A DNA stretch of 64,000 nt, taken from assembly GCF_016127315.1 (NCBI RefSeq), contig NZ_CP065997.1, positions 5,270,001-5,334,000 on the forward strand, written 5' to 3'. The DNA comes from Achromobacter deleyi (lineage in GTDB: Bacteria; Pseudomonadota; Gammaproteobacteria; Burkholderiales; Burkholderiaceae_B). The notes beneath the pieces are model-generated. The model saw only the letters and a list, made by a program, of their open reading frames with translations, had not been told where the DNA came from and made no database searches. Made by a program: the position numbers and the translations under genes. Each line of letters opens with the position of its first letter. Positions within the stretch are counted from its first letter, which is position 1. Of the stretch, positions 1 through 64,000 are shown in pieces.

Positions 1-1
1 G

Positions 2-79
2 GCGGGGCTGGATGCGGTTGTTCGCATCGCGCGGCAAGAACTGGCGCGGGCGCCGTACTTTTCCGTTATCGGCGCTTGA
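2..79 (+). CDS. 3' end of an unidentified gene (partial)
   Basis: Frame 2 is open from the window edge to a TGA at 77-79 and would give a 25-residue C-terminus ending in PYFSVIGA. It runs towards the feo genes and would overlap the stop of the minus-strand gene at 66-377 by about 14 bp, a usual convergent arrangement. The piece is too short to assign to a family, and other frames are also open in this GC-rich stretch, so it may not be coding. Confidence 0.35.
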   Translation, partial: AGLDAVVRIARQELARAPYFSVIGA

Positions 80-377
80 TCCCCCCGACGCCGCGCGGCC
101 GCCGCACCAGCGGTTGCGACGTGCGCGGCGCCGACGAAGCGCAGCCCGCGCACGAGCCGCAGCCCTGGCCGCCGGCCTGTGAATGGGCCGCGGCGAGCCG
201 CTCGCCCAGCCTGCGCAAGGACGCGGGCAGTCGCCGATGGCGCAGCAGCCGCGCCACCGATCGCCACAGCCAGGCCCGCAGGGCCGGCGACAGGTGCCCG
301 GCCAGCGCGACGACGCTACCCGCCACGGCCAGGACCAGCACCACGTATTGCCACACAGGGGCGCCGGTGGCGGACAT
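66..377 (-). CDS. Small Cys-rich membrane protein of the feo operon (third feo gene)
   Basis: This 103-residue protein has one predicted membrane helix near residues 9-27, a basic stretch, and a C73-x2-C76-x2-C79 cluster (CGSCAGC). Its ATG overlaps the feoB stop in an ATGA arrangement, so it is translationally coupled and likely last in a feoA-feoB operon. A longer open frame extends upstream inside feoB but the coupled ATG at 377 is the sensible start. Beta-proteobacterial feo operons often carry such a short third gene (DUF6587-like), distinct from the winged-helix FeoC of enterobacteria. The cysteines could bind iron or an Fe-S cluster near FeoB at the inner membrane; that role is inference. 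Confidence 0.7.
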   Translation of the reverse strand: MSATGAPVWQYVVLVLAVAGSVVALAGHLSPALRAWLWRSVARLLRHRRLPASLRRLGERLAAAHSQAGGQGCGSCAGCASSAPRTSQPLVRRPRGVGGIKRR

Positions 378-2200
378 CACAGCAACCACCCGGCGAGCCG
401 GTATGCCGCGAACGCGGCGACATAGGCGAGCGCGAACATGTAGCCGAACGACAGGGCGACGTTGCGCCAGTCGCCCGTTTCGCGCTTGATGATCGCCAGC
501 GTCGACATGCACTGCGGCGCGAAGGCGAACCAGACCATCAACGACAGCGCGCTGGCGAGCGGGAAACTCCCGGCCAGCAGGCCGCCGAGGGCCGCGTCCT
601 GGCCCTCGGCCACGCTATAGATCGTCGCCAGCGTGGCCACGGCGGATTCGCGCGCGGCGAAGGCGGGAATCAGGGCCAGCGTGATCTGCCAATTAAAGCC
701 CAGCGGCGCGAACAGCGGCTGCATCCACTGGCCCAGCATGCTGGCGAAGCTGTATTCGATGGCGGGTCCGGCCGCGTCCGCAGGCGCACCGGGGAAGGAG
801 GCGATGAACCACATCAGTACCGTCAGGGCCAGCATGACGCCGGTCAATTTCTTCAGGAACAACCAGGCGCGTTCCCAAAGGCCGATGCCGATATCGCGCC
901 ATTTGGGCAGGCGGTAGGCGGGCAGCTCCATCAACAAGGCGGCGGCATGGCCAGCCGGGCGCAGGCATTTGGCCACGCAGGCGACCGCCAGCGCCGCGAG
1001 GATGCCGCCCGCATACAGCGCGAACAACACCATGCCTTGCAGGTTGAAGACGCCCAGCACCGGTACGTCCGGCACGAAGGCGCCGATCAATAGCGCATAG
1101 ACGGGCAGGCGCGCCGAGCAGGTCATCAGCGGCGCCACCAGGATCGTCACCAGGCGGTCGCGCCGGTCGGGGATGCTGCGCGTGCCGACGATGCTGGGAA
1201 TGGCGCAGGCAAAGCTGGAGAGCAGCGGGATGAAGGCGCGTCCCGTCAGGCCCACGGCCACCATGGCGTGATCGAGCAGGAAGGCCGCGCGCGGCAGATA
1301 GCCGGACTCCTCCAGCACCAGGATGAACAGGAACAGCACCAGGATCTGCGGCAGGAAGCCCAGGACGGTGCCGAGCCCGCCGAACAGGCCTTCGAGCAGC
1401 AGCCCCTTGAGCGGACCGTCGCCCAGGCCGGCCGTGGCCCAGGCGCCCAGCGCGCCGATGCCGTCCGCGATGGCGTCGGTGAGCGGCTTGCCGATCGCAT
1501 AGACGGCCTGGAACGTCAGGAACATGACCAGCGCCAGGATCAGCGGGCCGATGAGCGGATGCAGCGTCCAGCGATCGATGCGGTCGTCGATCGCCGTGGT
1601 GGTGTCCGGCATGCGCACGGTGTCGGCCAGGATCTGGCGCAGCTCGGCCTGCGAATCGGTACTCAGGGGCAGGGGCGATTGGGGCGCCAGGGGCTGGTCC
1701 AGCTGGTCCAGCAGCGCCTGGGCGCCGCGCCGCGACACCGCCACGGTCTCGACGACCGGCACGCCCAGGCATCGGGCCAGGGCCGGCACGTCGATGTGAA
1801 TGCCGCGCCGTCGAGCCGCGTCCGACATGTTCAAGGCCACCACCATCGGCAGATCCAGGCGCCGCATTTCCAGCAGCAGTCGCAGATGCAGGCGCAGGTT
1901 GGTGGCATCGACGACCATCACCACCAGGTCCGGCCGGACTTCGCGCGGATACTGGCCCAGCAGGACATCCTGGGTGACGCGTTCGTCGGCGCTGGCGGCC
2001 GCCAGGCTGTAGGTCCCCGGCAGGTCCAGGATGCGCGCGCGCCGGCCTGCCGGCGTGGCGAAGAAGCCCTCTTTGCGGTCCACGGTCACGCCGGCGTAGT
2101 TGGCGACCTTCTGGCGGCCGCCGGTCAGGCGATTGAAAAGGGCGGTCTTGCCGCAGTTGGGGTTGCCGACCAGGGCCAGCCGTAGTGCGGTTTCAGCCAT
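377..2200 (-). CDS. feoB: Ferrous iron transporter FeoB
   Basis: FeoB is the inner-membrane Fe(II) permease with an N-terminal G-protein domain. The 607-residue product shows the P-loop GNPNCGKT at 11-18, the DLPG switch motif at 59-62 and NMSD at 124-127 as the guanine-specificity motif. A membrane domain with several hydrophobic segments and two Gate-like repeats follows from about residue 220. It is shorter than the roughly 770 residues of E. coli FeoB, a common feature of beta-proteobacterial forms. The start at 2200 overlaps the end of feoA by 8 bp; the open frame extends 18 codons further upstream but those lie inside feoA. Identification is secure from the motifs and neighbours. Confidence 0.96.
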   Translation of the reverse strand: MAETALRLALVGNPNCGKTALFNRLTGGRQKVANYAGVTVDRKEGFFATPAGRRARILDLPGTYSLAAASADERVTQDVLLGQYPREVRPDLVVMVVDATNLRLHLRLLLEMRRLDLPMVVALNMSDAARRRGIHIDVPALARCLGVPVVETVAVSRRGAQALLDQLDQPLAPQSPLPLSTDSQAELRQILADTVRMPDTTTAIDDRIDRWTLHPLIGPLILALVMFLTFQAVYAIGKPLTDAIADGIGALGAWATAGLGDGPLKGLLLEGLFGGLGTVLGFLPQILVLFLFILVLEESGYLPRAAFLLDHAMVAVGLTGRAFIPLLSSFACAIPSIVGTRSIPDRRDRLVTILVAPLMTCSARLPVYALLIGAFVPDVPVLGVFNLQGMVLFALYAGGILAALAVACVAKCLRPAGHAAALLMELPAYRLPKWRDIGIGLWERAWLFLKKLTGVMLALTVLMWFIASFPGAPADAAGPAIEYSFASMLGQWMQPLFAPLGFNWQITLALIPAFAARESAVATLATIYSVAEGQDAALGGLLAGSFPLASALSLMVWFAFAPQCMSTLAIIKRETGDWRNVALSFGYMFALAYVAAFAAYRLAGWLL

Positions 2201-2456
2201 GCGCCACCTCGCGCTTGACGATGACGCGCGCCGCTTCCTCGCGGCGCAGCGCAAAGCGGGTGGCGCCGATCGCCACCAGCAGCGGACTGCCGCCGAGCGG
2301 GCCGCGGGCGGTCAGGCGCACCGGTTCGCCGCTGACAAACCCCAGGTCGTGCAACCGGGTGGCGATGGGATCGCCGGGGCGTTGCGGCGCGACATGGTCG
2401 ACCACCGCGCGATCCCGCGGCGAGAGATCGCAAAGACGTAGCGAATCGTTAGTCAT
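2193..2456 (-). CDS. feoA: Ferrous iron transport protein FeoA
   Basis: FeoA is a small cytoplasmic SH3-like protein that supports FeoB. The 87-residue product has the typical LHDLGFVSGEPVRLTARGPLGG core followed by a region resembling FeoA LxGxPxx strands, and a C-terminal LRREEAARVIV segment typical of the family. It is the first gene of the feo operon and overlaps feoB by 8 bp. No clear Shine-Dalgarno is seen before the ATG at 2456. The 205 bp upstream carry no gene and should hold the operon promoter; I could not identify a convincing Fur box there. Confidence 0.93.
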   Translation of the reverse strand: MTNDSLRLCDLSPRDRAVVDHVAPQRPGDPIATRLHDLGFVSGEPVRLTARGPLGGSPLLVAIGATRFALRREEAARVIVKREVAHG

Positions 2457-2661
2457 GATGGGAAATCGAATGAAAATCGTTTGTGGAACAGGGCAAGCCG
2501 GGGGCATCGCGAATACCCCCGCATCGCGCCCGAAGTTGGCCGACGAGATGCCACGAGGGGGGCGATCTGCCCGCGCAAGGCCAATGCGTGACGGTCGGAT
2601 GCCGGGCGGCGATGGACAGCTGGGCGGGCGCGCCATGCCAGGCGCGCCGCAGCGGCGGCGA

Positions 2662-3105
2662 TCAGCCGAGGGAAAGGGGAGGCGCGCGGGATCCCAGAGG
2701 CGGGCCCAGGGCGGGCAGGGGGGGCAAGGCTTGACGAGGATCGACCGCGGGCAGCGCCGCCACCGCTACCGGCAAGGGCAGGGGAACCAGGGCGGGCGGC
2801 GGTTGCGCCGACACGTCGTGGGCCAACAAGCCGTACGGGCAGTCCATGCCGGAGGCCGCCTGCTCGCCGTGACGGGCGCTCTCCTTGCGTTCGTCCGTCA
2901 GGGTCAGGAGCACCGTGGACACCGTGCCCGCCGCCGAGCAGAGCGTCAGGGTCACGCGTCCCTTTTCGAGGGCGCGCGTGTCCGGCATGTATCCCGCCGG
3001 CACGAAACCGCGCAGGACCAGCGCCAGCAGCAATGCCCACAGCACGCCGTGGGCGTGCCAGGACTTGAGCGCGAGGGGCGGACCTGGACGGGGGGAAATG
3101 GCCAT
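2662..3105 (-). CDS. DUF2946 family membrane protein
   Basis: The 147-residue product has a hydrophobic segment near residues 18-35 followed by RGFVPAGYMP, a hallmark of DUF2946 proteins. A CP pair (residues about 88-89) is followed by a Pro/Ala-rich tail. Members are small membrane-anchored proteins often found near metal uptake genes, especially copper or TonB-receptor loci; the function is unknown. It lies upstream of feoA on the same strand with 205 bp between, so it could be independently transcribed. The ATG at 3105 is preceded by a GGGGG stretch that could act as ribosome binding site. Its neighbour status to feo suggests but does not prove a metal link. Confidence 0.75.
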   Translation of the reverse strand: MAISPRPGPPLALKSWHAHGVLWALLLALVLRGFVPAGYMPDTRALEKGRVTLTLCSAAGTVSTVLLTLTDERKESARHGEQAASGMDCPYGLLAHDVSAQPPPALVPLPLPVAVAALPAVDPRQALPPLPALGPPLGSRAPPLSLG

Positions 3106-3307
3106 GGCTGGATTCTAAGACATCCCGTCGGGATCGGCCCGCGCCGCGATCGGCTTGCTGTCCGTCCGGTGCAACTCGCCCCTCATCGTTTGCCGACGCC
3201 ATGATCTCCTGGCCTGTAGCGGCAATCATGTCCGGACTCAATAACGGCTGTTGCGCGTCGCAGTGCGGCCTGACCATGGGCGATGCCCGCCACTCTCCCA
3301 GGCACGT

Positions 3308-3335
3308 TTTACGCATAATGTATATTATGTAAAGC
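3308..3335. other. dif: dif site (XerC/XerD chromosome dimer resolution site)
   Basis: The 28-bp segment contains CGCATAATGTATATTATGT, identical to the core of the E. coli dif site as I know it. The XerC arm is 3308-3318, the 6-bp central region TGTATA is 3319-3324 and the XerD arm is 3325-3335 (TTATGTAAAGC, differing from E. coli only in its outer bases). It lies in a 354-bp gap (3106-3459) with no gene, between two minus-strand units. GGGCAGGG motifs at 1667, 2713 and 2776 point right towards it, and CCCTNCCC motifs at 16372, 27865, 32589, 48723 and 56444 point left, as expected for FtsK-orienting KOPS around the terminus. I noticed no opposing copies, though my scan was by eye. Confidence 0.88.
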
Positions 3336-3459
3336 GAAAGATTGGGCGCCAGGGCTGACCGCCCCTGACAATCCCGGATCCAAGCCATCCCGATCCGGGA
3401 CCTTCCTGCTTTAAACCCCTCCCGTGTCGCCATAAAGCGCCCGCTTCCGAGGCGCCGCG

Positions 3460-4194
3460 TTACTCCCATTTCCCCAGCCTTTCGAACGTCACACCGTCCT
3501 GCAACCACTGGCGCAACGCGCCATGCAAGGCCCGTGGCGCCTCCAGCGGCACGAAATGGCCCACGTCCGGCAGGTTGACCCACCGGCCCTGCCGCAACCG
3601 GGCATGCATCTCGCGTTGGCGGTCCGTGGGGTTCATCACATCCCGCGCGCCGCTGACCACCAACGCCGGGCCATGCCACGCCGACAGGCGCGCCAGCCCG
3701 TCGGCGCGTGTGGCCGCGATCGCGGCGTGGCGCCGCAGCGCCGCGATGCCGAGGCGGTCGGCCATTGCGACGATGGCGTCTTGCAACGCGCTGTCCGACA
3801 GCCTGGCCGGCGCCACATACGCCGGCCAGAGGTGCTGCCGGACGACGGCGCCCGGGCCAAGCGCATCGGCCAGATCGACGATGCGCTGGCGCGCCTGGGC
3901 GCCGGCGGCCGTATCGGCCCGGGCGTTGGTGGCGACCAACGCGATGCCCGCCAGGCGTCCGGGCGCCTGCGCGGCCATTTCCTGGGCGACGAAGCCGCCG
4001 AGCGAAAAGCCCACCGGCACCAATCTGCCCGGATGCCGCTCCAGCAAGTCGGCCGCCGCCGCGCGGGCCGATTCGTGCGCGCCGTAATCCGCCACCCGGA
4101 CGCACTGCGCCAAGGGCGGCGCCAGCTTGCGCAGCGGCGCCCACAAGGCCTCGTCGCACGCCGTGCCGCCGATCAACAGCAAGGTGGGCGCCAC
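3460..4194 (-). CDS. Alpha/beta-fold hydrolase
   Basis: The 244-residue protein has the alpha/beta hydrolase layout: nucleophile elbow GFSLGG with Ser64, a probable acid Asp185 (SGARD) and catalytic His213 in DVGHFVPLE. There is no signal peptide, so it acts in the cytoplasm. The start is a GTG at 4194 placed one base after the stop of the upstream cupin gene, so the two are translationally coupled. The substrate cannot be read from sequence; the cupin partner and LacI control suggest that it hydrolyses an ester or lactone, or a C-C bond product, from a small catabolic substrate. Serine hydrolase class is secure, the reaction is not. Confidence 0.85.
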   Translation of the reverse strand: MAPTLLLIGGTACDEALWAPLRKLAPPLAQCVRVADYGAHESARAAAADLLERHPGRLVPVGFSLGGFVAQEMAAQAPGRLAGIALVATNARADTAAGAQARQRIVDLADALGPGAVVRQHLWPAYVAPARLSDSALQDAIVAMADRLGIAALRRHAAIAATRADGLARLSAWHGPALVVSGARDVMNPTDRQREMHARLRQGRWVNLPDVGHFVPLEAPRALHGALRQWLQDGVTFERLGKWE

Positions 4195-4195
4195 G

Positions 4196-5335
4196 TCAGA
4201 AGCGCGCTTCGCCGACCCCGAGGGCGGTCTCGGGCAGCAAGCCTCGGCGCGCCAGGTAACCGTCGGGGTCCAACGCCAGGTCGTGCCTCCCGGCCTCGGC
4301 CAGCGTGGCGGTCGGCCATTCGATGCGCTTGCGCTGGTCTCCCGCGCAGACCGAGATCACCGCCGCGGGCTGTTCGCCAGCCTGGCGCAGTTCACGCCAG
4401 ACGCCGGACGGCACCGAATAGATGGCCTGTTCGCGCAGCGGCACCACCACTTCGCGGCCCGGGCCGTTGAGCACCAGTTCGGCTTCGCCCCGCATCACGA
4501 TGAACACCTGCTTTTCGCGCAGCCGCAGGCGCCCGGTGGTGCCGCCGGGCGCCAACCGCAGCCAGTCGACCGAGAAGCCATGGGGGTTGGCGAGGGGCGC
4601 GGCCTGCGCCCGGTCTTCGCTGATGCCGTGGCCGATCACCGGCGCCAGTTCGCAGCCGCGAGCGCCGAGCAACGCCCGGGCCGACCAGTCGCGGTCTTGC
4701 GCGGCCAGCGCGCGCCGGCGCATCTGCGCAGGGGTGTAGCGCGGCAGCGCGGCCATGTCGGCCGGGCTCAGGGGCTCGATCAGTCCGGCCTCGGGAGGCT
4801 GGCCCGCCGCGCCATGCAGCAAGGTGTTGTCGCGACCCAGGAACAATCCGTGCGTGGCCGCCGCGGCCAGCACGTCCGGGTGCCAGATGATGCCGCCGGT
4901 GTCATCGCCGCCCAGGGCGGTGAAGATCCAGCCATGCCCGTCGCCATCGTTGGAGAACCCCCGGAAGATCCAGGTCGGAATACTGAGCACGTCGCCCGGC
5001 CCCCCACGCAGTTCGCCGGCCCCCTCGCCCGAGCCCCAGCGGAACGTCCACTGACCCGAATGGATGAAGAAGACCTCGGCGCTGAAATGCAGGTGCAGGT
5101 TATTGGTCACCCCTGCCGGCATGGCGGCGGCGCCGATATTGAAACCGTGCGGTTCGCGCAGGTTCACCACCTGCTCCTCCGATTGCGTCACGCCCGGACC
5201 GATCATGGAGTAGTTCTCCTTCAGGTCGGATCCGGGCAGCTTGCAGTCGATAAAGGCCAACCGGCAAGCCACCATGTCCTCACGGGCGATGGCGCGGGCC
5301 TGGGCGGCGGCGCGGTCCAGAACGACTTCATTCAT
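4196..5335 (-). CDS. Two-domain cupin protein
   Basis: The 379-residue protein carries two cupin domains. The N-terminal one shows a metal-binding set H81-x-H83-x3-E87 (HLHFSAE), with a later strand around WIF/GH; the C-terminal cupin (about 255-330) includes RLREKQVFIVMRGEAEL and lacks a clear HxH, so probably only the first domain binds metal. Homologous layouts include quercetinase-type dioxygenases and sugar isomerase-like cupins; the activity is unknown. The start at 5335 is chosen because AGGAGT lies 8 bases upstream; the open frame extends further into the operator. It leads a two-gene operon with the hydrolase, divergent from the LacI gene, and is likely repressed at the palindrome 5413-5424. 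Confidence 0.8.
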   Translation of the reverse strand: MNEVVLDRAAAQARAIAREDMVACRLAFIDCKLPGSDLKENYSMIGPGVTQSEEQVVNLREPHGFNIGAAAMPAGVTNNLHLHFSAEVFFIHSGQWTFRWGSGEGAGELRGGPGDVLSIPTWIFRGFSNDGDGHGWIFTALGGDDTGGIIWHPDVLAAAATHGLFLGRDNTLLHGAAGQPPEAGLIEPLSPADMAALPRYTPAQMRRRALAAQDRDWSARALLGARGCELAPVIGHGISEDRAQAAPLANPHGFSVDWLRLAPGGTTGRLRLREKQVFIVMRGEAELVLNGPGREVVVPLREQAIYSVPSGVWRELRQAGEQPAAVISVCAGDQRKRIEWPTATLAEAGRHDLALDPDGYLARRGLLPETALGVGEARF

Positions 5336-5412
5336 TGCTTGACTCCTGTGGCGGCGCGCGGCGGCGCCGGAAACGGAAAAGAGGCATAGGCGCCCCACAT
5401 TTGGAACGGAAA

Positions 5413-5424
5413 GCATTCGAATGC
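5413..5424. promoter_or_regulatory. LacI-type operator, copy 1
   Basis: The perfect 12-bp palindrome GCATTCGAATGC has the central CpG usual in LacI/GalR operators. It lies between the divergent cupin and LacI genes and covers the LacI ATG at 5421. An identical copy sits at 10664-10675 upstream of the ABC transporter operon, and flanking bases to the right (ATxATCAGG-like) are also similar. Confidence 0.78.
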
Positions 5425-6479
5425 ATAATCAGGCGAAAAAACCGCCACCCAAGCCCATGCCGACAGCTTCCCGCCCGCGCGCCGCCCGCGCCACCTCCTA
5501 CGACGTAGCCCAGGCGGCCGGCGTTGCCCAATCGACGGTCTCGCGCTGCTTCCAGCCGGGCAGCCACATTTCGGACGACACGCGCGAACACGTGCTGGCC
5601 GTCGCGGCTCGCCTGGGTTACGCGCCCAACGCCCTGGCGCGCTCGCTGATCACGCGCCGTTCGCATGCGGTCGGCGTGCTGATCACCCGCTACACCTTGC
5701 GCAGCGCGCCCGCCCTGCTCTACTCGCTGGGCGATGCGCTGGCGCGCGCCGGGCAGCACATGATCCTGCTGGCGGTCGACGACGACGCCTCGGTCAAGCC
5801 GGTGCTGCTGGGCCTGCGCGGGTATCCGCTGGATGGCCTGATCGCCTGCGCCACGCTGGATCCGGCCGCTGTGCAGGGGTTCACGGCCCACGGCGTGCCG
5901 GTGCTGTTCTTCAACCGCAGCCCCGGCGAGACGGACGCGGACGCGGTGTCGACCGATCACGAGGCTGGCGCGCGGGCGCTGGCCGAGGGCATGCTGGGCG
6001 CGGGCCGCCGCCGCTTTCTTTGCCTGGGCGGCCCGGCGGCGGCGCCGGTGGGCCGCCTGCGGATCGACGGCTTCCAGGCAGGCCTGCGCGCGGCCGGCCT
6101 GCCCGAGGCCGCGGTGCTCGACGGCGGCTTTTCCTACGACCAGGCGCACGCCGTCTTCCTGGACGCGGTTGCCCGGGGCGCCCGACCTGACGCGATATTC
6201 TGCGCCAACGACCAGATGGCCATGGGCGTCATCGATGCCTGCCGCCATGAGCTGGACTGGAAGATTCCGGACGAGGTCATGGTGGCCGGCTTCGACGATG
6301 TGCCGGAAGGCGCGCGGGCGCCCTACAGACTGACCACGGTGCGCCAGCCCATCGACGCCATGGCGCGCCAGGCCGTGGAACTGCTGCGCCAGCGCCGCGC
6401 CACGCCCGAGCGGCGCCCTCGCCGCCAGCGCCTGCCGGGCGAAGTCATCATCCGCGCGTCGGCGGCCTGGCCGGAGTGA
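5421..6479 (+). CDS. LacI family transcriptional regulator
   Basis: The 352-residue protein has an N-terminal LacI helix-turn-helix (SYDVAQAAGVAQSTVSRCF, about residues 26-44) and hinge helix region (LGYAPNALARSL), followed by a periplasmic-binding-protein-like effector domain ending in the typical GFDDVPEGA and LTTVRQP motifs. It is divergent from the cupin-hydrolase operon and converges on the ABC transporter operon with 15 bp between stops. The ATG at 5421 lies inside the palindrome 5413-5424; an ATG at 5457 is an alternative start that would free the operator and remove a Pro/Lys-rich leader. It probably represses both flanking operons and itself. The effector is unknown. Confidence 0.92.
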   Translation: MHNQAKKPPPKPMPTASRPRAARATSYDVAQAAGVAQSTVSRCFQPGSHISDDTREHVLAVAARLGYAPNALARSLITRRSHAVGVLITRYTLRSAPALLYSLGDALARAGQHMILLAVDDDASVKPVLLGLRGYPLDGLIACATLDPAAVQGFTAHGVPVLFFNRSPGETDADAVSTDHEAGARALAEGMLGAGRRRFLCLGGPAAAPVGRLRIDGFQAGLRAAGLPEAAVLDGGFSYDQAHAVFLDAVARGARPDAIFCANDQMAMGVIDACRHELDWKIPDEVMVAGFDDVPEGARAPYRLTTVRQPIDAMARQAVELLRQRRATPERRPRRQRLPGEVIIRASAAWPE

Positions 6480-6494
6480 ACGGACCGTCATGGT

Positions 6495-7550
6495 TCAGGC
6501 GGACAGGCGCGCTTCGGTGGCGGCGTCGAACAGGTGGCAGTGCTCGCGCGGCAGGCACAGCCCGACACGCTCGCCGATCGCATAGCGCAGGTGGCGGTCG
6601 CCGCGCACGCAAAGCCGCGAGCCGCCCACATCCAGCGTGACCAGCACCGCATCGCCCGTCAATTCGAACATATAGACCACGCCGTCCAGGTCTCCCTCGC
6701 CCGCAAGCGCCAGCGCCACATCTTCGGGGCGCACGCCCAGCACCAGGGCCGTGTCCGGCGGCGCATCGAAGCCGGCCAGGCGGAAGCCTTCGACCTCCAG
6801 CCCGCCCGCCGTCGCCCGCGCCGGCAGCAGGTTCATCGACGGCGAGCCCACGAACCCGGCGACGAACAGATTGGCGGGCCGGTTGTAGACGTCCGCGGGC
6901 GTGCCGACCTGCTGGATGAGGCCGCCGCGCATGACCACCACCCGATCGGCCAGCGTCATGGCCTCGATCTGGTCGTGGGTGACGTAGATCGTGGTCACCC
7001 GCAGCTCGCACTGCAATCGGCGGATTTCCGCGCGCATGCTGACGCGCAGCTTGGCGTCCAGGTTGGACAGCGGTTCGTCCATCAAGAAGACTTGCGGGCG
7101 ACGCACGATGGCGCGGGCCAGGGCCACGCGCTGGCGCTGGCCGCCGGACAGGTCGCGCGGACGGCGGTCCAGCAAATGGGCCAGCTCGACTTTCTCGGCC
7201 ACCGCGCGGGCCCGCTCGCGCCGCTCCGAGGGCGCGACGCCGCGCACCTTGAGCGGATAGGCGATGTTTTCGCCCACCGTCATGTGCGGATAGAGGCCAT
7301 AGTTCTGGAACACCATCGCCACGTCGCGGTCCTTGGGCAAGGCGTCGGTGACGTCCTGCCCGCCGATCCAGATCTCGCCCGCGCTGGGCGCCTCCAGCCC
7401 CGCCACCATGCGCATGGTGGTGGTCTTGCCGCATCCGGACGGTCCCAGGAAGACGACGAATTCGCCGTCGGCGATCTCCAGCGACTGGCGGGCCACCCCG
7501 ACCACGCCGCCCCAGCGTTTCTCGATATCGATCAGTTTTACGGAAGCCAT
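6495..7550 (-). CDS. Sugar-type ABC transporter ATP-binding protein (UgpC/MalK/MsmX-like)
   Basis: This 351-residue ATPase has Walker A GPSGCGKTT (36-44), signature LSGGQ (134-138), Walker B VFLMDEP (154-160) and the C-terminal OB-like regulatory domain typical of CUT1 family ATPases (MalK/UgpC). It energises import through the two permeases encoded just upstream. It is the last gene of a four-gene operon (binding protein, two permeases, ATPase) and starts 8 bp after the MalG-like stop. The substrate cannot be told from the ATPase; CUT1 systems take up di- and oligosaccharides, glycerol phosphate or related polyols. Confidence 0.93.
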   Translation of the reverse strand: MASVKLIDIEKRWGGVVGVARQSLEIADGEFVVFLGPSGCGKTTTMRMVAGLEAPSAGEIWIGGQDVTDALPKDRDVAMVFQNYGLYPHMTVGENIAYPLKVRGVAPSERRERARAVAEKVELAHLLDRRPRDLSGGQRQRVALARAIVRRPQVFLMDEPLSNLDAKLRVSMRAEIRRLQCELRVTTIYVTHDQIEAMTLADRVVVMRGGLIQQVGTPADVYNRPANLFVAGFVGSPSMNLLPARATAGGLEVEGFRLAGFDAPPDTALVLGVRPEDVALALAGEGDLDGVVYMFELTGDAVLVTLDVGGSRLCVRGDRHLRYAIGERVGLCLPREHCHLFDAATEARLSA

Positions 7551-7558
7551 TTTTTCCC

Positions 7559-8413
7559 TCAGCGAATCGCGCCTGTGACCAGGCCCTTGACGAAATAGCG
7601 CTGCACGAAGCGCGAGATCAGCAGCATGGGCGCAATGATGAAAAGCCCCATGCTGGCCATGATTTCCCAGGCGTCGCCCTGCTCCGTGCGGGCGCTCATC
7701 AGCGCCACCGGCAGCGTCACGGCCTGGTCGCGCGTCAGCACCAGCGCATAGAAGAATTCGTTCCACGACACCACGAACGAAAAGATCGCGGCGCTGGCGA
7801 TGCCGGGCAGCGCCACCGGCACCACCACTTCCCAGAGCGCCCGCAGCCGCGAGGCGCCATCGATCTGAGCCGCCTCTTCCATGTCGGGCGGCAAGGCGTC
7901 GAAGAAGGCCTTGATCATCCAGGTGGCGTACGGCACCACGAATGACAGATTGGCCACCATCAGCGCCCAGGGCGTATCCAGCAGGCCCAGATTGCGGAAC
8001 ACCACGAACAACGGAATCACGATGATGACCGGCGGCAGGAATTGCGTGGCCAGGAGCAGCAGCGGCCCCAACTGTCCCCCCGGGAAGCGAAAACGCGAAA
8101 ATGCATAGGCAGCCAGCGTGGCCACCGGAATCGCCATCAGCAAGGTGCCCGCGGTGACGAACACGCTGTTGAACAGGCGCTCTCCCAGCAGGTAGGGCGA
8201 ACCGAAGGCCGCGACGATGCTGTCGAGCGTGGGACGGAACCACAGCGCCAGGCTGTAGACGTCGAGCCGTGGCTTGAAGGCGGTGGCGACGATCCAGGCC
8301 ACGGGCGCGAACCAGGCCAGCGTGACCAGGCAGATCGCCAGTCGGCGCGCCAGGCCCCGGCGGCGGCGTCGGCGCGTGGCGGCGGCGGGATTGAGAATGG
8401 CAGTCTGGGTCAT
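7559..8413 (-). CDS. CUT1 sugar ABC transporter permease (MalG-like)
   Basis: The 284-residue inner-membrane protein has six predicted helices and the cytoplasmic EAA loop MEEAAQIDGASRLRALW (about residues 180-196) that contacts the ATPase. An Arg-rich N-terminus precedes the first helix. Its ATG overlaps the stop of the upstream MalF-like gene as ATGA, so the start at 8413 is well supported even though the frame is open much further upstream. It forms the permease heterodimer with the product of 8410-9285. Confidence 0.93.
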   Translation of the reverse strand: MTQTAILNPAAATRRRRRRGLARRLAICLVTLAWFAPVAWIVATAFKPRLDVYSLALWFRPTLDSIVAAFGSPYLLGERLFNSVFVTAGTLLMAIPVATLAAYAFSRFRFPGGQLGPLLLLATQFLPPVIIVIPLFVVFRNLGLLDTPWALMVANLSFVVPYATWMIKAFFDALPPDMEEAAQIDGASRLRALWEVVVPVALPGIASAAIFSFVVSWNEFFYALVLTRDQAVTLPVALMSARTEQGDAWEIMASMGLFIIAPMLLISRFVQRYFVKGLVTGAIR

Positions 8414-9285
8414 GATGGGCGTCCCATGGCAAAGCGGGAATAGACCAGCGCCAGGCCCATCATCACGATGGCCAGCAGCCAGGCCATGGCCGCGGCGTAG
8501 CCGATGTCGTAGAAGCGGAAGGCGGTGCTGTAGATGGCGTGGGGCAACGTGTCGGTGGCCGCCCCGGGGCCGCCCGCCGTCATCGTCACGACCTGGTCCA
8601 GCGCCTTGAGCGAAAAGATGGTCTTGAGCAGGATGGCGATGGTCAGCACCGGCCGCAGTTGCGGCAGCACGATTTCGAAGAAGATGCGGCCGCGTCCGGC
8701 GCCGTCGACCTGGGCGGCGTCCAGCGTGTCCTGCGGCAACGCGGCCAGCGCGCCGATGAAGGTCAACATGAAATAAGGCGCCCAATGCCACACGTCGACC
8801 AGGATCAGGGCCGCCATGGCCAACAGCGGATCCGCCAGCACCGGCGCCCCGCTCCACCCCGGCACCACCGCCTTGAGCAGCGCGTCGACCGCGCCGAACT
8901 CCGGATTCAGCATGAAGCGCCAGGAGATGCCGATCAGCGCGGGCGACATCGCGAATGGAATCACCAGCAGCGTGCGGGCATTGACCTGCAACCGGCCGTC
9001 GCCGGCCAGCAACACGGCCAGGCCCAGCGCCACCGCCATGGTCAGGACCACCGACGGCACGGTGAACACCAGCGTGACCCAGGCGCTGTCCAGGAAGACC
9101 GGATCATGCCAGAGCAAGTCGGCATAGTTCAGCCAGCCCACATAGCCCTCTGGCGTAGCCGAACGGCCCAGGTTCCAGTCGTGCAGCGAGTACCAGAGCG
9201 ACTGGCAAAGCGGATACAGCAGGGTCGCCGCGCAGATGGCCAGGGCGGGCGCCAGCAAGACGTATTTCAAGGTACGGTCTTTCAT
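8410..9285 (-). CDS. CUT1 sugar ABC transporter permease (MalF-like)
   Basis: The 291-residue inner-membrane protein has six predicted helices and an EAA-type loop (LDAAQVDGAGRGRIFFEI). It lacks the extra N-terminal helices of E. coli MalF, like UgpA-type permeases. It begins 4 bp after the stop of the binding protein gene and overlaps the next permease gene, so the transporter genes form one tight operon that is probably LacI-controlled through the operator at 10664-10675. Confidence 0.92.
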   Translation of the reverse strand: MKDRTLKYVLLAPALAICAATLLYPLCQSLWYSLHDWNLGRSATPEGYVGWLNYADLLWHDPVFLDSAWVTLVFTVPSVVLTMAVALGLAVLLAGDGRLQVNARTLLVIPFAMSPALIGISWRFMLNPEFGAVDALLKAVVPGWSGAPVLADPLLAMAALILVDVWHWAPYFMLTFIGALAALPQDTLDAAQVDGAGRGRIFFEIVLPQLRPVLTIAILLKTIFSLKALDQVVTMTAGGPGAATDTLPHAIYSTAFRFYDIGYAAAMAWLLAIVMMGLALVYSRFAMGRPS

Positions 9286-9289
9286 GGCC

Positions 9290-10615
9290 CTACCCTCGCC
9301 CGCGTGCGCCGGCGCGGCGATTCATGCGGGCCACCTGGGCGGCCGCGTCGTCCAGCGCCGCCTGCACCGGCTTGCCGCTGGAGACGATTTCGGACACGGC
9401 GGCCTCCAGCGCAGTGGCGATCTGCGGCCAGTTGGCCAGCTGCGGCACGGTGCGGGCGCCCTGCAGGCTGGCCAGCGCGGCGCGATGCAGGCCGTGGTTG
9501 ACCTGGTTGACCTCGTCGTCCAGATAGGTCGCCGTGTGCGTGGCGACGATATCCGCGCTCTGCGGGTCGCGCTTGTCGCAGACGATGGCCTTTTCCAGCG
9601 CCGGGTTGGACACCCACTTCAGGAATTCCCAGGCCGCGTCCTGCTGGCGCGACTGCCTGGCAATACCGAAAGGCATGACGATCGCCACGGTCGGCGACTG
9701 TGGCGAGCCCACGCGCAGCATGGGCGCGAAGCCGACCTGGCCGGGCATTAAACGCGAACGCTCCCCCGTCAGCACGGAATAGGTCCACCACCACACCATC
9801 ATGGTCGCGCCGTTGCCCTGCGCCATGGCGTTGACCATGTCGTACTCATTGAACTGGCTGGAACCGGGATTGGCGATCCGGTGCTTGAGCAGCACATCGA
9901 CATAGGCCTGGGTGGCCTGCACGCCGGCCGGCAGCTGAAAGGACGGCCTGCCGTCGGCATCCAGCACCTCGGCGCCGTGGCCCCACAGGCAATTCAGCCA
10001 GATCCACAGGTTCTGGAAGCCGCTGCCCTTGACGTAGTCCATCACCACGCCCGGCACGCCGCTGGCGGCCTGCACCGCGGTCGCCGCGGTCAGCATCTGG
10101 TCCCAGGTGCGCGGCGGCTCGACGCCGGCCTGCTCGTACAGGTCACGCCGGTAGAACAGCAATTGGGGATGGGCCCGCACCGGCAAGCCATAGGTGGCGC
10201 CGCCATACTGGCAGGCTTTGCGATAGACCTCGGGATAGCGCCCCAGATCCACCGCGCCATCGGCCAGCCGCGCGTCCAGCGGGCTGAGGTACCCCGACAG
10301 CGACGCCAGCCAGCTGTCCTGGTAGGCCATCAGGTCATAGGCGCTGCCGCCGCCGACCGCTTCCGTCGTCAGCTTCTCCAGCAACTGGCCATAAGGCACG
10401 TACTGGTAGGCCACCTTGATGCCCGTAGCCGCCTCGAACTCGTCCAGGCGCTTCTCCTGCGCCCGGAACTGCGACGACGGCGGCAGCATGATCGCCAGTC
10501 GCGTGCCGGCATAGGGCCTGCCCGGCTTCAGGTCCGGGCCGGCCTGCGACCAGGCCGGCATGGCGCTCCACCCGGAGCAGGCGGCCGCAGCCGCCAGGAA
10601 CTGTCTTCTTTTCAT
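9290..10615 (-). CDS. Family 1 extracellular solute-binding protein of the sugar-type ABC transporter
   Basis: The 441-residue protein starts with KRRQFLAAAAA, a twin-arginine-like signal, so export by Tat is likely. The mature part has the family 1 (MalE/UgpB) pattern, including YDLMAYQDSWL and a hinge region, and a C-terminal PVQAALDDAAAQV motif typical of the family. It is the first gene of the transporter operon, with AGGAGA 8 bases before its ATG and the LacI-type operator about 49 bp upstream. It binds the unknown substrate in the periplasm. Tat export is not rare in this family in beta-proteobacteria. Confidence 0.9.
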   Translation of the reverse strand: MKRRQFLAAAAACSGWSAMPAWSQAGPDLKPGRPYAGTRLAIMLPPSSQFRAQEKRLDEFEAATGIKVAYQYVPYGQLLEKLTTEAVGGGSAYDLMAYQDSWLASLSGYLSPLDARLADGAVDLGRYPEVYRKACQYGGATYGLPVRAHPQLLFYRRDLYEQAGVEPPRTWDQMLTAATAVQAASGVPGVVMDYVKGSGFQNLWIWLNCLWGHGAEVLDADGRPSFQLPAGVQATQAYVDVLLKHRIANPGSSQFNEYDMVNAMAQGNGATMMVWWWTYSVLTGERSRLMPGQVGFAPMLRVGSPQSPTVAIVMPFGIARQSRQQDAAWEFLKWVSNPALEKAIVCDKRDPQSADIVATHTATYLDDEVNQVNHGLHRAALASLQGARTVPQLANWPQIATALEAAVSEIVSSGKPVQAALDDAAAQVARMNRRAGARGRG

Positions 10616-10663
10616 GCTTGTCTCCTCTCGCGGCGTACCGGATCGTGGTCGCCGTTATTTTGT

Positions 10664-10675
10664 GCATTCGAATGC
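10664..10675. promoter_or_regulatory. LacI-type operator, copy 2
   Basis: GCATTCGAATGC here is identical to the copy at 5413-5424 and is extended by one matching base each side (TGCATTCGAATGCA). It lies upstream of the ABC transporter operon on the minus strand and 5 kb from the first copy, which places the transporter in the regulon of the LacI protein encoded at 5421-6479. Confidence 0.78.
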
Positions 10676-10731
10676 ATGAGCAGGCGATGATAACCGGGCC
10701 GTCCTCGCGGTCGGCCCGGTCTGGAGGCGGC

Positions 10732-11517
10732 TCAGTAACGCAGTCGCGCGTCCCTCCCCGCCGCGGCGGCCTGGGCCAGCGCGCGGGTGATGATGCTGGT
10801 GGACACGTTGGCGAAATAGCGCGCGCCCCAGGCGCCGTACTTCTCTTCGTCGGCCGGCGTCAGCGCCACGATGCCGGCGCACTTGCCCGCCGCCACGATG
10901 GCCCCGAGGCCCTGCTCGATGGCCTGCTGCACCGGCGCGGCATTCCAGTCGCTGCCGTAGCCCATCGCGTGCGCCAGGTCATTGGGGCCGATGAACACCG
11001 CGTCCACGCCGTCGACGGCGGCGATCTCGCCGGCCGCGGCAATGGCTTGCGGCGTCTCGACCATCGCGATCAGCGCCACGCCGTCATTGCTGCGTTGCGT
11101 ATGCCCTGCCCCGCCGAATGCGCCATAGCCGGCCGCGCGGGTGCTGAAGGCGCTGCCGCGCCGGCCCAGCGGCGGATAACGCATCTGGTCGGCCAGGCGT
11201 CTCGCCTGGGCGGCGCTTTCCACCATCGGCACCTGCACGGCGCTGGCGCCCATGTCCAGGATCCGCGGCAGATCGTGCTCGAAGCAGCGCACCACGGGGG
11301 CGATGCCGGCGGCACGGGCGGCGCGCAACATGTGTTCGGTGGTGTCGAGGTCGGCGCTGCCGTGCTCGTTGTCCAGGATGATGAAGTCGAAACCGGCGTA
11401 GGCGCACATTTCGACCACGGCCGGGCTCGGCAGGCCGTTGAACAGGCCGCGCACCGGACCGCCGCCGCGCAGCATCGCGGGCAGGTCGCCATTGAGGGGA
11501 TAGCAGGGTTCATTCAT
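10732..11517 (-). CDS. HpcH/HpaI-type class II aldolase
   Basis: The 261-residue protein matches the HpaI/GarL aldolase layout: His52 in DNEHG as general base, Arg77 for pyruvate binding, and the metal ligands Glu154 (MVETPQA) and Asp180 (IGPNDLA). Such enzymes cleave 4-hydroxy-2-oxo acids to pyruvate and an aldehyde using a divalent metal. It is the last gene of a five-gene operon with a HisD-family dehydrogenase, SDR, LacI regulator and Bug protein, and it starts 35 bp after the Bug gene. An aldol-cleavage step fits an end point of that catabolic route. The substrate chain length is not evident. Confidence 0.88.
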   Translation of the reverse strand: MNEPCYPLNGDLPAMLRGGGPVRGLFNGLPSPAVVEMCAYAGFDFIILDNEHGSADLDTTEHMLRAARAAGIAPVVRCFEHDLPRILDMGASAVQVPMVESAAQARRLADQMRYPPLGRRGSAFSTRAAGYGAFGGAGHTQRSNDGVALIAMVETPQAIAAAGEIAAVDGVDAVFIGPNDLAHAMGYGSDWNAAPVQQAIEQGLGAIVAAGKCAGIVALTPADEEKYGAWGARYFANVSTSIITRALAQAAAAGRDARLRY

Positions 11518-11552
11518 GGGTTGTCTTCTCTGTGGGTGTCGAGGAATGCGTG

Positions 11553-12539
11553 TCAGTCGGCCTGGATGCCGGCGTCTTTGATGACCTTGCCCCATTTGTC
11601 GATTTCGCTGCGCTGGAACTGCGCGAATGGCGCCGGGCCGCGGCCGTCGGGCGCCACGCCCAGCGTCAACAGTTTGGCCCGCACGTCCGGGCTCTGCAGG
11701 GCGGCGCCGATCTCGCGCGCCAGTCGTTCGACAATGGGTGCGGGCGTGCCCGCCGGCGCGAAAATGCCTTGCCACGATTGCATCTCGAAGCCCGGCAGGC
11801 CCAGCTCGGCCAGCGGCTTTGCGCCCGGCAGATCGGCCAGCGGCGCGGCAGCGGTCACGCCCAGCACCTTCACGCGCTTCGAATCGATCATGGGCCGGGC
11901 CGCCGCCACCGTTTCAAACACCATGTCGATCTGGCCGCCGATCAGGTCCACCATCGACTGCGAGCCGCCCTTGTAGATGATCTGGCGCAGCCGGGTGCCC
12001 GAGATCGACTGGAACAGCTGGCCCGACAAGTGCTGCGAGGTGCCGGCGCCGGCGGTGCCGTAGGTCAGCCCGTCCGGTTGCGCGCGGGCGGCATCGATGA
12101 CCTGCTGCACGGAATTGAACGGACTGTCGGCGCGGACCACCAGCGCGTTGCTGACCATGCCCACCAACGCCACCGGCGCGAAATCCTTGACCGGGTCGTA
12201 ACCCAGCGACTTGATGAAGAATGGGTTGACCGCGTGCGTGGTGATGGTGCCGCCGACCACGGTGTAGCCGTCGGGCTCCGCCCGCGCGACCAGCTGCGTG
12301 CCGACCACGCCGGACACGCCCGGCTTGTTCTCGACGATGACGGGCTGGCCCAGGCGCGTGCTCAACTGTTCGGCCATCAGGCGGGCCACGCCGTCGGACA
12401 CGCCGCCGGGCGAGAACGGCACAATGTAGCGAATGGGCTTGGCCGGCCAGGCCGCCCCGCCCTGGGCATGGGCCGGCAGCGCGGCGCAGGCCAGCGCCCA
12501 GGCGGTCGCCAGGGTGCGAAACAAGGTAGTACTGCGCAT
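11553..12539 (-). CDS. Bug family (TctC) periplasmic binding protein
   Basis: The 328-residue protein has a Sec signal peptide (cleavage after about residue 26, ALPAHA-Q) and the Bug signature WPAKPIRYIVPFSPGGVSD followed by VIVENKPG. Bug proteins bind small carboxylates or amides in the periplasm and hand them to TctAB-type permeases or act as sensors. No tctA or tctB gene is in the window. It lies between the LacI regulator (43 bp) and the HpaI aldolase (35 bp) on the same strand, so it probably captures the substrate of this operon. Confidence 0.92.
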   Translation of the reverse strand: MRSTTLFRTLATAWALACAALPAHAQGGAAWPAKPIRYIVPFSPGGVSDGVARLMAEQLSTRLGQPVIVENKPGVSGVVGTQLVARAEPDGYTVVGGTITTHAVNPFFIKSLGYDPVKDFAPVALVGMVSNALVVRADSPFNSVQQVIDAARAQPDGLTYGTAGAGTSQHLSGQLFQSISGTRLRQIIYKGGSQSMVDLIGGQIDMVFETVAAARPMIDSKRVKVLGVTAAAPLADLPGAKPLAELGLPGFEMQSWQGIFAPAGTPAPIVERLAREIGAALQSPDVRAKLLTLGVAPDGRGPAPFAQFQRSEIDKWGKVIKDAGIQAD

Positions 12540-12582
12540 GGATAGTCTCCTGTTAGGGGCGGCTTGCGCCGCTCTTGAATCA

Positions 12583-13596
12583 TCATGTTGCCGGCCGCAC
12601 GGTGCCCCGTTCGACCAGTTCGACCGGCACGACGACGTCGCGCGGTCGCAGTTCGGCATGCATCTGCTCGCGTAGCAGCGTCACCGTGGCCTCGACCATG
12701 GGGTCGACGCCCTGGCGCACGGTGGTCAGGTCGTAGGCGCCCCAGGCCGCCTGCGGCACGTCGTCGAAACCCACGACGGCGATGTCGCGGGGCACGCGCA
12801 GGCCGAGTTCCTGGCGCAGCACGTCCAGGCTCGCGATCGCCATGTGGTCGTTGGCGGCGAACAAGGCGTCCGGCGGGTCCTGCGCGAACATCGCGCGCAC
12901 CGCCTGCTTGGCGCGTTCGAAGTCGTAATGCCCGACGGCGCGGGCGTGCAGCGCATGGCCCTCGGCCTCCAGCGCGTCGCGAAAGCCGCGCTCGCGCTCC
13001 AGGCTGGTGGAGGAATCCTCCAGCCCCGCCAGGAAGCCGAAACGCCGATAACCGCGTCCCGCCAGCAGCCGCGCCACCGCCTGGCCGCCGGCATAGTTGT
13101 CCGACGTGACCGAGCTGCTGGCATGGCGCGCCAGGCCGCCCAGCGCCGACACCCGGTTGAACTGCAGCACCGGCACGCCGACTTCGGCGCAACTGCGCGC
13201 CAGCGTGGGGGACAGCATGGCCGAGGCCATCACGATGCCGTCGACCTGGTATTCCAGGATCTCCGCCAACACGCCGTCGGCGGCCTCGCCCACCTCGGCG
13301 ATGAACATCAGCACGTGGTACCCCTCGCGCTGCAGGCGCTGCGACAGCCGCTCCATCACCAGCGGATAGAACTGGTTCTCGAGGTAGCTCATCACCAGCG
13401 CCACGATGCGGCTGCGGCGCGTGATCAGGCTGCGCGCCAGGGCATTGGGGCGATAGCCCAGCCGCTGCGCGGCCGCCAGCACCTTGCGCCGCGTTTCCTC
13501 CGACACGCTGGCGCCGGGGGTGAACGTGCGGCTGACCGCCGACTGCGACACCTCGGCCAGATCGGCCACGTCCTGGGCGCGCGGGGCGGTTCTCAT
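12583..13596 (-). CDS. LacI family transcriptional regulator (second)
   Basis: The 337-residue protein has a LacI helix-turn-helix near residues 8-27 (VADLAEVSQSAVSRTF), hinge LGYRPNALARSL and an effector domain ending in VVGFDDVPQAA and LTTVRQG. Its ATG overlaps the SDR stop in an ATGA arrangement, so it is inside the operon it likely controls, an autoregulated design. The best operator candidate is the palindrome at 15737-15750 in front of the operon. It resembles the LacI protein at 5421-6479 in its hinge region, and both operators share TGCAT half-sites, so some cross-talk is possible. Confidence 0.92.
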   Translation of the reverse strand: MRTAPRAQDVADLAEVSQSAVSRTFTPGASVSEETRRKVLAAAQRLGYRPNALARSLITRRSRIVALVMSYLENQFYPLVMERLSQRLQREGYHVLMFIAEVGEAADGVLAEILEYQVDGIVMASAMLSPTLARSCAEVGVPVLQFNRVSALGGLARHASSSVTSDNYAGGQAVARLLAGRGYRRFGFLAGLEDSSTSLERERGFRDALEAEGHALHARAVGHYDFERAKQAVRAMFAQDPPDALFAANDHMAIASLDVLRQELGLRVPRDIAVVGFDDVPQAAWGAYDLTTVRQGVDPMVEATVTLLREQMHAELRPRDVVVPVELVERGTVRPAT

Positions 13597-14360
13597 GCGG
13601 CCGTCCAGCCCGCGTCCAGCATCAGCGCGCTGCCCGTGACCAGGCTGGCGGCATCGCTGGCCAGGAACACCACCGCGCCCATGACTTCGTGCAACTGGCC
13701 CACGCGGCCCAGCGCATTGCGGGCGCAGACCCAGTCGCGAAAGCCGGGTTCGGCCAGCATGCCCGCTGTCATGGGCGTCTCGATGAAGGTTGGGCACAGG
13801 GTGTTGACGCGTATGCCGTCCGGCCCGAGTTCCCACGCCAGGGCGCGGGTGAAGCCTTCCAGCGCGTGCTTGCTGGCGCAGTACAGCGTGCGTCGCGGGC
13901 TGCCCACATGCCCCATCTGCGAAGACACATTGATGAGCGAGCCCGGCCGGCCCGCGGACCGCAGGCGCCGCGCCACGGCCCGGCTGACGTAGAACGCCGC
14001 CTTGACGTTCAGGTCCAGCACGGCATCGATATCGGCGTCCGGCTGCTCCACCAGCGGCAACGGGCGGTTCATGCCGGCATTGTTGACCAGGATGTCGAAC
14101 ACCTCGCCCTGCCCCAGCGCCGCATCGACCGCCGGCGCATCGGTGACGTCGAGCACCAGGGCGTCGCAGCCGATGTCCTCGGCGCGCAGGGCCGCGCAGA
14201 CGTTCGCCAGCTCCGCCTCGCGGCGGGCCGCCACCGTCACGTGCGCGCCGGCCCGGCCCAGCGCCGCGGCCGCGGCCAGGCCGATGCCGCCGCTGCCGCC
14301 CGTGACCAGCGCGCGCCGGCCGTGCAAGCCGAAGTCCGGTCCCTGGGGCAAGGCGATCAT
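13593..14360 (-). CDS. Short-chain dehydrogenase/reductase
   Basis: The 255-residue protein is a classical SDR: cofactor motif TGGSGGIG (20-27), NNAG (93-96), and catalytic Ser146 or 147, Tyr160 and Lys164 (YCASK). It oxidises or reduces an alcohol with NAD(P). It overlaps the HisD-like gene upstream and the LacI gene downstream by ATGA junctions, showing tight coupling. If the HisD-like neighbour is HpsN-like, this SDR could play the part of HpsO/HpsP, which interconvert isomers of a diol; that is inference from gene order only. Confidence 0.9.
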
Positions 14361-15676
14361 GCCTGGGCCTCCACGGGCTGGTACCAGGGCAGATCCGGCC
14401 GGTTGCCGTAGCGGCGCACGCGAATGTTGGCCTGCTCGCCATGACCGGCGAAGTTCTCCATGTGGCACAGGCGCGAGCAGTATTCGCCCATGGTCGCGCT
14501 GGCGGCGTCGGTCAGCACGCGCTGGTAGGTGCAGGTCTTGAGGAACTTGCCGACCCACAGCCCGCCCGTATAGCGCGCCGCGCGGTTGGTGGGCAGCGTG
14601 TGATTGGTGCCGATGACCTTGTCGCCGAAGCTGACGTTGGTGCGCGGGCCCAGGAACAACGCGCCGAAATTGCTCAGGTTCTTCAGGAAGTAGTCCGGAT
14701 CGCGCGTCATGACCTGCACATGCTCGAACGCCAGTTCGTCGGCCACGGCCAGCATTTCCGCCTCGCTGTCGCAGACGATGACCTCGCCGCAATCGGCCCA
14801 GGCCTGCGCCGCGATACCCGCGGTGGGCAGCAGGTTCAATTGCCGCTCGATCTCGACCAGCGTGTCGCGCGCCAACGTTTCGCTGGTGGTCAGCAGCACC
14901 GCCGGCGACGTGGGTCCGTGTTCGGCCTGGCCCAGCAGGTCCACCGCGCACAATTCGCCGTCGACGCTATCGTCGGCAATGACCAGCGTTTCGGTCGGGC
15001 CGGCAAACAGGTCGATGCCGACGCGGCCGTAGAGTTGCCGCTTGGCCTCGGCCACGAACATGTTGCCCGGGCCCACCAGCATGTCGACCGGATCGACGCT
15101 GGCCGTGCCCACCGCCATCGCCACCACGGCCTGGACGCCGCCGAGCACCAGGATTTCGTCGGCGCCGGCCATGTCCATGGCGGTGACGATGGCCGGGTGC
15201 GGCTTGCCCTGGTAAGGCGGCGCGGTCGAGACGATGCGCTTGACGCCGGCCACCTTGGCGGTCAGCACGCTCATGTGCGCCGAAGCCAGCAAGGGATACT
15301 TGCCGCCGGGGATATAGCAGCCGACGGCATTCATCGGCACATGGCGATGGCCCAGCACCACGCCCGGATACGTTTCCACCTCCACCTCGCGCATCGAGTC
15401 GCGCTGGATCTGGGCGAAATGGCGCACCTGCGTCTGGGCAAAGGCGATGTCTTCGATCTCGCGATCCGACAGCTGCTTGCGCGCGGCCTCGATCTCGGCG
15501 CGGGACAGGCGGAAATCGGCCGGATCCCAGTTGTCGAATTTGCGGCTGTAGTCGCGCACGGCATCGTCGCCGCGGGTTTCGATGTCGCGGATGATGTCCT
15601 CGACAGTGGCGCGCACCTTGGCGTCGGCGTCGGTCTTGACCGCGGCGCTGCGGCCGCGCTTGAGATAGCGAATCAT
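14357..15676 (-). CDS. HisD-family dehydrogenase (HpsN-like, probably catabolic)
   Basis: The 439-residue protein belongs to the histidinol dehydrogenase family, NAD-dependent zinc enzymes that oxidise an alcohol in two steps to an acid. Zinc ligand equivalents Gln250, His253 (LGQAEHGP), Asp352 and His412, and the catalytic pair Glu318-His319 (FEHVQ), are all present. No other his genes are nearby; instead it leads an operon with an SDR, LacI regulator, Bug protein and aldolase. HisD paralogues in such settings include HpsN, which oxidises dihydroxypropanesulfonate. A polyol or hydroxy-sulfonate substrate is therefore likelier than histidinol. Its own promoter region carries the palindrome 15737-15750. 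Confidence 0.88.
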
Positions 15677-15736
15677 GTATTCAGGTCCTGGAAAAAGAAG
15701 GGAAAGAGAAAAGCCGTGGCGACACTTTTTGGTCCA

Positions 15737-15750
15737 TGCATACGTATGCA
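15737..15750. promoter_or_regulatory. LacI-type operator of the HisD-like operon
   Basis: TGCATACGTATGCA is a perfect 14-bp palindrome with a central CpG, 61 bp upstream of the HisD-like ATG and 15 bp past the stop of the upstream gene. It shares the TGCAT half-site with the operators at 5413 and 10664 but differs in the centre (ACGT against TCGA). It is the obvious target of the LacI regulator at 12583-13596. Confidence 0.72.
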
Positions 15751-15764
15751 AATAAGGGTTTTCA

Positions 15765-16937
15765 CTAGGCCCGGCCTTGAAATGCGGCGCCTGCCAGCAG
15801 GCCTGGCCCCAGATCGCCGACGGCGCGGCAGCCCAACAGCGCCAGGTCGCGGTCCAGCTCGCTGCGCAGGATCTCCAGCACATGGCGCACGCCGGCCTCC
15901 CCCGCCAGCGCCGCCCCGAACAACGTGGGACGGCCAACGAAGACGAAGCGGGCGCCCAGCGCCAGCGCCTTGATGATGTCGGTGCCCCGCCGAAAGCCGC
16001 TGTCGACCATCAGCGCCATGTCCGGCGGCAGCCCCGGCGCGATGGCGGCCAGCGCCTGCAATGACGAGGCGGCGCCATCCAGCTGGCGCCCGCCGTGGTT
16101 GGACACGATGATGCCGTCGGCGCCCAACGCGGCGGCTCGGCGCGCGTCGTCCGGGTGCATCAGGCCTTTGATGACCAGGCGGCCGCGCCAGCGTTCGCGC
16201 AGCCAGGCCATGTCACCCCAGTCCAGCCGATCGCGGCCCGTGCGAAAGCCATGCGCCGGCTCGCGTGTGACCGGGGGGCCGATTTCTTCATACAGATTGG
16301 CAAACCGCGGCACGCCGCCGGCCAGCAAGGTGCGCAGCAGCACGCCGACGGTCCAGCGCGGCCGTGCCATCCCCTCCCCCACCAGCCGCGGCGTCAAGCG
16401 GAACGGAATGGTGAAATCGCGCCGCGCGTTGTTCTCGCGATTGGCCGCGACGCAGGTGTCCGCGGTGACCACCAGGGTGCCGACCCCGGCCGCCTCGAGC
16501 CGCGCCAGGATCCGCGCGATACGATCCCGGTCTCCCGGGAAATAGGCCTGGTACCAGGTATCCGGCGCCTCGCGCAGGACCCGTTCCAACGGCACATTGG
16601 AGGAGCCGCTCAGGATGAACGGCACCTGCGCCTGGCGCGCACCGCCCGCCAGCGCCAGGTCACACTCGTGGCGCACCATGCCCGCCAGGCCGGTCGGCGC
16701 GATGCCCACCGGCATCGCATGGGTGATGCCGAACAGGGCCGTGCGCAAGTCGCGCCCGGCCACGTCGTTGAGTCCGCGCGGCAGCAGCCGATAGTCGGCA
16801 AAGGCACGCCGGTTCTCGGCCAGCGTGGCTTCGTCCTCGGTGCCGCCGCGCACGAACTCATAGACGCTGCGTGGCAAGCGCCGCCCCGCGGCGCGCTCCA
16901 CGTCGGCCACCGACAGCAGCCGCTTCAATCCCGTCAT
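15765..16937 (-). CDS. FMN-dependent alpha-hydroxy-acid oxidase/dehydrogenase
   Basis: The 390-residue protein is of the LldD/glycolate oxidase/mandelate dehydrogenase family. It shows the catalytic His281 and substrate-binding Arg284 in [11 protein letters not shown], Tyr129/Tyr132 in WYQAYF and Lys257 (VIKG). The family oxidises L-2-hydroxy acids to 2-oxo acids with FMN, usually passing electrons to the quinone pool at the membrane. It is third in an operon with a D-2-hydroxyacid dehydrogenase and a Bug protein, 16 bp after the latter. Which hydroxy acid is used is not clear; L-lactate, mandelate or a longer acid are possible. Confidence 0.92.
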
Positions 16938-16953
16938 CGTCGCGCTCCCCGCC

Positions 16954-17934
16954 TCAGTTCTCGGGCTTGAGGTCCATGCGCTGGATCAGCGCGCCCCACT
17001 TGGCTTCATCCTCGCGCATGCGCCGCACCACTGCCGCGCCGTCCGACACGTGCAGGCTGACGCCCAGTTCCTGCAGGCGCGCCGCCAACGGCGCATCGTC
17101 GCCCAGGGCGCGCATGGCCGCGCTCAGGCGCTGCGCGATGTCGGGCGGCAGTCCCTTGGGCGCCATCAGCGCCAGCCAGAAGACCGCTTCGAAATCCGTC
17201 AGCCCGGCCGCCTCGTTCATGGTCGGCACCTGCGGCAGCAATTGCAGGCGCTGCGCCGTGGTCACGGCCAGCGCCCGGGTGCGTCCGCCCTGCACCAGCG
17301 GCGCGGCCTCGTTGGCCGCCGAGAACATCATCTGGATCTGGTTGCCCACCAGGTCCTGCGAGGCCGGGCCGCCGCCCTTGTAGTGCACCACCGTCATCTT
17401 CAGCCCGAAGCGGCTCATGAAATACTCGGCCGCAAGGTGGTTGATCGACCCCACGCCCGACGTACCGATGGCATAGCGGTCCGGCCGTTGCCGGATCAGG
17501 GCGATCAGCTCCTCCACGCTCTTGACCGGCAGGTCCTTGTTGACCTGCAGCACGAAGGGCGACTCGATCATCATCGAGATCGGCTCGAAGCTGTCGTAGG
17601 GCCGGTAGCCCACCTTGCCCTGGATCAGCGGGTTGAGCACCAGCGACACCGGCGCGGCATACAAGGTGTAGCCATCGGGCTTCTGCTGGGTCATCCAGTT
17701 GCTGGCCACGGTCGAGGCGGCGCCCGGCTTGTTCTCCACCACGATGTTGCCCTCGAGCTTGCGCGCCAGCTCGGCCATCACCGTCCGGCCCGACACGTCG
17801 GTCATGCCCCCGGCCGGATACGGCATGACAAGCTTGATGGGTTGTTCGGGATAGGCGGCGCCGGCGGCGGGGGCCAGCGCCGCCGCCAGCAACAGCGCGC
17901 CGGCCGCGCGTGCGGCCTGGATCATGATATGCAT
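16954..17934 (-). CDS. Bug family (TctC) periplasmic binding protein
   Basis: The 326-residue protein has a signal peptide ending near AAGA-AYPEQP and the Bug motifs YPEQPIKLVMPYPAGGMTD and IVVENKPGAAS. It sits between the D-2-hydroxyacid dehydrogenase (61 bp) and the FMN-dependent hydroxy-acid oxidase (16 bp), all on the minus strand, so it probably binds a 2-hydroxy carboxylate that feeds these enzymes. No TctA/TctB permease genes are adjacent. Confidence 0.92.
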   Translation of the reverse strand: MHIMIQAARAAGALLLAAALAPAAGAAYPEQPIKLVMPYPAGGMTDVSGRTVMAELARKLEGNIVVENKPGAASTVASNWMTQQKPDGYTLYAAPVSLVLNPLIQGKVGYRPYDSFEPISMMIESPFVLQVNKDLPVKSVEELIALIRQRPDRYAIGTSGVGSINHLAAEYFMSRFGLKMTVVHYKGGGPASQDLVGNQIQMMFSAANEAAPLVQGGRTRALAVTTAQRLQLLPQVPTMNEAAGLTDFEAVFWLALMAPKGLPPDIAQRLSAAMRALGDDAPLAARLQELGVSLHVSDGAAVVRRMREDEAKWGALIQRMDLKPEN

Positions 17935-17995
17935 GGGTAAGTCTCCTGGATTCCGGGGGCCGTTCTTGGTCGGCCCCTCTGCTCGCGCCAGCGCC

Positions 17996-18952
17996 TCAGA
18001 GGGCGATGCCGGCTAGGTTGACGATGCTGTCCCGTGGGGGACGGCCTTCGAAGAAATCAATGATGTTGGTGGCGCACTCCGTGGCCATGCGCTCGATCGA
18101 CGCATCGGTCAGCGACGCGGCATGCGGCGACAGCACCACCTCCGGGCGGCGCAGCAACGCATCGGCGGCGCCGGGCGGTTCCGGATCGAACACATCCAGG
18201 CCGGCGCCCGTGAGGTGGCCGCTTTCCAGCGCCGCCAACAGGCGCGCCGGATCCAGCAGCCCGCCGCGGGCGGTATTGATCACGATGGCGCCGCGCTTGA
18301 GCGCCAGCGGATCGATCAGGCCGCGGGTGGCGTCCGTCAACGGCAAGTGCAGGCTCACCACGTCGGCCTCGGCCAGGGCGGCCGCCAGGTCCGTGCGGAT
18401 CTCGATCCCCTGCGGCAATGCCGCATCGGCGGGCAGAAACGGGTCATAGGCGAGCACCCGCATGTCGAAGGCCCGCAGCCGTTGCGCGGTGGCGCGGCCG
18501 ATGCGGCCGACGCCCACGATCAGCGCGGTCTTGCCCGCCAGCTCGAACATCGGGCCGCGCAATGCCGCCTGCCACTGGCCGGCGCGCACGCCTGCGTCGT
18601 GCCCGATGACGCGCCGCGCGACGGCCAGCAACAGCGCCAGCGCGTGCTCGGCCACGCCGATGGCGTTGGCCCCCGGCGTGATCGCCAGCGGAATACCTCG
18701 CTCGGTCAGGGCGGCGACATCGACCGCGTCGTAGCCCACGCCATGGCGCGCCACGAAGCGCAACTTGCCGGCCGCCTCGATGTCCTGGCGCGACAAGGCC
18801 TGGAAACGCAGGATGACCGCGTCGGCGCGCGCCAGCCTGGCCCGGAACTCGGCCGGCGCCGGGCGCTCGACCAGATCCAGTTCGTGGCCCGCGTCCTCCA
18901 GGCGGCGCAAACCGGCCGCCGCCACAGGCATGGTGATCAATACCCTGGACAT
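17996..18952 (-). CDS. D-2-hydroxyacid dehydrogenase (NAD-dependent)
   Basis: The 318-residue protein has the D-isomer-specific 2-hydroxyacid dehydrogenase layout: Rossmann motif GVGRIG (147-152), and catalytic Arg229 (NTARGG), Glu258 (DPEPPG) and His277 (SPHAAS). It interconverts a D-2-hydroxy acid and its 2-oxo acid. GGGAG lies shortly before the ATG at 18952. It heads a three-gene operon whose last gene oxidises the L-isomer, so the operon can handle both enantiomers, and is divergent from the LysR gene, its probable regulator. Confidence 0.92.
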   Translation of the reverse strand: MSRVLITMPVAAAGLRRLEDAGHELDLVERPAPAEFRARLARADAVILRFQALSRQDIEAAGKLRFVARHGVGYDAVDVAALTERGIPLAITPGANAIGVAEHALALLLAVARRVIGHDAGVRAGQWQAALRGPMFELAGKTALIVGVGRIGRATAQRLRAFDMRVLAYDPFLPADAALPQGIEIRTDLAAALAEADVVSLHLPLTDATRGLIDPLALKRGAIVINTARGGLLDPARLLAALESGHLTGAGLDVFDPEPPGAADALLRRPEVVLSPHAASLTDASIERMATECATNIIDFFEGRPPRDSIVNLAGIAL

Positions 18953-19029
18953 GTCTCCCTCGTTATCGTTGTGTCTGCCATGAGGGAAATTCTGGAGGGC
19001 GCGGACTCAGTCGTCCAATATATTATTCA

Positions 19030-19042
19030 ACTCAGATTGAGT
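19030..19042. promoter_or_regulatory. LysR-type operator candidate
   Basis: ACTCAGATTGAGT is an inverted repeat of 5-bp arms with a 3-bp centre, in the 116-bp gap between the divergent D-2-hydroxyacid dehydrogenase operon and the LysR gene. The surrounding AATATATTATT is a likely promoter zone. LysR sites usually have the form T-N11-A, which this segment accommodates. Confidence 0.5.
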
Positions 19043-19068
19043 CGATTTCCATATTGCAAGGCCCTCCG

Positions 19069-19965
19069 ATGAAGATGGATCTACGCCAGTTGCGCTACTT
19101 CGTGGCGGTCGCCGAAGAGCTGCACTTTGGCCGCGCCGCCGCGCGCATGCATATTTCGCAGCCCCCGCTGTCGCAACAGATCCGGCTGCTCGAGGACACC
19201 CTGGGCACGCAGCTGTTCCGCCGCAACCAGCGCAATGTGCGCCTGACGCACGAAGGCGAAGTCCTGCTGGCCCACATCAAGCCGCTGCTGGCGCGCTGGG
19301 ACGAAACGCCGGGCATCGTCGCGGCCGCCAAGCGTGGCGACGCCGGTTTCCTGCGCGTCGGCTTCACCGCGGCCAGCGCCTACTATCTGATCCCGACCGC
19401 CATCGGCTCTTTCACGCGGCGGTTCCCGGCCGTGGAGCTGGCGCTGCATGAAATGATCTCGAACGACCAGGTCAGCGGCCTGCTGGAGAACCGGCTGGAC
19501 GTGGGCTTGATGCGGCCGCACGCCCGCCATCCCGACCTGATGAGCCAGAAACTGCTGGACGAGCCGCTGATGGCGGTGCTGCCGGCGCAGCATCCGCTGG
19601 CCGCGCGCCCGGCCATCGACCTGCCCAGTCTGCGCGACCTGCCGTTGATCAGTTTCACGCCGGCCAACTCGCCCTACCTGCGCGACATGGTCGAAGGACT
19701 GCTCGGCCGTGACGGCCACACGCCGCTGGTGGTGCAACGCGCCACCCAGCCCCACACGCTGGTGTCGCTGGTGGCCGCCGGCCTGGGGGTCGCCCTGGTG
19801 CCCGAACTGACCTCGCGCAACCGGCTCGATGGCGTGGTCTACCGGCCCCTCGCGGTGCAGGACCCGCCGGTGGCCGAGATGTACGTGTGCTGGCGCAAGC
19901 AGGCCACCTCGACCCTGCTGGAGAACTTCCTGGCCAGCCTGGCCGAGGCGGCCCGCAGCCGCTGA
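19069..19965 (+). CDS. LysR family transcriptional regulator
   Basis: The 298-residue protein has the N-terminal LysR winged helix (LRQLRYFVAVAEELHFGRAAARMHISQPPLSQQI) and a two-lobed effector domain. An ATG at 19069 is preferred over an in-frame TTG at 19054; neither has a strong Shine-Dalgarno. The HTH resembles the BenM/CatM/CbbR subgroup that senses small acids. It is divergent from the D/L-2-hydroxyacid operon and ends 10 bp from the convergent Bug gene, so it most likely controls the hydroxyacid operon. Confidence 0.92.
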   Translation: MKMDLRQLRYFVAVAEELHFGRAAARMHISQPPLSQQIRLLEDTLGTQLFRRNQRNVRLTHEGEVLLAHIKPLLARWDETPGIVAAAKRGDAGFLRVGFTAASAYYLIPTAIGSFTRRFPAVELALHEMISNDQVSGLLENRLDVGLMRPHARHPDLMSQKLLDEPLMAVLPAQHPLAARPAIDLPSLRDLPLISFTPANSPYLRDMVEGLLGRDGHTPLVVQRATQPHTLVSLVAAGLGVALVPELTSRNRLDGVVYRPLAVQDPPVAEMYVCWRKQATSTLLENFLASLAEAARSR

Positions 19966-19975
19966 CCGCCGCGCC

Positions 19976-20959
19976 TCACTCGATACGGATGCCGGCAGTC
20001 TCGATCACGTGACGCCAGCGATCGCCGTCGGTGCGCACCAGGTCACGCATCTGCGCCGGCGTGCTGCCCACCATGTTCATTCCCATCGCCGCGTACTTCT
20101 CGCGCATCTGCGGCGATTGCACCACCTCGGCGATATCGCGCTGCAGCTTGTCGACGATGGCCGCGTCGGTGCCCGCCGGCACCGCCAGGCCGAACCACAG
20201 ATCGGTGGCCAGGTCCGGATAGCCCGCTTCGCCGATGGTGGGCAAGTCCGGGAATTGCGGCAGGCGCTCGCGCGTCATGGCGGCCAGCGGCCGCAGGCGA
20301 CCTTCCTGGAGATTGCCGATATTCGACGCCATGATGTCTATCATCATCTGCACCCGCCCCGTGCTGAGGTCGCCCACCGCCTGCTGCGAGCCCGGATAGG
20401 GCACGTGCACCATCTGCGTGCCCGTCGTCTCCAGAAAGCGCTCGCCCTGCAGGTGCAGGATGCCGCCCACGCCCGCCGAGGCATAGGACAACTCGCCCGG
20501 CCGCGACTTGGCCAGCGCCACCAGCTCGGCCACCGAGCGGGCCGGCAGGTCGCGCGACACCATCAGGATATTGGGCGCCGTGGACACCAGCGTCACCGGC
20601 GCCAGATCCTTGACCGGATCGAAGCGCAGCTTCTTGTACAGATAAGGCGCCACGGACAGCGTGCTCGACGTCGCCATCAGCAGCGTGTAGCCGTCCGCCG
20701 GCGAGCGGGCCACGTACTCGGCGCCGATCATGCTGGCCGCGCCCGGCTTGTTCTCGACGACGACCGGCTGGCCCCACTTGGCCGCCAGCTGCGTCGCCAG
20801 ATCGCGCGGGATCAGGTCGACCATCGCGCCCGTGCCAAACGGCACGATGATACGCACGGGCTTGGAAGGAAAGGCCGGATCGGCGGCCGATGCGGACGGA
20901 CTGATGCCAAACAGGCAGGTGGCCGCGGTCGCGGCCAGGATGCTGCGCAAGGTCTTCAT
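19976..20959 (-). CDS. Bug family (TctC) periplasmic binding protein
   Basis: The 327-residue protein has a Sec signal peptide (cleavage about residue 25, SASA-AD) and the Bug motifs FPSKPVRIIVPFGTGAMVD and VVVENKPGAAS. The ATG at 20959 follows AGGAGACCACC, a good ribosome binding site. It lies 67 bp downstream of the SMP-30 gene on the same strand and may form a two-gene operon with it, which suggests that its ligand is a sugar acid or lactone; that is inference. Confidence 0.92.
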   Translation of the reverse strand: MKTLRSILAATAATCLFGISPSASAADPAFPSKPVRIIVPFGTGAMVDLIPRDLATQLAAKWGQPVVVENKPGAASMIGAEYVARSPADGYTLLMATSSTLSVAPYLYKKLRFDPVKDLAPVTLVSTAPNILMVSRDLPARSVAELVALAKSRPGELSYASAGVGGILHLQGERFLETTGTQMVHVPYPGSQQAVGDLSTGRVQMMIDIMASNIGNLQEGRLRPLAAMTRERLPQFPDLPTIGEAGYPDLATDLWFGLAVPAGTDAAIVDKLQRDIAEVVQSPQMREKYAAMGMNMVGSTPAQMRDLVRTDGDRWRHVIETAGIRIE

Positions 20960-21026
20960 GGTGGTCTCCTCTATTGTTTTGGTGCGGGCCCCTGTCCTGG
21001 TCCGGCGCCCGCGCGCCGACGCGATG

Positions 21027-21929
21027 TCAGCGATGCGAGTACGGCGTGCGGCCCTTGACCGGCAGTCGGGCGCGCAGGATCGATCCGGTCTCGCTCTCGG
21101 TGATATAGAGCGTGTGTGGATCGTCGGGATCGAAGGCCAGATTGGTGTTGCGGATGCCGGCGCATGATTCGATGCGCCCGCGCACTTCGCCCAGCGGATC
21201 CAGCCACCACACCACGCCCAGGCCGGAATGGGCCACCACCAGGCCGCCGTCCTCGCACACGGCCAGTCCATCCGGTCCGGCCAGGCCGCCACTGAAACGG
21301 GCGTAGACGCCAAGATTGCGCACCTGGACGCCGCGGCGGGTCGCGCGCAGGATTTCCAGCGACCGCGTGCTGGCCACGCAGAGCGCGGCCTGGTCCGGCA
21401 TCACCACCACGCCATTCGGAAACGGCAGCCCCTGCAATACCGGCGCCGCCGCGCCACCTTCCTGCCAGGCGAACACGCGGCCGTGTGGATCCTCCAGCGC
21501 GCTGTGGCCGGGATCGGTGAAGAACACGGTGCCATCGTCGGCGAACGCCAGGTCATTCAGGCCGGAGAACCGCTGGCCCGGCGCCCATTGCGTCAATTCG
21601 CCGATGCGCTGACCCGTGTCCGGGTCGAACACCAGCAAGCCGTGCAGCGCGTCGGCCACGAACACCCGCCCATCGCGGTGGATGCGCAGACCGTTGGGAC
21701 GCCCGTCATAGGACGCAAAGATTTCCCAGGCGCCGTCGCGGCCGATGCGGAAAATGCGCCCGTGGCATACATCGACGCAATACAATCGGCCCTGACGGTC
21801 AAAACCCGGGCCCTCAAGGAAGGAGTGCAAGGGACCGCCGCCGCGCGCCCGGCTCCAGTCGGTTTCCTGATTCAGGCGCAGATGGGCGGGGACGGCGGTA
21901 TAGACCTCCGTGGGGATGATGGACAGCAT
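21027..21929 (-). CDS. SMP-30/gluconolactonase family protein
   Basis: The 300-residue protein has the six-bladed propeller features of SMP-30 lactonases: FLEGPGFDRQGRLYCVD at the first blade (Glu metal ligand), RPNGLRIHRDGRVFVAD, an Asn-containing LNDLAFADDGTVFFTDPG segment and GGLAGPDGLAVCEDGGL. These supply the Glu, Asn and Asp ligands for a divalent metal. The family hydrolyses sugar lactones or related esters. The ATG at 21929 is chosen; a TTG at 21959 would add ten residues. Cytoplasmic, since no signal peptide is seen. The Bug gene downstream suggests uptake of the matching acid. Confidence 0.9.
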   Translation of the reverse strand: MLSIIPTEVYTAVPAHLRLNQETDWSRARGGGPLHSFLEGPGFDRQGRLYCVDVCHGRIFRIGRDGAWEIFASYDGRPNGLRIHRDGRVFVADALHGLLVFDPDTGQRIGELTQWAPGQRFSGLNDLAFADDGTVFFTDPGHSALEDPHGRVFAWQEGGAAAPVLQGLPFPNGVVVMPDQAALCVASTRSLEILRATRRGVQVRNLGVYARFSGGLAGPDGLAVCEDGGLVVAHSGLGVVWWLDPLGEVRGRIESCAGIRNTNLAFDPDDPHTLYITESETGSILRARLPVKGRTPYSHR

Positions 21930-22134
21930 GCGGATTCCAAAGCCGTGGATAAGCGCCAAGGCTAGGACAGGCGATGCGGAGCGTCCAATATGTTTGCGCG
22001 GCGGGATTGAGTGGCGTGCCGAATGGCTGGCGAGGCCCCGCCCCGCCGCGCCCGCCGCGCTGGACGGCCCGTGCCCGATCGGCGCGGTGGACGGATTGGG
22101 CGCGGCGTCGTTGCGTCATGATAGGGCGGCGGCG

Positions 22135-22155
22135 AACTGGAATACCATTCCAGTT
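22135..22155. promoter_or_regulatory. Perfect inverted repeat upstream of the DUF1294 gene
   Basis: AACTGGAAT and ATTCCAGTT form 9-bp perfect arms around ACC, ending 27 bp before the DUF1294 ATG. It may be an operator or a small hairpin in the leader. The 253-bp gap 21930-22182 holds no other clear signal. No adjacent regulator gene explains it. Confidence 0.45.
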
Positions 22156-22182
22156 CCTCGACCGCCACACCTGGAGCCTCGC

Positions 22183-22536
22183 ATGCGCACCGCGCTGATC
22201 CTGCTTGCCTGCCTCGCGGCCTACGGCCTGGCCACCTATCTGCTGCAGGTCCCGTTGTGGGTGGGATTGGCGTATCTCTCGCTCAGCCTCATCACCATCG
22301 CCTTCTATACGTGGGACAAGGCGCAGGCGCGCGCCGGCCAGTGGCGGATTTCCGAGCGCACGCTGCATGGGCTGGCGCTGGCCGGCGGCTGGCCCGGCGC
22401 GCTGCTGGCGCAGCGCTGGCTGCGGCACAAGACCATCAAGCGGAGTTTCCGGATCCAGTTCTGGGCGACGGTGGCGTTGAACCTGGCCGCGTTCGTCGTC
22501 CTCTCGCCCGTGGCGCAGGCCTGGTGGCGGCCGTGA
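22183..22536 (+). CDS. DUF1294 family membrane protein
   Basis: The 117-residue protein has helices near 4-20, 25-42 and 95-112, with the DUF1294 features FYTWDKAQARAGQWRISERTLHGLALAGGWPGALLAQRWLRHKTIK (central part, cited by its first residues YTWDK at about 42-46 and HKT at about 82-84). The family is widespread, sometimes fused to a cold-shock domain, and has no known function. The ATG at 22183 follows GGAG by 7 bases. It stands alone, flanked by a minus-strand gene that converges on it. Confidence 0.82.
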   Translation: MRTALILLACLAAYGLATYLLQVPLWVGLAYLSLSLITIAFYTWDKAQARAGQWRISERTLHGLALAGGWPGALLAQRWLRHKTIKRSFRIQFWATVALNLAAFVVLSPVAQAWWRP

Positions 22537-22555
22537 TCGTTCCGCGCCGCGCGGC

Positions 22556-23788
22556 TCAGTTGGCCAACAATTTGACCGTCTGCGGGTTGTAGCCGGCATA
22601 CGCGCCGCCATACGCGCCGCCGCAGGCCGCATGCGGTTGCGCCGCCGCCGGCAGTCCGGTGGCGCGGATCGCAAGCTCGCCGCCGCGCAGGCGGATTTCG
22701 CGGAAGCGCTCGGCGGCCACCGCGCCATCGGGCAGGACATACAGGCGCACGCGCATCAGCCCCTTGTCGGGATCGGCCTGGCTGGCCGCGCCGAATGCCG
22801 GCACCATCACGCTCGCCTCATGCCAGCGCGCCGGCTCCTCCAGCGTCTGCCAACGCACCCGCAGCGCCTGTTGCAGGTCGAGCATGGCCGGGCTGCCGCC
22901 CCGCACCGGATCGCACCGCTGCCCCGCCATGCTGCGGGCCGCGTACGCCAGGTCCAGCGTCTGGCCATTGATCTCCAGCCGCGCGATGGTCTGCGGCGTG
23001 TAGTTTTCCAGGCTGACGATCGCCAGCCCCGCGATGCGGGCCGCCGTCATCGCATCCTCGGTAGTCGCGGCGAATCGCGCGAGGCTGGGCGCCACCTCGA
23101 CGTGGTCGGCGTAATGGAAGTACTGGTACAGCAGCAGCCCGGCATCGCCATAGCGGAAGGCCGGCCGCAGCGCGTCCAGGGCAGGCGCCGGCAACTGCCG
23201 CAGGGGCAGCGTCGTCGACGGCGCGCCGTCGCTGCTGGAATAGGCATAGCGGCTGACGTCCGCTTTCAGGCGCGCGCCCTCGTAGGGAAAGCCGCCCTCA
23301 GCCAGGGTGTTGGCCGTGGGATAGCGCAGAAAACGCGAGAACTGGATATTGTCCGCGGAAGCCGGTTCCATGTAGGGCGACCCGCCACCCGACGAGGACG
23401 ACGCCGCGCGGTAGTCCAGCCAGATGGTGCGCCCGCTGAAGTTGACGTGGCTTTCGGCGATGGCCGGATTGGCGTCGCGGAAGCGGTCGGCGCGGCCCTG
23501 GCGGATCTCCTCGTTGACCGGCACGATCATCAGGGCCAGCAGCGTGGGCAGGAACAGCAGCGCATGGATGCGTCCGGGCACGTGGCCGCGATCGCGCAAC
23601 AGGTACACGATCCAGGTCAGCGCCAGCAGGATCGCCAGCGGCCCGCCGAACAAGACCCCATACGACAGCAACGCCACCATGCCCCAGCCGAGGTTGTCGC
23701 TGAACACGGCGACCAGTCCCAGGGCCGCCACCAGGCCGGCCAGCGCGAACGAAACGATGATGCCGAACAGATAGTTCTTGGTCTTCAA
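22556..23788 (-). CDS. Unknown membrane protein with large soluble C-terminal domain
   Basis: I do not recognise this 410-residue protein. It has three predicted membrane helices (about 8-30, 36-62 and 75-93), then a soluble domain of about 300 residues that includes a Ser/Gly-rich stretch (SSSSGGG, about 131-137) and paired cysteines in the C-terminal half (MAGQRCDPVRGG and PHAACGGAYGGAYAG). The domain after the third helix would face the periplasm if the N-terminus is inside. It converges on the DUF1294 gene with 19 bp between stops. No neighbour suggests a role. Confidence 0.75.
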   Translation of the reverse strand: MKTKNYLFGIIVSFALAGLVAALGLVAVFSDNLGWGMVALLSYGVLFGGPLAILLALTWIVYLLRDRGHVPGRIHALLFLPTLLALMIVPVNEEIRQGRADRFRDANPAIAESHVNFSGRTIWLDYRAASSSSGGGSPYMEPASADNIQFSRFLRYPTANTLAEGGFPYEGARLKADVSRYAYSSSDGAPSTTLPLRQLPAPALDALRPAFRYGDAGLLLYQYFHYADHVEVAPSLARFAATTEDAMTAARIAGLAIVSLENYTPQTIARLEINGQTLDLAYAARSMAGQRCDPVRGGSPAMLDLQQALRVRWQTLEEPARWHEASVMVPAFGAASQADPDKGLMRVRLYVLPDGAVAAERFREIRLRGGELAIRATGLPAAAQPHAACGGAYGGAYAGYNPQTVKLLAN

Positions 23789-23947
23789 GCGATAAGGCCT
23801 CGTCGGATTGCCCGGGCATGGGCGGCGGGGTCTTGCGGGTCGGGCGTGACACGTTGCGCCGCGCCGCCAACAATAACAGAGCGCCGGACCGGCACCGCCG
23901 GCGGGCGTCGGGCGGCCGCGCCATCCGCCATCAGCGCAACGCCTGGC

Positions 23948-24565
23948 TTACACGCCGCGTCCGTAGCACCCCAGGAACATCGCCACCGCCGAATCCACCA
24001 CCCGCTCGCGCTCGGCCGGGCCCAGCGGCGGCTGGCCCAGCGTGACCTGCGGCCAGAACGCGAAGCTCTTCACCAGGCCCTGCAATTGATGCCCGGCGAA
24101 TTCCGCGTCGATGTCGGCCAGGCGGCCGTCGGCGATGGCGGCGCGGATCCAGACGGTCTCGCCGCCCTCTTTCGCGCCCATGCGGCAGACGATGGCCTGG
24201 GCCCGTTCCGGCGTGTGGATGATTTCGGCCATGGCGACGCGCGCCAGATCGATGAAGTTGGGGTCGCCCAGCAGTTCCAGCTTGCGCATCAGCAGCTGCC
24301 GCAGCTGAACATCCAGCGGCTGGTCGGCGCGATAGGCCACGCTGGCGTTGGCGATGCTGCGGTTCCACAGGTGTTCCAGCATCAGCCCGAACAGTTCGTC
24401 CTTGCTGGGAAAGTGGTTGTACACCGTGCGCTTGGAGACGCCCGCGGCCGCCGCGATGCGGTCCATGCTGGTGGCCTCGTAGCCCGCCGTGCGGAATTCC
24501 TCCACGGCGGCGCTGAGGATAGCCTCGCGCTTCCTGTCGGTGAGCCGCTGCGGAACTTCTGCCAT
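23948..24565 (-). CDS. TetR family transcriptional regulator
   Basis: The 205-residue protein has a typical TetR/AcrR DNA-binding domain (REAILSAAVEEFRTAGYEATSMDRIAAAAGVSKRTVYNHFPSKDELF, cited by its recognition helix VSKRTVYNHF at about 43-52) and a helical ligand domain with a C-terminal TetR_C-like region. It is divergent from the metallo-beta-lactamase-fold gene, and two matching operators lie between them. It probably represses that gene and itself until a hydrophobic ligand binds; the ligand is unknown. Confidence 0.92.
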   Translation of the reverse strand: MAEVPQRLTDRKREAILSAAVEEFRTAGYEATSMDRIAAAAGVSKRTVYNHFPSKDELFGLMLEHLWNRSIANASVAYRADQPLDVQLRQLLMRKLELLGDPNFIDLARVAMAEIIHTPERAQAIVCRMGAKEGGETVWIRAAIADGRLADIDAEFAGHQLQGLVKSFAFWPQVTLGQPPLGPAERERVVDSAVAMFLGCYGRGV

Positions 24566-24598
24566 GGGAACGTCCTAATGAATAGATAGCGAAAATTT

Positions 24599-24618
24599 TA
24601 CACTCTGCGGTGTACTTT
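24599..24618. promoter_or_regulatory. TetR operator candidate 1
   Basis: TACACTCTGCGGTGTACTTT contains the inverted repeat TACAC-N6-GTGTA and fits TACACT-N5-GTRTACTTT shared with the copy at 24634. It lies 34 bp upstream of the TetR start and overlaps a spurious upstream GTG of the divergent gene. Confidence 0.65.
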
Positions 24619-24633
24619 CAAGAAAAAGGAAAC

Positions 24634-24653
24634 TACACTGCTCAGTATACTTT
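24634..24653. promoter_or_regulatory. TetR operator candidate 2
   Basis: TACACTGCTCAGTATACTTT matches copy 1 in 14 of 20 positions in the same orientation, 35 bp downstream. Two such sites between divergent genes suggest cooperative or independent control of both promoters. Confidence 0.6.
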
Positions 24654-24702
24654 TGGTGGATGCCCCGTCCGCCTGCCCTCTTTCCCGCCAGGATTTTCCG
24701 CC

Positions 24703-25782
24703 GTGACTCCCTCGACGCCCGACGCTTCCCCCAACCCACCGTCCGGCCCGACGCATCATCGCGACGGCCGCTTCCACAACGCCCGCCCGCGCCCGTCGCT
24801 GGGATTCTGGCAAGGGCTCAAGCTGACCTGGTCATTCCTGTTCGGCAAGCCGGCCGGCACCGTGCCCGACCAGCCGATTCCCGTGCGGCCGCTGACCCGC
24901 GCCGAGCTGGGCGCCGCGCCCGACCGCAGCCTGTTCCGGCTGGGGCACTCGACCCTGCTGCTGAAGCTGCGCGGCCGCTACTGGCTCACCGACCCGGTCT
25001 TTTCCAAGCGCGCCTCGCCGGTGCAATGGGCCGGCCCGGCCCGCTTCCACGCGCCGCCCGTGGCCCTGGACGACCTGCCGCCGATCGCCGGCGTGATCCT
25101 GTCGCACAACCACTACGACCACCTCGACCGCGCCGCCGTGACGCGGCTGGCCGCGCGCACCGGCCGCTTCATCGCGCCGCTGGGCGTGGGCGACCAACTG
25201 ATCGCCTGGGGCATCGATCCGGCCAAGGTCGAGCAGCTCGACTGGTGGCAGTCCACCGAGGTCGACGGCCTGCGCCTGACCGCCACGCCGGCGCAGCATT
25301 TCTCCGGCCGCGGGCTGAGCGACAGCGACCGCAGCCTGTGGGCTTCCTGGGTCATCGACGACGACGGCATGCGGGTGTTCTTCAGCGGCGACAGCGGCTA
25401 CTTCGACGGCTTCAAGGCCATCGGCGACGCCTACGGACCGTTCGACCTGACCCTGATGGAGACCGGCGCCTACGACAAGCGCTGGGCCTTCGTGCACATG
25501 CAGCCCGAGGAAACGCTGCAGGCCCACCTGGACCTGCGCGGCCGCTGGCTGCTGCCGATCCACAATGGCACCTTCGACCTGGCCATGCACGCGTGGCAGG
25601 AACCGTTCGAGCGCATCGCCGCCCTGGCCGCCGAACGCGGGGTGTCGTTGAGCACCCCGGAGATGGGTGAACGCCTGGATCTGGCCGCGCCGCATCCGGG
25701 CTCGCCCTGGTGGCGCGCCGTCGCCGCGCGTCAGTCGGCGACGCGCGAATGCCGACGTCTGGCGTTGTGCCGGGCAAAGTGA
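24703..25782 (+). CDS. Metallo-beta-lactamase-fold hydrolase (UlaG/NAPE-PLD-like)
   Basis: The 359-residue protein has the binuclear zinc motif SHNHYDHLD with His135, His137, Asp139 and His140, a later FSGDSGYFDGF (Asp ligand) and LPIHNGTFDLA (His ligand), and an RLGHSTLLLKLRGRYWLTDPVF segment. This set is typical of the UlaG/NAPE-phospholipase D group, which cleaves phosphodiesters or lactones. The GTG at 24703 is chosen since AGGA lies 9 bases before it; the frame is open upstream to a GTG at 24610, but that lies inside the TetR operator. Divergent TetR control hints at a lipid-like or xenobiotic substrate. Confidence 0.87.
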   Translation: MTPSTPDASPNPPSGPTHHRDGRFHNARPRPSLGFWQGLKLTWSFLFGKPAGTVPDQPIPVRPLTRAELGAAPDRSLFRLGHSTLLLKLRGRYWLTDPVFSKRASPVQWAGPARFHAPPVALDDLPPIAGVILSHNHYDHLDRAAVTRLAARTGRFIAPLGVGDQLIAWGIDPAKVEQLDWWQSTEVDGLRLTATPAQHFSGRGLSDSDRSLWASWVIDDDGMRVFFSGDSGYFDGFKAIGDAYGPFDLTLMETGAYDKRWAFVHMQPEETLQAHLDLRGRWLLPIHNGTFDLAMHAWQEPFERIAALAAERGVSLSTPEMGERLDLAAPHPGSPWWRAVAARQSATRECRRLALCRAK

Positions 25783-25793
25783 ACCCGGCCATG

Positions 25794-25815
25794 ACCGGTC
25801 GCGCCCGCGACCGGT
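25794..25815 (+). terminator. Hairpin after the metallo-hydrolase gene
   Basis: ACCGGTCGC and GCGACCGGT form perfect 9-bp arms around GCCC, 11 bp after the stop at 25782. There is no T-run, so Rho-independent termination is uncertain. Confidence 0.45.
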
Positions 25816-25959
25816 GACGCCAATGTGTTTACAATCACGGCGCAACGCGTATTGCGCCAAAGCCAATGCCCGCGACCCGGGTATTGCGGCAGGACGAAGC
25901 CGCTTCGTCTAGTCTAGGGCCTGCACGCAAGACCTGACACGGGCTCCCGCCCCAGGGAT

Positions 25960-25979
25960 ACCCGGCCGCTTGGCCGGGT
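25960..25979. repeat. Perfect inverted repeat in the mqo leader
   Basis: ACCCGGCC and GGCCGGGT form 8-bp perfect arms around GCTT, about 180 bp upstream of the mqo ATG. It may be an RNA hairpin in a long 5' leader or a second termination signal; nothing decides. Confidence 0.4.
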
Positions 25980-26160
25980 GCCGGGGCCCGTCAGGCGCCC
26001 ACCCAACCCTGTTCGCAACCTCCCCCGCCCCGGCTTGCCGCCTTGGACGCGTGGATCGCTGTTTGCGTGTTTGATCGCCCCGGAGGTGCCCTCGCCCGTT
26101 TTCTCCGTAGTTCCTACAACGACAACAACATAATCCTTTGAACCGTAAGGTCTAATACCC

Positions 26161-27852
26161 ATGAGAAAGTTTCTCAAAATCGTGGGCAGCCTGGTGGTGA
26201 CGGTGGTGGTCGCGGCCGCCCTGTTCCTGTACTGGCCCCTGCACCAACGTTCGGTCCCGGCAGCCGACAACGACAAGCCCCTGGACGCCGTGCTCGTCGG
26301 CGGCGGCATCATGAGCGTAACGCTCGCCACCTACCTGCAGGAGTTGCAGCCGGACTGGCGCGTCGAGCTCTTCGAACGCCTGGACGGCGTGGCCCTGGAA
26401 AGCTCCAACGGCTGGAACAACGCAGGCACCGGCCACTCGGGCTTCGCTGAATTGAACTACACCCCCGAGATGCCCGACGGCTCGGTCGACATCAAGCGGG
26501 CCGTCAACATTGCCGAACAGTTCGAGGTCTCGCGCCAGTTCTGGGCGCACCAGGTCAAGACCGGCCGCCTCGGCCAGCCGTCGGACTTCATCAACCCGAC
26601 CGGCCACATGAGCTTCGTGTGGGGCGATGACCGCATCGAATACCTGCGCAAGCGCCGCGACGCGCTGGTCAAGAGTCCGCTGTTCTACGGCATGGAATAC
26701 TCGACCGATGCGGCGCAAATCCGCCAGTGGGCGCCGCTGCTGATGGAAGGCCGCGACGCCAACCAGAAGGTCGCCGCCACCTACATGCCGCTGGGCACCG
26801 ACGTGAACTTCGGCGTCATCACCAACCAGCTGACCCAGGGCCTGCAACGCAATCCCAACTTCAAGCTGCAACTGCAGCACGAGGTCACCGCGCTGCGCCA
26901 GAACGACGACAAGACCTGGAACGTCACGGTCAAGGACCTGAAGACCAACCAGGAACGCACGGTGAAGTCGCGCTTCGTCTTCATCGGCGCGGGCGGCGCC
27001 TCGCTCAAGGTGCTGCAGCTGTCCGGCATTCCCGAATCAAAGAACTACGCCGGCTTCCCGGTGGGCGGCCAGTTCCTGGCCTTCGACGCGCCGGCCATCG
27101 CCGGCCGCCACGAGGTCAAGGCCTATGGCATGGCCGACACCGATTCGCCGCCGATGTCGGTGCCGCACCTGGACGCGCGCAAGCTCGACGGCAAGCCGGT
27201 GGTGCTGTTCGGCCCGTTCGCGCTGGCCACGACCAAGTTCCTCAAGCAAGGCTCGTCCTTCGACCTGTTCTCGTCGGTCAACCACAACAACGTCACCAGC
27301 ATGGTGGACGTGGGCCTGGAGAACCTGGACCTGGTCAAGTACCTGATCAACCAGGCGCAGTTGACCGATGCCGACCGCCACGCGCAGCTGCTCAAGTACT
27401 TCCCGCAGGCCAAGCCCGAGGACTGGCGCCTGGTGACGGCCGGCGAACGCGTCCAGGTCATCAAGCGCGATCCCGAGAAAGGCCCGATCCTGCAGTTCGG
27501 CACCGAAGTCGTGACCGACAAGGACAACACCATCGCCGCGCTGCTGGGCGCATCGCCGGGCGCCTCGACCTCGCCGCCCATCATGCTGAACCTGCTGGCC
27601 AAGGCCTTCCCCCAGCAGATGGAAGCGGGCTGGAAGACGCGCCTGAAGGAGATCATCCCGTCGTACGGCCAGAAGCTCAATGACAGCCCGGCGCTGACCA
27701 ATCAGATCCGCGCCATGACGAGCCAGGTGCTGCACCTGCCGTACGTGGAAGTGCCGGTGCCGGACGCGACGCCGGCCGCGGCGCCCGCGACCGGCGCGCC
27801 GGCCCAGCCGGCGCCAGGCCGCAACGCCAATACCGAGATGCAGGCGCTGTAA
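26161..27852 (+). CDS. mqo: Malate:quinone oxidoreductase
   Basis: This 563-residue flavoprotein oxidises L-malate to oxaloacetate and passes electrons to quinone at the inner membrane. It has the FAD motif VLVGGGIMS (G47-G49) and the family block [23 protein letters not shown], with later matches such as [15 protein letters not shown] and [13 protein letters not shown] predicted membrane helix at about 7-26 precedes the FAD domain, so the enzyme may be anchored rather than peripheral. An Ala/Pro-rich tail (from about residue 530) extends past the usual C-terminus. TAAGG lies 12 bases before the ATG. It stands alone, followed by a strong terminator. Confidence 0.96.
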
Positions 27853-27863
27853 CGGCCTGCCCC

Positions 27864-27892
27864 GCCCTCCCCGCGTGGGAGGGCTTTTTTTT
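27864..27892 (+). terminator. Rho-independent terminator of mqo
   Basis: GCCCTCCC and GGGAGGGC form perfect 8-bp arms around CGCGT, followed by eight T residues, 11 bp after the mqo stop. This is the strongest intrinsic terminator in the window. Confidence 0.92.
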
Positions 27893-27933
27893 GCGCGTCG
27901 GTCATTGTGCTAAGGTGCCCCATCGGCTATCGG

Positions 27934-28914
27934 ATGATGACAAGAAACATGCGCAATCCCCTGGCTCGCCCGCGGTGGCCCCTGGCCGCCGCCCTGTTGT
28001 CGCTGGCCCTGGCCGCCCTGGCCGGGCCGCTGCAGGCCCGCACCGTCTACAACGACAAGGGGCTGCGCGGCGAGGAAACCGACATCGGCTTCCAGGACTA
28101 CCAGGAAGGCAAGCGGCGCAACGCCAGCCAATACACCTTGACCTACCAGCGCCAGCCGCTCTGCGGCAAGGGCGTCAAGCTGGGCGAGCGTTTCCTGCCC
28201 GCGGACGATCCGCGCCGCGCGCGCGACTATTTCTGCGGCCCGGCCAAGGCCATCAACGCCAACGGCGTGCTGGCCTTCGTCACCCGCACGTCGGGCCACG
28301 GCAACCTGCTGTACCTGGACGTCGGCGGAGGCGATCTGCGCATTACCGACATTGCGGTGCAGAAGGAAGGCGACGGCGACAGCATCGGCGGCCTGGTGTT
28401 CCTGGACGCCGGCGAGCCCGGCTGGACGCGCTACGAAAACGGCTGGTACGAGACCACCCTGATCCGCCACGAACCGTTCCAGGTCGTGAAGCTGGGCCGC
28501 GGCCGCCTGCTGGATATCGACAACGGCGTGGCCTTCCTGCTGGTGCCGCGCGGCCAGGAGGTGCAGACCGTCAAGCCGGCCAGCGTGGGCCAGACGGCCA
28601 ATGGCACGCCGGTGGTGATCGCGGCCGAACTGCGCCAGCGGCCGACGGCGCTGCGGTTTCGCGCGGTGGACCTGAACAGCGGCCGCGAACTGGCCAGCGT
28701 GGCCGCGCCCGATGTCTGCCTGGAGGCGCCAACCATGGACTTCTGGGGCACCGGCGGTGCCACGTCGGCGCAGGTGCCCTACGCCGAGTTGGCCGCGTGG
28801 CGGGCGCGCAATCTGGCCTATGCGGCCGGCGCCAAGCCGTCGTTACGCCTGATGGCGGCCAACGAACTGCGCCCGGCGGCCAACTGCCAGCCGGATTGGC
28901 GGCCGGCGCGCTGA
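27934..28914 (+). CDS. Exported protein of unknown function
   Basis: I do not recognise the family. The product of about 326 residues has a basic start and a signal peptide with hydrophobic core around residues 15-35 and a likely cleavage after GPLQA. The mature part has three cysteines spread widely (QPLCGKG, RDYFCGP, DVCLE) and one near the end (AANCQPDW), consistent with disulfides in the periplasm. Several ATG codons (27934, 27937, 27949) could start it and none has a clear Shine-Dalgarno. It lies between the mqo terminator and the transporter gene and is probably its own unit. Confidence 0.72.
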   Translation: MMTRNMRNPLARPRWPLAAALLSLALAALAGPLQARTVYNDKGLRGEETDIGFQDYQEGKRRNASQYTLTYQRQPLCGKGVKLGERFLPADDPRRARDYFCGPAKAINANGVLAFVTRTSGHGNLLYLDVGGGDLRITDIAVQKEGDGDSIGGLVFLDAGEPGWTRYENGWYETTLIRHEPFQVVKLGRGRLLDIDNGVAFLLVPRGQEVQTVKPASVGQTANGTPVVIAAELRQRPTALRFRAVDLNSGRELASVAAPDVCLEAPTMDFWGTGGATSAQVPYAELAAWRARNLAYAAGAKPSLRLMAANELRPAANCQPDWRPAR

Positions 28915-29048
28915 CGCGCCACATCTGCCCTCGAGAACGCGGCGCGATCGCGCCGCACGACCGCGCCGCGCCATCCCCAACCGATACGCGCCGGACGGCC
29001 CCGTGCGCGCATCGTCGCTCAATATTAGGGTTTTCACTCATAAATTCG

Positions 29049-29073
29049 CTGAATTTCGCGGATAAGAATTCAG
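29049..29073. promoter_or_regulatory. LysR-type operator candidate upstream of the transporter-deacetylase operon
   Basis: CTGAATT and AATTCAG form perfect 7-bp arms separated by 11 bp, that is the T-N11-A form expected for LysR proteins. It lies in an AT-rich patch 74 bp before the transporter ATG, within the 232-bp gap 28915-29146. The LysR gene at 31556 is downstream in the same operon direction. Confidence 0.6.
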
Positions 29074-29146
29074 AATTTTTCTTATGGTGGGGGCGCGCGT
29101 ATAACGGTCTACGCAGCAACCTCAACCCACCTACAGAGAGAAAATC

Positions 29147-30472
29147 ATGAGGGGAAATTCCAAGACGGGCCACCAGCCGGTGCGCGCGTCGACCGCCGCT
29201 TTCATCGGCACGATGATCGAGTGGTATGACTTCTACATCTACGCCACCGCCGCCGCGCTGGTGTTCGGCAAACTGTTCTTCCCGTCGGCCACCGGCTTCT
29301 ACGGCACGCTGGCGGCCTTCGGCACCTTCGCGGTGGGCTTTTTCGCGCGGCCGCTGGGCGGCGCCCTGTTCGGCCACATCGGCGACCGCATCGGCCGCAA
29401 GAAATCGCTGGTCATCACGCTGTTGATGATGGGCACGGTGACGGTGCTGATCGGCCTGTTGCCCACCTATGCCTCGATCGGCTTCTGGGCGCCGGTGCTG
29501 CTGGTGCTGTTGCGCATCGTGCAGGGCGTGGCGGTGGGCGGCGAATGGGGCGGCGCGGTGCTGATGGCGGGCGAGCATTCGCCGGACAAGAGCCGCCGCA
29601 CCTTCTTCGCCTCGTTCGCGCAGCTGGGCAGCCCGGCCGGCCTGATCCTGTCGATGCTGATGTTCAAGCTGGTGACCGGCCTGGACGACGCCGCCTTCCT
29701 CAGCTGGGGCTGGCGCGTGCCGTTCCTGTTCTCGGCGGTGCTGCTGCTGGTGGGTTTCGTGATCCGCCTGAGCGTCAACGAGTCGCCCGATTTCCTCGAG
29801 GAAAAGCAGGCCCAGGCCAAGCGCGCCAAGCCGGCCCGGGCACCGCTGGCCCAGGTGCTGACCGGCGCGCCGCGCCTGCTGGCGCTGGCCGTGGGCGCCA
29901 ACGTGCTGGGCATTGCCGGGTTCTATTTCACCAGCACCTTCATGATCGCCTACACCACCCAGTACGTGGGCCTGAACCGCGCGGTCATCCTGGACTGCCT
30001 GCTGGTGGTGTCGATCATGCAGTTCTTCATCACGCCGCTGGCGGCGTATATCGCCGGCCGCGTGGGCAACCTGCGCTTCCTGGGCGCCACGGCGCTGGTG
30101 TCGGTCTTCACGCCCTACGCCATGTTCAACCTGGTGGACCTGGGATCGCTCGGCGCGATCACGCTGGGCATCGGCGTGGCGGTGCTGTTCATGGGCGCCT
30201 ATTATGCGGTGATCGCCGGCTTCGTCAGCGACAGCTTCCCCACCGCGATCCGCTATACCGGCATTTCCATGGCGTACCAGTTGTCGGGCGCCATCTTCGG
30301 CGGCCTGACGCCGATGCTGGGCACGGTGCTGGCCGAGAACTTCAAGGGCCAGTGGTGGCCGCTGGCGCTGCTGTTCTCGGCGATCTCGCTGCTTTCGCTG
30401 GTATCCGTGCTTTCGCTGGGCGCCTACCGCCAGCGCCATGTCCAATTCCAACCCGAGGCTCAACAAGCATGA
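29147..30472 (+). CDS. MHS family (MFS) metabolite:proton symporter
   Basis: The 441-residue inner-membrane protein has twelve predicted helices and MHS subfamily marks: FIGTMIEWYDFYIYATAAALVFG at helix 1, GHIGDRIGRKKSL between helices 2 and 3, and RIVQGVAVGGEWGGAVLM in helix 4. The family imports carboxylates, betaine, shikimate or amino acids with protons. The ATG at 29147 follows GAGAG. Its stop overlaps the ATG of the deacetylase gene (ATGA), so transport and deacetylation are coupled; an acetylated polyamine or other N-acetyl amine is the likely cargo (inference). Confidence 0.92.
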   Translation: MRGNSKTGHQPVRASTAAFIGTMIEWYDFYIYATAAALVFGKLFFPSATGFYGTLAAFGTFAVGFFARPLGGALFGHIGDRIGRKKSLVITLLMMGTVTVLIGLLPTYASIGFWAPVLLVLLRIVQGVAVGGEWGGAVLMAGEHSPDKSRRTFFASFAQLGSPAGLILSMLMFKLVTGLDDAAFLSWGWRVPFLFSAVLLLVGFVIRLSVNESPDFLEEKQAQAKRAKPARAPLAQVLTGAPRLLALAVGANVLGIAGFYFTSTFMIAYTTQYVGLNRAVILDCLLVVSIMQFFITPLAAYIAGRVGNLRFLGATALVSVFTPYAMFNLVDLGSLGAITLGIGVAVLFMGAYYAVIAGFVSDSFPTAIRYTGISMAYQLSGAIFGGLTPMLGTVLAENFKGQWWPLALLFSAISLLSLVSVLSLGAYRQRHVQFQPEAQQA

Positions 30473-31488
30473 AGGCGTACTTCCACGACGACCAGAAACT
30501 GCACCATCCGCAGACCTATTTCTCGCGCGGCAAGATGCGCACGCCGCAGGAAGTGCCGTCGCGCCTGGACGCGCTGGCGCACGCCGCGCGCGCCCTGGGC
30601 TTCGACGTGCAGGCGCCGGCCGACCACGGCGGCGCCGCGCTCGAGGCGGTGCACACGCCCGCCTACCTGCGCTTCCTGCAGAACGCCCACGCCGACTGGA
30701 AGAAACTGCCCGAGGACTGGGGCGACGAAGTCGTCTCCAACGTCTTCGTGCGCGAGCCCAATGCGCTGCGCGGCGTGCTGGCGCAGGCCGCCCGCTACCT
30801 GGCCGACGGCAGTTGCCCGGTGGGGCCGCACACCTGGCATTCGGCCTACTGGTCGGCGCAATGCGCCATTGCCGGCGCCGACCGCATCGCGGCCGGCGAC
30901 CGCCATGCCTACGCCATCTGCCGTCCGCCCGGCCACCATGCGCGCCGCGACGCCGCCGGCGGCTTCTGTTACCTGAACAACGCCGCCATCGCCGCGCAGC
31001 GCCTGCGCGACACGTTCGGCCGCGTCGCCATCCTGGACACCGACATGCACCACGGCCAGGGCATCCAGGACATCTTCTACGAGCGCAGCGACGTGCTGTA
31101 CGTCTCGATCCACGGCGACCCCGAGAATTTCTATCCCGTGGTGGCCGGTTTCGAGGACGAGCGCGGCGCGGGGGACGGCTACGGCTACAACCTCAACCTG
31201 CCGATGCCGCACGGTTCGCCCGAGTCGGTGTTCTTCGACCGGCTGCGCGAGGCGCGCGCCGCGATCGAGCAGTTCCGGCCCGACGCGCTGGTGCTGTCGC
31301 TGGGCTTCGACATCTTCGAGAAGGATCCGCAGGCCATGGTGGCGGTCACGGAAGACGGCTTCGAACGGCTCGGCCGCGAGGTCGCCGGCCTGAAGCTGCC
31401 GACCTTGATCGTGCAGGAAGGCGGCTACTATATCGAGGGCTTGGAATCCAACGCAGCGCGTTTCTTCGCGGGGCTGGCCGGCGCCTGA
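30469..31488 (+). CDS. Histone-deacetylase-family amidohydrolase, acetylpolyamine amidohydrolase type
   Basis: The 339-residue length matches the 341-residue Mycoplana acetylpolyamine amidohydrolase. The catalytic His156-His157 pair (PPGHHARRD), zinc ligands Asp192, His194 (DTDMHHGQG) and Asp281 (GFDIFEKDP), and Tyr321 (EGGYY) are all present. The reaction is removal of an acetyl group from a small acetylated amine in the cytoplasm. It overlaps the transporter gene by ATGA and precedes a LysR regulator by 67 bp, so the three genes form one functional unit. Which acetylated amine is used is not determined by the sequence. Confidence 0.92.
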   Translation: MKAYFHDDQKLHHPQTYFSRGKMRTPQEVPSRLDALAHAARALGFDVQAPADHGGAALEAVHTPAYLRFLQNAHADWKKLPEDWGDEVVSNVFVREPNALRGVLAQAARYLADGSCPVGPHTWHSAYWSAQCAIAGADRIAAGDRHAYAICRPPGHHARRDAAGGFCYLNNAAIAAQRLRDTFGRVAILDTDMHHGQGIQDIFYERSDVLYVSIHGDPENFYPVVAGFEDERGAGDGYGYNLNLPMPHGSPESVFFDRLREARAAIEQFRPDALVLSLGFDIFEKDPQAMVAVTEDGFERLGREVAGLKLPTLIVQEGGYYIEGLESNAARFFAGLAGA

Positions 31489-31555
31489 ATCCAGGCGTGG
31501 GGCCGCGGCGGCGGGCGCCGGCCCGCCCCTTTCGCAGCCATCGTCCCGGCCCCCC

Positions 31556-32527
31556 ATGCCCTCTGCCCCCGCCCGCCCCGCCAATACCCACTCGCTCGCG
31601 CCCGAGCGCATGGACTGGAACCTGCTGCGCACCTTCATGTTCGTGGTGCAGGCGCGCGGCGTGGGCCGGGCGGCACAGGCCTTGCACCTGAGCCAACCGG
31701 CGGTCAGCCAGGCGCTCAAGCGGCTCGAGGACGCGGTCGGCGGCATGCTGCTGCACCGCCGCAACGGCGAATTCCGCCTGACCGGCCTGGGCGAGGAAAT
31801 CTACGCCGTCGCCCGCGACATGTACGGCACCATGGCGCGCATCGAGACCGCCGCCGCGCAGGACAAGGACGAGGTCGCCGGCACGCTGCGGCTGCTGGTC
31901 ATGAGCCGCATCCAGAGCGCGGCCTACGACGACTTCCTGGCGGACTTCCACCAGCGCCATCCCCAGATCGAGTTCCATATCGAGGTGCTGCCCAGCGCCG
32001 ACATCCTGGACGCGCTGTCCAAGCGCGTGCCGGCGCTGGGCCTGTGCCTGTGCCGCAAGCCGGTCGAGGCGCTGGAGCGCCGGCTGTTCCTGCGCCACCA
32101 CTACGCGGTGGTGTGCGGCCGCCGCCATCCGCTGTTCTCGCGGCCCCGGGTCGGGATCGAGGACCTGATGGACCAGAATTTCGTCTGCTTCGCCAGCGAC
32201 CAGATCGGCGACACGCTGTCGCCGCTGACCATCTTCCGCGACGAGCAGGGGTTCACCGGGCGCATCGTCGGCACCTCGCCGCACATCGAGGAGGTGCGGC
32301 GCATGGTGGTGGCCGGCATCGGCCTGAGCTTCCTGCCCGAGCACCTGATCGTGCCGGACGTGGTCAACGGCGAGCTGCGGCGCCTGCCGCCCAACGAAAG
32401 CGTGGCCGAGATCGACGTGTTCCTGACCTGGCACCGGCAGCGCAAGCTGAGCGCGGTCGAAATGGCCTATCTGGCCGCGTTCGAGCGTTTCCTGGAGCGC
32501 ACGCCGCTGGCCGCCCGCGCACGCTGA
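31556..32527 (+). CDS. LysR family transcriptional regulator
   Basis: The 323-residue protein has an N-terminal LysR domain starting at about residue 19 (MDWNLLRTFMFVVQARGVGRAAQALHLSQPAVSQALK, cited by LSQPAVSQALK) and a two-lobed effector domain. An ATG at 31610 in front of MDWNLL is an alternative start. It is co-directional with the transporter and deacetylase, so it probably controls them through the site at 29049-29073. Confidence 0.9.
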   Translation: MPSAPARPANTHSLAPERMDWNLLRTFMFVVQARGVGRAAQALHLSQPAVSQALKRLEDAVGGMLLHRRNGEFRLTGLGEEIYAVARDMYGTMARIETAAAQDKDEVAGTLRLLVMSRIQSAAYDDFLADFHQRHPQIEFHIEVLPSADILDALSKRVPALGLCLCRKPVEALERRLFLRHHYAVVCGRRHPLFSRPRVGIEDLMDQNFVCFASDQIGDTLSPLTIFRDEQGFTGRIVGTSPHIEEVRRMVVAGIGLSFLPEHLIVPDVVNGELRRLPPNESVAEIDVFLTWHRQRKLSAVEMAYLAAFERFLERTPLAARAR

Positions 32528-32656
32528 GGCCGTGGCGCCGCACCCCGGGCCGGCCACGGCCTGCCCCGTTCGATTACCGGCAAGATAACCCTGCCCGGCG
32601 GCCCCGGTTCTGGCGATAATGATCGTTCCCCATCGCTTCGCCACCTGAGGACGCAC

Positions 32657-33280
32657 ATGTCTCGTTGGACCTTCTACACCGCGCCGGGCACCTGCGCCCT
32701 GGCCACCCATATCGCCCTGCATGAAGCCGGCGCCGACTTCGAGGTCGTGAAGCTGGACTTCAGCGCCGGACAGCAGCAAAGCCCCGAATACCTGCGCGTC
32801 AATCCCAAGGGCCGGGTGCCGGCGCTGGCCACCGAGCATGGCGTCCTGACCGAAACGCCGGCGCTGCTGGCCTTCGTGGCGCAGTCCTTTCCCCAGGCCG
32901 GCCTGGCGCCGCTGGGCGACGCCTACGCCTTCGCGCGCCTGCAGGAACTGAACAGCTACCTGGCGTCCACCGCCCACGTGGCGCACGCGCACAAGCGGCG
33001 CGGCGCGCGCTGGGCCGACGACCCGGCCGCGCATGAAGCCATGCGCGCCAAAGTGCCCGAGACCATGACGACCTGCGCCGCCTACCTGGAATCGCAGATC
33101 GCCGGGCCGTGGGCGCTGGGCGAGCAGTTCAGCGTGGCCGACGCCTATCTCTACACCATCGGCAGCTGGCTGGAGGGCGACGGCGTCGACCTGGCGCGTT
33201 TCCCCAAGCTGGGCGCCTACCTGGCGCGGGTCGCGGCGCGGCCGGCGGTGCAGCGTGCGCTGGCCGACGCCAGCCAGTGA
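32657..33280 (+). CDS. Glutathione S-transferase, beta class-like
   Basis: The 207-residue protein has the bacterial beta-class GST N-terminus TAPGTCALATHIALHEAG with the key Cys13, a thioredoxin-like domain ending around VPALATEHGVLTETPALL (cis-Pro and substrate Glu-Ser/Thr motif), and an all-helical C-terminal domain with FSVADAYLYTI. It conjugates or reduces electrophiles with glutathione in the cytoplasm. AGG precedes the ATG by about 8 bases. It is a single gene with its own upstream gap and converges on the DUF6389-like gene. Confidence 0.92.
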   Translation: MSRWTFYTAPGTCALATHIALHEAGADFEVVKLDFSAGQQQSPEYLRVNPKGRVPALATEHGVLTETPALLAFVAQSFPQAGLAPLGDAYAFARLQELNSYLASTAHVAHAHKRRGARWADDPAAHEAMRAKVPETMTTCAAYLESQIAGPWALGEQFSVADAYLYTIGSWLEGDGVDLARFPKLGAYLARVAARPAVQRALADASQ

Positions 33281-33299
33281 CGCGCTGAGCGATCCGGCC

Positions 33300-33323
33300 C
33301 CGGCCGGATTCCCTGGCGGCCGG
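33300..33323. terminator. Hairpin between convergent genes
   Basis: CCGGCCG and CGGCCGG form 7-bp perfect arms around 10 bases between the ends of the GST gene and the convergent small gene. No T-run follows on either strand; it may serve as a weak bidirectional stop. Confidence 0.35.
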
Positions 33324-33352
33324 ACCGTCACATGGCGGCCCGGGTCGTGGCT

Positions 33353-33811
33353 TCAGCGCGCCGCGTCCGCCGCCAGGCTGCGCGGCGTGGTCGTGCCGTA
33401 CTCCTCGTCCGCATAGATGCAGGCCGGCAAGGGCGACACAGAGCGGCCGCCCTGCTGCCACAGCGCTTCGAGCCAATCGGCCGCGGTGTCGGCAATGGCG
33501 TCCTGCACGCAGAAGCCGGGCTCGCGCCCGAACAGCGGCACCTTCGGTGACACGCCCTCTTCGCCGTGCACCACGTCGAACAGATGCCGATAGCCGTCGA
33601 TGGCCTTGTTCAGCACGTACAGGTCGGGGCCGTCCAGGCCGATGACGATGGAAAACGTCCCTTCGCCGTCCTGGTCCGGAAAGATGCCGAACTGGATCTC
33701 GCGCGCCTTCTCGGGCAGGCGCGGAAACAGCTCCCGCAGGGTGCGCAGCGCGCCGTCGGTGTGGGCATCGAGCACGCGCCGCAGCGCTGCCTGGTAGTCT
33801 TGTTGGTTCAT
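33353..33811 (-). CDS. Small conserved protein (DUF6389-like)
   Basis: The 152-residue soluble protein has an N-terminal helical part (YQAALRRVLDAHTDGALRTL) then a DQDGEGTFSIVIGLDGPDLYVLNKAI segment that I associate with DUF6389; the assignment is from memory and not certain. It has no signal peptide or catalytic motif that I can read. It is divergent from the GbsR/MarR gene with the 38-bp palindrome between them, 25 bp from its start, so it is very likely under that regulator. Confidence 0.75.
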   Translation of the reverse strand: MNQQDYQAALRRVLDAHTDGALRTLRELFPRLPEKAREIQFGIFPDQDGEGTFSIVIGLDGPDLYVLNKAIDGYRHLFDVVHGEEGVSPKVPLFGREPGFCVQDAIADTAADWLEALWQQGGRSVSPLPACIYADEEYGTTTPRSLAADAAR

Positions 33812-33836
33812 GGCGCCAGCTTAGCGGATCGAATCT

Positions 33837-33874
33837 ATTTCTGTTATTTCTGTCTTGACAGAAATAACAGAAAT
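33837..33874. promoter_or_regulatory. 38-bp perfect palindromic operator of the GbsR/MarR regulator
   Basis: ATTTCTGTTATTTCTGTC and its exact reverse complement flank a TT centre. Inside each arm the heptamer TTTCTGT appears twice, so the site holds four half-sites. It lies 15 bp from the regulator ATG and 25 bp from the divergent gene, covering both promoters. A related site is at 34461. Confidence 0.88.
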
Positions 33875-33889
33875 ACCTACAGTGGCCGC

Positions 33890-34420
33890 ATGACACTCAC
33901 ACCGATCGCCGAACGCTTCATCCTCCACTGGGGCGAAATGGGCTCGCGCTGGGGCGTGAACCGCACCGTCGCGCAGATCCACGCCCTGCTCTACCTGCTG
34001 GGCCGCCCCGTGCCCGCCGAGGAAATCGCCGAGACCCTGGGCGTGGCGCGCTCGAACGTCAGCAACAGCCTCAAGGAATTGCAGGCCTGGCGCCTGGCCC
34101 GGGTGGTGCACGTCATGGACGACCGGCGCGACCACTTCGAGACCTCCACCGACATCTGGGAGCTGTTCAAGCTGATCGTCGAGGGCCGGCGCCAGCGCGA
34201 GATCGATCCCACGCTGACCATGCTGCGCGACACGCTGGCCAGCCCCGAAATGGCCGACGAGACCCCGCTGACCGCGCAGCGCGTGCGCGAAACGCTGGAT
34301 TTCCTCGAGATCCTCACCACCTGGTCGGATGAAATGCTGCGCATGAAACCGGAGACCCTGATGAAGACGCTCGGCGTGGGCGCGAAGATCAGCAAGACGA
34401 TGCGGCGCACCAAGGGCTGA
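33890..34420 (+). CDS. GbsR/MarR family transcriptional regulator
   Basis: The 176-residue protein has the GbsR-type winged helix: an N-terminal helix with FILHWGEMGSRWGVNRTVAQIHALLYL, then AEEIAETLGVARSNVSNSLKELQAWRL as HTH and a wing with VVHVMDDRRDHFE. GbsR proteins are dimeric repressors of osmolyte or membrane-stress genes. The ATG at 33890 is chosen since the frame upstream is the antisense of the divergent gene. The 38-bp palindrome lies directly before it and a second site lies after its terminator, so it most likely represses itself and both neighbours. Confidence 0.92.
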   Translation: MTLTPIAERFILHWGEMGSRWGVNRTVAQIHALLYLLGRPVPAEEIAETLGVARSNVSNSLKELQAWRLARVVHVMDDRRDHFETSTDIWELFKLIVEGRRQREIDPTLTMLRDTLASPEMADETPLTAQRVRETLDFLEILTTWSDEMLRMKPETLMKTLGVGAKISKTMRRTKG

Positions 34421-34427
34421 CGGCACG

Positions 34428-34453
34428 GCGGGACCGGGTTCCCGCTTTTTTTT
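34428..34453 (+). terminator. Rho-independent terminator of the GbsR/MarR gene
   Basis: GCGGGA and TCCCGC form 6-bp arms around CCGGGT, followed by eight T residues, 8 bp after the stop. It separates the regulator from the downstream operon. Confidence 0.88.
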
Positions 34454-34460
34454 GGCTTCT

Positions 34461-34491
34461 ATATTTCTGTCTATACAGAAATATCAGAAAT
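34461..34491. promoter_or_regulatory. Second GbsR/MarR operator
   Basis: ATATTTCTGT and ACAGAAATAT form perfect 10-bp arms around CTAT, with an extra half-site CAGAAAT directly after. The TTTCTGT/ACAGAAA heptamer is the same as in the palindrome at 33837. It lies 48 bp before the SDR-DoxX gene. Confidence 0.82.
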
Positions 34492-34531
34492 AAAAGAATC
34501 GAACAATGAAGACCCACGGAGGGCGGAATCC

Positions 34532-35788
34532 ATGAACATCCTGGTATGCGGCGCGAACGGGTTCGTCGGCCGGGCGCTGTGCGAGGCGCTGGCGCGCGAT
34601 GGCCACCGGGTGCTCAGAGGCGTGCGCCACCCCCGCCGGCAGGACGAGATCGCCGTGGACTACCTGGCCGACACGGCCCCCGCCCACTGGGTGGACCGCT
34701 TGCGCGGCATCCACGTCGTCATCAATGCGGTCGGCATCCTGGTCGAAGGCGGCGGCCGCGATTTCGACCGCATCCACCGCCGCGCGCCGATCGCGCTGTT
34801 CGAGGCCGCGCTGCGGGCCGGCGTCAGGCAGGTGCTGCAACTGTCGGCGCTGGGCGCGCAGCACGGCGACACGCCCTACTTCCAGAGCAAGCGCGCGGCC
34901 GACGACCACCTGCGCGCCTTGCCGATCGCGCATCACGTCCTGCGGCCGGCGCTGGTCTATGGCGCACAAGGCGCGTCGGCGCGCTTTTTCCGCGCGGTGG
35001 CGTCGTTGCCGCTGCACGTCCTGCCAGCGGGCGGACGGCAGGCGCTGCGTCCGATCCACGTCGACGAGCTGGCCGAAATCGTCGTCCGGCTGGTGCGCGG
35101 CACGGCCGACGCCCCGCCGGTGCTGGATCTGGTGGGCGGCACCGAAGTCACCTTCAAGCGCATGCTGGCGATCTATCGGCAGGCGTTGGGGTTCCCCGCC
35201 GCGTGGTCCATCGCCGTGCCCGGGGCGCTGATCGGCGCGGGCGCCGCGCTGTTCGATCGCATGCCGGGCTCGCTGCTGACGCGCGACACCTGGCGCATGC
35301 TGCGCGCCGGCAACAGCGCCGATGCGTCCGCCACGACGCGGGCGCTGGGACGGCCGCCCGCGGGACTGGAAAGCTTCATTCCCGCGGCCGAGGCGCCCGC
35401 GTTGCGCCAGCTGGCCCTGGCGGCCTGGCGCCCCGCCCTGCTGCGCGGCGCGCTGGCGCTGATCTGGCTCTGGACCGCCGTGTGCAGCGCCTTCATCTAT
35501 CCGGTCGAAGGCAGCCTGGCGCTGTTGGCGCCCGTCGGCCTGCATGGGCCGGCGGCCATGGCGGCCCTGTACCTGGCGGCGGCGCTGGACGGCGCGCTGG
35601 GCATCGCCACGCTGTGGCGGCCCGGGCGGCGGCTATGGGCCGCGCAGCTCGCGCTGGTGCTGGCGTATTCGGCGGTGATCGCCGTCGCGCTGCCGGCCTT
35701 CCTGTGGCATCCCTTCGGCCCGCTCCTGAAAAACGCCGCCGTCATCGCGCTTCTGTTCATTCTGCTCTGCGAGGAAACCCGACCATGA
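34532..35788 (+). CDS. NAD(P)-binding extended SDR fused to a DoxX-like membrane domain
   Basis: The 418-residue protein joins an N-terminal atypical/extended SDR domain (NAD motif GANGFVG at 7-13, Tyr116-x3-Lys120 in YFQSK) to a C-terminal membrane domain of four helices (about 307-415) resembling DoxX-like domains. The SDR part would face the cytoplasm. Proteins of this build are annotated as DoxX-like or NAD(P)H-binding proteins of unknown function, sometimes linked to cell-envelope redox stress. It overlaps the DUF2269 gene by ATGA and is preceded by the second GbsR/MarR site, so it is in that regulon. Confidence 0.88.
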   Translation: MNILVCGANGFVGRALCEALARDGHRVLRGVRHPRRQDEIAVDYLADTAPAHWVDRLRGIHVVINAVGILVEGGGRDFDRIHRRAPIALFEAALRAGVRQVLQLSALGAQHGDTPYFQSKRAADDHLRALPIAHHVLRPALVYGAQGASARFFRAVASLPLHVLPAGGRQALRPIHVDELAEIVVRLVRGTADAPPVLDLVGGTEVTFKRMLAIYRQALGFPAAWSIAVPGALIGAGAALFDRMPGSLLTRDTWRMLRAGNSADASATTRALGRPPAGLESFIPAAEAPALRQLALAAWRPALLRGALALIWLWTAVCSAFIYPVEGSLALLAPVGLHGPAAMAALYLAAALDGALGIATLWRPGRRLWAAQLALVLAYSAVIAVALPAFLWHPFGPLLKNAAVIALLFILLCEETRP

Positions 35789-36258
35789 ACGCCTATCTCA
35801 CGATCAAGACCCTGCACATCCTGTCGTCCGTCCTGCTGGTGGGAACCGGCTTCGGCACCGCGTTCTACCTGTTCTTCGCCAACCGCACCGGATCGGTGCC
35901 GGTCATCGCGGCGGTCTCCAAGCTGGTGGTGCGGGCCGACCTGTGGTTCACCACGCCGGCCGTGGTGGTGCAACCGCTGTCCGGCCTGTGGTTGGCGCAT
36001 GCCGCCGGCTGGCACTGGAGCACGCCCTGGATCAGCCTGTCGATCGGTCTGTATCTGCTGGCGGGCGCCTGCTGGTTGCCGGTGGTCTGGCTGCAGCTCG
36101 AGATGGCCCGGATGGCCGCCCGCGCCCAGGCCGACGGCGCCGCCGCGCTGCCGCCGCGCTACTGGCGCTTTGCGCGCCGCTGGGAATGGCTGGGCTATCC
36201 GGCGTTCGTGGCAATGGTCGTCGTCTATTACCTGATGGTGGCCAAGCCGGCCTGGTGA
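35785..36258 (+). CDS. DUF2269 family integral membrane protein
   Basis: The 157-residue protein has four predicted helices and the DUF2269 pattern: TIKTLHILSSVLLVGTGFGTAFYLFFANRTG at the start (conserved His at about 11), a VQPLSGLWLA segment in helix 2, and RRWEWLGYPAFVAMVVVYYLMVAKP at the end. Function is unknown. It is translationally coupled to the SDR-DoxX gene; the pair is common in proteobacteria. Confidence 0.85.
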   Translation: MNAYLTIKTLHILSSVLLVGTGFGTAFYLFFANRTGSVPVIAAVSKLVVRADLWFTTPAVVVQPLSGLWLAHAAGWHWSTPWISLSIGLYLLAGACWLPVVWLQLEMARMAARAQADGAAALPPRYWRFARRWEWLGYPAFVAMVVVYYLMVAKPAW

Positions 36259-36438
36259 GCGCGGCCGCAGGCGGACCACTTTGACGCAATTTCACTGAAC
36301 CAGAACCGCGCGGCGATCCGGCGCGCGGCCGCCGGGTTACGGTGTTTCTCCCAGGAGCCGGGCTCGCGCCACGCGACGCGAGCCCGGCCCCGGCGCGAGG
36401 GCGGCTGGCGAAACGGTGTTTTCCCTCATGTACACAAA

Positions 36439-36454
36439 GTGTCCTGAAAGACAC
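36439..36454. promoter_or_regulatory. Inverted repeat upstream of the amino-acid binding protein gene
   Basis: GTGTC and GACAC flank CTGAAA, 59 bp before the GTG start of the binding protein, in the 254-bp gap 36259-36512. A GTACACAAAGTG stretch just before it extends the symmetry weakly. It could be the site of the MocR-type regulator encoded at 38829. Confidence 0.42.
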
Positions 36455-36512
36455 ATTGCGTCCGACGACGCCGGCCCCTGCCGCCGCGCCGCCTATCCTG
36501 GGAGAGCACGCA

Positions 36513-37526
36513 GTGAACATTCCACGAATCCTTGGCGCCATGGGCCTGGCCCTGTTCAGCGCCCATGCGGCCCACGCCGGCGCCACCTTCGACACCGTCA
36601 AGAAGCGCGGCTTCGTGCAGTGCGGCGTCACCACCGACCTGCCCGGCTTCGCCTACACCGACAGCAAGGGCATCTGGCAAGGCATTGACGTCGACACCTG
36701 CCGCGCCCTCGCGGCGACGATGTTCGGCGACGCCACCAAGGCCAAGATCGTGCCGCTGACCACCCAGGCTCGTTTCACCGCGCTGCAATCGGGCGAGGTC
36801 GACGTGCTGACGCGCAACACCACCCAGACCATGACGCGCGACACGACGCTGGGCCTGATCGGCGCGGGCATCAACTATTACGACAGCCAGGGGCTGATGG
36901 TCCATACCGCGCTCGGCGTCAAGAGCGCCCGCGAACTGGGCGGGGCCACGGTCTGCGTGCTGCCCGGCACCACCACGGAGCTGAACCTGGCCGACTGGTT
37001 CCGCGGCAACGGGCTGGACTTCAAGCCGGTGGTGCTGGAGCGCTTCGACGAGATCCTGCGCAGCTTCGCCGCCGGCCGCTGCGACGCCATCACCGCCGAC
37101 AAGTCGATGCTGGCCGCGACCCGCCGCAACCTCGGCGAGGCCGACCTGGCCATCCTGCCGGAGCCCTTGTCCAAGGAACCGCTCGGACCCATGGTCCGGC
37201 AAGGCGACGAGCAGTGGTTCAACACGGTCCGCTGGACCCTGAACGCACTGCTCGAGGCCGAGGAATACGGCATCACGCAGCAGAACGTGGACCAGCAGCT
37301 CAAGAGCGCCAACCCCAACATCCAGCGCATCCTTGGCGTGACGCCGGGCCTGGGCAAGAACCTGGGCGTGGACGACAAGTGGGCGTACCAGATCATCAAG
37401 CAGCTCGGGAACTACGGCGAGATCTACGAACGCACCCTGGGCATGCAGAGCGCGCTCAAACTCGAGCGCGGCATGAACGCCCTCTATACCCATGGCGGCC
37501 TGATGTACGGCTGGCCATTGCGCTGA
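36513..37526 (+). CDS. Polar amino acid ABC transporter binding protein (AapJ/BztA-like)
   Basis: The 337-residue protein has a signal peptide (cleavage about AAHA-GATFD) and features of AapJ-type binding proteins: VKKRGFVQCGVTTDLPGFAYTDSKGIWQGIDVDTCRALAA and a GQDVCVLPGTTTELN-like segment. The start is a GTG at 36513, 8 bases after GGGAG. Unusually, no permease or ATPase gene follows; the next gene is a PLP enzyme 36 bp away. It may borrow an Aap permease encoded elsewhere, or deliver a thio-amino acid for the gamma-lyase. Confidence 0.9.
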   Translation: MNIPRILGAMGLALFSAHAAHAGATFDTVKKRGFVQCGVTTDLPGFAYTDSKGIWQGIDVDTCRALAATMFGDATKAKIVPLTTQARFTALQSGEVDVLTRNTTQTMTRDTTLGLIGAGINYYDSQGLMVHTALGVKSARELGGATVCVLPGTTTELNLADWFRGNGLDFKPVVLERFDEILRSFAAGRCDAITADKSMLAATRRNLGEADLAILPEPLSKEPLGPMVRQGDEQWFNTVRWTLNALLEAEEYGITQQNVDQQLKSANPNIQRILGVTPGLGKNLGVDDKWAYQIIKQLGNYGEIYERTLGMQSALKLERGMNALYTHGGLMYGWPLR

Positions 37527-37562
37527 ATTTTCCCCCACCCGCCGCCACGCCGAGGAATCCGC

Positions 37563-38765
37563 ATGAAAGAAGCACGCAACGCCCGCCCCGGGCTCCATTT
37601 CGCGACCCGGGCCATCCACCACGGCTACGATCCCGCCAACCACCAGGGCGCGGTGACCCCGCCGGTCTTCATGACCTCGACCTACGCGTTCGAGTCGACC
37701 GCCGATTTCGAGGCGGTGTTTTCCGGCGACAGCGACCGCTGCGTCTACGGCCGCCAGCAGAACCCCACCCAGCAGCTGCTGGAAACGCGGCTGGCGGCGC
37801 TGGAAGGCGGACAGGCCGCGCTCGTCACGGCGTCGGGGATGGGCGCGATCGCCTCGACCCTGCTGACCTTGCTGTCGGCCGGGGACGAGATCGCGGTGCA
37901 CCACACCATCTACAACACCGCCAGCGCGCTGATGAACGAAGGCCTGCCGCGCTTCGGCATCAAGGTGGTGCGTGGCGACCTGAGCACGCCGCAAGGCACC
38001 GCGGCCGCCATCGGGCCGTCGACCCGGCTGGTGTATTTCGAGACTCCGATCAATCCGTCCGCCGAGGTGCTGGACATTGCCCGCATCAGCGCCGCCGCGC
38101 AGCAGGTCGGCGCGCGCGTGATCGTCGATTCGACTTTCGCCTCGCCGGCGCTGCAACGACCGCTGGAACTGGGTGCGGACCTGGTCATCCATTCGCTGAC
38201 CAAATACCTGAACGGCCATGGCGACGTGCTGGGCGGCGCCGTCATCGGCGACCGCGAGACGATCGAGGCGATCCGCGCGGCGGGCACCAAGTACCTGACC
38301 GGCGCGACGCCATCGCCCATGTCGTGTTTCCTGGTGCTGCGCGGCCTGAAGACGCTGGCGCTGCGCATGCGGCAACACAGCGACAACGCCTTGGCCGTGG
38401 CGGAGATGCTGCGGGAACATCCGGCGGTGGCCAAGGTCACCTACCCCTTCCTGGCGGATTTTCCGGACCGCGAGATCGCGCGGCGGCAGATGTCGGCGGG
38501 CAGCGGCATGGTGTCGTTCGAACTCAAGGCCGGATTCGACGGCGTGGCGCCCCTGATGGACCGGCTGCGCGTCATCTCGCGCGGCATCAGCCTGGGCGAC
38601 ACCGATTCGCTGATCTACCACACGGCCGGCATGATCCGCGCAAGGCAACGGGTCAGCCCGGGATTGCGGCTGAGTCCCGGCGTGACGCCGGAACTGGTGC
38701 GCCTGTCGGTCGGGCTGGAGGACGCCCGCGACCTGATCGACGATCTGCGCCAGGCCCTGGCATGA
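37563..38765 (+). CDS. Cys/Met metabolism PLP-dependent enzyme (gamma-lyase/synthase family)
   Basis: The 400-residue protein has the family signature: Tyr62 and Arg64 (VYGRQQNPT), Tyr117, Asp189 and the PLP lysine Lys214 in SLTKYLNGHGD. It resembles methionine gamma-lyase or cystathionine gamma-lyase, but the residue matching Cys116 of P. putida methionine gamma-lyase is a Thr (YNT, 117-119), so the substrate is open. With an amino-acid binding protein just upstream and a MocR regulator downstream it likely degrades an imported sulfur or gamma-substituted amino acid in the cytoplasm. Confidence 0.88.
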   Translation: MKEARNARPGLHFATRAIHHGYDPANHQGAVTPPVFMTSTYAFESTADFEAVFSGDSDRCVYGRQQNPTQQLLETRLAALEGGQAALVTASGMGAIASTLLTLLSAGDEIAVHHTIYNTASALMNEGLPRFGIKVVRGDLSTPQGTAAAIGPSTRLVYFETPINPSAEVLDIARISAAAQQVGARVIVDSTFASPALQRPLELGADLVIHSLTKYLNGHGDVLGGAVIGDRETIEAIRAAGTKYLTGATPSPMSCFLVLRGLKTLALRMRQHSDNALAVAEMLREHPAVAKVTYPFLADFPDREIARRQMSAGSGMVSFELKAGFDGVAPLMDRLRVISRGISLGDTDSLIYHTAGMIRARQRVSPGLRLSPGVTPELVRLSVGLEDARDLIDDLRQALA

Positions 38766-38828
38766 CCCTGGTCCGGCCGGCCCCGCGGCCGGTAATATCG
38801 GCAGTGGCAGCCATCGTCCGACCCATCC

Positions 38829-40322
38829 ATGCCCCGCACCGCAAACCGCATCGAACTTCCCGTCCTCGCGCCCCTTGACCGGGGCGCGGGGCGGCTCGGC
38901 CAGCAACTGGCGCAACAGCTGCGCGACGCCATCCGCGGCGGCGCGCTGCGGCCGGGCGATCCGCTGCCTGCCACCCGCCATCTGGCGGCAGCGCTGAAGG
39001 TGGCGCGCGGCACCGTGGTCGAGGCCTTCGAGCTGCTGGTGGCCGAAGGCTGGCTGGCGTCGAAGGCCGGCGCGGGCACGACGGTGGCGCGGCCGCCGCC
39101 CGCGGATCCGCCCGCCGCATCCGCGGGCGCCGCCGGTTTCGTGCGACCGCTGCCGGCCGCCGCCGCGCGCTACGCCGCCGTCGCCGCGGCGCTGTATCCC
39201 TTGCCGGCCGCGCCCTTCGCCATTTCGGTGCCAACCGGGCCGGTCGCGCCCGACGACTCCTGGCGCAAGCTCAGCAACCGCGTGCGCGCCAGCCGTGCCG
39301 CCGCGCCCGCCGGCTATGCCGATCCGCAAGGGCTGCGGCCTTTGCGCGCCGCCATTGCCGACTACGTGCGCAAGGCCCGCTCGGTCGCCTGCGAGGCGGA
39401 CCAGGTCGTCATCACCGCCGGCACGCAGCAGGGCCTGCACCTGGCCAGCGCCGTGCTGCTGGGAGAGAACGACCAGGCCTGGGTCGAGGATCCGGCCTAC
39501 GTCGGCCTGACCGCGCTGCTGGAAGGCGGCGGCCGCGCCAGCCGCATCGTGCGGGTGCCGGTGGATGCCGAGGGCCTGCGCGTGGAGGAAGGCGTGCGGC
39601 GCGCGCCGCATGCCCGCGTCGCGTTCGTGACGCCGTCGCACCAGTACCCGCTCGGCATGCCGATGAGCATGGCGCGCCGCGAGGCCCTGCTGGCCTGGGC
39701 CCGCGCCCGCAATGCCTGGATCGTCGAGGACGACTACGACAGCGAACTGCGCTATGCCGGCCACCCCTACCCCGCCCTGCAGGGCATGGGCGGCCGTCAG
39801 GTGATCTACCTGGGCACGTTCAGCAAGATCCTGTTCCCGTCGCTGCGCATCGGCTACCTGATCGCGCCAGCCGATCTGGTGGCGGCATTCCTTGGAGCCC
39901 GCATCACGCTGGACCGGCATCCGCCCACCGCCGACCAGCACGTGCTGGCCGCGTTCATCGCCGAGGGCCTGCTCGACCGCCACGTGCGGCGCATCCGCCA
40001 GGCCTATTCCGACAGCCGGCTGGCGTTGATCGATTTGCTGCGCACGCACCTGCCGGCGGAACTGGCCCAGGTCCAGCCGATCGACCAGGGCGTGCACCTG
40101 CTGGTGTGGCTGCGTGCGGCCATCGACGACGTCGCCCTGGCGCGCCGCGCCGCCGACGCGGGCGTCGCGGTGCGGCCGCTGTCGGTCACCTACGGCGAGC
40201 AAGGCGGCCTGCGCCGGTCCGGCCTGATCCTCGGTTTCGGCGGCTATCCGGTCGACAGGATGACCCTGGCCGCGCAACGCCTGGCCAGGCTGATCCGCGA
40301 CGCTGCGCGCCCGCGAGACTGA
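38829..40322 (+). CDS. MocR/GabR-type regulator (GntR HTH fused to aminotransferase domain)
   Basis: The 497-residue protein has a GntR winged helix at about 22-90 (LRDAIRGGALRPGDPLPATRHLAAALKVARGTVVEAFELL, cited by GDPLPATRHLAAAL) and a fold-type I aminotransferase-like domain with the PLP lysine Lys333 in GTFSKILFP and the Asp pair in VEDDYDSE. MocR proteins sense amino acids or vitamin B6 through PLP. It is co-directional, 63 bp after the gamma-lyase gene, and probably activates the binding protein and lyase genes, whose leader carries the repeat at 36439-36454. Confidence 0.93.
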   Translation: MPRTANRIELPVLAPLDRGAGRLGQQLAQQLRDAIRGGALRPGDPLPATRHLAAALKVARGTVVEAFELLVAEGWLASKAGAGTTVARPPPADPPAASAGAAGFVRPLPAAAARYAAVAAALYPLPAAPFAISVPTGPVAPDDSWRKLSNRVRASRAAAPAGYADPQGLRPLRAAIADYVRKARSVACEADQVVITAGTQQGLHLASAVLLGENDQAWVEDPAYVGLTALLEGGGRASRIVRVPVDAEGLRVEEGVRRAPHARVAFVTPSHQYPLGMPMSMARREALLAWARARNAWIVEDDYDSELRYAGHPYPALQGMGGRQVIYLGTFSKILFPSLRIGYLIAPADLVAAFLGARITLDRHPPTADQHVLAAFIAEGLLDRHVRRIRQAYSDSRLALIDLLRTHLPAELAQVQPIDQGVHLLVWLRAAIDDVALARRAADAGVAVRPLSVTYGEQGGLRRSGLILGFGGYPVDRMTLAAQRLARLIRDAARPRD

Positions 40323-40375
40323 CGGCCGCGGCTTGCCGCGGCGGCGCGTTGCCGGGCCGCCACGGCGAGCCGGGT

Positions 40376-41356
40376 TCAGTCGATCGCCGCGCCCGCCGTC
40401 TTCACGACCTTGCCCAGCCGGGTGTATTCCTCGGCGCCGAACTCGGCCAGCGACTGGCGCGTGGTCGGCGACGGGATCGCGCCGCGCGATTCCAGCGCCT
40501 GCTTGACTTCGGGACGCGCCAGCGCGCGGCCCACGGCGGCGTTGAGCTTGTCCAGGATGGCGGTCGGCGTGCCCTTGGGCGCATACAGCCCGTCCCAGGC
40601 AAAGAACTCGTAGCCCTTGACGCCGGCCTCGCTCATGGTCGGGATATCCGGATTCGAGCCTACCCGCTGCGGCGTGGTGACGCCCAGGGCCCGCAGCTTG
40701 CCCGCCGCGACCTGACCCGACACGTTCGGCATCACGTCGATCAGCAGCGAGATACGGCCGCCCAGCAGGTCCGTCATCGCCGCGCTGCCGCCCTTGTAGG
40801 GAATGTGCATGATCTTGACGCCGGCCATCTGGTTCAGCAGCTCACAGGCCAGGTGCGACGAGGTGCCGTTGCCGGCCGAGCCACAGGTCAGTTCGCCCGG
40901 GTGCGACTTGGCGTAGTCCAGCAGCTGCGCCAGCGACTTGAAGCGGTCGTCTGTGGCGTTGACCACCAGCGCCGCGGCGATCACGGTGAAGCGCGAGATC
41001 GGCTCGAAGTCGCCTGGCGCATAGCCGGGCGACTTGTACAGCCAGTGGTTGGTGGCCTGGGTGCCGTTGGTGCCATAGGACAGCGTGTAGCCGTCAGGGT
41101 TGGCGCGCGCGGCGATGGAGGTGCCGATGTTGCCGCCCGCGCCCGGGCGGTTCTCGACGATGATGGACTGGCCGAGCTCGCGCGACAACGGTTCGGCCAC
41201 CAGTCGCGCCAGCGTGTCGCCACCGCCGCCGGCGGCGAACGGGACGACCAGCGTGATGGCGTGGGTGGGCCAGTCGGCGCCTTGCGCCAGGGCCGGGCCG
41301 GCCGCCAGTGACAGGCACGCGGCCGCCAGGCGGATCGAGGTCTTGAAGGGGGTCAT
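40376..41356 (-). CDS. Bug family (TctC) periplasmic binding protein
   Basis: The 326-residue protein has a signal peptide (cleavage near PALA-QGADWP) and the Bug motifs WPTHAITLVVPFAAGGGGDTL and IIVENRPGAGG. The ATG at 41356 follows AAGGAGACAAACC. It is the last gene of the aromatic-acid operon, 100 bp after the hydratase, on the same strand. It is therefore the likely binding protein for the aromatic acid handled by the operon, though an own promoter cannot be excluded. Confidence 0.92.
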   Translation of the reverse strand: MTPFKTSIRLAAACLSLAAGPALAQGADWPTHAITLVVPFAAGGGGDTLARLVAEPLSRELGQSIIVENRPGAGGNIGTSIAARANPDGYTLSYGTNGTQATNHWLYKSPGYAPGDFEPISRFTVIAAALVVNATDDRFKSLAQLLDYAKSHPGELTCGSAGNGTSSHLACELLNQMAGVKIMHIPYKGGSAAMTDLLGGRISLLIDVMPNVSGQVAAGKLRALGVTTPQRVGSNPDIPTMSEAGVKGYEFFAWDGLYAPKGTPTAILDKLNAAVGRALARPEVKQALESRGAIPSPTTRQSLAEFGAEEYTRLGKVVKTAGAAID

Positions 41357-41456
41357 GGTTTGTCTCCTTGGGGGTGCGGGACGCGCGTCCGCTGGTTTTG
41401 GTGTATCGGGCGCGCGGAATGAAAAATGGGTCTGGGGCGGTCTCCGGCCGGCCGGG

Positions 41457-42257
41457 TCACACAAAGCGGCAGCTGACCGCGCCAAGCGGGCCATAGTCCA
41501 CGTGGAACGTGTCGCCCTGCTGGGCGAACACGGGCCGCGTGAACGAACCGCTCAGGATGATCTGGCCGGGCTCGAGCGCCACGTCGTAGCCGGCCAGCTT
41601 GTTGGCCAGCCACACCACGCCGTTGGCGGGATGATTGAGCACGCCGGCCGCCAGGCCGGTCTCCTCGATCACCGCGTTGCGCGACATCATCGCGCCGACC
41701 CAGCGCAGGTCGACCGCGTCAACGCGCACCGGCCGGCCGCCCATCACCACGCCGGCGTTGGCGGCGTTGTCGGCGATGGTGTCGAAGACCTTGCGCGGCC
41801 GCTTGCTGTCGGGGTCGATCTGGTGCGAACGCGCGTCGATGATCTCGAGCGCGGGGATCACGTAGCGCACCGCGTCCAGCACGTCGAACAGCGTCACGCC
41901 GGGGCCCTCGAGGCGGCGCTCCAGGATGAAGGCCAGCTCGACCTCGACGCGCGGCACGATGAAGCGGTCGCGGGGGATCTCGGCGCCGTCCTCGAACAGC
42001 ATGTCGTCCAGCAAGGCGCCGTAATCCGGCTCGTCGATCTGCGACGACAGCTGCATGGCGCGCGAGGTCAGGCCGATCTTGTGGCCGACCAGCCGGCGGC
42101 CGCCGGCGATCTTGGCCGCCACCCACTCGCGCTGGATGGCGTAGGCGTCGGCGATGGTGATGTCGGGATGTTCCAGCGACAGCTGGCGCACCTGGGTACG
42201 GCTGCTTTCCGCCTGGTCCAGTCGCTGGGCCAGCCTCTTGATGGTCGCGGCATCCAT
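41457..42257 (-). CDS. 2-oxopent-4-enoate hydratase family protein (HpaH/MhpD-like)
   Basis: The 266-residue protein matches the HpaH/MhpD/XylJ family in length and blocks: [32 protein letters not shown] (metal-binding Glu residues), ALEIIDARS and a C-terminal [31 protein letters not shown]. Members add water to 2-hydroxy-2,4-dienoates after meta-cleavage, or decarboxylate 4-oxalocrotonate. The ATG at 42257 follows AAGGAAAT and is preferred to one at 42278. Its place in the operon suggests it acts on the ring-opened product. Confidence 0.88.
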
Positions 42258-42306
42258 GGGATTTCCTTGGGGTGTCATGGGATTTTCCGGCAGGGTTTCG
42301 GCAATG

Positions 42307-42714
42307 TCATTCGGGCGGCAGATGGCGCCGGCTGCGCTTTTCCGCCAGCAGCCAGTCCTGGCCGCTGGCGCTCAGCCGGTCCTGGCAGTCGCGGATGGCG
42401 ACCAGGCGCGGCGCCCCGCCCTGCACCTGCGGATCGCTGTCGTAGGCGGTCAGGAAATAGCCCACCGCGGCCTGCGAGCCACTGTGTTCGAGCACACGCA
42501 GGTTGGTGATGACATGACAGGTGGTGCGCTGCGGCGGGCGCGCCTCGAGAGCCGCCAGCACTTCGCGCGGCCCGGTCAGCAACTGGCCCTGGCGCAGCCA
42601 GGTGCCGTCCGGCGCCATCAGCGCGGCGGCGGCCTTGTGGCGCCGGGTATCCAGCGCATGGAAGAAGGCCAGCACGACCGCCTCGCAGGCGGCCTTGACG
42701 TGTTCGGTCTGCAT
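42307..42714 (-). CDS. SnoaL-like/NTF2-fold small protein
   Basis: The 135-residue protein looks like an NTF2-fold domain: [28 protein letters not shown] with the usual helix-strand arrangement, [23 protein letters not shown] and a C-terminal AEKRSRR. Such proteins can be small isomerases, dehydratases or oxygenase beta-like subunits. The ATG at 42714 has GGAG six bases upstream, better than ATGs at 42729 or 42726. It lies between the reductase and hydratase genes of the aromatic operon. Its role is unknown; it could be an extra beta-like or a ring-isomerase subunit. Confidence 0.75.
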
Positions 42715-42732
42715 TCGGTTCTCCATCATGGT

Positions 42733-43959
42733 TCAGCCGATCCGGGCGCTGGACAGCGGCGCGTCGGCACGCGCCAGTTGCGCCGGGTCCACCTGGGTGC
42801 CCTGGGCGATCCATTGGCGCAGCTGGCGCAGGTCGCGCGCCGCGTTCACCGCCACGGCGCCGACGACGCGGCCGCCCTCGTCCAGCGCCACCGACAGCAG
42901 CGCCCGCGCATCCGCCTGGGGCCGCAGCACTTCACATTCGGCCCGCGCCGGAAAACCGGCGATCTGCACCATGGCGTCGTATTGTTCCGACCAGACCGCG
43001 CCGCTGGGCAGGTACGGCTGGCCGGCATCCAGCGCCGACAGCGCCGCCGCCGCGCCCTGGTCCTGCGCGTTCTGCCAGGATTCGAGGCGGATGGGGCCGC
43101 CGCCGGCGGGCGCCGCCACCGCCACGTCGCCCGCCGCCAGGACGTCCGGCGCCGAGGTGCGGCAGTATTCGTCGACCAGCACGCCGCGTTCGCAGGCGAT
43201 GCCGGCCTCGCGCGCCAGGGCGTCGTTGGCCTGCATGCCGACCCCCAACACCACCGCGTCGGCCTCCAGGCGGCCGCCGTCGGCCAGCTCGGCCACGCAG
43301 CCGCCCTCGGGCCGCGCATGCACCGCGCGCAGGCTGGCATTCAGGCGCAGCGTCACCCCTTGCGCGGCGTGCAGCGCCGCCAGGTGGGCCGAGACGCCGG
43401 GCGGCACGCTGCGGGCGCACAGGCGCGACGCCTGCTCCAGCACCGTGGTGGCGCAGCCCGCCTGGCGCGCGGTGGCGGCCACTTCCAGGCCGATCCAGCC
43501 GCCGCCGGCGATGACGATGCGACGGCCGGGGCCCAGGCGGGCGCGCAGGCGCAAGGCATCGTCGCGGGTCCGCAGCACATGGACGGCGCGGCCGTCGGCG
43601 CCGGGCAAGGCCGGCACGATGGGCCGGCCGCCGGTGCACAGGATCAGCTTGCCGTAGTCGAGCACGGCGCCATCGGAAGTCTCGACCTGATGGCGCTCGG
43701 GCCACAGCCGGGTTGCCGCGACGCCGGGCCGGAACGTGATGTCCAGCTCGGCCAGCTTTTCGCGCGAGAACAGCTCGGTGCTTTCGGGCGCGGCCTGGCC
43801 GCCCAGCACCGCCTTGCTCAAGGGCGGACGCTCGTAGGGCGCGTGCGGCTCGTCGCCCAGCAGCACGATGCGGCCGGCGTAGCCGTGGCCGCGCAACGTC
43901 GCCGCGGCCCAGCCGCCCGCCTGCCCCGCGCCGACGATGACGATGGCGCCCGCGCTCAC
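42733..43959 (-). CDS. FAD-dependent ferredoxin reductase of the Rieske oxygenase (AndAa-like)
   Basis: The 408-residue protein has two dinucleotide-binding motifs, GAGQAG (10-15, FAD) and GGGWIG (152-157, NADH), and an oxygenase-reductase C-terminal domain with VAVNAARDLRQLRQWI. It takes electrons from NADH to the Rieske ferredoxin encoded just upstream. It has no Fe-S domain, unlike NagAa, which puts this system with three-component AndA/BphA4-type chains. The GTG start overlaps the ferredoxin stop as GTGA. Confidence 0.92.
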   Translation of the reverse strand: MSAGAIVIVGAGQAGGWAAATLRGHGYAGRIVLLGDEPHAPYERPPLSKAVLGGQAAPESTELFSREKLAELDITFRPGVAATRLWPERHQVETSDGAVLDYGKLILCTGGRPIVPALPGADGRAVHVLRTRDDALRLRARLGPGRRIVIAGGGWIGLEVAATARQAGCATTVLEQASRLCARSVPPGVSAHLAALHAAQGVTLRLNASLRAVHARPEGGCVAELADGGRLEADAVVLGVGMQANDALAREAGIACERGVLVDEYCRTSAPDVLAAGDVAVAAPAGGGPIRLESWQNAQDQGAAAALSALDAGQPYLPSGAVWSEQYDAMVQIAGFPARAECEVLRPQADARALLSVALDEGGRVVGAVAVNAARDLRQLRQWIAQGTQVDPAQLARADAPLSSARIG

Positions 43960-44276
43960 GCCGCCTCCGGGCTCAGGTAGATGGTGCCGGCCTCGACCCG
44001 CACCGCGTAGCGCCGCAGGTCGGTGGTGACCGGCGGGCATTGCGGCTTGCCGCTGCGGATGTCGAACACGCCCTGGTGCAACGGGCATTCGATGGTGCCG
44101 TCTTCCATATAGCCGTCGGCCAGGCTGGCGTTGCCGTGCGGGCAGCGGTCCTGGGTGGCGCAGATCTCGCCCTGCAGGTCGTACAGGCAGACCGCTTCGC
44201 CCTCCAGCGCGACGCGCAGCGTGCCGGTGTCGGGGGAAATGTCGCCCACCTGGGCGACCGGAATCCAGGTGTCCAT
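43956..44276 (-). CDS. Rieske-type ferredoxin (AndAb-like)
   Basis: The 106-residue protein is a soluble Rieske ferredoxin with the [2Fe-2S] ligands Cys45, His47 (CPHGNA) and Cys64, His67 (CPLHQG). It ferries electrons from the FAD reductase to the oxygenase alpha subunit. It starts 2 bp after the alpha-subunit stop and overlaps the reductase start, so the four oxygenase components are tightly coupled. Confidence 0.94.
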   Translation of the reverse strand: MDTWIPVAQVGDISPDTGTLRVALEGEAVCLYDLQGEICATQDRCPHGNASLADGYMEDGTIECPLHQGVFDIRSGKPQCPPVTTDLRRYAVRVEAGTIYLSPEAA

Positions 44277-44278
44277 GA

Positions 44279-45547
44279 TCACAGCCCCATCGCGTTGCGG
44301 TAGTAGTCGTAGAACGAGCGGATCAGCACCTCGGTCACCATGTAGTCGGCCGGCTCGGTGTCGCGGCCGCCCATCTCGACGATGCCGCGCGCCTCGGGAT
44401 AGCCGGTGACGCCGATCTGCACCTGGTTCAGCATCTCGCTGTCGTCCATCGAGACGAAGCCGGCCGGCCCCAGCAGGTTGGCGTGCTTCAGGCGCAGGCG
44501 GGTCATTTCCTCGTCGTCGTCCTCGTAGCCGTAGTAGGTGAACACCAGTTCGTGCTCGGTCGGGCTGCGCGGGATCACGTGGCGGGTCTTGAGCGAATTG
44601 GCCTGGATGCCGAACTGGGCGGCGGGAAAGACCCAGGCGCCGCCGACCCGGCCGCGGTTGAATTCGGCGCGCGGGGTCACGGTTTCCAGGTCGAGCAGCT
44701 CCAGGTCGTCGCGGAAGCGGCTCATTTCGCTGGTGGCCTCGGTCTTCTTCTTGCCCTCGTTGTGCGACACCATCACGCTGTGCGCGCCGCCGCCGGTGGG
44801 AATGCACTCGGACTTCGAATCCGCGCGCCACAGGCCGAAGGTGATGTAGAAGGTATGCAGCAAGGTAGCGTGGTACGGATCCTTCAGGTTCTCCAGGTAC
44901 ATCTTCCAGTTGCTGGGGATCAGCTGGCGGCTGTAGCCCAGCAGCTTGAGCTTCTTGCCCGGCAGCATGTGGTCGATCTCGGCCAGCACCTCGGCGCCGC
45001 AGTATTCCTCGAAACTGGGCGCATCGTCGGCGAACGTCGCCCAGATCGAGCCGCCGCGATTGACGCTGCGCAGTTTGCGGATGCCGTTCTGCTTCGGATC
45101 GAAATCGCGCGGCATGCCGCCCTTGCCCATGGCGCCGCGGCGGAACGGCACGCCCTGCAGGTTGCCGTCCAGGTCGTAGTTCCACTGGTGGTACGGGCAG
45201 GTGAAGTCGGTCACCTGCCCGGTGTTCTGCCAGCAGATCTGCGCGCCGCGGTGGGCGCAGCGGTTCTCCAGCACGTTGATCTCGCCGCTTTCGGTGCGCA
45301 CCATGACGACCGGGCGGTTGCCGATCCAGTTGCGCTTGTAGCAGCCGGTCTCGGGCACTTCGCACTCCAGGCCGACGTAGTTCCAGGTGCGGCCGCCGAA
45401 GAACACGTCCATTTCCTTCTGGAAGATGGCCGGATCGGTGTAGACCCAGTTGGGAATGCGCGTGTAGCCCTCCTTGGGCCAGCGGCGCTCGAGATGGATG
45501 GGGGCCGCGGCGGGAGCGTCCAGCACGGCGGAATCGGAACAGGTCAT
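44279..45547 (-). CDS. Ring-hydroxylating oxygenase alpha subunit (AndAc/NagG-like)
   Basis: The 422-residue protein has a Rieske domain with Cys97, His99, Cys117, His120 (CAHRG and CPYHQW) and a catalytic domain with Asn220, Asp223, His226 and His231 (KDPYHATLLHTF), the mononuclear iron site. Length and blocks such as LQGVPFRRG and GGMPRDFD match the AndAc (anthranilate 1,2-dioxygenase) and NagG (salicylate 5-hydroxylase) group. It hydroxylates an aromatic acid with O2. The exact substrate, and whether mono- or dihydroxylation occurs, cannot be read; both relatives act on ortho-substituted benzoates. Confidence 0.93.
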   Translation of the reverse strand: MTCSDSAVLDAPAAAPIHLERRWPKEGYTRIPNWVYTDPAIFQKEMDVFFGGRTWNYVGLECEVPETGCYKRNWIGNRPVVMVRTESGEINVLENRCAHRGAQICWQNTGQVTDFTCPYHQWNYDLDGNLQGVPFRRGAMGKGGMPRDFDPKQNGIRKLRSVNRGGSIWATFADDAPSFEEYCGAEVLAEIDHMLPGKKLKLLGYSRQLIPSNWKMYLENLKDPYHATLLHTFYITFGLWRADSKSECIPTGGGAHSVMVSHNEGKKKTEATSEMSRFRDDLELLDLETVTPRAEFNRGRVGGAWVFPAAQFGIQANSLKTRHVIPRSPTEHELVFTYYGYEDDDEEMTRLRLKHANLLGPAGFVSMDDSEMLNQVQIGVTGYPEARGIVEMGGRDTEPADYMVTEVLIRSFYDYYRNAMGL

Positions 45548-45569
45548 GGCGGGTTTCCTGGCAGCGGGA

Positions 45570-46061
45570 TCAGAGGGGAACGATGAGCGAGGTGCGCACG
45601 CGGTAGTTGTCGTAGACGCAGTCGCGGCGGGTCAGCGCCAGCCCTTGCGGCGTCAGGCGCAGTTCGTCCAGGTAGCGGCCCACCATGTTCAGCGTGGGCT
45701 CGCGGTCGGACAGCGACTCCATCACGGCGAAGTTGGCCTGGGCCACGATGCGATCGCCCTGCGCCTCGATGACGCGCACGCCGCTGATGAAGTGGCGCAG
45801 CGAACGCGGCTCGAACATGGTGGTTTCGCGCAGCGCGGTGACGCGGTCGCGCAGCATGTTCTTGTTCATGCAATAGATCAGGCCGAGCGGCAGGCCGGCG
45901 TCGTGGTTCTCGCGCGACAGCACGCGGTAGTGGCAGTCCTCGGTGAAGAAGTCGGGCCACTCCTCCAGCCGGTCTTCGTCCAGGCAATAGGCGTAGTCAT
46001 CGTGGAAGTCACGCAGGCGGGCGCGCAGCGAGGTGTCGTCGGGCAATTGGATCTGGGTCAT
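45570..46061 (-). CDS. Ring-hydroxylating oxygenase beta subunit (AndAd/NagH-like)
   Basis: The 163-residue protein is the small NTF2-fold structural subunit (161 residues in NagH), with FHDDYAYCLDEDRLEEWPDFFTEDCHYRVLSRENHDAGLPLGLIYCMNKNMLRDRV (cited by DEDRLEEWPDFF) and a C-terminal DNYRVRTSLIVPL. It completes an alpha3beta3 oxygenase with the gene 22 bp downstream. AAAATCCC before the ATG is a poor ribosome binding site but GGAAAA is near. Confidence 0.92.
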   Translation of the reverse strand: MTQIQLPDDTSLRARLRDFHDDYAYCLDEDRLEEWPDFFTEDCHYRVLSRENHDAGLPLGLIYCMNKNMLRDRVTALRETTMFEPRSLRHFISGVRVIEAQGDRIVAQANFAVMESLSDREPTLNMVGRYLDELRLTPQGLALTRRDCVYDNYRVRTSLIVPL

Positions 46062-46089
46062 GGGATTTTCCGGGATGCGGCGGGCGCGC

Positions 46090-47190
46090 TCAGGACGCGG
46101 CGGCCAGTTGCGCCAGGTTGCTTTCGAAGCCGCTCTGGCTGCCGAGCGCCAGGATCGGCTCCTGCATGCGCTCCTGCCAGATCAGCGATTCCATGGCGAT
46201 CTGCAAGGGGTGGTCCTGCACCGTCAGGGCCGAGGTGGTCTCGGTGCCCGAGTGATGCGAATGCATGGCCCAGCCGGGCGCCGACAGGATCAGGTCGCCG
46301 GCCTTCCAGTCCAGCCGCACGCCGTTGACCTTGCTGTAGCCGTTGCCGCGCAGGTAGTAGTTGATGGCCGACGAGCTGTGGCGATGCGGCACGTGGTGGT
46401 TGTCCGGCGGCGACGACGAGATCGTGGCGAAGAAGCTGTGGGTGGTGCCGATGCGGCGCTCGGTGGCCGGGTTGTACAGCACGAACAGGCGGCGGCCGTT
46501 GTAGCCGCGCGCCATGTCCTCGACGCTCGGCAGGTGGCGCGAGACGGCCGCCCAGGGCCAGTGCAGCGCCTTGGATTCGAGCACGTCGATGTCGATCAGC
46601 CACTCGTAGCCCATCAGCCAGGCGCCTTCCGGCGTGATCTGCTCGCGCAGCGCCAGGTCGCGGGCCCGCGCCGCCTCGGGCGAGCGGCTGGGCGCCGGCC
46701 GGGTGTTGGCGTCGGCCGGCGGCACGTCGCCCTCGAACTCCTCGACATAATGGATCTCCAGCTTCTCCAGCAGCGGCGCGTTGGAGTACGACAGCCGCAC
46801 CCAGGGCGTCTTGCCTTCATTGCGGTACGAATGCACCTGCATCGCCGGCGTGTTCCACACGTCCCAGCGGCCCACCGGGATGTCGCGGCCGGCCACCGTG
46901 GCCACGCCCTCCCCGCTGATACAGATCTCCAGCATGTTGGAGTTCTTGCGCAGGTTGAAGGTGCGTTCGCCCGGGTTGACGACGTTGATGGTGACGTCCG
47001 TGCCGGGGGCCAGGCCCAGGCCGGGCGCGGTCGCCTGCGGATGCGCGATGAGCGAAGCGCGGCGGCCGTTGGCGGGGCGCGGCGCGTCGATCAGGCGGGC
47101 GATCTCCAGGTCGATCTCCTCCTTGGGGATCACGATCGATGGCCATTTGTTCTGCTCGCGGGGCGCCGCCCCGCTGACGTCGATGAACAT
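46090..47190 (-). CDS. Bicupin dioxygenase-like protein (gentisate/salicylate dioxygenase group)
   Basis: The 366-residue bicupin resembles gentisate 1,2-dioxygenase-type enzymes that cleave an aromatic ring with Fe(II). A full metal-ligand set is in the C-terminal cupin (HHVPHRH with His269 and His271, plus His310 or His312 in MHSHH), while the N-terminal cupin lacks HxH. In canonical gentisate dioxygenases the N-terminal cupin binds iron, so this protein is unusual. The ATG at 47190 follows GGAGACAGAC. It lies between the OCD-like gene (67 bp) and the oxygenase genes, which suggests that it opens the hydroxylated ring. The substrate is not known. Confidence 0.82.
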   Translation of the reverse strand: MFIDVSGAAPREQNKWPSIVIPKEEIDLEIARLIDAPRPANGRRASLIAHPQATAPGLGLAPGTDVTINVVNPGERTFNLRKNSNMLEICISGEGVATVAGRDIPVGRWDVWNTPAMQVHSYRNEGKTPWVRLSYSNAPLLEKLEIHYVEEFEGDVPPADANTRPAPSRSPEAARARDLALREQITPEGAWLMGYEWLIDIDVLESKALHWPWAAVSRHLPSVEDMARGYNGRRLFVLYNPATERRIGTTHSFFATISSSPPDNHHVPHRHSSSAINYYLRGNGYSKVNGVRLDWKAGDLILSAPGWAMHSHHSGTETTSALTVQDHPLQIAMESLIWQERMQEPILALGSQSGFESNLAQLAAAS

Positions 47191-47257
47191 GTCTGTCTCC
47201 TGTGGCCGGCGGCGGTTTCGCGCCGGCGTCATGATGATTTGAAGGGGGTGATTGAAA

Positions 47258-48256
47258 TCAGGGCTGCGCCAGCAGCAGGTTCTCGCGGGTCTGCGGCGGC
47301 AAGGCGACGCCCAGGCCGTGGTCGCGGGCGTGTTCGTACGCCACCTGCGCCATCGCCAGGTCCGACAGGCCCATGCCCATGCCCTTGAACAGCGTCAGCC
47401 GCGCGTCCGCCGCGCGCGTCTCGCCGCGCGCCAGCAGCTCGCCCAGCACCGCCACGCCGTCCCAGGGCGCGCCGTCCGCGCCATAGCGCTCGCGCAATTC
47501 GCGCGAGCCGCGCCGGGCGTTTTCCAGGTCGTCGACCACCACGCGGTCGGCGCGCTCGAACACGTCCTGGGCGAATTCGGCCTTGGCCGGCAGGATCGCG
47601 CCCACCGCGTTCAGGTGGCGGCAATCGGCCAGCAGCGCCGCGTCGACGAACGGCTCGACGGCGCGCGTGATCAGCGTCACGATCTCGGCGCCGGCCAGCG
47701 CGTGTTCCAGCGTGGGCGATTCCTCGATGGCGAAGGCGTACTTGCCGGCCACGGCCTCGACGAAGGCGCGGCGTTTTTCCGGGGTCGGGCTGTAGATCCG
47801 CACGCGTTGCAGCTTGCGCACCGCGGCCAGCGCCGCCAGTTGCGTCACCGCCTGCGGCCCGGTGCCGATCAGCGCGGCCCGCGCGGCGGCCTCGGGCGCC
47901 AGGGCCCGGGTGGCCACGCCGCTGATGGCGGCCGTGCGCAGCATGCCCAGCGCGCGCGCCTCGATCACTGCCCGCAACCGACCGGTGTCGGCGTCGAACA
48001 GGCTGAACAGCGACCCGCCGCCCGCCTTGGTGTGGACCCAGGTCTTGAATCCGGCGTAGCCGCCAGGGCCGGGCTGCACCGAGCCCAATGCATGCATCGA
48101 GCTGCCGTCGCCCCAGGTGGCCAGCGCCTTGGGCACGTTGCGCGCGCCCTCCTTCGCCTGCGCCACCAGCATGCGCTGCAGCGCGTCGATGGCGCGCGGG
48201 ATGGTCAACGCCGCCACCACGTCTTTTTCGGTGAGATACCGCAATGCCTCGGTCAT
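47258..48256 (-). CDS. Ornithine cyclodeaminase/mu-crystallin family protein
   Basis: The 332-residue protein has the OCD/mu-crystallin layout: dimerisation region with GFKTWVHTKAGGGSLFSLFDADTGRLRAVIEA, the NAD motif ALIGTGPQA (about 128-136), and AVGAILPAKAEF. Family members reduce imines, deaminate or dehydrogenate amino acids with NAD(P). In this operon it may act on an amino- or imino-substituted ring-cleavage product, which would suit an aminobenzoate pathway; that is inference. The ATG at 48256 follows AAGGACACAGGC and lies 16 bp after the FAH gene. Confidence 0.9.
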   Translation of the reverse strand: MTEALRYLTEKDVVAALTIPRAIDALQRMLVAQAKEGARNVPKALATWGDGSSMHALGSVQPGPGGYAGFKTWVHTKAGGGSLFSLFDADTGRLRAVIEARALGMLRTAAISGVATRALAPEAAARAALIGTGPQAVTQLAALAAVRKLQRVRIYSPTPEKRRAFVEAVAGKYAFAIEESPTLEHALAGAEIVTLITRAVEPFVDAALLADCRHLNAVGAILPAKAEFAQDVFERADRVVVDDLENARRGSRELRERYGADGAPWDGVAVLGELLARGETRAADARLTLFKGMGMGLSDLAMAQVAYEHARDHGLGVALPPQTRENLLLAQP

Positions 48257-48272
48257 GCCTGTGTCCTTCGTG

Positions 48273-49124
48273 TCAGTGGGGGTGGACGGGTTCATCCGCC
48301 ACCGTGTTGCGCAGCGTGCCGACGCCCGGCACTTCGATCTCCAGCGTGTCGCCGACCGCCAGGAAGCGCGGCGGCTGGCGGCTGGAACCGACGCCTTCCG
48401 GCGTGCCGGTGGCGATCACGTCGCCGGGCGCCAGCGGCGTGAAGGCGCTGATGTAGGCAATCAGTTCGGGAATCGGGAAGATCAGGTCGGCCAGTTCGCC
48501 CTGCTGCACGGTCTCGCCGTTCAGGCGCGTCTCGATCCGCAGGCCCGCGGGGTCGCCGATCTCGTCGGCGGTGACCAGCCAGGGGCCGATCGCGCCGCTG
48601 CGCTCGAAGTTCTTGCCAGGCGTGACCTGGGCGTTGTGCTTCTGGAAGTCACGCACCGAGTTCTCGGCCATACAGGTGTAGCCGGCCACGTGGGCCAGGG
48701 CGTCCCGCGCCGCGATGTGGCGCCCTGCCCGGCCGATCACCACGGCCAGTTCGCCTTCGTAGTCGAAGCGGTCGGAGGCGCGCGGCTTCCAGACCGGCGC
48801 GCCGTGCCCGACGAAACTGTCGGGGTAGCGGGCGAACAGCGAGGGATGGCGCGGCAGCTCGCGGCCGGCCTCGGCCACGTGGCGGCCGTAGTTCAGGCCG
48901 ACGCAGAGGATCTTGCGCGGCGCCGGCACCGGCGGCAGCCATTGCAGGCCGGCCAGCGCAATGCGGGGGCCGTCGTGGCGCGCGGCCGCTTGCGCGATCT
49001 CGGCCACGCCCGCCGCCAGGGCGGTGGCCAGGTCGGGCCAGTACCGCGTCAACGGCACGACTTCGGCGTCGCGCAGCACGCCCCAGGCCGGCTGGCCCGC
49101 GGATTCGAAGCTGATCAGCTTCAT
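48273..49124 (-). CDS. Fumarylacetoacetate hydrolase-fold protein
   Basis: The 283-residue protein has the FAH fold marks: ILCVGLNYGRHVAEAG, the metal-binding DYEGELAVVIG, GYTCMAENSVRDFQKH, KNFERSGAIGPWLVTADEI and a C-terminal GDVIATGTPEGVG. Such proteins hydrolyse fumarylpyruvate, acylpyruvates or oxaloacetate-like acids, or isomerise ring-cleavage products. It is the first gene of the aromatic operon, with AGGAGACAAG before the ATG, and lies directly next to the GntR operator array. In gentisate-type pathways this fold supplies the last step (NagK). Confidence 0.92.
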   Translation of the reverse strand: MKLISFESAGQPAWGVLRDAEVVPLTRYWPDLATALAAGVAEIAQAAARHDGPRIALAGLQWLPPVPAPRKILCVGLNYGRHVAEAGRELPRHPSLFARYPDSFVGHGAPVWKPRASDRFDYEGELAVVIGRAGRHIAARDALAHVAGYTCMAENSVRDFQKHNAQVTPGKNFERSGAIGPWLVTADEIGDPAGLRIETRLNGETVQQGELADLIFPIPELIAYISAFTPLAPGDVIATGTPEGVGSSRQPPRFLAVGDTLEIEVPGVGTLRNTVADEPVHPH

Positions 49125-49155
49125 CTTGTCTCCTGTCCTGTGGGCGGTCCTTCTG

Positions 49156-49290
49156 GCATGCAATTGAGTGACGCATTGCATGCATTCAGTGGCTTTTAAG
49201 TGCCTTGACCGCTGTTTTTCCGAATTATTGCATGCAATTTTGATAAATCGCAAGGTCGTATTGTTTTTTTTATGCGCGATTGCATGCAAT
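49156..49290. promoter_or_regulatory. GntR operator array with four sites
   Basis: Four copies of a palindrome with core GCATGC lie between the divergent aromatic operon and GntR gene. Sites are: GGCATGCAATT at 49155-49165; ATTGCATGCATT at 49175-49186; ATTGCATGCAAT at 49227-49238; and ATTGCATGCAAT at 49279-49290. Core centres are 22, 52 and 52 bp apart, near multiples of the helical turn, so bound dimers would lie on one face of the DNA. This supports binding by the FCD-type GntR protein and possibly looping. Confidence 0.85.
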
Positions 49291-49343
49291 TTTGTAGGTA
49301 CACTGGAGGCCCCTTTCAGACCCGCTCCCGCCGACGCTCCGCC

Positions 49344-50078
49344 ATGGCCGCTCAGATCGACAAAGTGATTTCCGAACTCCGGGACATGGTGCTTTCCGGC
49401 GCCCTGCAACCCGGCGAACGCGTAGTGGAACTGCAGTTCTCGGCGCGCCTGGGCGTGTCGCGCACGCCGCTGCGCATCGCGCTGACCGAGTTGGAAAAGG
49501 AAGGCCTGCTGGAACGGCTGCCCTCGCGTGGCTTTCGCGTGCGGGCGTTCACCGTCGACGAGATCGGCGACGCGGTGGAAGTGCGTGGCGTGCTGGAAGG
49601 CATGGCGGCGCGGCTGCTGGCCGAGCGCGGCGCCAGCGCCGACGTGCTGGAACAGTTGTCGCAGGCGGTGGAGGAAGGCCGCGCCCTGCTGGCGCCGGCG
49701 CGGCGCGACCCCAAGGCCACAGTGGATGCGCGCGCCTGGGGGCAGATCAACCGCCGCTTCCACGAGATCCTGTGCGAAGCGGCCGGCAACCGCGCCCTGC
49801 TGTCGGCGCTGGAACACAACAACAAGACGCCGCTGGCCGGCCCGGCCGCGCTGACGCTGCCATCCACGCCGTCGCAGCTGGAGACGCCGTTCGTGCTACG
49901 GGCGCAATCGGATCACGAGGACCTGCTGCGGGCGATCACGCGCCGCGAGGCCGCGCGCGCCGAGAACCTGATGCGCGAACACGCCTACCGCAGCCGCGAG
50001 AACAAGCGCGTGCTGCTGGAATCCCTGCGGGGGGGCGTGGCGGGGCTGGCGCAGCCGGCCGACAGCGCGGCGGCCTAG
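49344..50078 (+). CDS. GntR family regulator, FadR/VanR (FCD) subfamily
   Basis: The 244-residue protein has a GntR winged helix at about 5-70 (LRDMVLSGALQPGERVVELQFSARLGVSRTPLRIALTELEKEGLL, cited by GVSRTPLRIALTEL) and an FCD ligand domain with the Asp, His ligand pattern for a metal (NRRFHEILC, and a C-terminal DHEDLLRAITRREAARAENLMREH). FCD regulators bind small carboxylates. The ATG at 49344 is chosen since the frame upstream runs through the operator array. It most likely represses the aromatic operon and itself until the aromatic acid or a product binds. Confidence 0.93.
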   Translation: MAAQIDKVISELRDMVLSGALQPGERVVELQFSARLGVSRTPLRIALTELEKEGLLERLPSRGFRVRAFTVDEIGDAVEVRGVLEGMAARLLAERGASADVLEQLSQAVEEGRALLAPARRDPKATVDARAWGQINRRFHEILCEAAGNRALLSALEHNNKTPLAGPAALTLPSTPSQLETPFVLRAQSDHEDLLRAITRREAARAENLMREHAYRSRENKRVLLESLRGGVAGLAQPADSAAA

Positions 50079-50191
50079 GACCGGGCCACCGATTTGAAAA
50101 CGCGAGGCCTAGAGCCTGCCCACGTGCCTGACATGGGCCGGGGCCACGCATCCGAACGGCGGCCCGATGCGGCCGCCAGGCCAGGCTGCGT

Positions 50192-51801
<1,610 letters not shown>

Positions 51802-51814
51802 TAGGAGCCTTTCC

Positions 51815-52186
51815 ATGAGCCAAGCCATCCAGCGCCTGCCCAGCAGCCTGCCGTTCCCGTTCTCGCGCGCCGTGAAGGCCGGCGGCTTCCTGTTCCTGTC
51901 GGGCCAGGTGCCGATGAGCGCCGCGGGTGAGGTGGTGCGCGGCGACATCCAGACCCAGACCCGCGCCGCCTGCGAGCGCATCGTCGAAAGCCTGGCGGCC
52001 GGCGGCGCGCGCCTGGACCAGGTGGTCAAGGCCACCGTGTGGCTGTCGGACATGAGCCATTTCGCCGGCTTCAACGAGGTCTACAAGGAATTCTTCGGCG
52101 CGGCGCTACCGGTGCGTTCGACGGTGGCGTCGGCGCTGGCGCTGAACGTCGACGTCGAGATCGAAGTGCAGGCGTATATCGGGTAG
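51815..52186 (+). CDS. RidA family 2-iminoacid deaminase
   Basis: The 123-residue protein has the Rid fold with the key Arg101 (LPVRSTVAS) and features such as LFLSGQVPMS and VKATVWLSDMSHFAGFNEVYKEFF. RidA proteins hydrolyse reactive imines made by PLP enzymes or FAD dehydrogenases. AGGAG precedes the ATG. It is 13 bp after the D-amino-acid dehydrogenase gene, whose product is an imine, so a direct pairing is likely. Confidence 0.92.
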   Translation: MSQAIQRLPSSLPFPFSRAVKAGGFLFLSGQVPMSAAGEVVRGDIQTQTRAACERIVESLAAGGARLDQVVKATVWLSDMSHFAGFNEVYKEFFGAALPVRSTVASALALNVDVEIEVQAYIG

Positions 52187-52191
52187 AACCC

Positions 52192-52232
52192 AAGCGGGCA
52201 GGCCCCAAGCAGACAAGACAGAAGCGGGCAGG
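52192..52232 (+). repeat. Direct repeat AAGCGGGCAGG in the ridA-M81 gap
   Basis: The 11-mer AAGCGGGCAGG occurs at 52192-52202 and 52222-52232, 30 bp apart, in the 116-bp gap before the M81 peptidase gene. It may be chance or a leader element. Confidence 0.4.
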
Positions 52233-52302
52233 ACTGAAGCGTCGGCACGGAGTCCCGGACGCGAACAGACGAACGGACAACCATTCAGAACGGAGCGATC
52301 GC

Positions 52303-53748
52303 ATGAAGATTTTTTCCGGGTCCCTGGCGACCGAGACCAACACCTTCTCCCCCATTCCGACCGGCCTGTCGGCCTATCGGTCGCGGGGCTACTATCCGGC
52401 GGGCCAGCACCCGGACCGCATGCAGATGTTCTCCGGGCCGCTGTGGGCCGCGCGCCAGCGCGCCCAGGGCAAGGACTGGACCCTGGTCGAGGGCATGACG
52501 GCGGGCGCGACCCCGGCCGGCCTGACCACCCGCCATGCCTATGAAACCCTGCGCGACGAACTGCTGGAAGACCTGCGCCGCGCCGGCAAGGTCGACATCG
52601 CGCTGTTCGGCCTGCACGGCGCCATGGTGGCCGACGGCTATGACGATTGCGAAGGCGACCTGCTGCGCCGGGCGCGCGAGATCGTCGGCCCGGACACGGT
52701 GATCGGCGCCGAACTGGATCCGCACTGCCACCTGACCGACGCCATGGTGAACAGCGCCGATTTCCTGGTGTGCTTCAAGGAATATCCGCACACCGACATC
52801 CTGGACCGCGCCTACGACCTGGTCGACTTGTGCGTGGCGCGCGCCGAAGGCCGCATCAAGCCGACGCGCGCGGTCTTCGACTGCGAAATGATCTCCATCA
52901 TGCACACCAGCCGCGAGCCGATGCGCAGCTTCGTCGACCGCCTGCTGGCGATGGAAGGCAAGGAAGGCGTGCTGTCGGTGTCGATCGCGCACGGCTTCCC
53001 CTGGGGCGACACGCCCGACATGGGCTCCAAGGTGCTGGTCTACACCGACGGCGACGCCGGCCAGGCCGAACGCCTGGCGCGCGCGCTGGGCGAAGAGATC
53101 ATCGGTTTCCGCGACCAGCTGGCGCCGCCCTACCCGGGCGCCGACGAGGCGCTGGACCAGGCGCTGGCGCTGGCCGACTTCCCGGTGGTGCTGGCCGACT
53201 CTGCCGACAATGCCGGCGGCGGCGCGCCCAGCGATGCGACCTTCATCCTGGAACGCGTGCTGGCGCGCAGCATCCAGGACGTCGCGATCGGCCCGTTCTG
53301 GGACCCGGTGGCGGTGCAGCTGTGTTTCGAGGCCGGCGACGGCGCGCAGATCAAGCTGCGCATCGGCGGCAAGGTGGCGCCGGTGTCGGGCCAGCCGCTG
53401 GACCTGGCCTGTGAGATCGTCGCGCTCAAGCGCGACGCCATCATGACCGGCCTGGCCGGCACCCCCGCGCTGCTGGGCGACGTCGCCGTGGTGCGCAGCC
53501 AGGGCGTGACCATCGTCATGACCACCAACCGTACCCAGGCCATGGACACCGACCTGTTCACGCAGTTCGGCGTCGATCTGGGCGCGATGAAGCTGGTCAT
53601 CCCGAAGTCGTCGCAGCACTTCTACGCCTCGTACTCGAAGATCGGCCGCCACGTCATCTACGTCGAGACGCCCGGCGCCATCACGCAGGACTACAACGCG
53701 CTGCCGTTCACCAAGCGCAAGTTGCCGAAATGGCCCTTCAAGGGCTGA
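52303..53748 (+). CDS. M81 family metallopeptidase (MlrC-like)
   Basis: The 481-residue protein matches the MlrC (microcystinase C) family: an N-terminal FSGSLATETNTFSP, the zinc region GLHGAMVADGYDDCEGDLLRRARE and ELDPHCHLTD, SREPMRSF, DSADNAGGGAPSDATF and SQHFYASYS near the end. MlrC opens linear peptides that contain D-residues. The ATG at 52303 follows GGAG by 8 bases. It is followed 49 bp later by a dipeptide-type ABC transporter, so it probably hydrolyses imported peptides or amides; the family also includes enzymes of unknown substrate. Confidence 0.9.
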   Translation: MKIFSGSLATETNTFSPIPTGLSAYRSRGYYPAGQHPDRMQMFSGPLWAARQRAQGKDWTLVEGMTAGATPAGLTTRHAYETLRDELLEDLRRAGKVDIALFGLHGAMVADGYDDCEGDLLRRAREIVGPDTVIGAELDPHCHLTDAMVNSADFLVCFKEYPHTDILDRAYDLVDLCVARAEGRIKPTRAVFDCEMISIMHTSREPMRSFVDRLLAMEGKEGVLSVSIAHGFPWGDTPDMGSKVLVYTDGDAGQAERLARALGEEIIGFRDQLAPPYPGADEALDQALALADFPVVLADSADNAGGGAPSDATFILERVLARSIQDVAIGPFWDPVAVQLCFEAGDGAQIKLRIGGKVAPVSGQPLDLACEIVALKRDAIMTGLAGTPALLGDVAVVRSQGVTIVMTTNRTQAMDTDLFTQFGVDLGAMKLVIPKSSQHFYASYSKIGRHVIYVETPGAITQDYNALPFTKRKLPKWPFKG

Positions 53749-53797
53749 TATCCAACCATTGCCCAAGCAGGCAACCGGAAAAAACAAGGGGATGACC

Positions 53798-55375
53798 ATG
53801 ATGAAACGATTCAGCCTGCTGGGCGCCGCCGCCCTGCTGGCCTGCGGCCTGGCCGCGGGCCAGCCGGCCCAGGCCCAGACCAAGACGCTGCGGATGGTGC
53901 CGCACGCGGACCTGAAGACGCTGGACCCGCTGTTCAATACCGCCTATATCACCCGCAACCACGGCTACATGGTGTTCGACACGCTGTTCGCGCAGGACAG
54001 CCAGGGCCAGCCCAAGCCGCAGATGGTGGAAAGCTGGACCGCCTCGCCCGACGGCATGGCCTGGACCTTCAAGCTGCGTCCCGGGCTGAAGTTCAACGAC
54101 GGCACCCCGGTCACCGCCGAGGACTGCATCGCCTCGCTGCAGCGCTGGGCCAAGAAGGACACGATGGGCCAGGCCTTGATGGCCGCTGGCGCCGAACTGG
54201 CCGCCACGGGTCCCGACAGCTTCTCGCTGACGCTCAAGCAGCCATTCGGCCTGGTGCTGGACGCGCTCGCCAAGCCGTCCGGCATGCCGCCCTTCATCAT
54301 GCCCAAGCGCCTGGCGATGACGGATCCGAATACGCCGGTCACCGAGATGGTCGGCTCCGGCCCGTTCCTGTTCAAGCGCGATGAGTGGGTGCCGGGCAAC
54401 AAGGTCGTCTACGTCAAGAACCCGGCCTACGTGCCGCGCAACGAACCGGCCGACGGCCTGGCCGGCGGCAAGGTCGCCAAGGTCGACCGCATCGAATGGA
54501 TCTACATTCCCGACGGCAACACGGCCACCGCCGCGCTGATGAACGGCGAAGTCGACATGATCGAGCAGACCACGCCCGACTTCCTGCCGGTGCTGGAGAC
54601 CAACCCCGCCATTACCCTGAACACCTCGGTCGCGACCCAGGGCATGGCCATCGTCAACGCGCTGCATCCGCCGTTCGACAAGCCGCAGGCGCGCCAGGCC
54701 CTGTATTACCTGTTCAGCCAGAAGGAAATGCTGGCGGCCATCGGCTACCCGGAAAAGTACCGCGTCGACTACTGCGCCACGCTGTACATCTGCGGCTCGC
54801 CGCTGGCCACCGACGCCGGCGCGGCGCCCTACGCCAAGCCCGACCTGGCGCGCGCCAAGCAGCTGCTGCAGGAGGCCGGCTACAAGGGCGAGAAGATCGT
54901 GGTGCTCTACCCGACCGACCACATCAGCGCGCCCGCCGTCATGGTGTTGACGCAGAACATGAAGAAGGCCGGCCTCAAGGTCGACCTGCAATCCATGGAC
55001 TGGGCCTCGCTGGCGGCGCGCCGCCTGAAGAAGGATCCGCCCGAGCAAGGCGGCTGGAGCCTGTTCCTGACCTGGGGCGGCTATTACGACGCCAGCACGC
55101 CGCTGACCAACCCCTGGCTGTCGGCCGCCTGCGGCAACAGCCTGCCCGGCTGGCCCTGCGACAAGGAACTGGACGCGCTGCGCACCCAGTGGATCCAGGA
55201 GCCCGACGCCGCCAAGCGCAAGGACATCGCGGCCAAGCTGCAGGCCCGCGCCTACGAGTCGGTGCCTTACGTGATGTGGGGGGAATTCAAGCCGGTGTCG
55301 GCCATCCGCGGGCTGTCGCACACGGAGCTGATGAAGACCGGCATCCCCGTGATGTGGAACGTCGAAAAACCATGA
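53798..55375 (+). CDS. Dipeptide-type ABC transporter binding protein (family 5)
   Basis: The 525-residue protein has a signal peptide (cleavage about GQPAQA-QTKT) and family 5 (DppA/OppA) features: LKTLDPLFNTAYITRNHGYMVFDTLFAQD, LRPGLKFNDGTPVTAEDCIASLQRW, VGSGPFLFKRDEWVPGNKVVY and DPLW-like NPWLSAACGNSLPGW. It captures a peptide or similar compound in the periplasm for the permeases downstream. The ATG at 53798 has AAGGGG six bases upstream; ATGs at 53792 and 53801 are alternatives. Confidence 0.92.
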   Translation: MMKRFSLLGAAALLACGLAAGQPAQAQTKTLRMVPHADLKTLDPLFNTAYITRNHGYMVFDTLFAQDSQGQPKPQMVESWTASPDGMAWTFKLRPGLKFNDGTPVTAEDCIASLQRWAKKDTMGQALMAAGAELAATGPDSFSLTLKQPFGLVLDALAKPSGMPPFIMPKRLAMTDPNTPVTEMVGSGPFLFKRDEWVPGNKVVYVKNPAYVPRNEPADGLAGGKVAKVDRIEWIYIPDGNTATAALMNGEVDMIEQTTPDFLPVLETNPAITLNTSVATQGMAIVNALHPPFDKPQARQALYYLFSQKEMLAAIGYPEKYRVDYCATLYICGSPLATDAGAAPYAKPDLARAKQLLQEAGYKGEKIVVLYPTDHISAPAVMVLTQNMKKAGLKVDLQSMDWASLAARRLKKDPPEQGGWSLFLTWGGYYDASTPLTNPWLSAACGNSLPGWPCDKELDALRTQWIQEPDAAKRKDIAAKLQARAYESVPYVMWGEFKPVSAIRGLSHTELMKTGIPVMWNVEKP

Positions 55376-55481
55376 TGCGGCGCGGGGCCGCGCGTGCCCG
55401 GCACGCGCGCCCCGCTCCCGGACAATCAGGCCGCCGCCAAGCGCTCCGCGCGCGCCGCGCCCGGTCGGGGGGAAACCCAGC

Positions 55482-56417
55482 GTGAAATTCATCCTGCGCC
55501 GCATCGCGGCCGTCATTCCCGTCATGGCCGTGGTCGCGGTCGTGGTGTTCCTGTTGATCCATCTGTCGCCGGGCGATCCGGCGGCGGTGATCGCGGGCGA
55601 CAACGCCACCACCGAGGACGTCGAGAAGATCCGCCAGAACCTGGGCCTGGACAAGCCGCTGCTGCTGCAGTTCGGCATCTGGGTCGGGCATCTGGCCACC
55701 GGCGACCTGGGCACCTCGATCGCCACCCAGATGCCGGTGGCGCAATTGATCGGCCAGCGCATGGGGCCGACCCTGTCGATCGCCATCTTCACCATGCTGT
55801 TCGCCGTGCTGGCGGCGCTGCCGCTGGGCGTGCTGGCGGCCTGGAACGCCGGCAAGTGGCTGGACCGCCTGGTGATGATCGGCGCGGTCTGTGCGTTCTC
55901 GGTGCCGGTGTTTCTGATCGGCTACAGCCTGGTGTACGGCTTTTCCATCAAGCTGGGCTGGCTGCCGGTGCAGGGCTACAAGCCGCTGGCCGAGGGCCTG
56001 GTGCCGTACCTGCGCCACCTGGTGCTGCCCTGTCTATCGTTGGGGCTGGTGTACATGGCCCTGCTGACCCGCATGACCCGCGCCACCATGCTGGAGGCGC
56101 TGTCGGAAGACTACATCCGCACCGCCCGCGCCAAGGGCCTGGCGGCCGGCCCGATCGTCTGGCATGCGCTCAAGAACGCCGCCAACCCCATCGTCACCAC
56201 CATCGGCGTGGGCGTGGCGCTGCTGATCGGCGGCGTGGTGGTCACGGAAACCGTGTTCGCCATCCCCGGCCTGGGCCGCCTGACCATCGACGCCGTGCTG
56301 CGCCACGACTATCCCGTGATCCAGGGCGTGCTGCTGGTGGCCTCGGGCATCTACGTGCTGATCAACCTGCTGGTCGACCTGAGCTACCGCCTGTTCGATC
56401 CGCGCATCCGCTATTGA
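55482..56417 (+). CDS. Dipeptide-type ABC transporter permease (DppB-like)
   Basis: The 311-residue inner-membrane protein has six predicted helices, the N-terminal FILRRIAAVIPVMAVVAVVVFLLIHLSPGDP motif of the DppB/OppB family and the EAA loop MLEALSEDYIRTARAKGL. The start is a GTG at 55482; GGGGGG lies about 9 bases before. It pairs with the product of 56431-57306. The 106-bp gap after the binding protein holds no gene. Confidence 0.93.
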   Translation: MKFILRRIAAVIPVMAVVAVVVFLLIHLSPGDPAAVIAGDNATTEDVEKIRQNLGLDKPLLLQFGIWVGHLATGDLGTSIATQMPVAQLIGQRMGPTLSIAIFTMLFAVLAALPLGVLAAWNAGKWLDRLVMIGAVCAFSVPVFLIGYSLVYGFSIKLGWLPVQGYKPLAEGLVPYLRHLVLPCLSLGLVYMALLTRMTRATMLEALSEDYIRTARAKGLAAGPIVWHALKNAANPIVTTIGVGVALLIGGVVVTETVFAIPGLGRLTIDAVLRHDYPVIQGVLLVASGIYVLINLLVDLSYRLFDPRIRY

Positions 56418-56430
56418 AGAGGGGCGATCC

Positions 56431-57306
56431 ATGACCACCACCACCCTGCCCCTGGCCGTGCCGCGACCGCGCTGGCGCCGCGCCGCCCGCTCGCTGCGGC
56501 GCCACCCGATGCTGTACGTCGGCGGCGCCATCCTGCTGGCGCTCGCGGTGATCGCGCTGGCCGCGCCCTGGCTGACCTCGATCGATCCGCAGGACATCAA
56601 CCCGATGGCGCGCATGAAACCGCCCTCTGCCGAACACTTCTTCGGCACCGACGCGCTGGGCCGCGACGTCTACGCCCGCACCCTGTGGGGCGCGCGGGTA
56701 TCGCTGCTGGTCGGCGTCGTGGTCGCGCTGGTGTCGACCGCGGGCGGCGTCCTGCTGGGCATGCTGGCCGGCTACTTCCGCCGCCTGGATGCCGTGATCA
56801 TGCGCATCATGGACGGCCTGATGGCGATTCCGGGCGTGCTGCTGGCGATCGCGCTGATGGCCACGCTCAAGGGCGGCCTGGGCACCGTGATCGTGGCCAT
56901 CGTGGTGCCGGAGGTGCCGCGCGTGGTGCGGCTGGTGCGCGCCCTGGTGCTGACCATCCGCGAGCAGCCGTACATCGAGGCGGCGGTGGCCGCCGGCACC
57001 CGCGTGCCGGCCATCCTGCTGCGCCACATCCTGCCCAACCTGTTCGCGCCGCTGATGGTGCAGGCCACCTTCATCGCCGCCTCCGCCATCCTGACCGAGG
57101 CCGTGCTGAGCTTCCTGGGCGTGGGCATCCCGCCGCAGACCCCGAGCTGGGGCAACATCATGGCCGAGGGCCGCAACTTCGTCGCGGTGGCGTTCCACAT
57201 CATCCTGTATCCGGGCCTGTTCCTGGGCGTGGCCGTGCTGGCCGTCAATCTGGTGGGCGACGGGCTGCGCGACATGCTCGATCCGCGCCTGGCGAAAAAG
57301 CTGTAA
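56431..57306 (+). CDS. Dipeptide-type ABC transporter permease (DppC-like)
   Basis: The 291-residue inner-membrane protein has the OppC/DppC N-terminal domain (HPMLYVGGAILLALAVIALAAPWLTSIDPQDI) with FFGTDALGRDVYARTLWGARVSLLVG and an EAA-type loop (QPYIEAAVAAGTRVPAILLRHILPN). It pairs with DppB-like and lies 13 bp after it. Confidence 0.93.
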   Translation: MTTTTLPLAVPRPRWRRAARSLRRHPMLYVGGAILLALAVIALAAPWLTSIDPQDINPMARMKPPSAEHFFGTDALGRDVYARTLWGARVSLLVGVVVALVSTAGGVLLGMLAGYFRRLDAVIMRIMDGLMAIPGVLLAIALMATLKGGLGTVIVAIVVPEVPRVVRLVRALVLTIREQPYIEAAVAAGTRVPAILLRHILPNLFAPLMVQATFIAASAILTEAVLSFLGVGIPPQTPSWGNIMAEGRNFVAVAFHIILYPGLFLGVAVLAVNLVGDGLRDMLDPRLAKKL

Positions 57307-57315
57307 GGAGCGCGC

Positions 57316-58329
57316 ATGCCATCCCAACCTGTCCTGCAAGTGAATGACCTGACCACCTGTTTCGACGGCGACGAGACCACGGTGCTGGCCGTGGACGGCC
57401 TGTCGTTCGACCTGATGCCGGGCGAGACCCTCGGCCTGGTGGGCGAATCCGGCTGCGGCAAGAGCGTCACGTCGCTGTCCATCATGCGGCTGCTGCGGGC
57501 GCCCGGGCGCGTGGCGCGCGGCAGCGTCGAATTCGACGGCCGCGACCTGCTGGCCCTGCCCGAGAAGACCATGCGGGCCGTGCGCGGCAACCAGCTGTCG
57601 ATGATCTTCCAGGAGCCGATGACCTCGCTCAACCCGGTATTCACGATCGGCCGCCAGATCAGCGAGCCGCTGATGCTGCACCAGGGCCTGTCGCGGCGCG
57701 AGGCCATGAAGCAGGCCGAGGCGCTGCTGGAGCTGGTGCAGATCTCCGACCCGGCCCGGCGCGTGCACGAATACCCCTACCAGCTGTCCGGCGGCATGCG
57801 CCAGCGCGCCATGATCGCCATGGCGCTGGCCTGCCAGCCCAAGGTGCTGATCGCCGACGAACCGACCACCGCGCTGGACGTCACCATCCAGGCGCAGATC
57901 CTGCACCTGCTGCGCGACATCCAGGCGCGGCTGGGCACGGCGATCGTGCTGATCACCCACGACCTGGGCGTGGTGGCGCAGATGTGCCAGCGGGTCATCG
58001 TCATGTACGCCGGCCGCAAGGTCGAGGAAGGCAGCGTCGACGACGTGCTGGACCATGCCGCCCATCCCTATACCCAGGCGCTGATCCGCTCGCTGCCCGA
58101 CTTCGTCGACGGCCAGGACCATACCGCCCGCCTGGCCGAGCTGCCCGGCATCGTGCCGGTGGTGACGCCCGAATCGCGCGGCTGCGCCTTTGCCGCGCGC
58201 TGCCCCGAGGCCCTGCCGCGCTGCGCCGACGAGGCCCCGCCCGAGGTCGCCGCCGGCGACCGCCACCGCGTCTGGTGCTGGGCGCGCCAGGCCGCGCCCG
58301 CCGCCACGCTGGAACGAGATCCGCGATGA
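57316..58329 (+). CDS. Dipeptide-type ABC transporter ATP-binding protein (DppD-like)
   Basis: The 337-residue ATPase has Walker A GESGCGKS (43-50), signature [15 protein letters not shown], Walker B with ADEPTTALD, and the C-terminal oligopeptide-transporter domain with a cysteine-bearing [16 protein letters not shown], where DppD proteins may hold an Fe-S cluster. It begins 9 bp after the DppC-like gene and overlaps the next ATPase as ATGA. Confidence 0.93.
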
Positions 58330-59318
58330 ACCTGCACGACGCTCCTTTCCCCGCCCCCGCCGCGGCCTCCGCCCCCTCCGCCCCCCTGCTGGAGGTGGTC
58401 GGCCTGAAAAAGCACTTTCCCGTGGACGGCGGCAAGGTGCTGCGCGCGGTCGACGGCGTGTCGCTGTCGGTCGCGCGCGGCCAGACCCTGAGCCTGGTGG
58501 GCGAGTCCGGCTGCGGCAAGTCGACCACCGGCAAATGCCTGATCCGGCTGACCGACCCCACCGAGGGCCGCATCCTGCTGGAAGGCGCCGACCTGGCGGG
58601 CATGAACAGCAGCCAGCTGCGCGCCATGCGGCGCCGGATGCAGTTCATCTTCCAGGATCCGTTTTCGTCGATGAACCCGCGCATGCGGGTGCGCGACATC
58701 ATCGGCGAACCGCTGCGCAATTTCGGCTATGGCCGCGAGGCCATCCGCGAGCGCGTGGCGCAGCTGCTGGCCCGTGTCAGCCTGCGGCCGGATGCGGCCG
58801 ACCGCTATCCGCACGAATTCTCCGGCGGGCAGCGCCAGCGCATCGTCATCGCGCGCGCCCTGGCCCCGGAACCGGGCCTGATCGTCTGCGACGAGCCGGT
58901 CTCGGCGCTGGACGTGTCGGTGCAGGCGCAGGTCATCAACCTGCTGATGGACCTGCAGCGCGACCTGGGCCTGACCTATGTGTTCATCTCGCACGACCTG
59001 AGCGTGGTGCGCCACATCAGCCACCACGTGGCGGTGATGTACCTGGGCAGGATCGTCGAGACCGGCACCCGCGACGCGGTCTTCAACCACCCGGCCCACC
59101 CCTACACCCGTGCCCTGCTGGCCGCGGTGCCCTCGGCCCGCCGCGGCGAACGCGCCCCCGTCGCGGTGCTCAAGGGCGAGATTCCCAGTCCGCTGGCGCC
59201 GCCGTCCGGCTGCGCCTTCCGCACCCGCTGTCCGCAGGCCCAGGCGCGTTGCGCCCAGGAAACACCCGTGGCGCGCCCGGTCGGCGCAGGCCAACTAGTC
59301 GCCTGCCATTTCGCCTGA
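58326..59318 (+). CDS. Dipeptide-type ABC transporter ATP-binding protein (DppF-like)
   Basis: The 330-residue ATPase has Walker [10 protein letters not shown] (59-67), signature FSGGQRQRIVIARAL, Walker B CDEPVSALD and the C-terminal SGCAFRTRCPQAQARCAQ segment. It forms the ATPase pair with the DppD-like protein. It is 27 bp before the D-aminoacylase gene, which supports coupling of uptake with deacylation. Confidence 0.93.
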   Translation: MNLHDAPFPAPAAASAPSAPLLEVVGLKKHFPVDGGKVLRAVDGVSLSVARGQTLSLVGESGCGKSTTGKCLIRLTDPTEGRILLEGADLAGMNSSQLRAMRRRMQFIFQDPFSSMNPRMRVRDIIGEPLRNFGYGREAIRERVAQLLARVSLRPDAADRYPHEFSGGQRQRIVIARALAPEPGLIVCDEPVSALDVSVQAQVINLLMDLQRDLGLTYVFISHDLSVVRHISHHVAVMYLGRIVETGTRDAVFNHPAHPYTRALLAAVPSARRGERAPVAVLKGEIPSPLAPPSGCAFRTRCPQAQARCAQETPVARPVGAGQLVACHFA

Positions 59319-59345
59319 GCCGCCCCGACATTCACCGGAGATCCC

Positions 59346-60800
59346 ATGACTTCATCCGAATCGCAGCCCTTTGACTACCTGTTCGTCGGCGGCACCGTCA
59401 TCGACGGCGCCAATACCCCCGGACAGCGCGCCGACGTCGGCGTGCGCGGCGACCGCATCGCCGCCATCGGCGACCTGTCGGACGCCTCCGCGCGCCACCG
59501 GATCGACGTCGCCGGCCAGGTGCTGGCGCCCGGCTTCATCGACTCGCACACCCACGACGACAACTACCTGCTCAAGCGCCGCGACATGACGCCCAAGATC
59601 TCGCAGGGCGTCACCACGGTCGTCACCGGCAACTGCGGCATCAGCCTGGCGCCGCTGGCGCACGCCAACCCGCCGGCGCCGCTGGACCTGCTGGACGAAG
59701 GCGGTTCGTACCACTTCAAGCGCTTTGCCGACTACCTGGACGCGCTGCGCGCCACGCCGGCGGCGGTCAATGCCGCCTGCATGGTGGGCCATTCGACGCT
59801 GCGCGCCGCCGTCATGCCCGACCTGCAGCGCGCGGCCACCGACGACGAAATCGACGCCATGCGCGCGCTGGCCGAGGAAGCCATGGCCAGCGGCGCCATC
59901 GGCATTTCGACCGGCGCCTTCTACCCGCCCGCCGCCCGCGCCACCACCGAGGAGATCATCGAGGTCTGCCGCCCCCTGAGCACGCACGGCGGCATCTACG
60001 CCACCCACATGCGCGACGAAGGCGAGCACATCGTGGCGGCGCTGGAGGAAACCTTCCGCATCGGCCGCGAGCTGGACGTGCCGGTGGTGATTTCGCACCA
60101 CAAGGTCATGGGCCAGCCCAACTTCGGCCGTTCGCGCGAGACGCTGCCGCTGATCGAGGCCGCCATGGCGCGCCAGGACGTGTCGCTGGACGCCTATCCC
60201 TACGTGGCCGGCTCCACCATGCTCAAGCAGGACCGCGTGCTGCTGGCCGGCCGCACCATCATCACCTGGTGCAAGCCCTTCCCCGAACTGAGCGGGCGCG
60301 ACCTGGACGAGGTCGCGGCCGAACGCGGCAAGTCCAAGTACGACGTGGTGCCCGAGCTGCAGCCGGCCGGCGCGATCTATTTCATGATGGACGAGCCCGA
60401 CGTGCAGCGCATCCTGGCGTTCGGCCCCACCATGATCGGCTCGGACGGCCTGCCGCACGACGAACGTCCCCACCCGCGGCTGTGGGGCACCTTCCCGCGG
60501 GTGCTGGGCCACTATTCCCGCGACCTGGGCCTGTTCCCGCTGGAAACGGCGGTCTGGAAGATGACGGGCCTGACCGCCGAGCGCTTCGGCCTGGCCGAGC
60601 GCGGGCAGTTGCGGCCGGGCTACTTCGCCGACCTGGTGGTGTTCGATCCGGCCACCGTGGCCGACACCGCCACCTTCGAACGGCCGACCGAACGCGCCGC
60701 CGGCATCCATTCGGTCTACGTGAACGGCGTGCCCGTGTGGCGCGAGCAGGCCTTCACCGGCGAGCACGTCGGCCGCGTGCTGGCGCGCACGCCCGCCTGA
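59346..60800 (+). CDS. N-acyl-D-amino-acid deacylase (D-aminoacylase)
   Basis: The 484-residue amidohydrolase matches Alcaligenes D-aminoacylases: metal/catalytic set His68, His70 (DSHTHDDN), Cys97 (TGNCGIS), His221 (HMRDEG), His251 (ISHHK) and Asp367 (IGSDGLPHD), each one residue off the Alcaligenes numbering. It removes the acyl group from N-acyl-D-amino acids, freeing the D-amino acid in the cytoplasm. It follows the ABC transporter genes by 27 bp, so imported N-acyl-D-amino acids or related peptides are the likely substrates. The freed D-amino acid could go to the D-amino-acid dehydrogenase at 50659. Confidence 0.95.
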   Translation: MTSSESQPFDYLFVGGTVIDGANTPGQRADVGVRGDRIAAIGDLSDASARHRIDVAGQVLAPGFIDSHTHDDNYLLKRRDMTPKISQGVTTVVTGNCGISLAPLAHANPPAPLDLLDEGGSYHFKRFADYLDALRATPAAVNAACMVGHSTLRAAVMPDLQRAATDDEIDAMRALAEEAMASGAIGISTGAFYPPAARATTEEIIEVCRPLSTHGGIYATHMRDEGEHIVAALEETFRIGRELDVPVVISHHKVMGQPNFGRSRETLPLIEAAMARQDVSLDAYPYVAGSTMLKQDRVLLAGRTIITWCKPFPELSGRDLDEVAAERGKSKYDVVPELQPAGAIYFMMDEPDVQRILAFGPTMIGSDGLPHDERPHPRLWGTFPRVLGHYSRDLGLFPLETAVWKMTGLTAERFGLAERGQLRPGYFADLVVFDPATVADTATFERPTERAAGIHSVYVNGVPVWREQAFTGEHVGRVLARTPA

Positions 60801-60834
60801 GCGGCGCCGCCTTATACAATCCGGCGTATGCGCG

Positions 60835-60854
60835 GCGGGGCTTGCGGGCCCCGC
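60835..60854 (+). terminator. GC-rich hairpin between the D-aminoacylase and XRE-cupin genes
   Basis: GCGGGGC and GCCCCGC form 7-bp perfect arms around TTGCGG, 34 bp after the D-aminoacylase stop, with only a short T stretch after. A TATACAAT sequence at 60813-60820 just before it could be a -10 element for the regulator, in which case this hairpin lies in that leader. Confidence 0.45.
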
Positions 60855-60894
60855 CCGCTTTCTCCCCAAAACCCCTAGACGCCCAGACCGCTAC

Positions 60895-61539
60895 ATGGCC
60901 CCTACCCGCAAGACGGCCCCACCCGACATCGTGGGCAAGGAAGTAATGGGCGCCCGCCTGCGCGCCGAGCGCAAGGCCCGGAAAATGACGTTGCAGGCGC
61001 TGTCGCAGGCCAGCGGCATCGCGGTATCGACGCTCTCCAAGGCCGAACTGGGCCAGATCGCCCTGAGCTACGAGAAGTTCGCCGCGCTGGCCCGGGCGCT
61101 GGACATCGACATGACGCGCATGTTCATGCTGGGCGACGCGCCCCAGGCCGAGGTGGCGCCCACCTACGTGAAGAACAAGCTCAGCGACGCCCGTGACTAC
61201 GCCACGGACAACTACCACTACCGGCTGCTGATGGGGGAATACCCCGGCAAGAAGATGATGCCGATGCTGGCGCTGATCGATTCGCGCAAGGTGGTCGAGT
61301 TCGAGGACTACATCCGCCATCCCGGCCAGGAATTCGCGCTGGTGCTGTCGGGCAAGGTGCGCATCCAGTTCGAGAACGGCGACAGCGTGGTACTGAACCG
61401 GCTGGAGTCCGCCTATTTCGACAGCGGCATCGGCCACGTCTACCTGTCGCTGAGCAAGAAGCCGGCCGAAGTGCTGGCCGTCTGCAGCGACCTGGACGAA
61501 GTGCCGTCGCGCCTGAAGCCGGCCTCGCCCAAGCAGTAA
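60895..61539 (+). CDS. XRE-cupin transcriptional regulator
   Basis: The 214-residue protein has an XRE helix-turn-helix (about 20-75, with LQALSQASGIAVSTLSKAELGQ) and a C-terminal cupin domain (about 105-205, with HPGQEFALVLSGKVRIQFENGDSVVLNRLESAYFDSGIGH). Such regulators (PuuR/SutR-like) sense small metabolites through the cupin. It lies between the D-aminoacylase and APC permease genes on the plus strand and may control the whole D-amino-acid block; candidate sites are at 50617-50647 and 61603-61620. Confidence 0.92.
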   Translation: MAPTRKTAPPDIVGKEVMGARLRAERKARKMTLQALSQASGIAVSTLSKAELGQIALSYEKFAALARALDIDMTRMFMLGDAPQAEVAPTYVKNKLSDARDYATDNYHYRLLMGEYPGKKMMPMLALIDSRKVVEFEDYIRHPGQEFALVLSGKVRIQFENGDSVVLNRLESAYFDSGIGHVYLSLSKKPAEVLAVCSDLDEVPSRLKPASPKQ

Positions 61540-61552
61540 GCCCTTTCGCGGG

Positions 61553-61568
61553 CCCGCCTCCCGGCGGG
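61553..61568 (+). terminator. Hairpin after the XRE-cupin gene
   Basis: CCCGCC and GGCGGG form 6-bp arms around TCCC, 13 bp after the stop. No T-run follows, so termination is uncertain. Confidence 0.35.
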
Positions 61569-61602
61569 AGCTCGTCCCGCGCCTGACCGCGGCCCGCATC
61601 GG

Positions 61603-61620
61603 CTACGGGAAATCCCGTAG
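61603..61620. promoter_or_regulatory. Palindromic operator upstream of the APC permease
   Basis: CTACGGGAAATCCCGTAG has perfect 8-bp arms around AA, 104 bp before the permease ATG. It is clean enough to be a dimer-binding operator, most simply for the XRE-cupin regulator encoded just upstream. I did not see the same sequence elsewhere in the window. Confidence 0.6.
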
Positions 61621-61724
61621 AAACTTTCCTTCCCCGCCCGGGGTCACTCTTTATTCAGCCTACTGTCAGGATGAACGCCTGACACGCCGCACGCCCGTGC
61701 GCTGGCGATCCCCGGGAGACTTCG

Positions 61725-63131
61725 ATGCCGCCTTTGCCCCCTTCCTTGCGCCCCAGCCCCAGTGCAGCCGGCGCGGGGAGCGGCGCGGGCGCGCACGCGC
61801 TCGGCCCGCCCGGTCTGTCGGTGATGGACGCGACCGTGGTGCTGGTGGGCGTGGTGATCGGCATCGGCATCTTCGGCTTCCCGCCGCTGGTAGCGCAGCA
61901 CGCCACGTCCGAGGCGATGTACCTGGCCTACTGGGCCGCGGGCGGGCTGGTGATGCTGGTGGGCGCGCTCTGCTATGCCGAACTGGGCGCGGCCTATCCC
62001 GGCGCCGGCGGCGAATACCTGTATCTGTCGCGCGCCTGGGGGCCGCGGGTCGGCCTGCTGTTCGCCTGGGCGCGCTGCACCGTGATCCAGACCGGCGCGA
62101 TCGCCGTGGTGGCCTTCATCTATGGCGACTACGCGCAGCAGCTGCTGCCGCTCGGCACGCATGGGGCCACCGTGCACGCGGCGCTGTCGGTGATCGGCCT
62201 GACCGCGCTGAACGTGGCCGGCACCCGCCACTCCAAGCGCCTGCAATGGCTGTTCACGATCCTGACGCTGGTGGCGCTGACGGCGGTGCTGGGCGCCGCC
62301 CTGTTCACCGCCTCGCCCGCCGCGCCCGCGCCGGCGCCGCTGGGCGGCAACCCGGCCGGACTGATGGGCATGGGCATGGTGTTCGTGCTGCTGACCTACG
62401 GCGGCTGGAACGAGGCCGCCTATCTCAGCGGCGAGCTGCGCAATCCCGGCCGCAACATGGCGCGGGTGCTGCTGATCGGCACCGTGGTGGTGACCGGCGC
62501 GTATCTCCTGACCAATCTCGCCCTGCTGGAACTGTTCGGCCTGCAGGGCCTGCGCGACACGCCGGCGCTGGGCGCGGCGGTGATGCAGCTGGCCGCCGGC
62601 CCCTATGCCGCCGCCCTGCTGAGCCTGGTGATCTGCGCCACCGCGCTCAGCACCATCAACGGCACCATCATCACCGGCGCCCGCGTCTATTACGCGCTGG
62701 GCCGCGACGTGCCGCGGCTGCGCGCGCTGGCCGGCTGGAACGAACGCAACGAGACCCCGGTCAGCGCCTTGCTGGCGCAGGGCGTCATCACCCTGGCGCT
62801 GCTGGCGGTGGGCGCCTTCAGCCACAACGCGGTGCAGACCATGGTGGCCTACACCGCGCCGGTGTTCTGGCTGTTCATGCTGCTGGTGGCCGCGTCGGTA
62901 TGGCGCCTGCGCCAGCTTGACCCGGCGCGTCCGCGGCCGTTCCGCGTGCCCCTGTATCCGCTGACCCCGGCCCTGCTGGCGCTGACCTGCGCCGGCCTGG
63001 TCTATTCCAGCGCCGCCTACGCTGGCGCCGGGGCCCTGATCGGCCTGGGCGTGCTGGTGCTGGGCGTGCCGATGCTGCGGCTGCTGCGCCCCGCCGAGAC
63101 GCGCGCCCCGGACAGGCGCGACCTGCAATGA
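61725..63131 (+). CDS. APC family amino acid permease
   Basis: The 468-residue inner-membrane protein has twelve predicted helices. After an Ala/Gly-rich N-terminal tail come LVGVVIGIGIFGFPPLVA (the unwound substrate helix with GIGIFG) and ALCYAELGAAYPGAGGEYLYLSRAWGP, typical of APC exchangers and permeases. It probably imports or exports amino acids; the D-amino-acid context suggests D-residues as one option. A palindromic operator lies upstream. The ATG at 61725 is supported only by the frame; a later Met at residue 34 could also start it. Confidence 0.9.
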   Translation: MPPLPPSLRPSPSAAGAGSGAGAHALGPPGLSVMDATVVLVGVVIGIGIFGFPPLVAQHATSEAMYLAYWAAGGLVMLVGALCYAELGAAYPGAGGEYLYLSRAWGPRVGLLFAWARCTVIQTGAIAVVAFIYGDYAQQLLPLGTHGATVHAALSVIGLTALNVAGTRHSKRLQWLFTILTLVALTAVLGAALFTASPAAPAPAPLGGNPAGLMGMGMVFVLLTYGGWNEAAYLSGELRNPGRNMARVLLIGTVVVTGAYLLTNLALLELFGLQGLRDTPALGAAVMQLAAGPYAAALLSLVICATALSTINGTIITGARVYYALGRDVPRLRALAGWNERNETPVSALLAQGVITLALLAVGAFSHNAVQTMVAYTAPVFWLFMLLVAASVWRLRQLDPARPRPFRVPLYPLTPALLALTCAGLVYSSAAYAGAGALIGLGVLVLGVPMLRLLRPAETRAPDRRDLQ

Positions 63132-63171
63132 GCCGCCCCTCCCGCTTTTCTTCGCCCTAGGAGTCTTCATC

Positions 63172-64000
63172 ATGCAACGTGCCCATTCGTCCCTCTCGCC
63201 CGCCCGCCGCTGGACCGTCATGGCATCGGCGCTGGCGCTGGCCTTGTCCCTGTCGGTCCTGGCCGAGGCCCGCGCCGCCGGCGCAGGCACTCCCGCCGCG
63301 CCCCAGGCCGCCGCGACCGAAGGCTACGTGCCCGACGTCGGCCAGGACGGCAAGGACGTCATCTGGGTGCCGACCCCGCAGACGCTGGTGGACAAGATGC
63401 TCGACATGGCCCAGGTCACGCCGCAGGACCGGCTGATGGACCTGGGCTCGGGCGACGGCCGCACCGTCATCACCGCCGCCCAGCGCGGCCTGACCGCCAA
63501 GGGCATCGAGTACAACCCCGACCTGGTGGCGCTGTCGCGCAGCAACGCGGCCAAGGCCGGCATGTCGCGCCGCGCCACCTTCGAGGTCGCGGACCTGTTC
63601 GAGACCGACCTGTCGCAGGCCGATGTGATCACCATGTTCCTGCTGTCGACCATCAACGAGAAGCTGCGGCCCAAGCTGCTGGAATTGCCGCCGGGCACCC
63701 GCATCGTGTCCAACACCTTCCGCATGGGCGACTGGGAGCCGGATGCCTCCGAAACCGTGACCGAGGCCTGCCAGACCTACTGCAACGCGCTGCTGTGGGT
63801 GGTGCCGGCCAAGGTCGATGGCCGCTGGCAGGTGGGCGGCCGCACCCTGCAGCTGGAACAGCAGTACCAGATGCTGTCGGGCAAGCTGGGTTCCAGCGAG
63901 ATCTCCGACGCGCGCATGGATGGCCGCACCATCTCGTTCACCGCCGACGGCGTGCGTTATACCGGCGAGGTCAACGGCACCACCATCCAGGGCAGCGCCG
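63172..64000 (+). CDS. Class I SAM-dependent methyltransferase-fold protein with signal peptide (partial at window edge)
   Basis: The frame is open from the ATG at 63172 (AGGAG 10 bases upstream) to the window end, 276 codons. Residues 1-36 look like a signal peptide with a hydrophobic core (ASALALALSLSVLAEARA). The SAM-binding motif MDLGSGDGRTVITAA (about 87-101) and a DLFETDL acidic region follow, with MFLLSTINEKLRPKLL as a later motif. After about residue 205 the chain carries a beta-rich part with repeated GRT/G-T turns. A signal peptide on a methyltransferase is odd, since SAM is cytoplasmic. The stop lies outside the window. Confidence 0.85.
   Translation, partial: MQRAHSSLSPARRWTVMASALALALSLSVLAEARAAGAGTPAAPQAAATEGYVPDVGQDGKDVIWVPTPQTLVDKMLDMAQVTPQDRLMDLGSGDGRTVITAAQRGLTAKGIEYNPDLVALSRSNAAKAGMSRRATFEVADLFETDLSQADVITMFLLSTINEKLRPKLLELPPGTRIVSNTFRMGDWEPDASETVTEACQTYCNALLWVVPAKVDGRWQVGGRTLQLEQQYQMLSGKLGSSEISDARMDGRTISFTADGVRYTGEVNGTTIQGSA

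Follow-up and report, generated by a model that had tools for sequence, protein, structure and literature searches.

Known systems and the operon

The systems closest to the operon considered here come from aromatic ring cleavage, from the lower homoprotocatechuate pathway, and from the ornithine cyclodeaminase (OCD)/mu-crystallin family. The salicylate and gentisate 1,2-dioxygenases are two-cupin proteins with a three-histidine iron site in the N-terminal cupin. One study of salicylate dioxygenase assigns the roles of its iron and substrate residues, with Arg83 and His162 as carboxylate contacts, and reports that changing Arg127 abolishes activity (PMC11264262). The mab cluster for 3-aminobenzoate in Comamonas QT12 uses hydroxylation, direct cleavage by a cupin, and a further hydrolase, as the operon appears to do; the mab route is proposed to run through fumarylpyruvate (PMC9584955). 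The lower homoprotocatechuate pathway (HpaG, HpaH, HpaI, and succinate-semialdehyde dehydrogenase, SSADH) is entered from an extradiol-cleaved catechol after a dehydrogenation. The operon has an HpaH above the family cut-off and an HpaG-like FAH protein, but its ring would be cleaved by a cupin and the product reduced rather than dehydrogenated. Finally, the OCD/mu-crystallin imine reductases and alanine dehydrogenase have an NAD-binding domain in common with the operon's OCD homologue, which also keeps the Lys and Arg positions of alanine dehydrogenase; however, the homologue has its own invariant set, including an Ile, and is tied to a ring-cleaving dioxygenase.

The operon lies in a 64,000-nucleotide stretch of the soil-type bacterium Achromobacter deleyi (NZ_CP065997.1), here called the window. 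Its ten genes, all on the minus strand, have no internal stops and are closely packed (Table 1). Their order is FAH, OCD, bicupin, oxygenase beta, oxygenase alpha, Rieske ferredoxin, FAD reductase, SnoaL-like, hydratase, and Bug, and with the starts chosen in this analysis, the successive gaps are 16, 67, 28, 22, 2, -4, 3, 28, and 100 bases. The same order recurs in Achromobacter and in several Bordetella and related loci, some of them without HpaH; consequently, the arrangement is not due to chance. A first-pass annotation had described a ten-gene, one-strand operon divergent from a GntR gene, and this description stands, all of the genes being present and intact.

Table 1. Features of the operon and its upstream region (window coordinates)
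Feature	Position	Strand	Evidence
Bug/TctC-type periplasmic solute-binding protein (uptake)	40376..41356	-	PF03401 235 bits
HpaH, 2-oxohept-ene-1,7-dioate (OHED) hydratase	41457..42278	-	TIGR02312 456.2 bits, cut-off 351.5
SnoaL-like protein	42307..42729	-	PF13577 34.1 bits
FAD-dependent ferredoxin reductase of oxygenase	42733..43959	-	PF07992 + PF14759
Rieske ferredoxin of oxygenase	43956..44276	-	PF00355 64.4 bits
Rieske ring-hydroxylating oxygenase alpha subunit	44279..45547	-	PF00355 + PF00848
Ring-hydroxylating oxygenase beta subunit	45570..46061	-	PF00866 63.1 bits
Bicupin, predicted ring-cleaving dioxygenase	46090..47190	-	fold model + iron-site H269/H271/H310 in C-terminal cupin
OCD/mu-crystallin family protein, proposed NAD(P)-dependent ring-fission-product reductase	47258..48256 (frame extends to 48295)	-	PF02423 137 bits
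FAH-family enzyme, proposed isomerase (or decarboxylase) ahead of HpaH	48273..49124	-	PF01557 237.3 bits
Operator-like palindrome, one mismatch to TTGCATGCAA	49176..49185	.	sequence
Operator-like palindrome TTGCATGCAA	49228..49237	.	sequence; 52-base spacing found again in relatives
Operator-like palindrome TTGCATGCAA	49280..49289	.	sequence; 52-base spacing found again in relatives
GntR/FCD regulator, divergent	49272..50078	+	PF00392 54.5 + PF07729 66.6 bits

It is proposed that the operon serves aromatic-acid catabolism through hydroxylation, direct cleavage, reduction by the OCD homologue, and entry into the HpaH/HpaI route, a reading given a probability of slightly under one half (about 0.47). 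In this model, the Bug protein would help in uptake of the aromatic acid, and the three-component Rieske oxygenase would add a hydroxyl next to the ring carboxylate. The bicupin, as predicted from its modelled fold and active-site residues, would then break the ring between the carbons that carry the carboxylate and the hydroxyl, in the manner of the salicylate and gentisate 1,2-dioxygenases. From a salicylate-level ring this would yield 2-oxohepta-3,5-dienedioate, which the OCD homologue would reduce with NAD(P)H to 2-hydroxyhepta-2,4-dienedioate, the hydride landing on the carbon beside the far carboxylate, at the same place as in the imine-reducing relatives. The FAH enzyme may isomerise this compound, or decarboxylate it if the ring bore a second carboxylate, to 2-oxohept-3-enedioate; HpaH, a clear member of its family, would hydrate the latter, and an HpaI aldolase encoded elsewhere in the genome would release pyruvate and succinate semialdehyde, the latter then being oxidised to succinate.

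The bicupin and the OCD homologue

Of the 17 best PDB matches of an AlphaFold model of the bicupin (mean pLDDT 75.4), 13 are gentisate/salicylate 1,2-dioxygenases and four are the E. coli homologue 2d40. The alignments span 314-363 columns, nearly the full length of the two-cupin fold, at no more than 22% identity and with a large rmsd of 6.7-10.6 A. The iron ligands H119/H121/H160 of salicylate dioxygenase fall on H269/H271/H310 in all 84 aligned bicupins, the window's included, and R83 and H162 fall on R233 and H312, each in 81 of the 84. However, the iron site of the bicupin is in the C-terminal cupin, the strictly conserved Arg127 is replaced by Asn277 in 84/84, and Gln108 has become Ser, Ala, or Thr in nearly all. 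Its modelled fold and three histidines make the bicupin a remote homologue of the gentisate/salicylate 1,2-dioxygenases, with ring cleavage as its predicted activity. This lends support to the earlier suggestion of a route that bypasses catechol, the ring being hydroxylated and then cleaved directly; the bicupin's substrate would be an ortho-hydroxy acid. Membership among the gentisate 1,2-dioxygenases proper was rejected, given a score of 60.9 bits against a TIGR02272 cut-off of 442.1; a true gentisate dioxygenase elsewhere in the genome, with an FAH gene adjoining, served as positive control at 573.9. Membership in the best NCBIfam model, 5-aminosalicylate dioxygenase MabB (NF049978), was likewise rejected (67.8 vs 650 bits), MabB being remote in sequence.

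Several bicupins are annotated as "gentisate 1,2-dioxygenase" or merely as "cupin domain-containing protein." A plasmid search with the bicupin returned 32 records, all below 60% identity, nine of which cover at least 80% of the protein. In Binatia-type loci, the bicupin stands alone among the genes searched for.

The sum salicylate + O2 + 2H + H2O = pyruvate + succinate semialdehyde balances exactly, whereas gentisate would take two reductions to reach that endpoint. The salicylate-level ring-fission product thus requires exactly one two-electron reduction, and a reductase step is therefore proposed. The OCD homologue is the proposed reductase because of this electron balance, its pairing with the bicupin, and elimination in one compact relative, L146. 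There, the run MFS-FAH-SnoaL-OCD-HpaH-bicupin-HpaI, with HpaH (432.0) and HpaI (381.2) both above cut-off, has the OCD homologue as its only oxidoreductase apart from the bicupin, and the 20-kb stretch contains neither a homologue of the operon's oxygenase nor an SDR match. A second locus, L151, resembles this run and has an SDR gene just past the regulator. LysR-type clusters also hold CurA-like and SDR reductases, which could perform the reduction step in place of the OCD homologue.

The pairing was counted in 62 loci, which remained after 17 Achromobacter loci were omitted from the 79 collected in order to limit redundancy. OCD and bicupin midpoints are at most 1.2 kb apart in 40 of the 43 that have both. 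Since a class-wide sample gave independent loci in just 2 of 369 genomes, family-level genomes were used, of which 52 of 268 carry loci. From the 61 places listed there, 19 stretches covering 20 places were taken, together with one class-wide stretch; removal of six that repeated loci already in the set left 14 more. OCD is present in 12 of them, at a distance from the bicupin of up to 1.2 kb in eight and of 2.0-2.7 kb in four. Some figures of a 70-locus count (described below) speak against the proposed role: OCD is absent from the stretch in 18 loci, six of which carry a lower-pathway gene, and among the 52 OCD-bearing loci there are 17 with no such gene in the stretch.

The OCD homologue clears the PF02423 cut-off of 24 with 137 bits, but none of 13 NCBIfam models scores above its own cut-off, and in 61/61 aligned homologues an Ile stands where alanine dehydrogenase has Asp (GAD motif). 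Ornithine cyclodeaminase or alanine dehydrogenase proper was therefore rejected. The missing Asp was considered as evidence against imine chemistry as well, an argument that was dropped: two solved cyclic-imine reductases, P2CR and thiomorpholine-carboxylate dehydrogenase, also lack it, and of the genome's further OCD-family proteins, three in number, only one carries it. Consequently, its loss argues only against deaminase or alanine dehydrogenase activity. To our knowledge, no OCD-family enzyme reduces a carbon-carbon double bond.

The probable lower pathway

The 70-locus count leaves out stretches under 13 kb and Achromobacter, except for two second-type Achromobacter loci (L095 and L149). 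HpaH/HpaI alone occurs in 25 loci, a DapA-family aldolase alone in 16, both in none, and neither in 29 (Fisher p 2.6e-4 for exclusivity, kinship disregarded). Some Noviherbaspirillum loci in this count are nearly identical, and three pairs of stretches overlap or are neighbours; loci were therefore regrouped by bicupin identity. At 85%, 45 groups result, none with both (p 9e-4); at 75% and 65%, where single-linkage groups pool both locus types, p is 0.07 and 0.28. It seems that HpaH/HpaI and the DapA-family enzyme can stand in for each other in a single cleavage. In all four DapA-family proteins scanned, the best model is 2,4-dihydroxyhept-2-ene-1,7-dioate aldolase (TIGR02313), with scores below its cut-off of 396.7 and above that of ordinary DapA (206.15).

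HpaI is above cut-off in four relatives scanned (L057, L082, L146, and L151). An aldehyde dehydrogenase was scanned in three loci and exceeds the SSADH cut-off in two: in L057 (861.6) it adjoins HpaI, and in L046 (841.2) it adjoins the DapA-family gene. L039 has HpaI-like and SSADH-like proteins, but neither reaches its cut-off. The window's genome has an HpaI outside the operon (396.8 vs 368.8), and its best SSADH reaches 789.2 against a cut-off of 828. Given HpaH/HpaI or the DapA-family aldolase, and SSADH, in relatives, the endpoint is most likely pyruvate and succinate semialdehyde, by the lower homoprotocatechuate route. HpaH was a clue to the lower pathway that the first-pass annotation had overlooked.

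Two genes have roles that are guesses. The FAH protein most resembles FAH enzymes of the sugar-acid and HpaG types, scores under every NCBIfam cut-off listed, and is proposed to be an isomerase or decarboxylase. The SnoaL-like protein (23.4 bits for TIGR02246, "SgcJ/EcaC family oxidoreductase," cut-off 33.95), whose gene is present in 29 of the 62 non-Achromobacter loci, is possibly an isomerase.

Substrate, entry enzymes, and control

One alternative, a sub-version of the proposed pathway with another substrate and another FAH step, starts from a dicarboxylated ring. A phthalate-type diacid would be hydroxylated, cleaved, and reduced to a C8 tricarboxylate such as 5-carboxymethyl-2-hydroxymuconate, whose formula equals hydroxyphthalate + O2 + 2H, and FAH would act as an HpaG-like decarboxylase. 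After salicylate 5-hydroxylase, the solved structure closest to the alpha subunit among those whose substrate is named is terephthalate dioxygenase 7q04 (301.4 bits), and the second-best FAH model is the HpaG C-terminal domain (TIGR02303). However, FAH scores 179.5 bits there against a cut-off of 276.4, and no FAH is seen in the stretch at several loci of the OCD-bicupin-DapA type, one of which (L095) belongs to the same genome. In addition, L066 and L082 have a DdmC-like Rieske oxygenase (279.3 and 266.6 bits) in place of the three-component enzyme, its gene in L082 directly preceding that of the bicupin. DdmC is dicamba O-demethylase, which turns a 2-methoxybenzoate into a salicylate, and these entry enzymes suggest simple methoxybenzoates. 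A dicarboxylated substrate is thus considered unlikely.

The first-pass annotation suggested an amino-substituted (or other) benzoate, with the OCD protein handling an imine or amine product. Here, OCD would reduce an imine after cleavage, and 3-aminosalicylate would end as pyruvate and aspartate semialdehyde; aminosalicylate + O2 + 2H + H2O also balances with one reduction. OCD relatives with solved structures are named for imine or amino-acid reactions, and the cyclic-imine reductases have the same Asp loss; MabB, despite its low score, is the best NCBIfam model of the bicupin. Furthermore, the mab cluster holds a "deaminase" and a hydrolase (PMC9584955). Against this, the genes downstream in relatives, such as the SSADH beside an aldolase in L057 and L046, indicate nitrogen-free succinate semialdehyde, and the operon HpaH is 76% identical to the OHED hydratase encoded in the canonical hpa cluster (L096) that the genome also has. 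Apart from the OCD homologue, no deaminase was recognised in the operon or in the L146 and L151 runs. The reductase demanded by the electron balance explains OCD better, leaving an imine substrate quite unlikely. Dipicolinate degradation, in which an imine would arise, has reportedly been observed in Achromobacter; it was rejected, HpaH, HpaI, and SSADH being a misfit to its carbon count and an open literature search giving nothing. Riboflavin/lumichrome catabolism was also rejected: its ring cleavage uses an extradiol enzyme (PMC12746152).

An ordinary gentisate-type route would have FAH hydrolyse a maleylpyruvate-like product to pyruvate and a dicarboxylate, with OCD, SnoaL, and HpaH as accessories. 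The bicupin fold agrees with this, as do the PDB relatives of FAH, which include maleylpyruvate hydrolase and a putative fumarylpyruvate hydrolase. However, the genome's true gentisate dioxygenase lies elsewhere and the bicupin falls far short of its model, and the OCD pairing and the HpaH/HpaI versus DapA alternatives would be left unexplained, making this route improbable.

The oxygenase had been matched to AndA, an identification that the sequence tests do not support. Among NCBIfam models, AndAc fits the alpha subunit best, but the score is 379.3 bits where the cut-off is 750, the same as that of the genome's own salicylate 5-hydroxylase (379.5), and the FAD reductase (313.7 bits) is below the AndAa cut-off of 650 and that of HcaD. 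The nearest solved structure, salicylate 5-hydroxylase 7c8z, gives 404.8 bits, about half the 751.8 of the genome's NagG. In a tree with 25 of the 52 collected bicupin-linked alpha subunits, the operon's protein is on a branch apart from AndAc and NagG, and AndAc proteins above cut-off form a separate branch (support 100/100). Identity is 44.0% to NagG and 37.5-39.1% to three AndAc proteins. NagG membership was accordingly rejected, and by these sequence tests the oxygenase is neither AndA nor a salicylate 5-hydroxylase, although it belongs with NagGH and AndA in one broad family. Bicupin and oxygenase genes co-occur in 34 of the 62 loci, and an AndA anthranilate 1,2-dioxygenase making catechol amid unrelated genes is very improbable.

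A wider hypothesis, possible but on balance doubtful, is that of a new central aromatic pathway spread over two or more bacterial phyla. A new cupin subfamily, with iron in its second cupin and Asn for the catalytic Arg, would open an ortho-hydroxy aromatic acid, and an OCD-family protein recruited as C=C reductase would lead the product into the HpaH/HpaI route, while the entry enzyme (three-component Rieske oxygenase, DdmC-like demethylase, or perhaps luciferase-like monooxygenase) would be swapped by organism. No description of such a pathway was found in open-licence full-text literature. If the proposed pathway is correct, it would provide a reductive bridge from direct ring cleavage to the homoprotocatechuate lower route and a function for the recurring, unnamed bicupin-OCD pair. 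It would also take the OCD family beyond C=N bonds to C=C bonds, which would be the first such case in the family. As proposed, the pathway is simple and testable.

As to control, the GntR gene encodes GntR and FCD domains, and its product probably regulates the operon through three putative palindromic operators spaced 52 bases apart; 33 loci have a GntR match, and the operator count drew on 27 of them. The listed GntR frame starts upstream of the last palindrome, and translation probably begins at an ATG further on.

Operon, setting and putative operators

The best reading of the operon is that it supplies a reductive link between cupin ring cleavage and the lower route of homoprotocatechuate degradation. 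As the first-pass annotation had described, ten intact genes lie on the minus strand, with intergenic gaps of -4 to 100 bases, and a GntR/FCD regulator gene is divergent from them. Its view that the enzyme set fits no standard pathway is borne out, no textbook route matching, and hydroxylation followed by direct ring cleavage stands as the function predicted from the sequences and a structural model. A bicupin recorded as Achromobacter xylosoxidans is 97% identical to that of the window. With the window's own genome included in each count, relatives were found in 26 of the 41 genomes of the genus, in 52 of the 268 of the family, and in 2 of 369 genomes sampled evenly across the class.

The palindromic motif, with at most one mismatch, has four matches in the window, all within the gap upstream of the FAH gene. 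This number alone is ordinary (shuffles average 1.9, and 15 of 100 reach four); the clustering is what is unusual. Of 33 loci with a GntR match, 27 were examined for the motif; in 26 it was found between the regulator and the operon, the exception being L039, in which it is absent. That interval holds 116 of 130 matches, overlapping matches being counted separately, and three copies about 52 bases apart are present in 19 of the 27 loci. The palindromes are probably operators of the GntR/FCD regulator.

Features in the window and related loci of the same genome (G000, contig C1)
Feature	Position	Strand	Observation
Window	G000:C1:5270001-5334000		Single-contig genome of 6,987,272 bases
Operator-like palindrome	49176		One mismatch; upstream of FAH gene, 52-base spacing
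Operator-like palindrome	49228		Upstream of FAH gene, 52-base spacing
Operator-like palindrome	49280		Upstream of FAH gene, 52-base spacing
OCD homologue	47258-48295	-	Frame used for residue numbering
DAO-type FAD oxidoreductase, RidA-family protein, M81/MlrC-type metallopeptidase	50659-53748	+	Beside the operon; apparently an operon of their own
Cys/Met-metabolism PLP enzyme adjoining MocR-type regulator (GntR and aminotransferase domains)	37563-40322	+	Just past the Bug gene
Weak HpaI-family aldolase match	10771-11475	-	171.2 bits, below cut-off 368.8; Bug-like gene adjacent
L095 (G000:C1:2598500-2618400)	8662-12426		Second OCD and bicupin pair, with DapA-family aldolase
L097 (G000:C1:4842000-4857000)	7174-11862		Bug, RidA, sulfomuconolactone-hydrolase-like amidohydrolase, FAH, HpaH, HpaI-like aldolase

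The bicupin and the enzymes proposed to precede it

The bicupin scores 67.8 on the MabB model and 60.9 on the gentisate dioxygenase model, both far under the cut-offs; on the latter, a true gentisate dioxygenase encoded at another place in the genome scores 573.9. The 17 best PDB chains for its AlphaFold2 model (mean pLDDT 75.4, pTM 0.77) comprise 13 gentisate/salicylate dioxygenases and four chains of the E. coli homologue 2d40, with 3bu7 the best fold match (E 2.0e-21); over the 17, identity is up to 22% and the rmsd 6.7-10.6 Å. In characterised bicupins, according to PMC10306065, the iron typically occupies the N-terminal barrel, with some two-iron exceptions. Here, the reverse is predicted: across the alignment of 84 sequences, which takes in the window and Achromobacter, the C-terminal cupin always has H269, H271, and H310, and no conserved HxH was found in the N-terminal cupin. 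By alignment, R83 and H162 of salicylate dioxygenase correspond to R233 and H312, each kept in 81 of 84, while N277, an Asn in 84 of 84, takes the place of Arg127, a residue that, according to PMC11264262, is strictly conserved throughout the gentisate dioxygenase family and essential to salicylate dioxygenase. These residues suggest a subfamily of its own that would retain both the iron site and the contacts to an ortho-hydroxy carboxylate.

The oxygenase had been thought to match AndA, which is not supported: the alpha subunit scores 379.3 bits on the AndAc model, far below the cut-off of 750, and the AndAc proteins occupy a separate branch. The genome's true NagG, at locus L100, scores an equal 379.5 on this model; against salicylate 5-hydroxylase 7c8z, NagG reaches 751.8 bits and the window's subunit 404.8. 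In the phylogeny that had been proposed as a check (46 rows, with 25 of 52 collected bicupin-linked alpha subunits), 24 of the 25 group together with weak support (92/48), and this group is separate from NagG as well as from the AndAc proteins above the cut-off, of which there are three (100/100). The subunit of L075 falls outside, and the bicupin-linked label requires two changes on the tree. None of the genome's proteins scores above the AntA cut-off.

The OCD and bicupin pair also occurs without the three-component oxygenase, no homologue of which was found in the stretches of L146 and L151. A DdmC-like demethylase directly precedes the bicupin in L082 and is also present in L066, and luciferase-like monooxygenases accompany the pair in sphingomonads and Pseudonocardia. 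SfnG/RutA-like luciferase-type monooxygenases lie near the bicupin in L066, L077, and L072 (sphingomonads, Pseudonocardia, and Chelatococcus) and are possibly another entry enzyme.

Proposed reduction and probable lower pathway

Salicylate plus O2 gives C7H6O5, to which the addition of two hydrogens and water yields exactly pyruvate and succinate semialdehyde; gentisate would require four hydrogens for these products, and an aminosalicylate would give aspartate semialdehyde in place of succinate semialdehyde. In L146, FAH, SnoaL, OCD, HpaH, bicupin, HpaI, and an MFS transporter form a single run divergent from a LysR gene, and the OCD homologue is the only member of a known oxidoreductase family besides the dioxygenase. 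L151 has the same run, with an SDR gene just past the regulator; the SnoaL-like protein there and in the window has a weak match, under the cut-off, to a model named oxidoreductase. CurA-like and SDR reductases are present in LysR-type clusters and could share the reduction step.

The alignment of 61 OCD homologues shows K56, H68, K84, W86, R120, and I234 as invariant. Aligned to alanine dehydrogenase, I234 falls at the Asp of the GAD motif and H68 beside an Arg, both of which bind substrate in that enzyme. Cyclic-imine reductases likewise lack this Asp; consequently, the family looks like a reductase rather than a deaminase. If the far carboxylate were placed as in imino acids, hydride would go to the adjoining carbon; the electrons would then move to the 2-oxo group, yielding the dienol used by HpaG-type isomerases.

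In PMC3053370, HpaG is named OPET decarboxylase, HpaH OHED hydratase, HpaI HHED aldolase, and Sad succinic semialdehyde dehydrogenase. The window's HpaH is above its cut-off and 76% identical to that of the genome's canonical hpa cluster. Pooling the two sets of loci described below and keeping those of 13 kb or more leaves 70: HpaH and/or HpaI are present in 25, a DapA-family gene in 16, both in none, and neither in 29 (one-sided Fisher p 2.6e-4, loci ungrouped). Grouping at 85% bicupin identity leaves 45 groups (16, 13, 0, and 16, respectively; p 9e-4), but at 75% (30 groups, one mixed; p 0.07) and 65% (18 groups, two mixed; p 0.28), where single linkage merges loci of the two kinds, significance is lost. 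Thus, kinship explains part of the exclusivity, though still no locus of the 70 has both. The swap also occurs within LysR-type clusters (L050 and L057 versus L044 and L046).

For the DapA-family proteins in L049, L095, L077, and L046, the best-scoring model is TIGR02313 (284.9, 293.8, 347.1, and 311.2), whose cut-off of 396.7 is not reached; all four exceed the DapA cut-off of 206.15. HpaI is above its cut-off in L057, L082, L146, and L151 and below it in L039 (328.6) and L097. SSADH passes its cut-off in L057 (861.6), where it adjoins HpaI, and in L046 (841.2), where it follows the DapA-family gene by eight bases; it falls below in L039 (584.0 on TIGR01780, 561.7 on NF008415). Taken together, these results make succinate semialdehyde the most likely aldehyde released, and the earlier idea of an amino-substituted benzoate is unnecessary. 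In L097, HpaH is over its cut-off and FAH is 51% identical to the window's; this cluster may be one more way of feeding the same lower pathway.

Conservation of the neighbourhood and second loci

A scan of genome contigs, restricted to the best 80 of 220 related stretches, gave 79 distinct loci, 62 of them outside Achromobacter. Gene presence was called by tblastn with thresholds that we set. On this basis, 43 of the 62 have OCD, 38 FAH, 34 oxygenase alpha, 29 SnoaL, 20 HpaH, 17 HpaI, and 13 a DapA-family gene; no more than 1.2 kb separates the midpoints of OCD and bicupin in 40 of the 43 (exceptions L058, L063, and L077). Twelve of a further 14 loci have OCD, eight within 1.2 kb of the bicupin and four at 2.0-2.7 kb. 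OCD is absent from the stretch in 18 of the 70 loci, six of which have a lower-pathway gene, and 17 of the 52 OCD-bearing loci have none of the listed lower-pathway genes in the stretch. Genes missing from some short stretches may be encoded elsewhere, like HpaI in the window's genome.

Bicupins also occur in other settings. In L064, L067, L068, L069, and L079 (Binatia-type and related), the bicupin accompanies genes that by eye resemble those of esterases and amidohydrolases. The search for the other pathway genes found none at these loci, where the bicupin may serve another purpose. The bicupin of L095 is 46% identical to the window's; oxygenase and FAH were not found in that stretch, and a small protein matching no Pfam or NCBIfam model is AhpD/CMD-like by eye. 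Finally, in Noviherbaspirillum (L031/L057) and Paraburkholderia ferrariae (L034/L050), a GntR-type and a LysR-type oxygenase-bicupin cluster are neighbours on one contig, where they seem to share a single HpaH/HpaI set, plus SSADH in Noviherbaspirillum.
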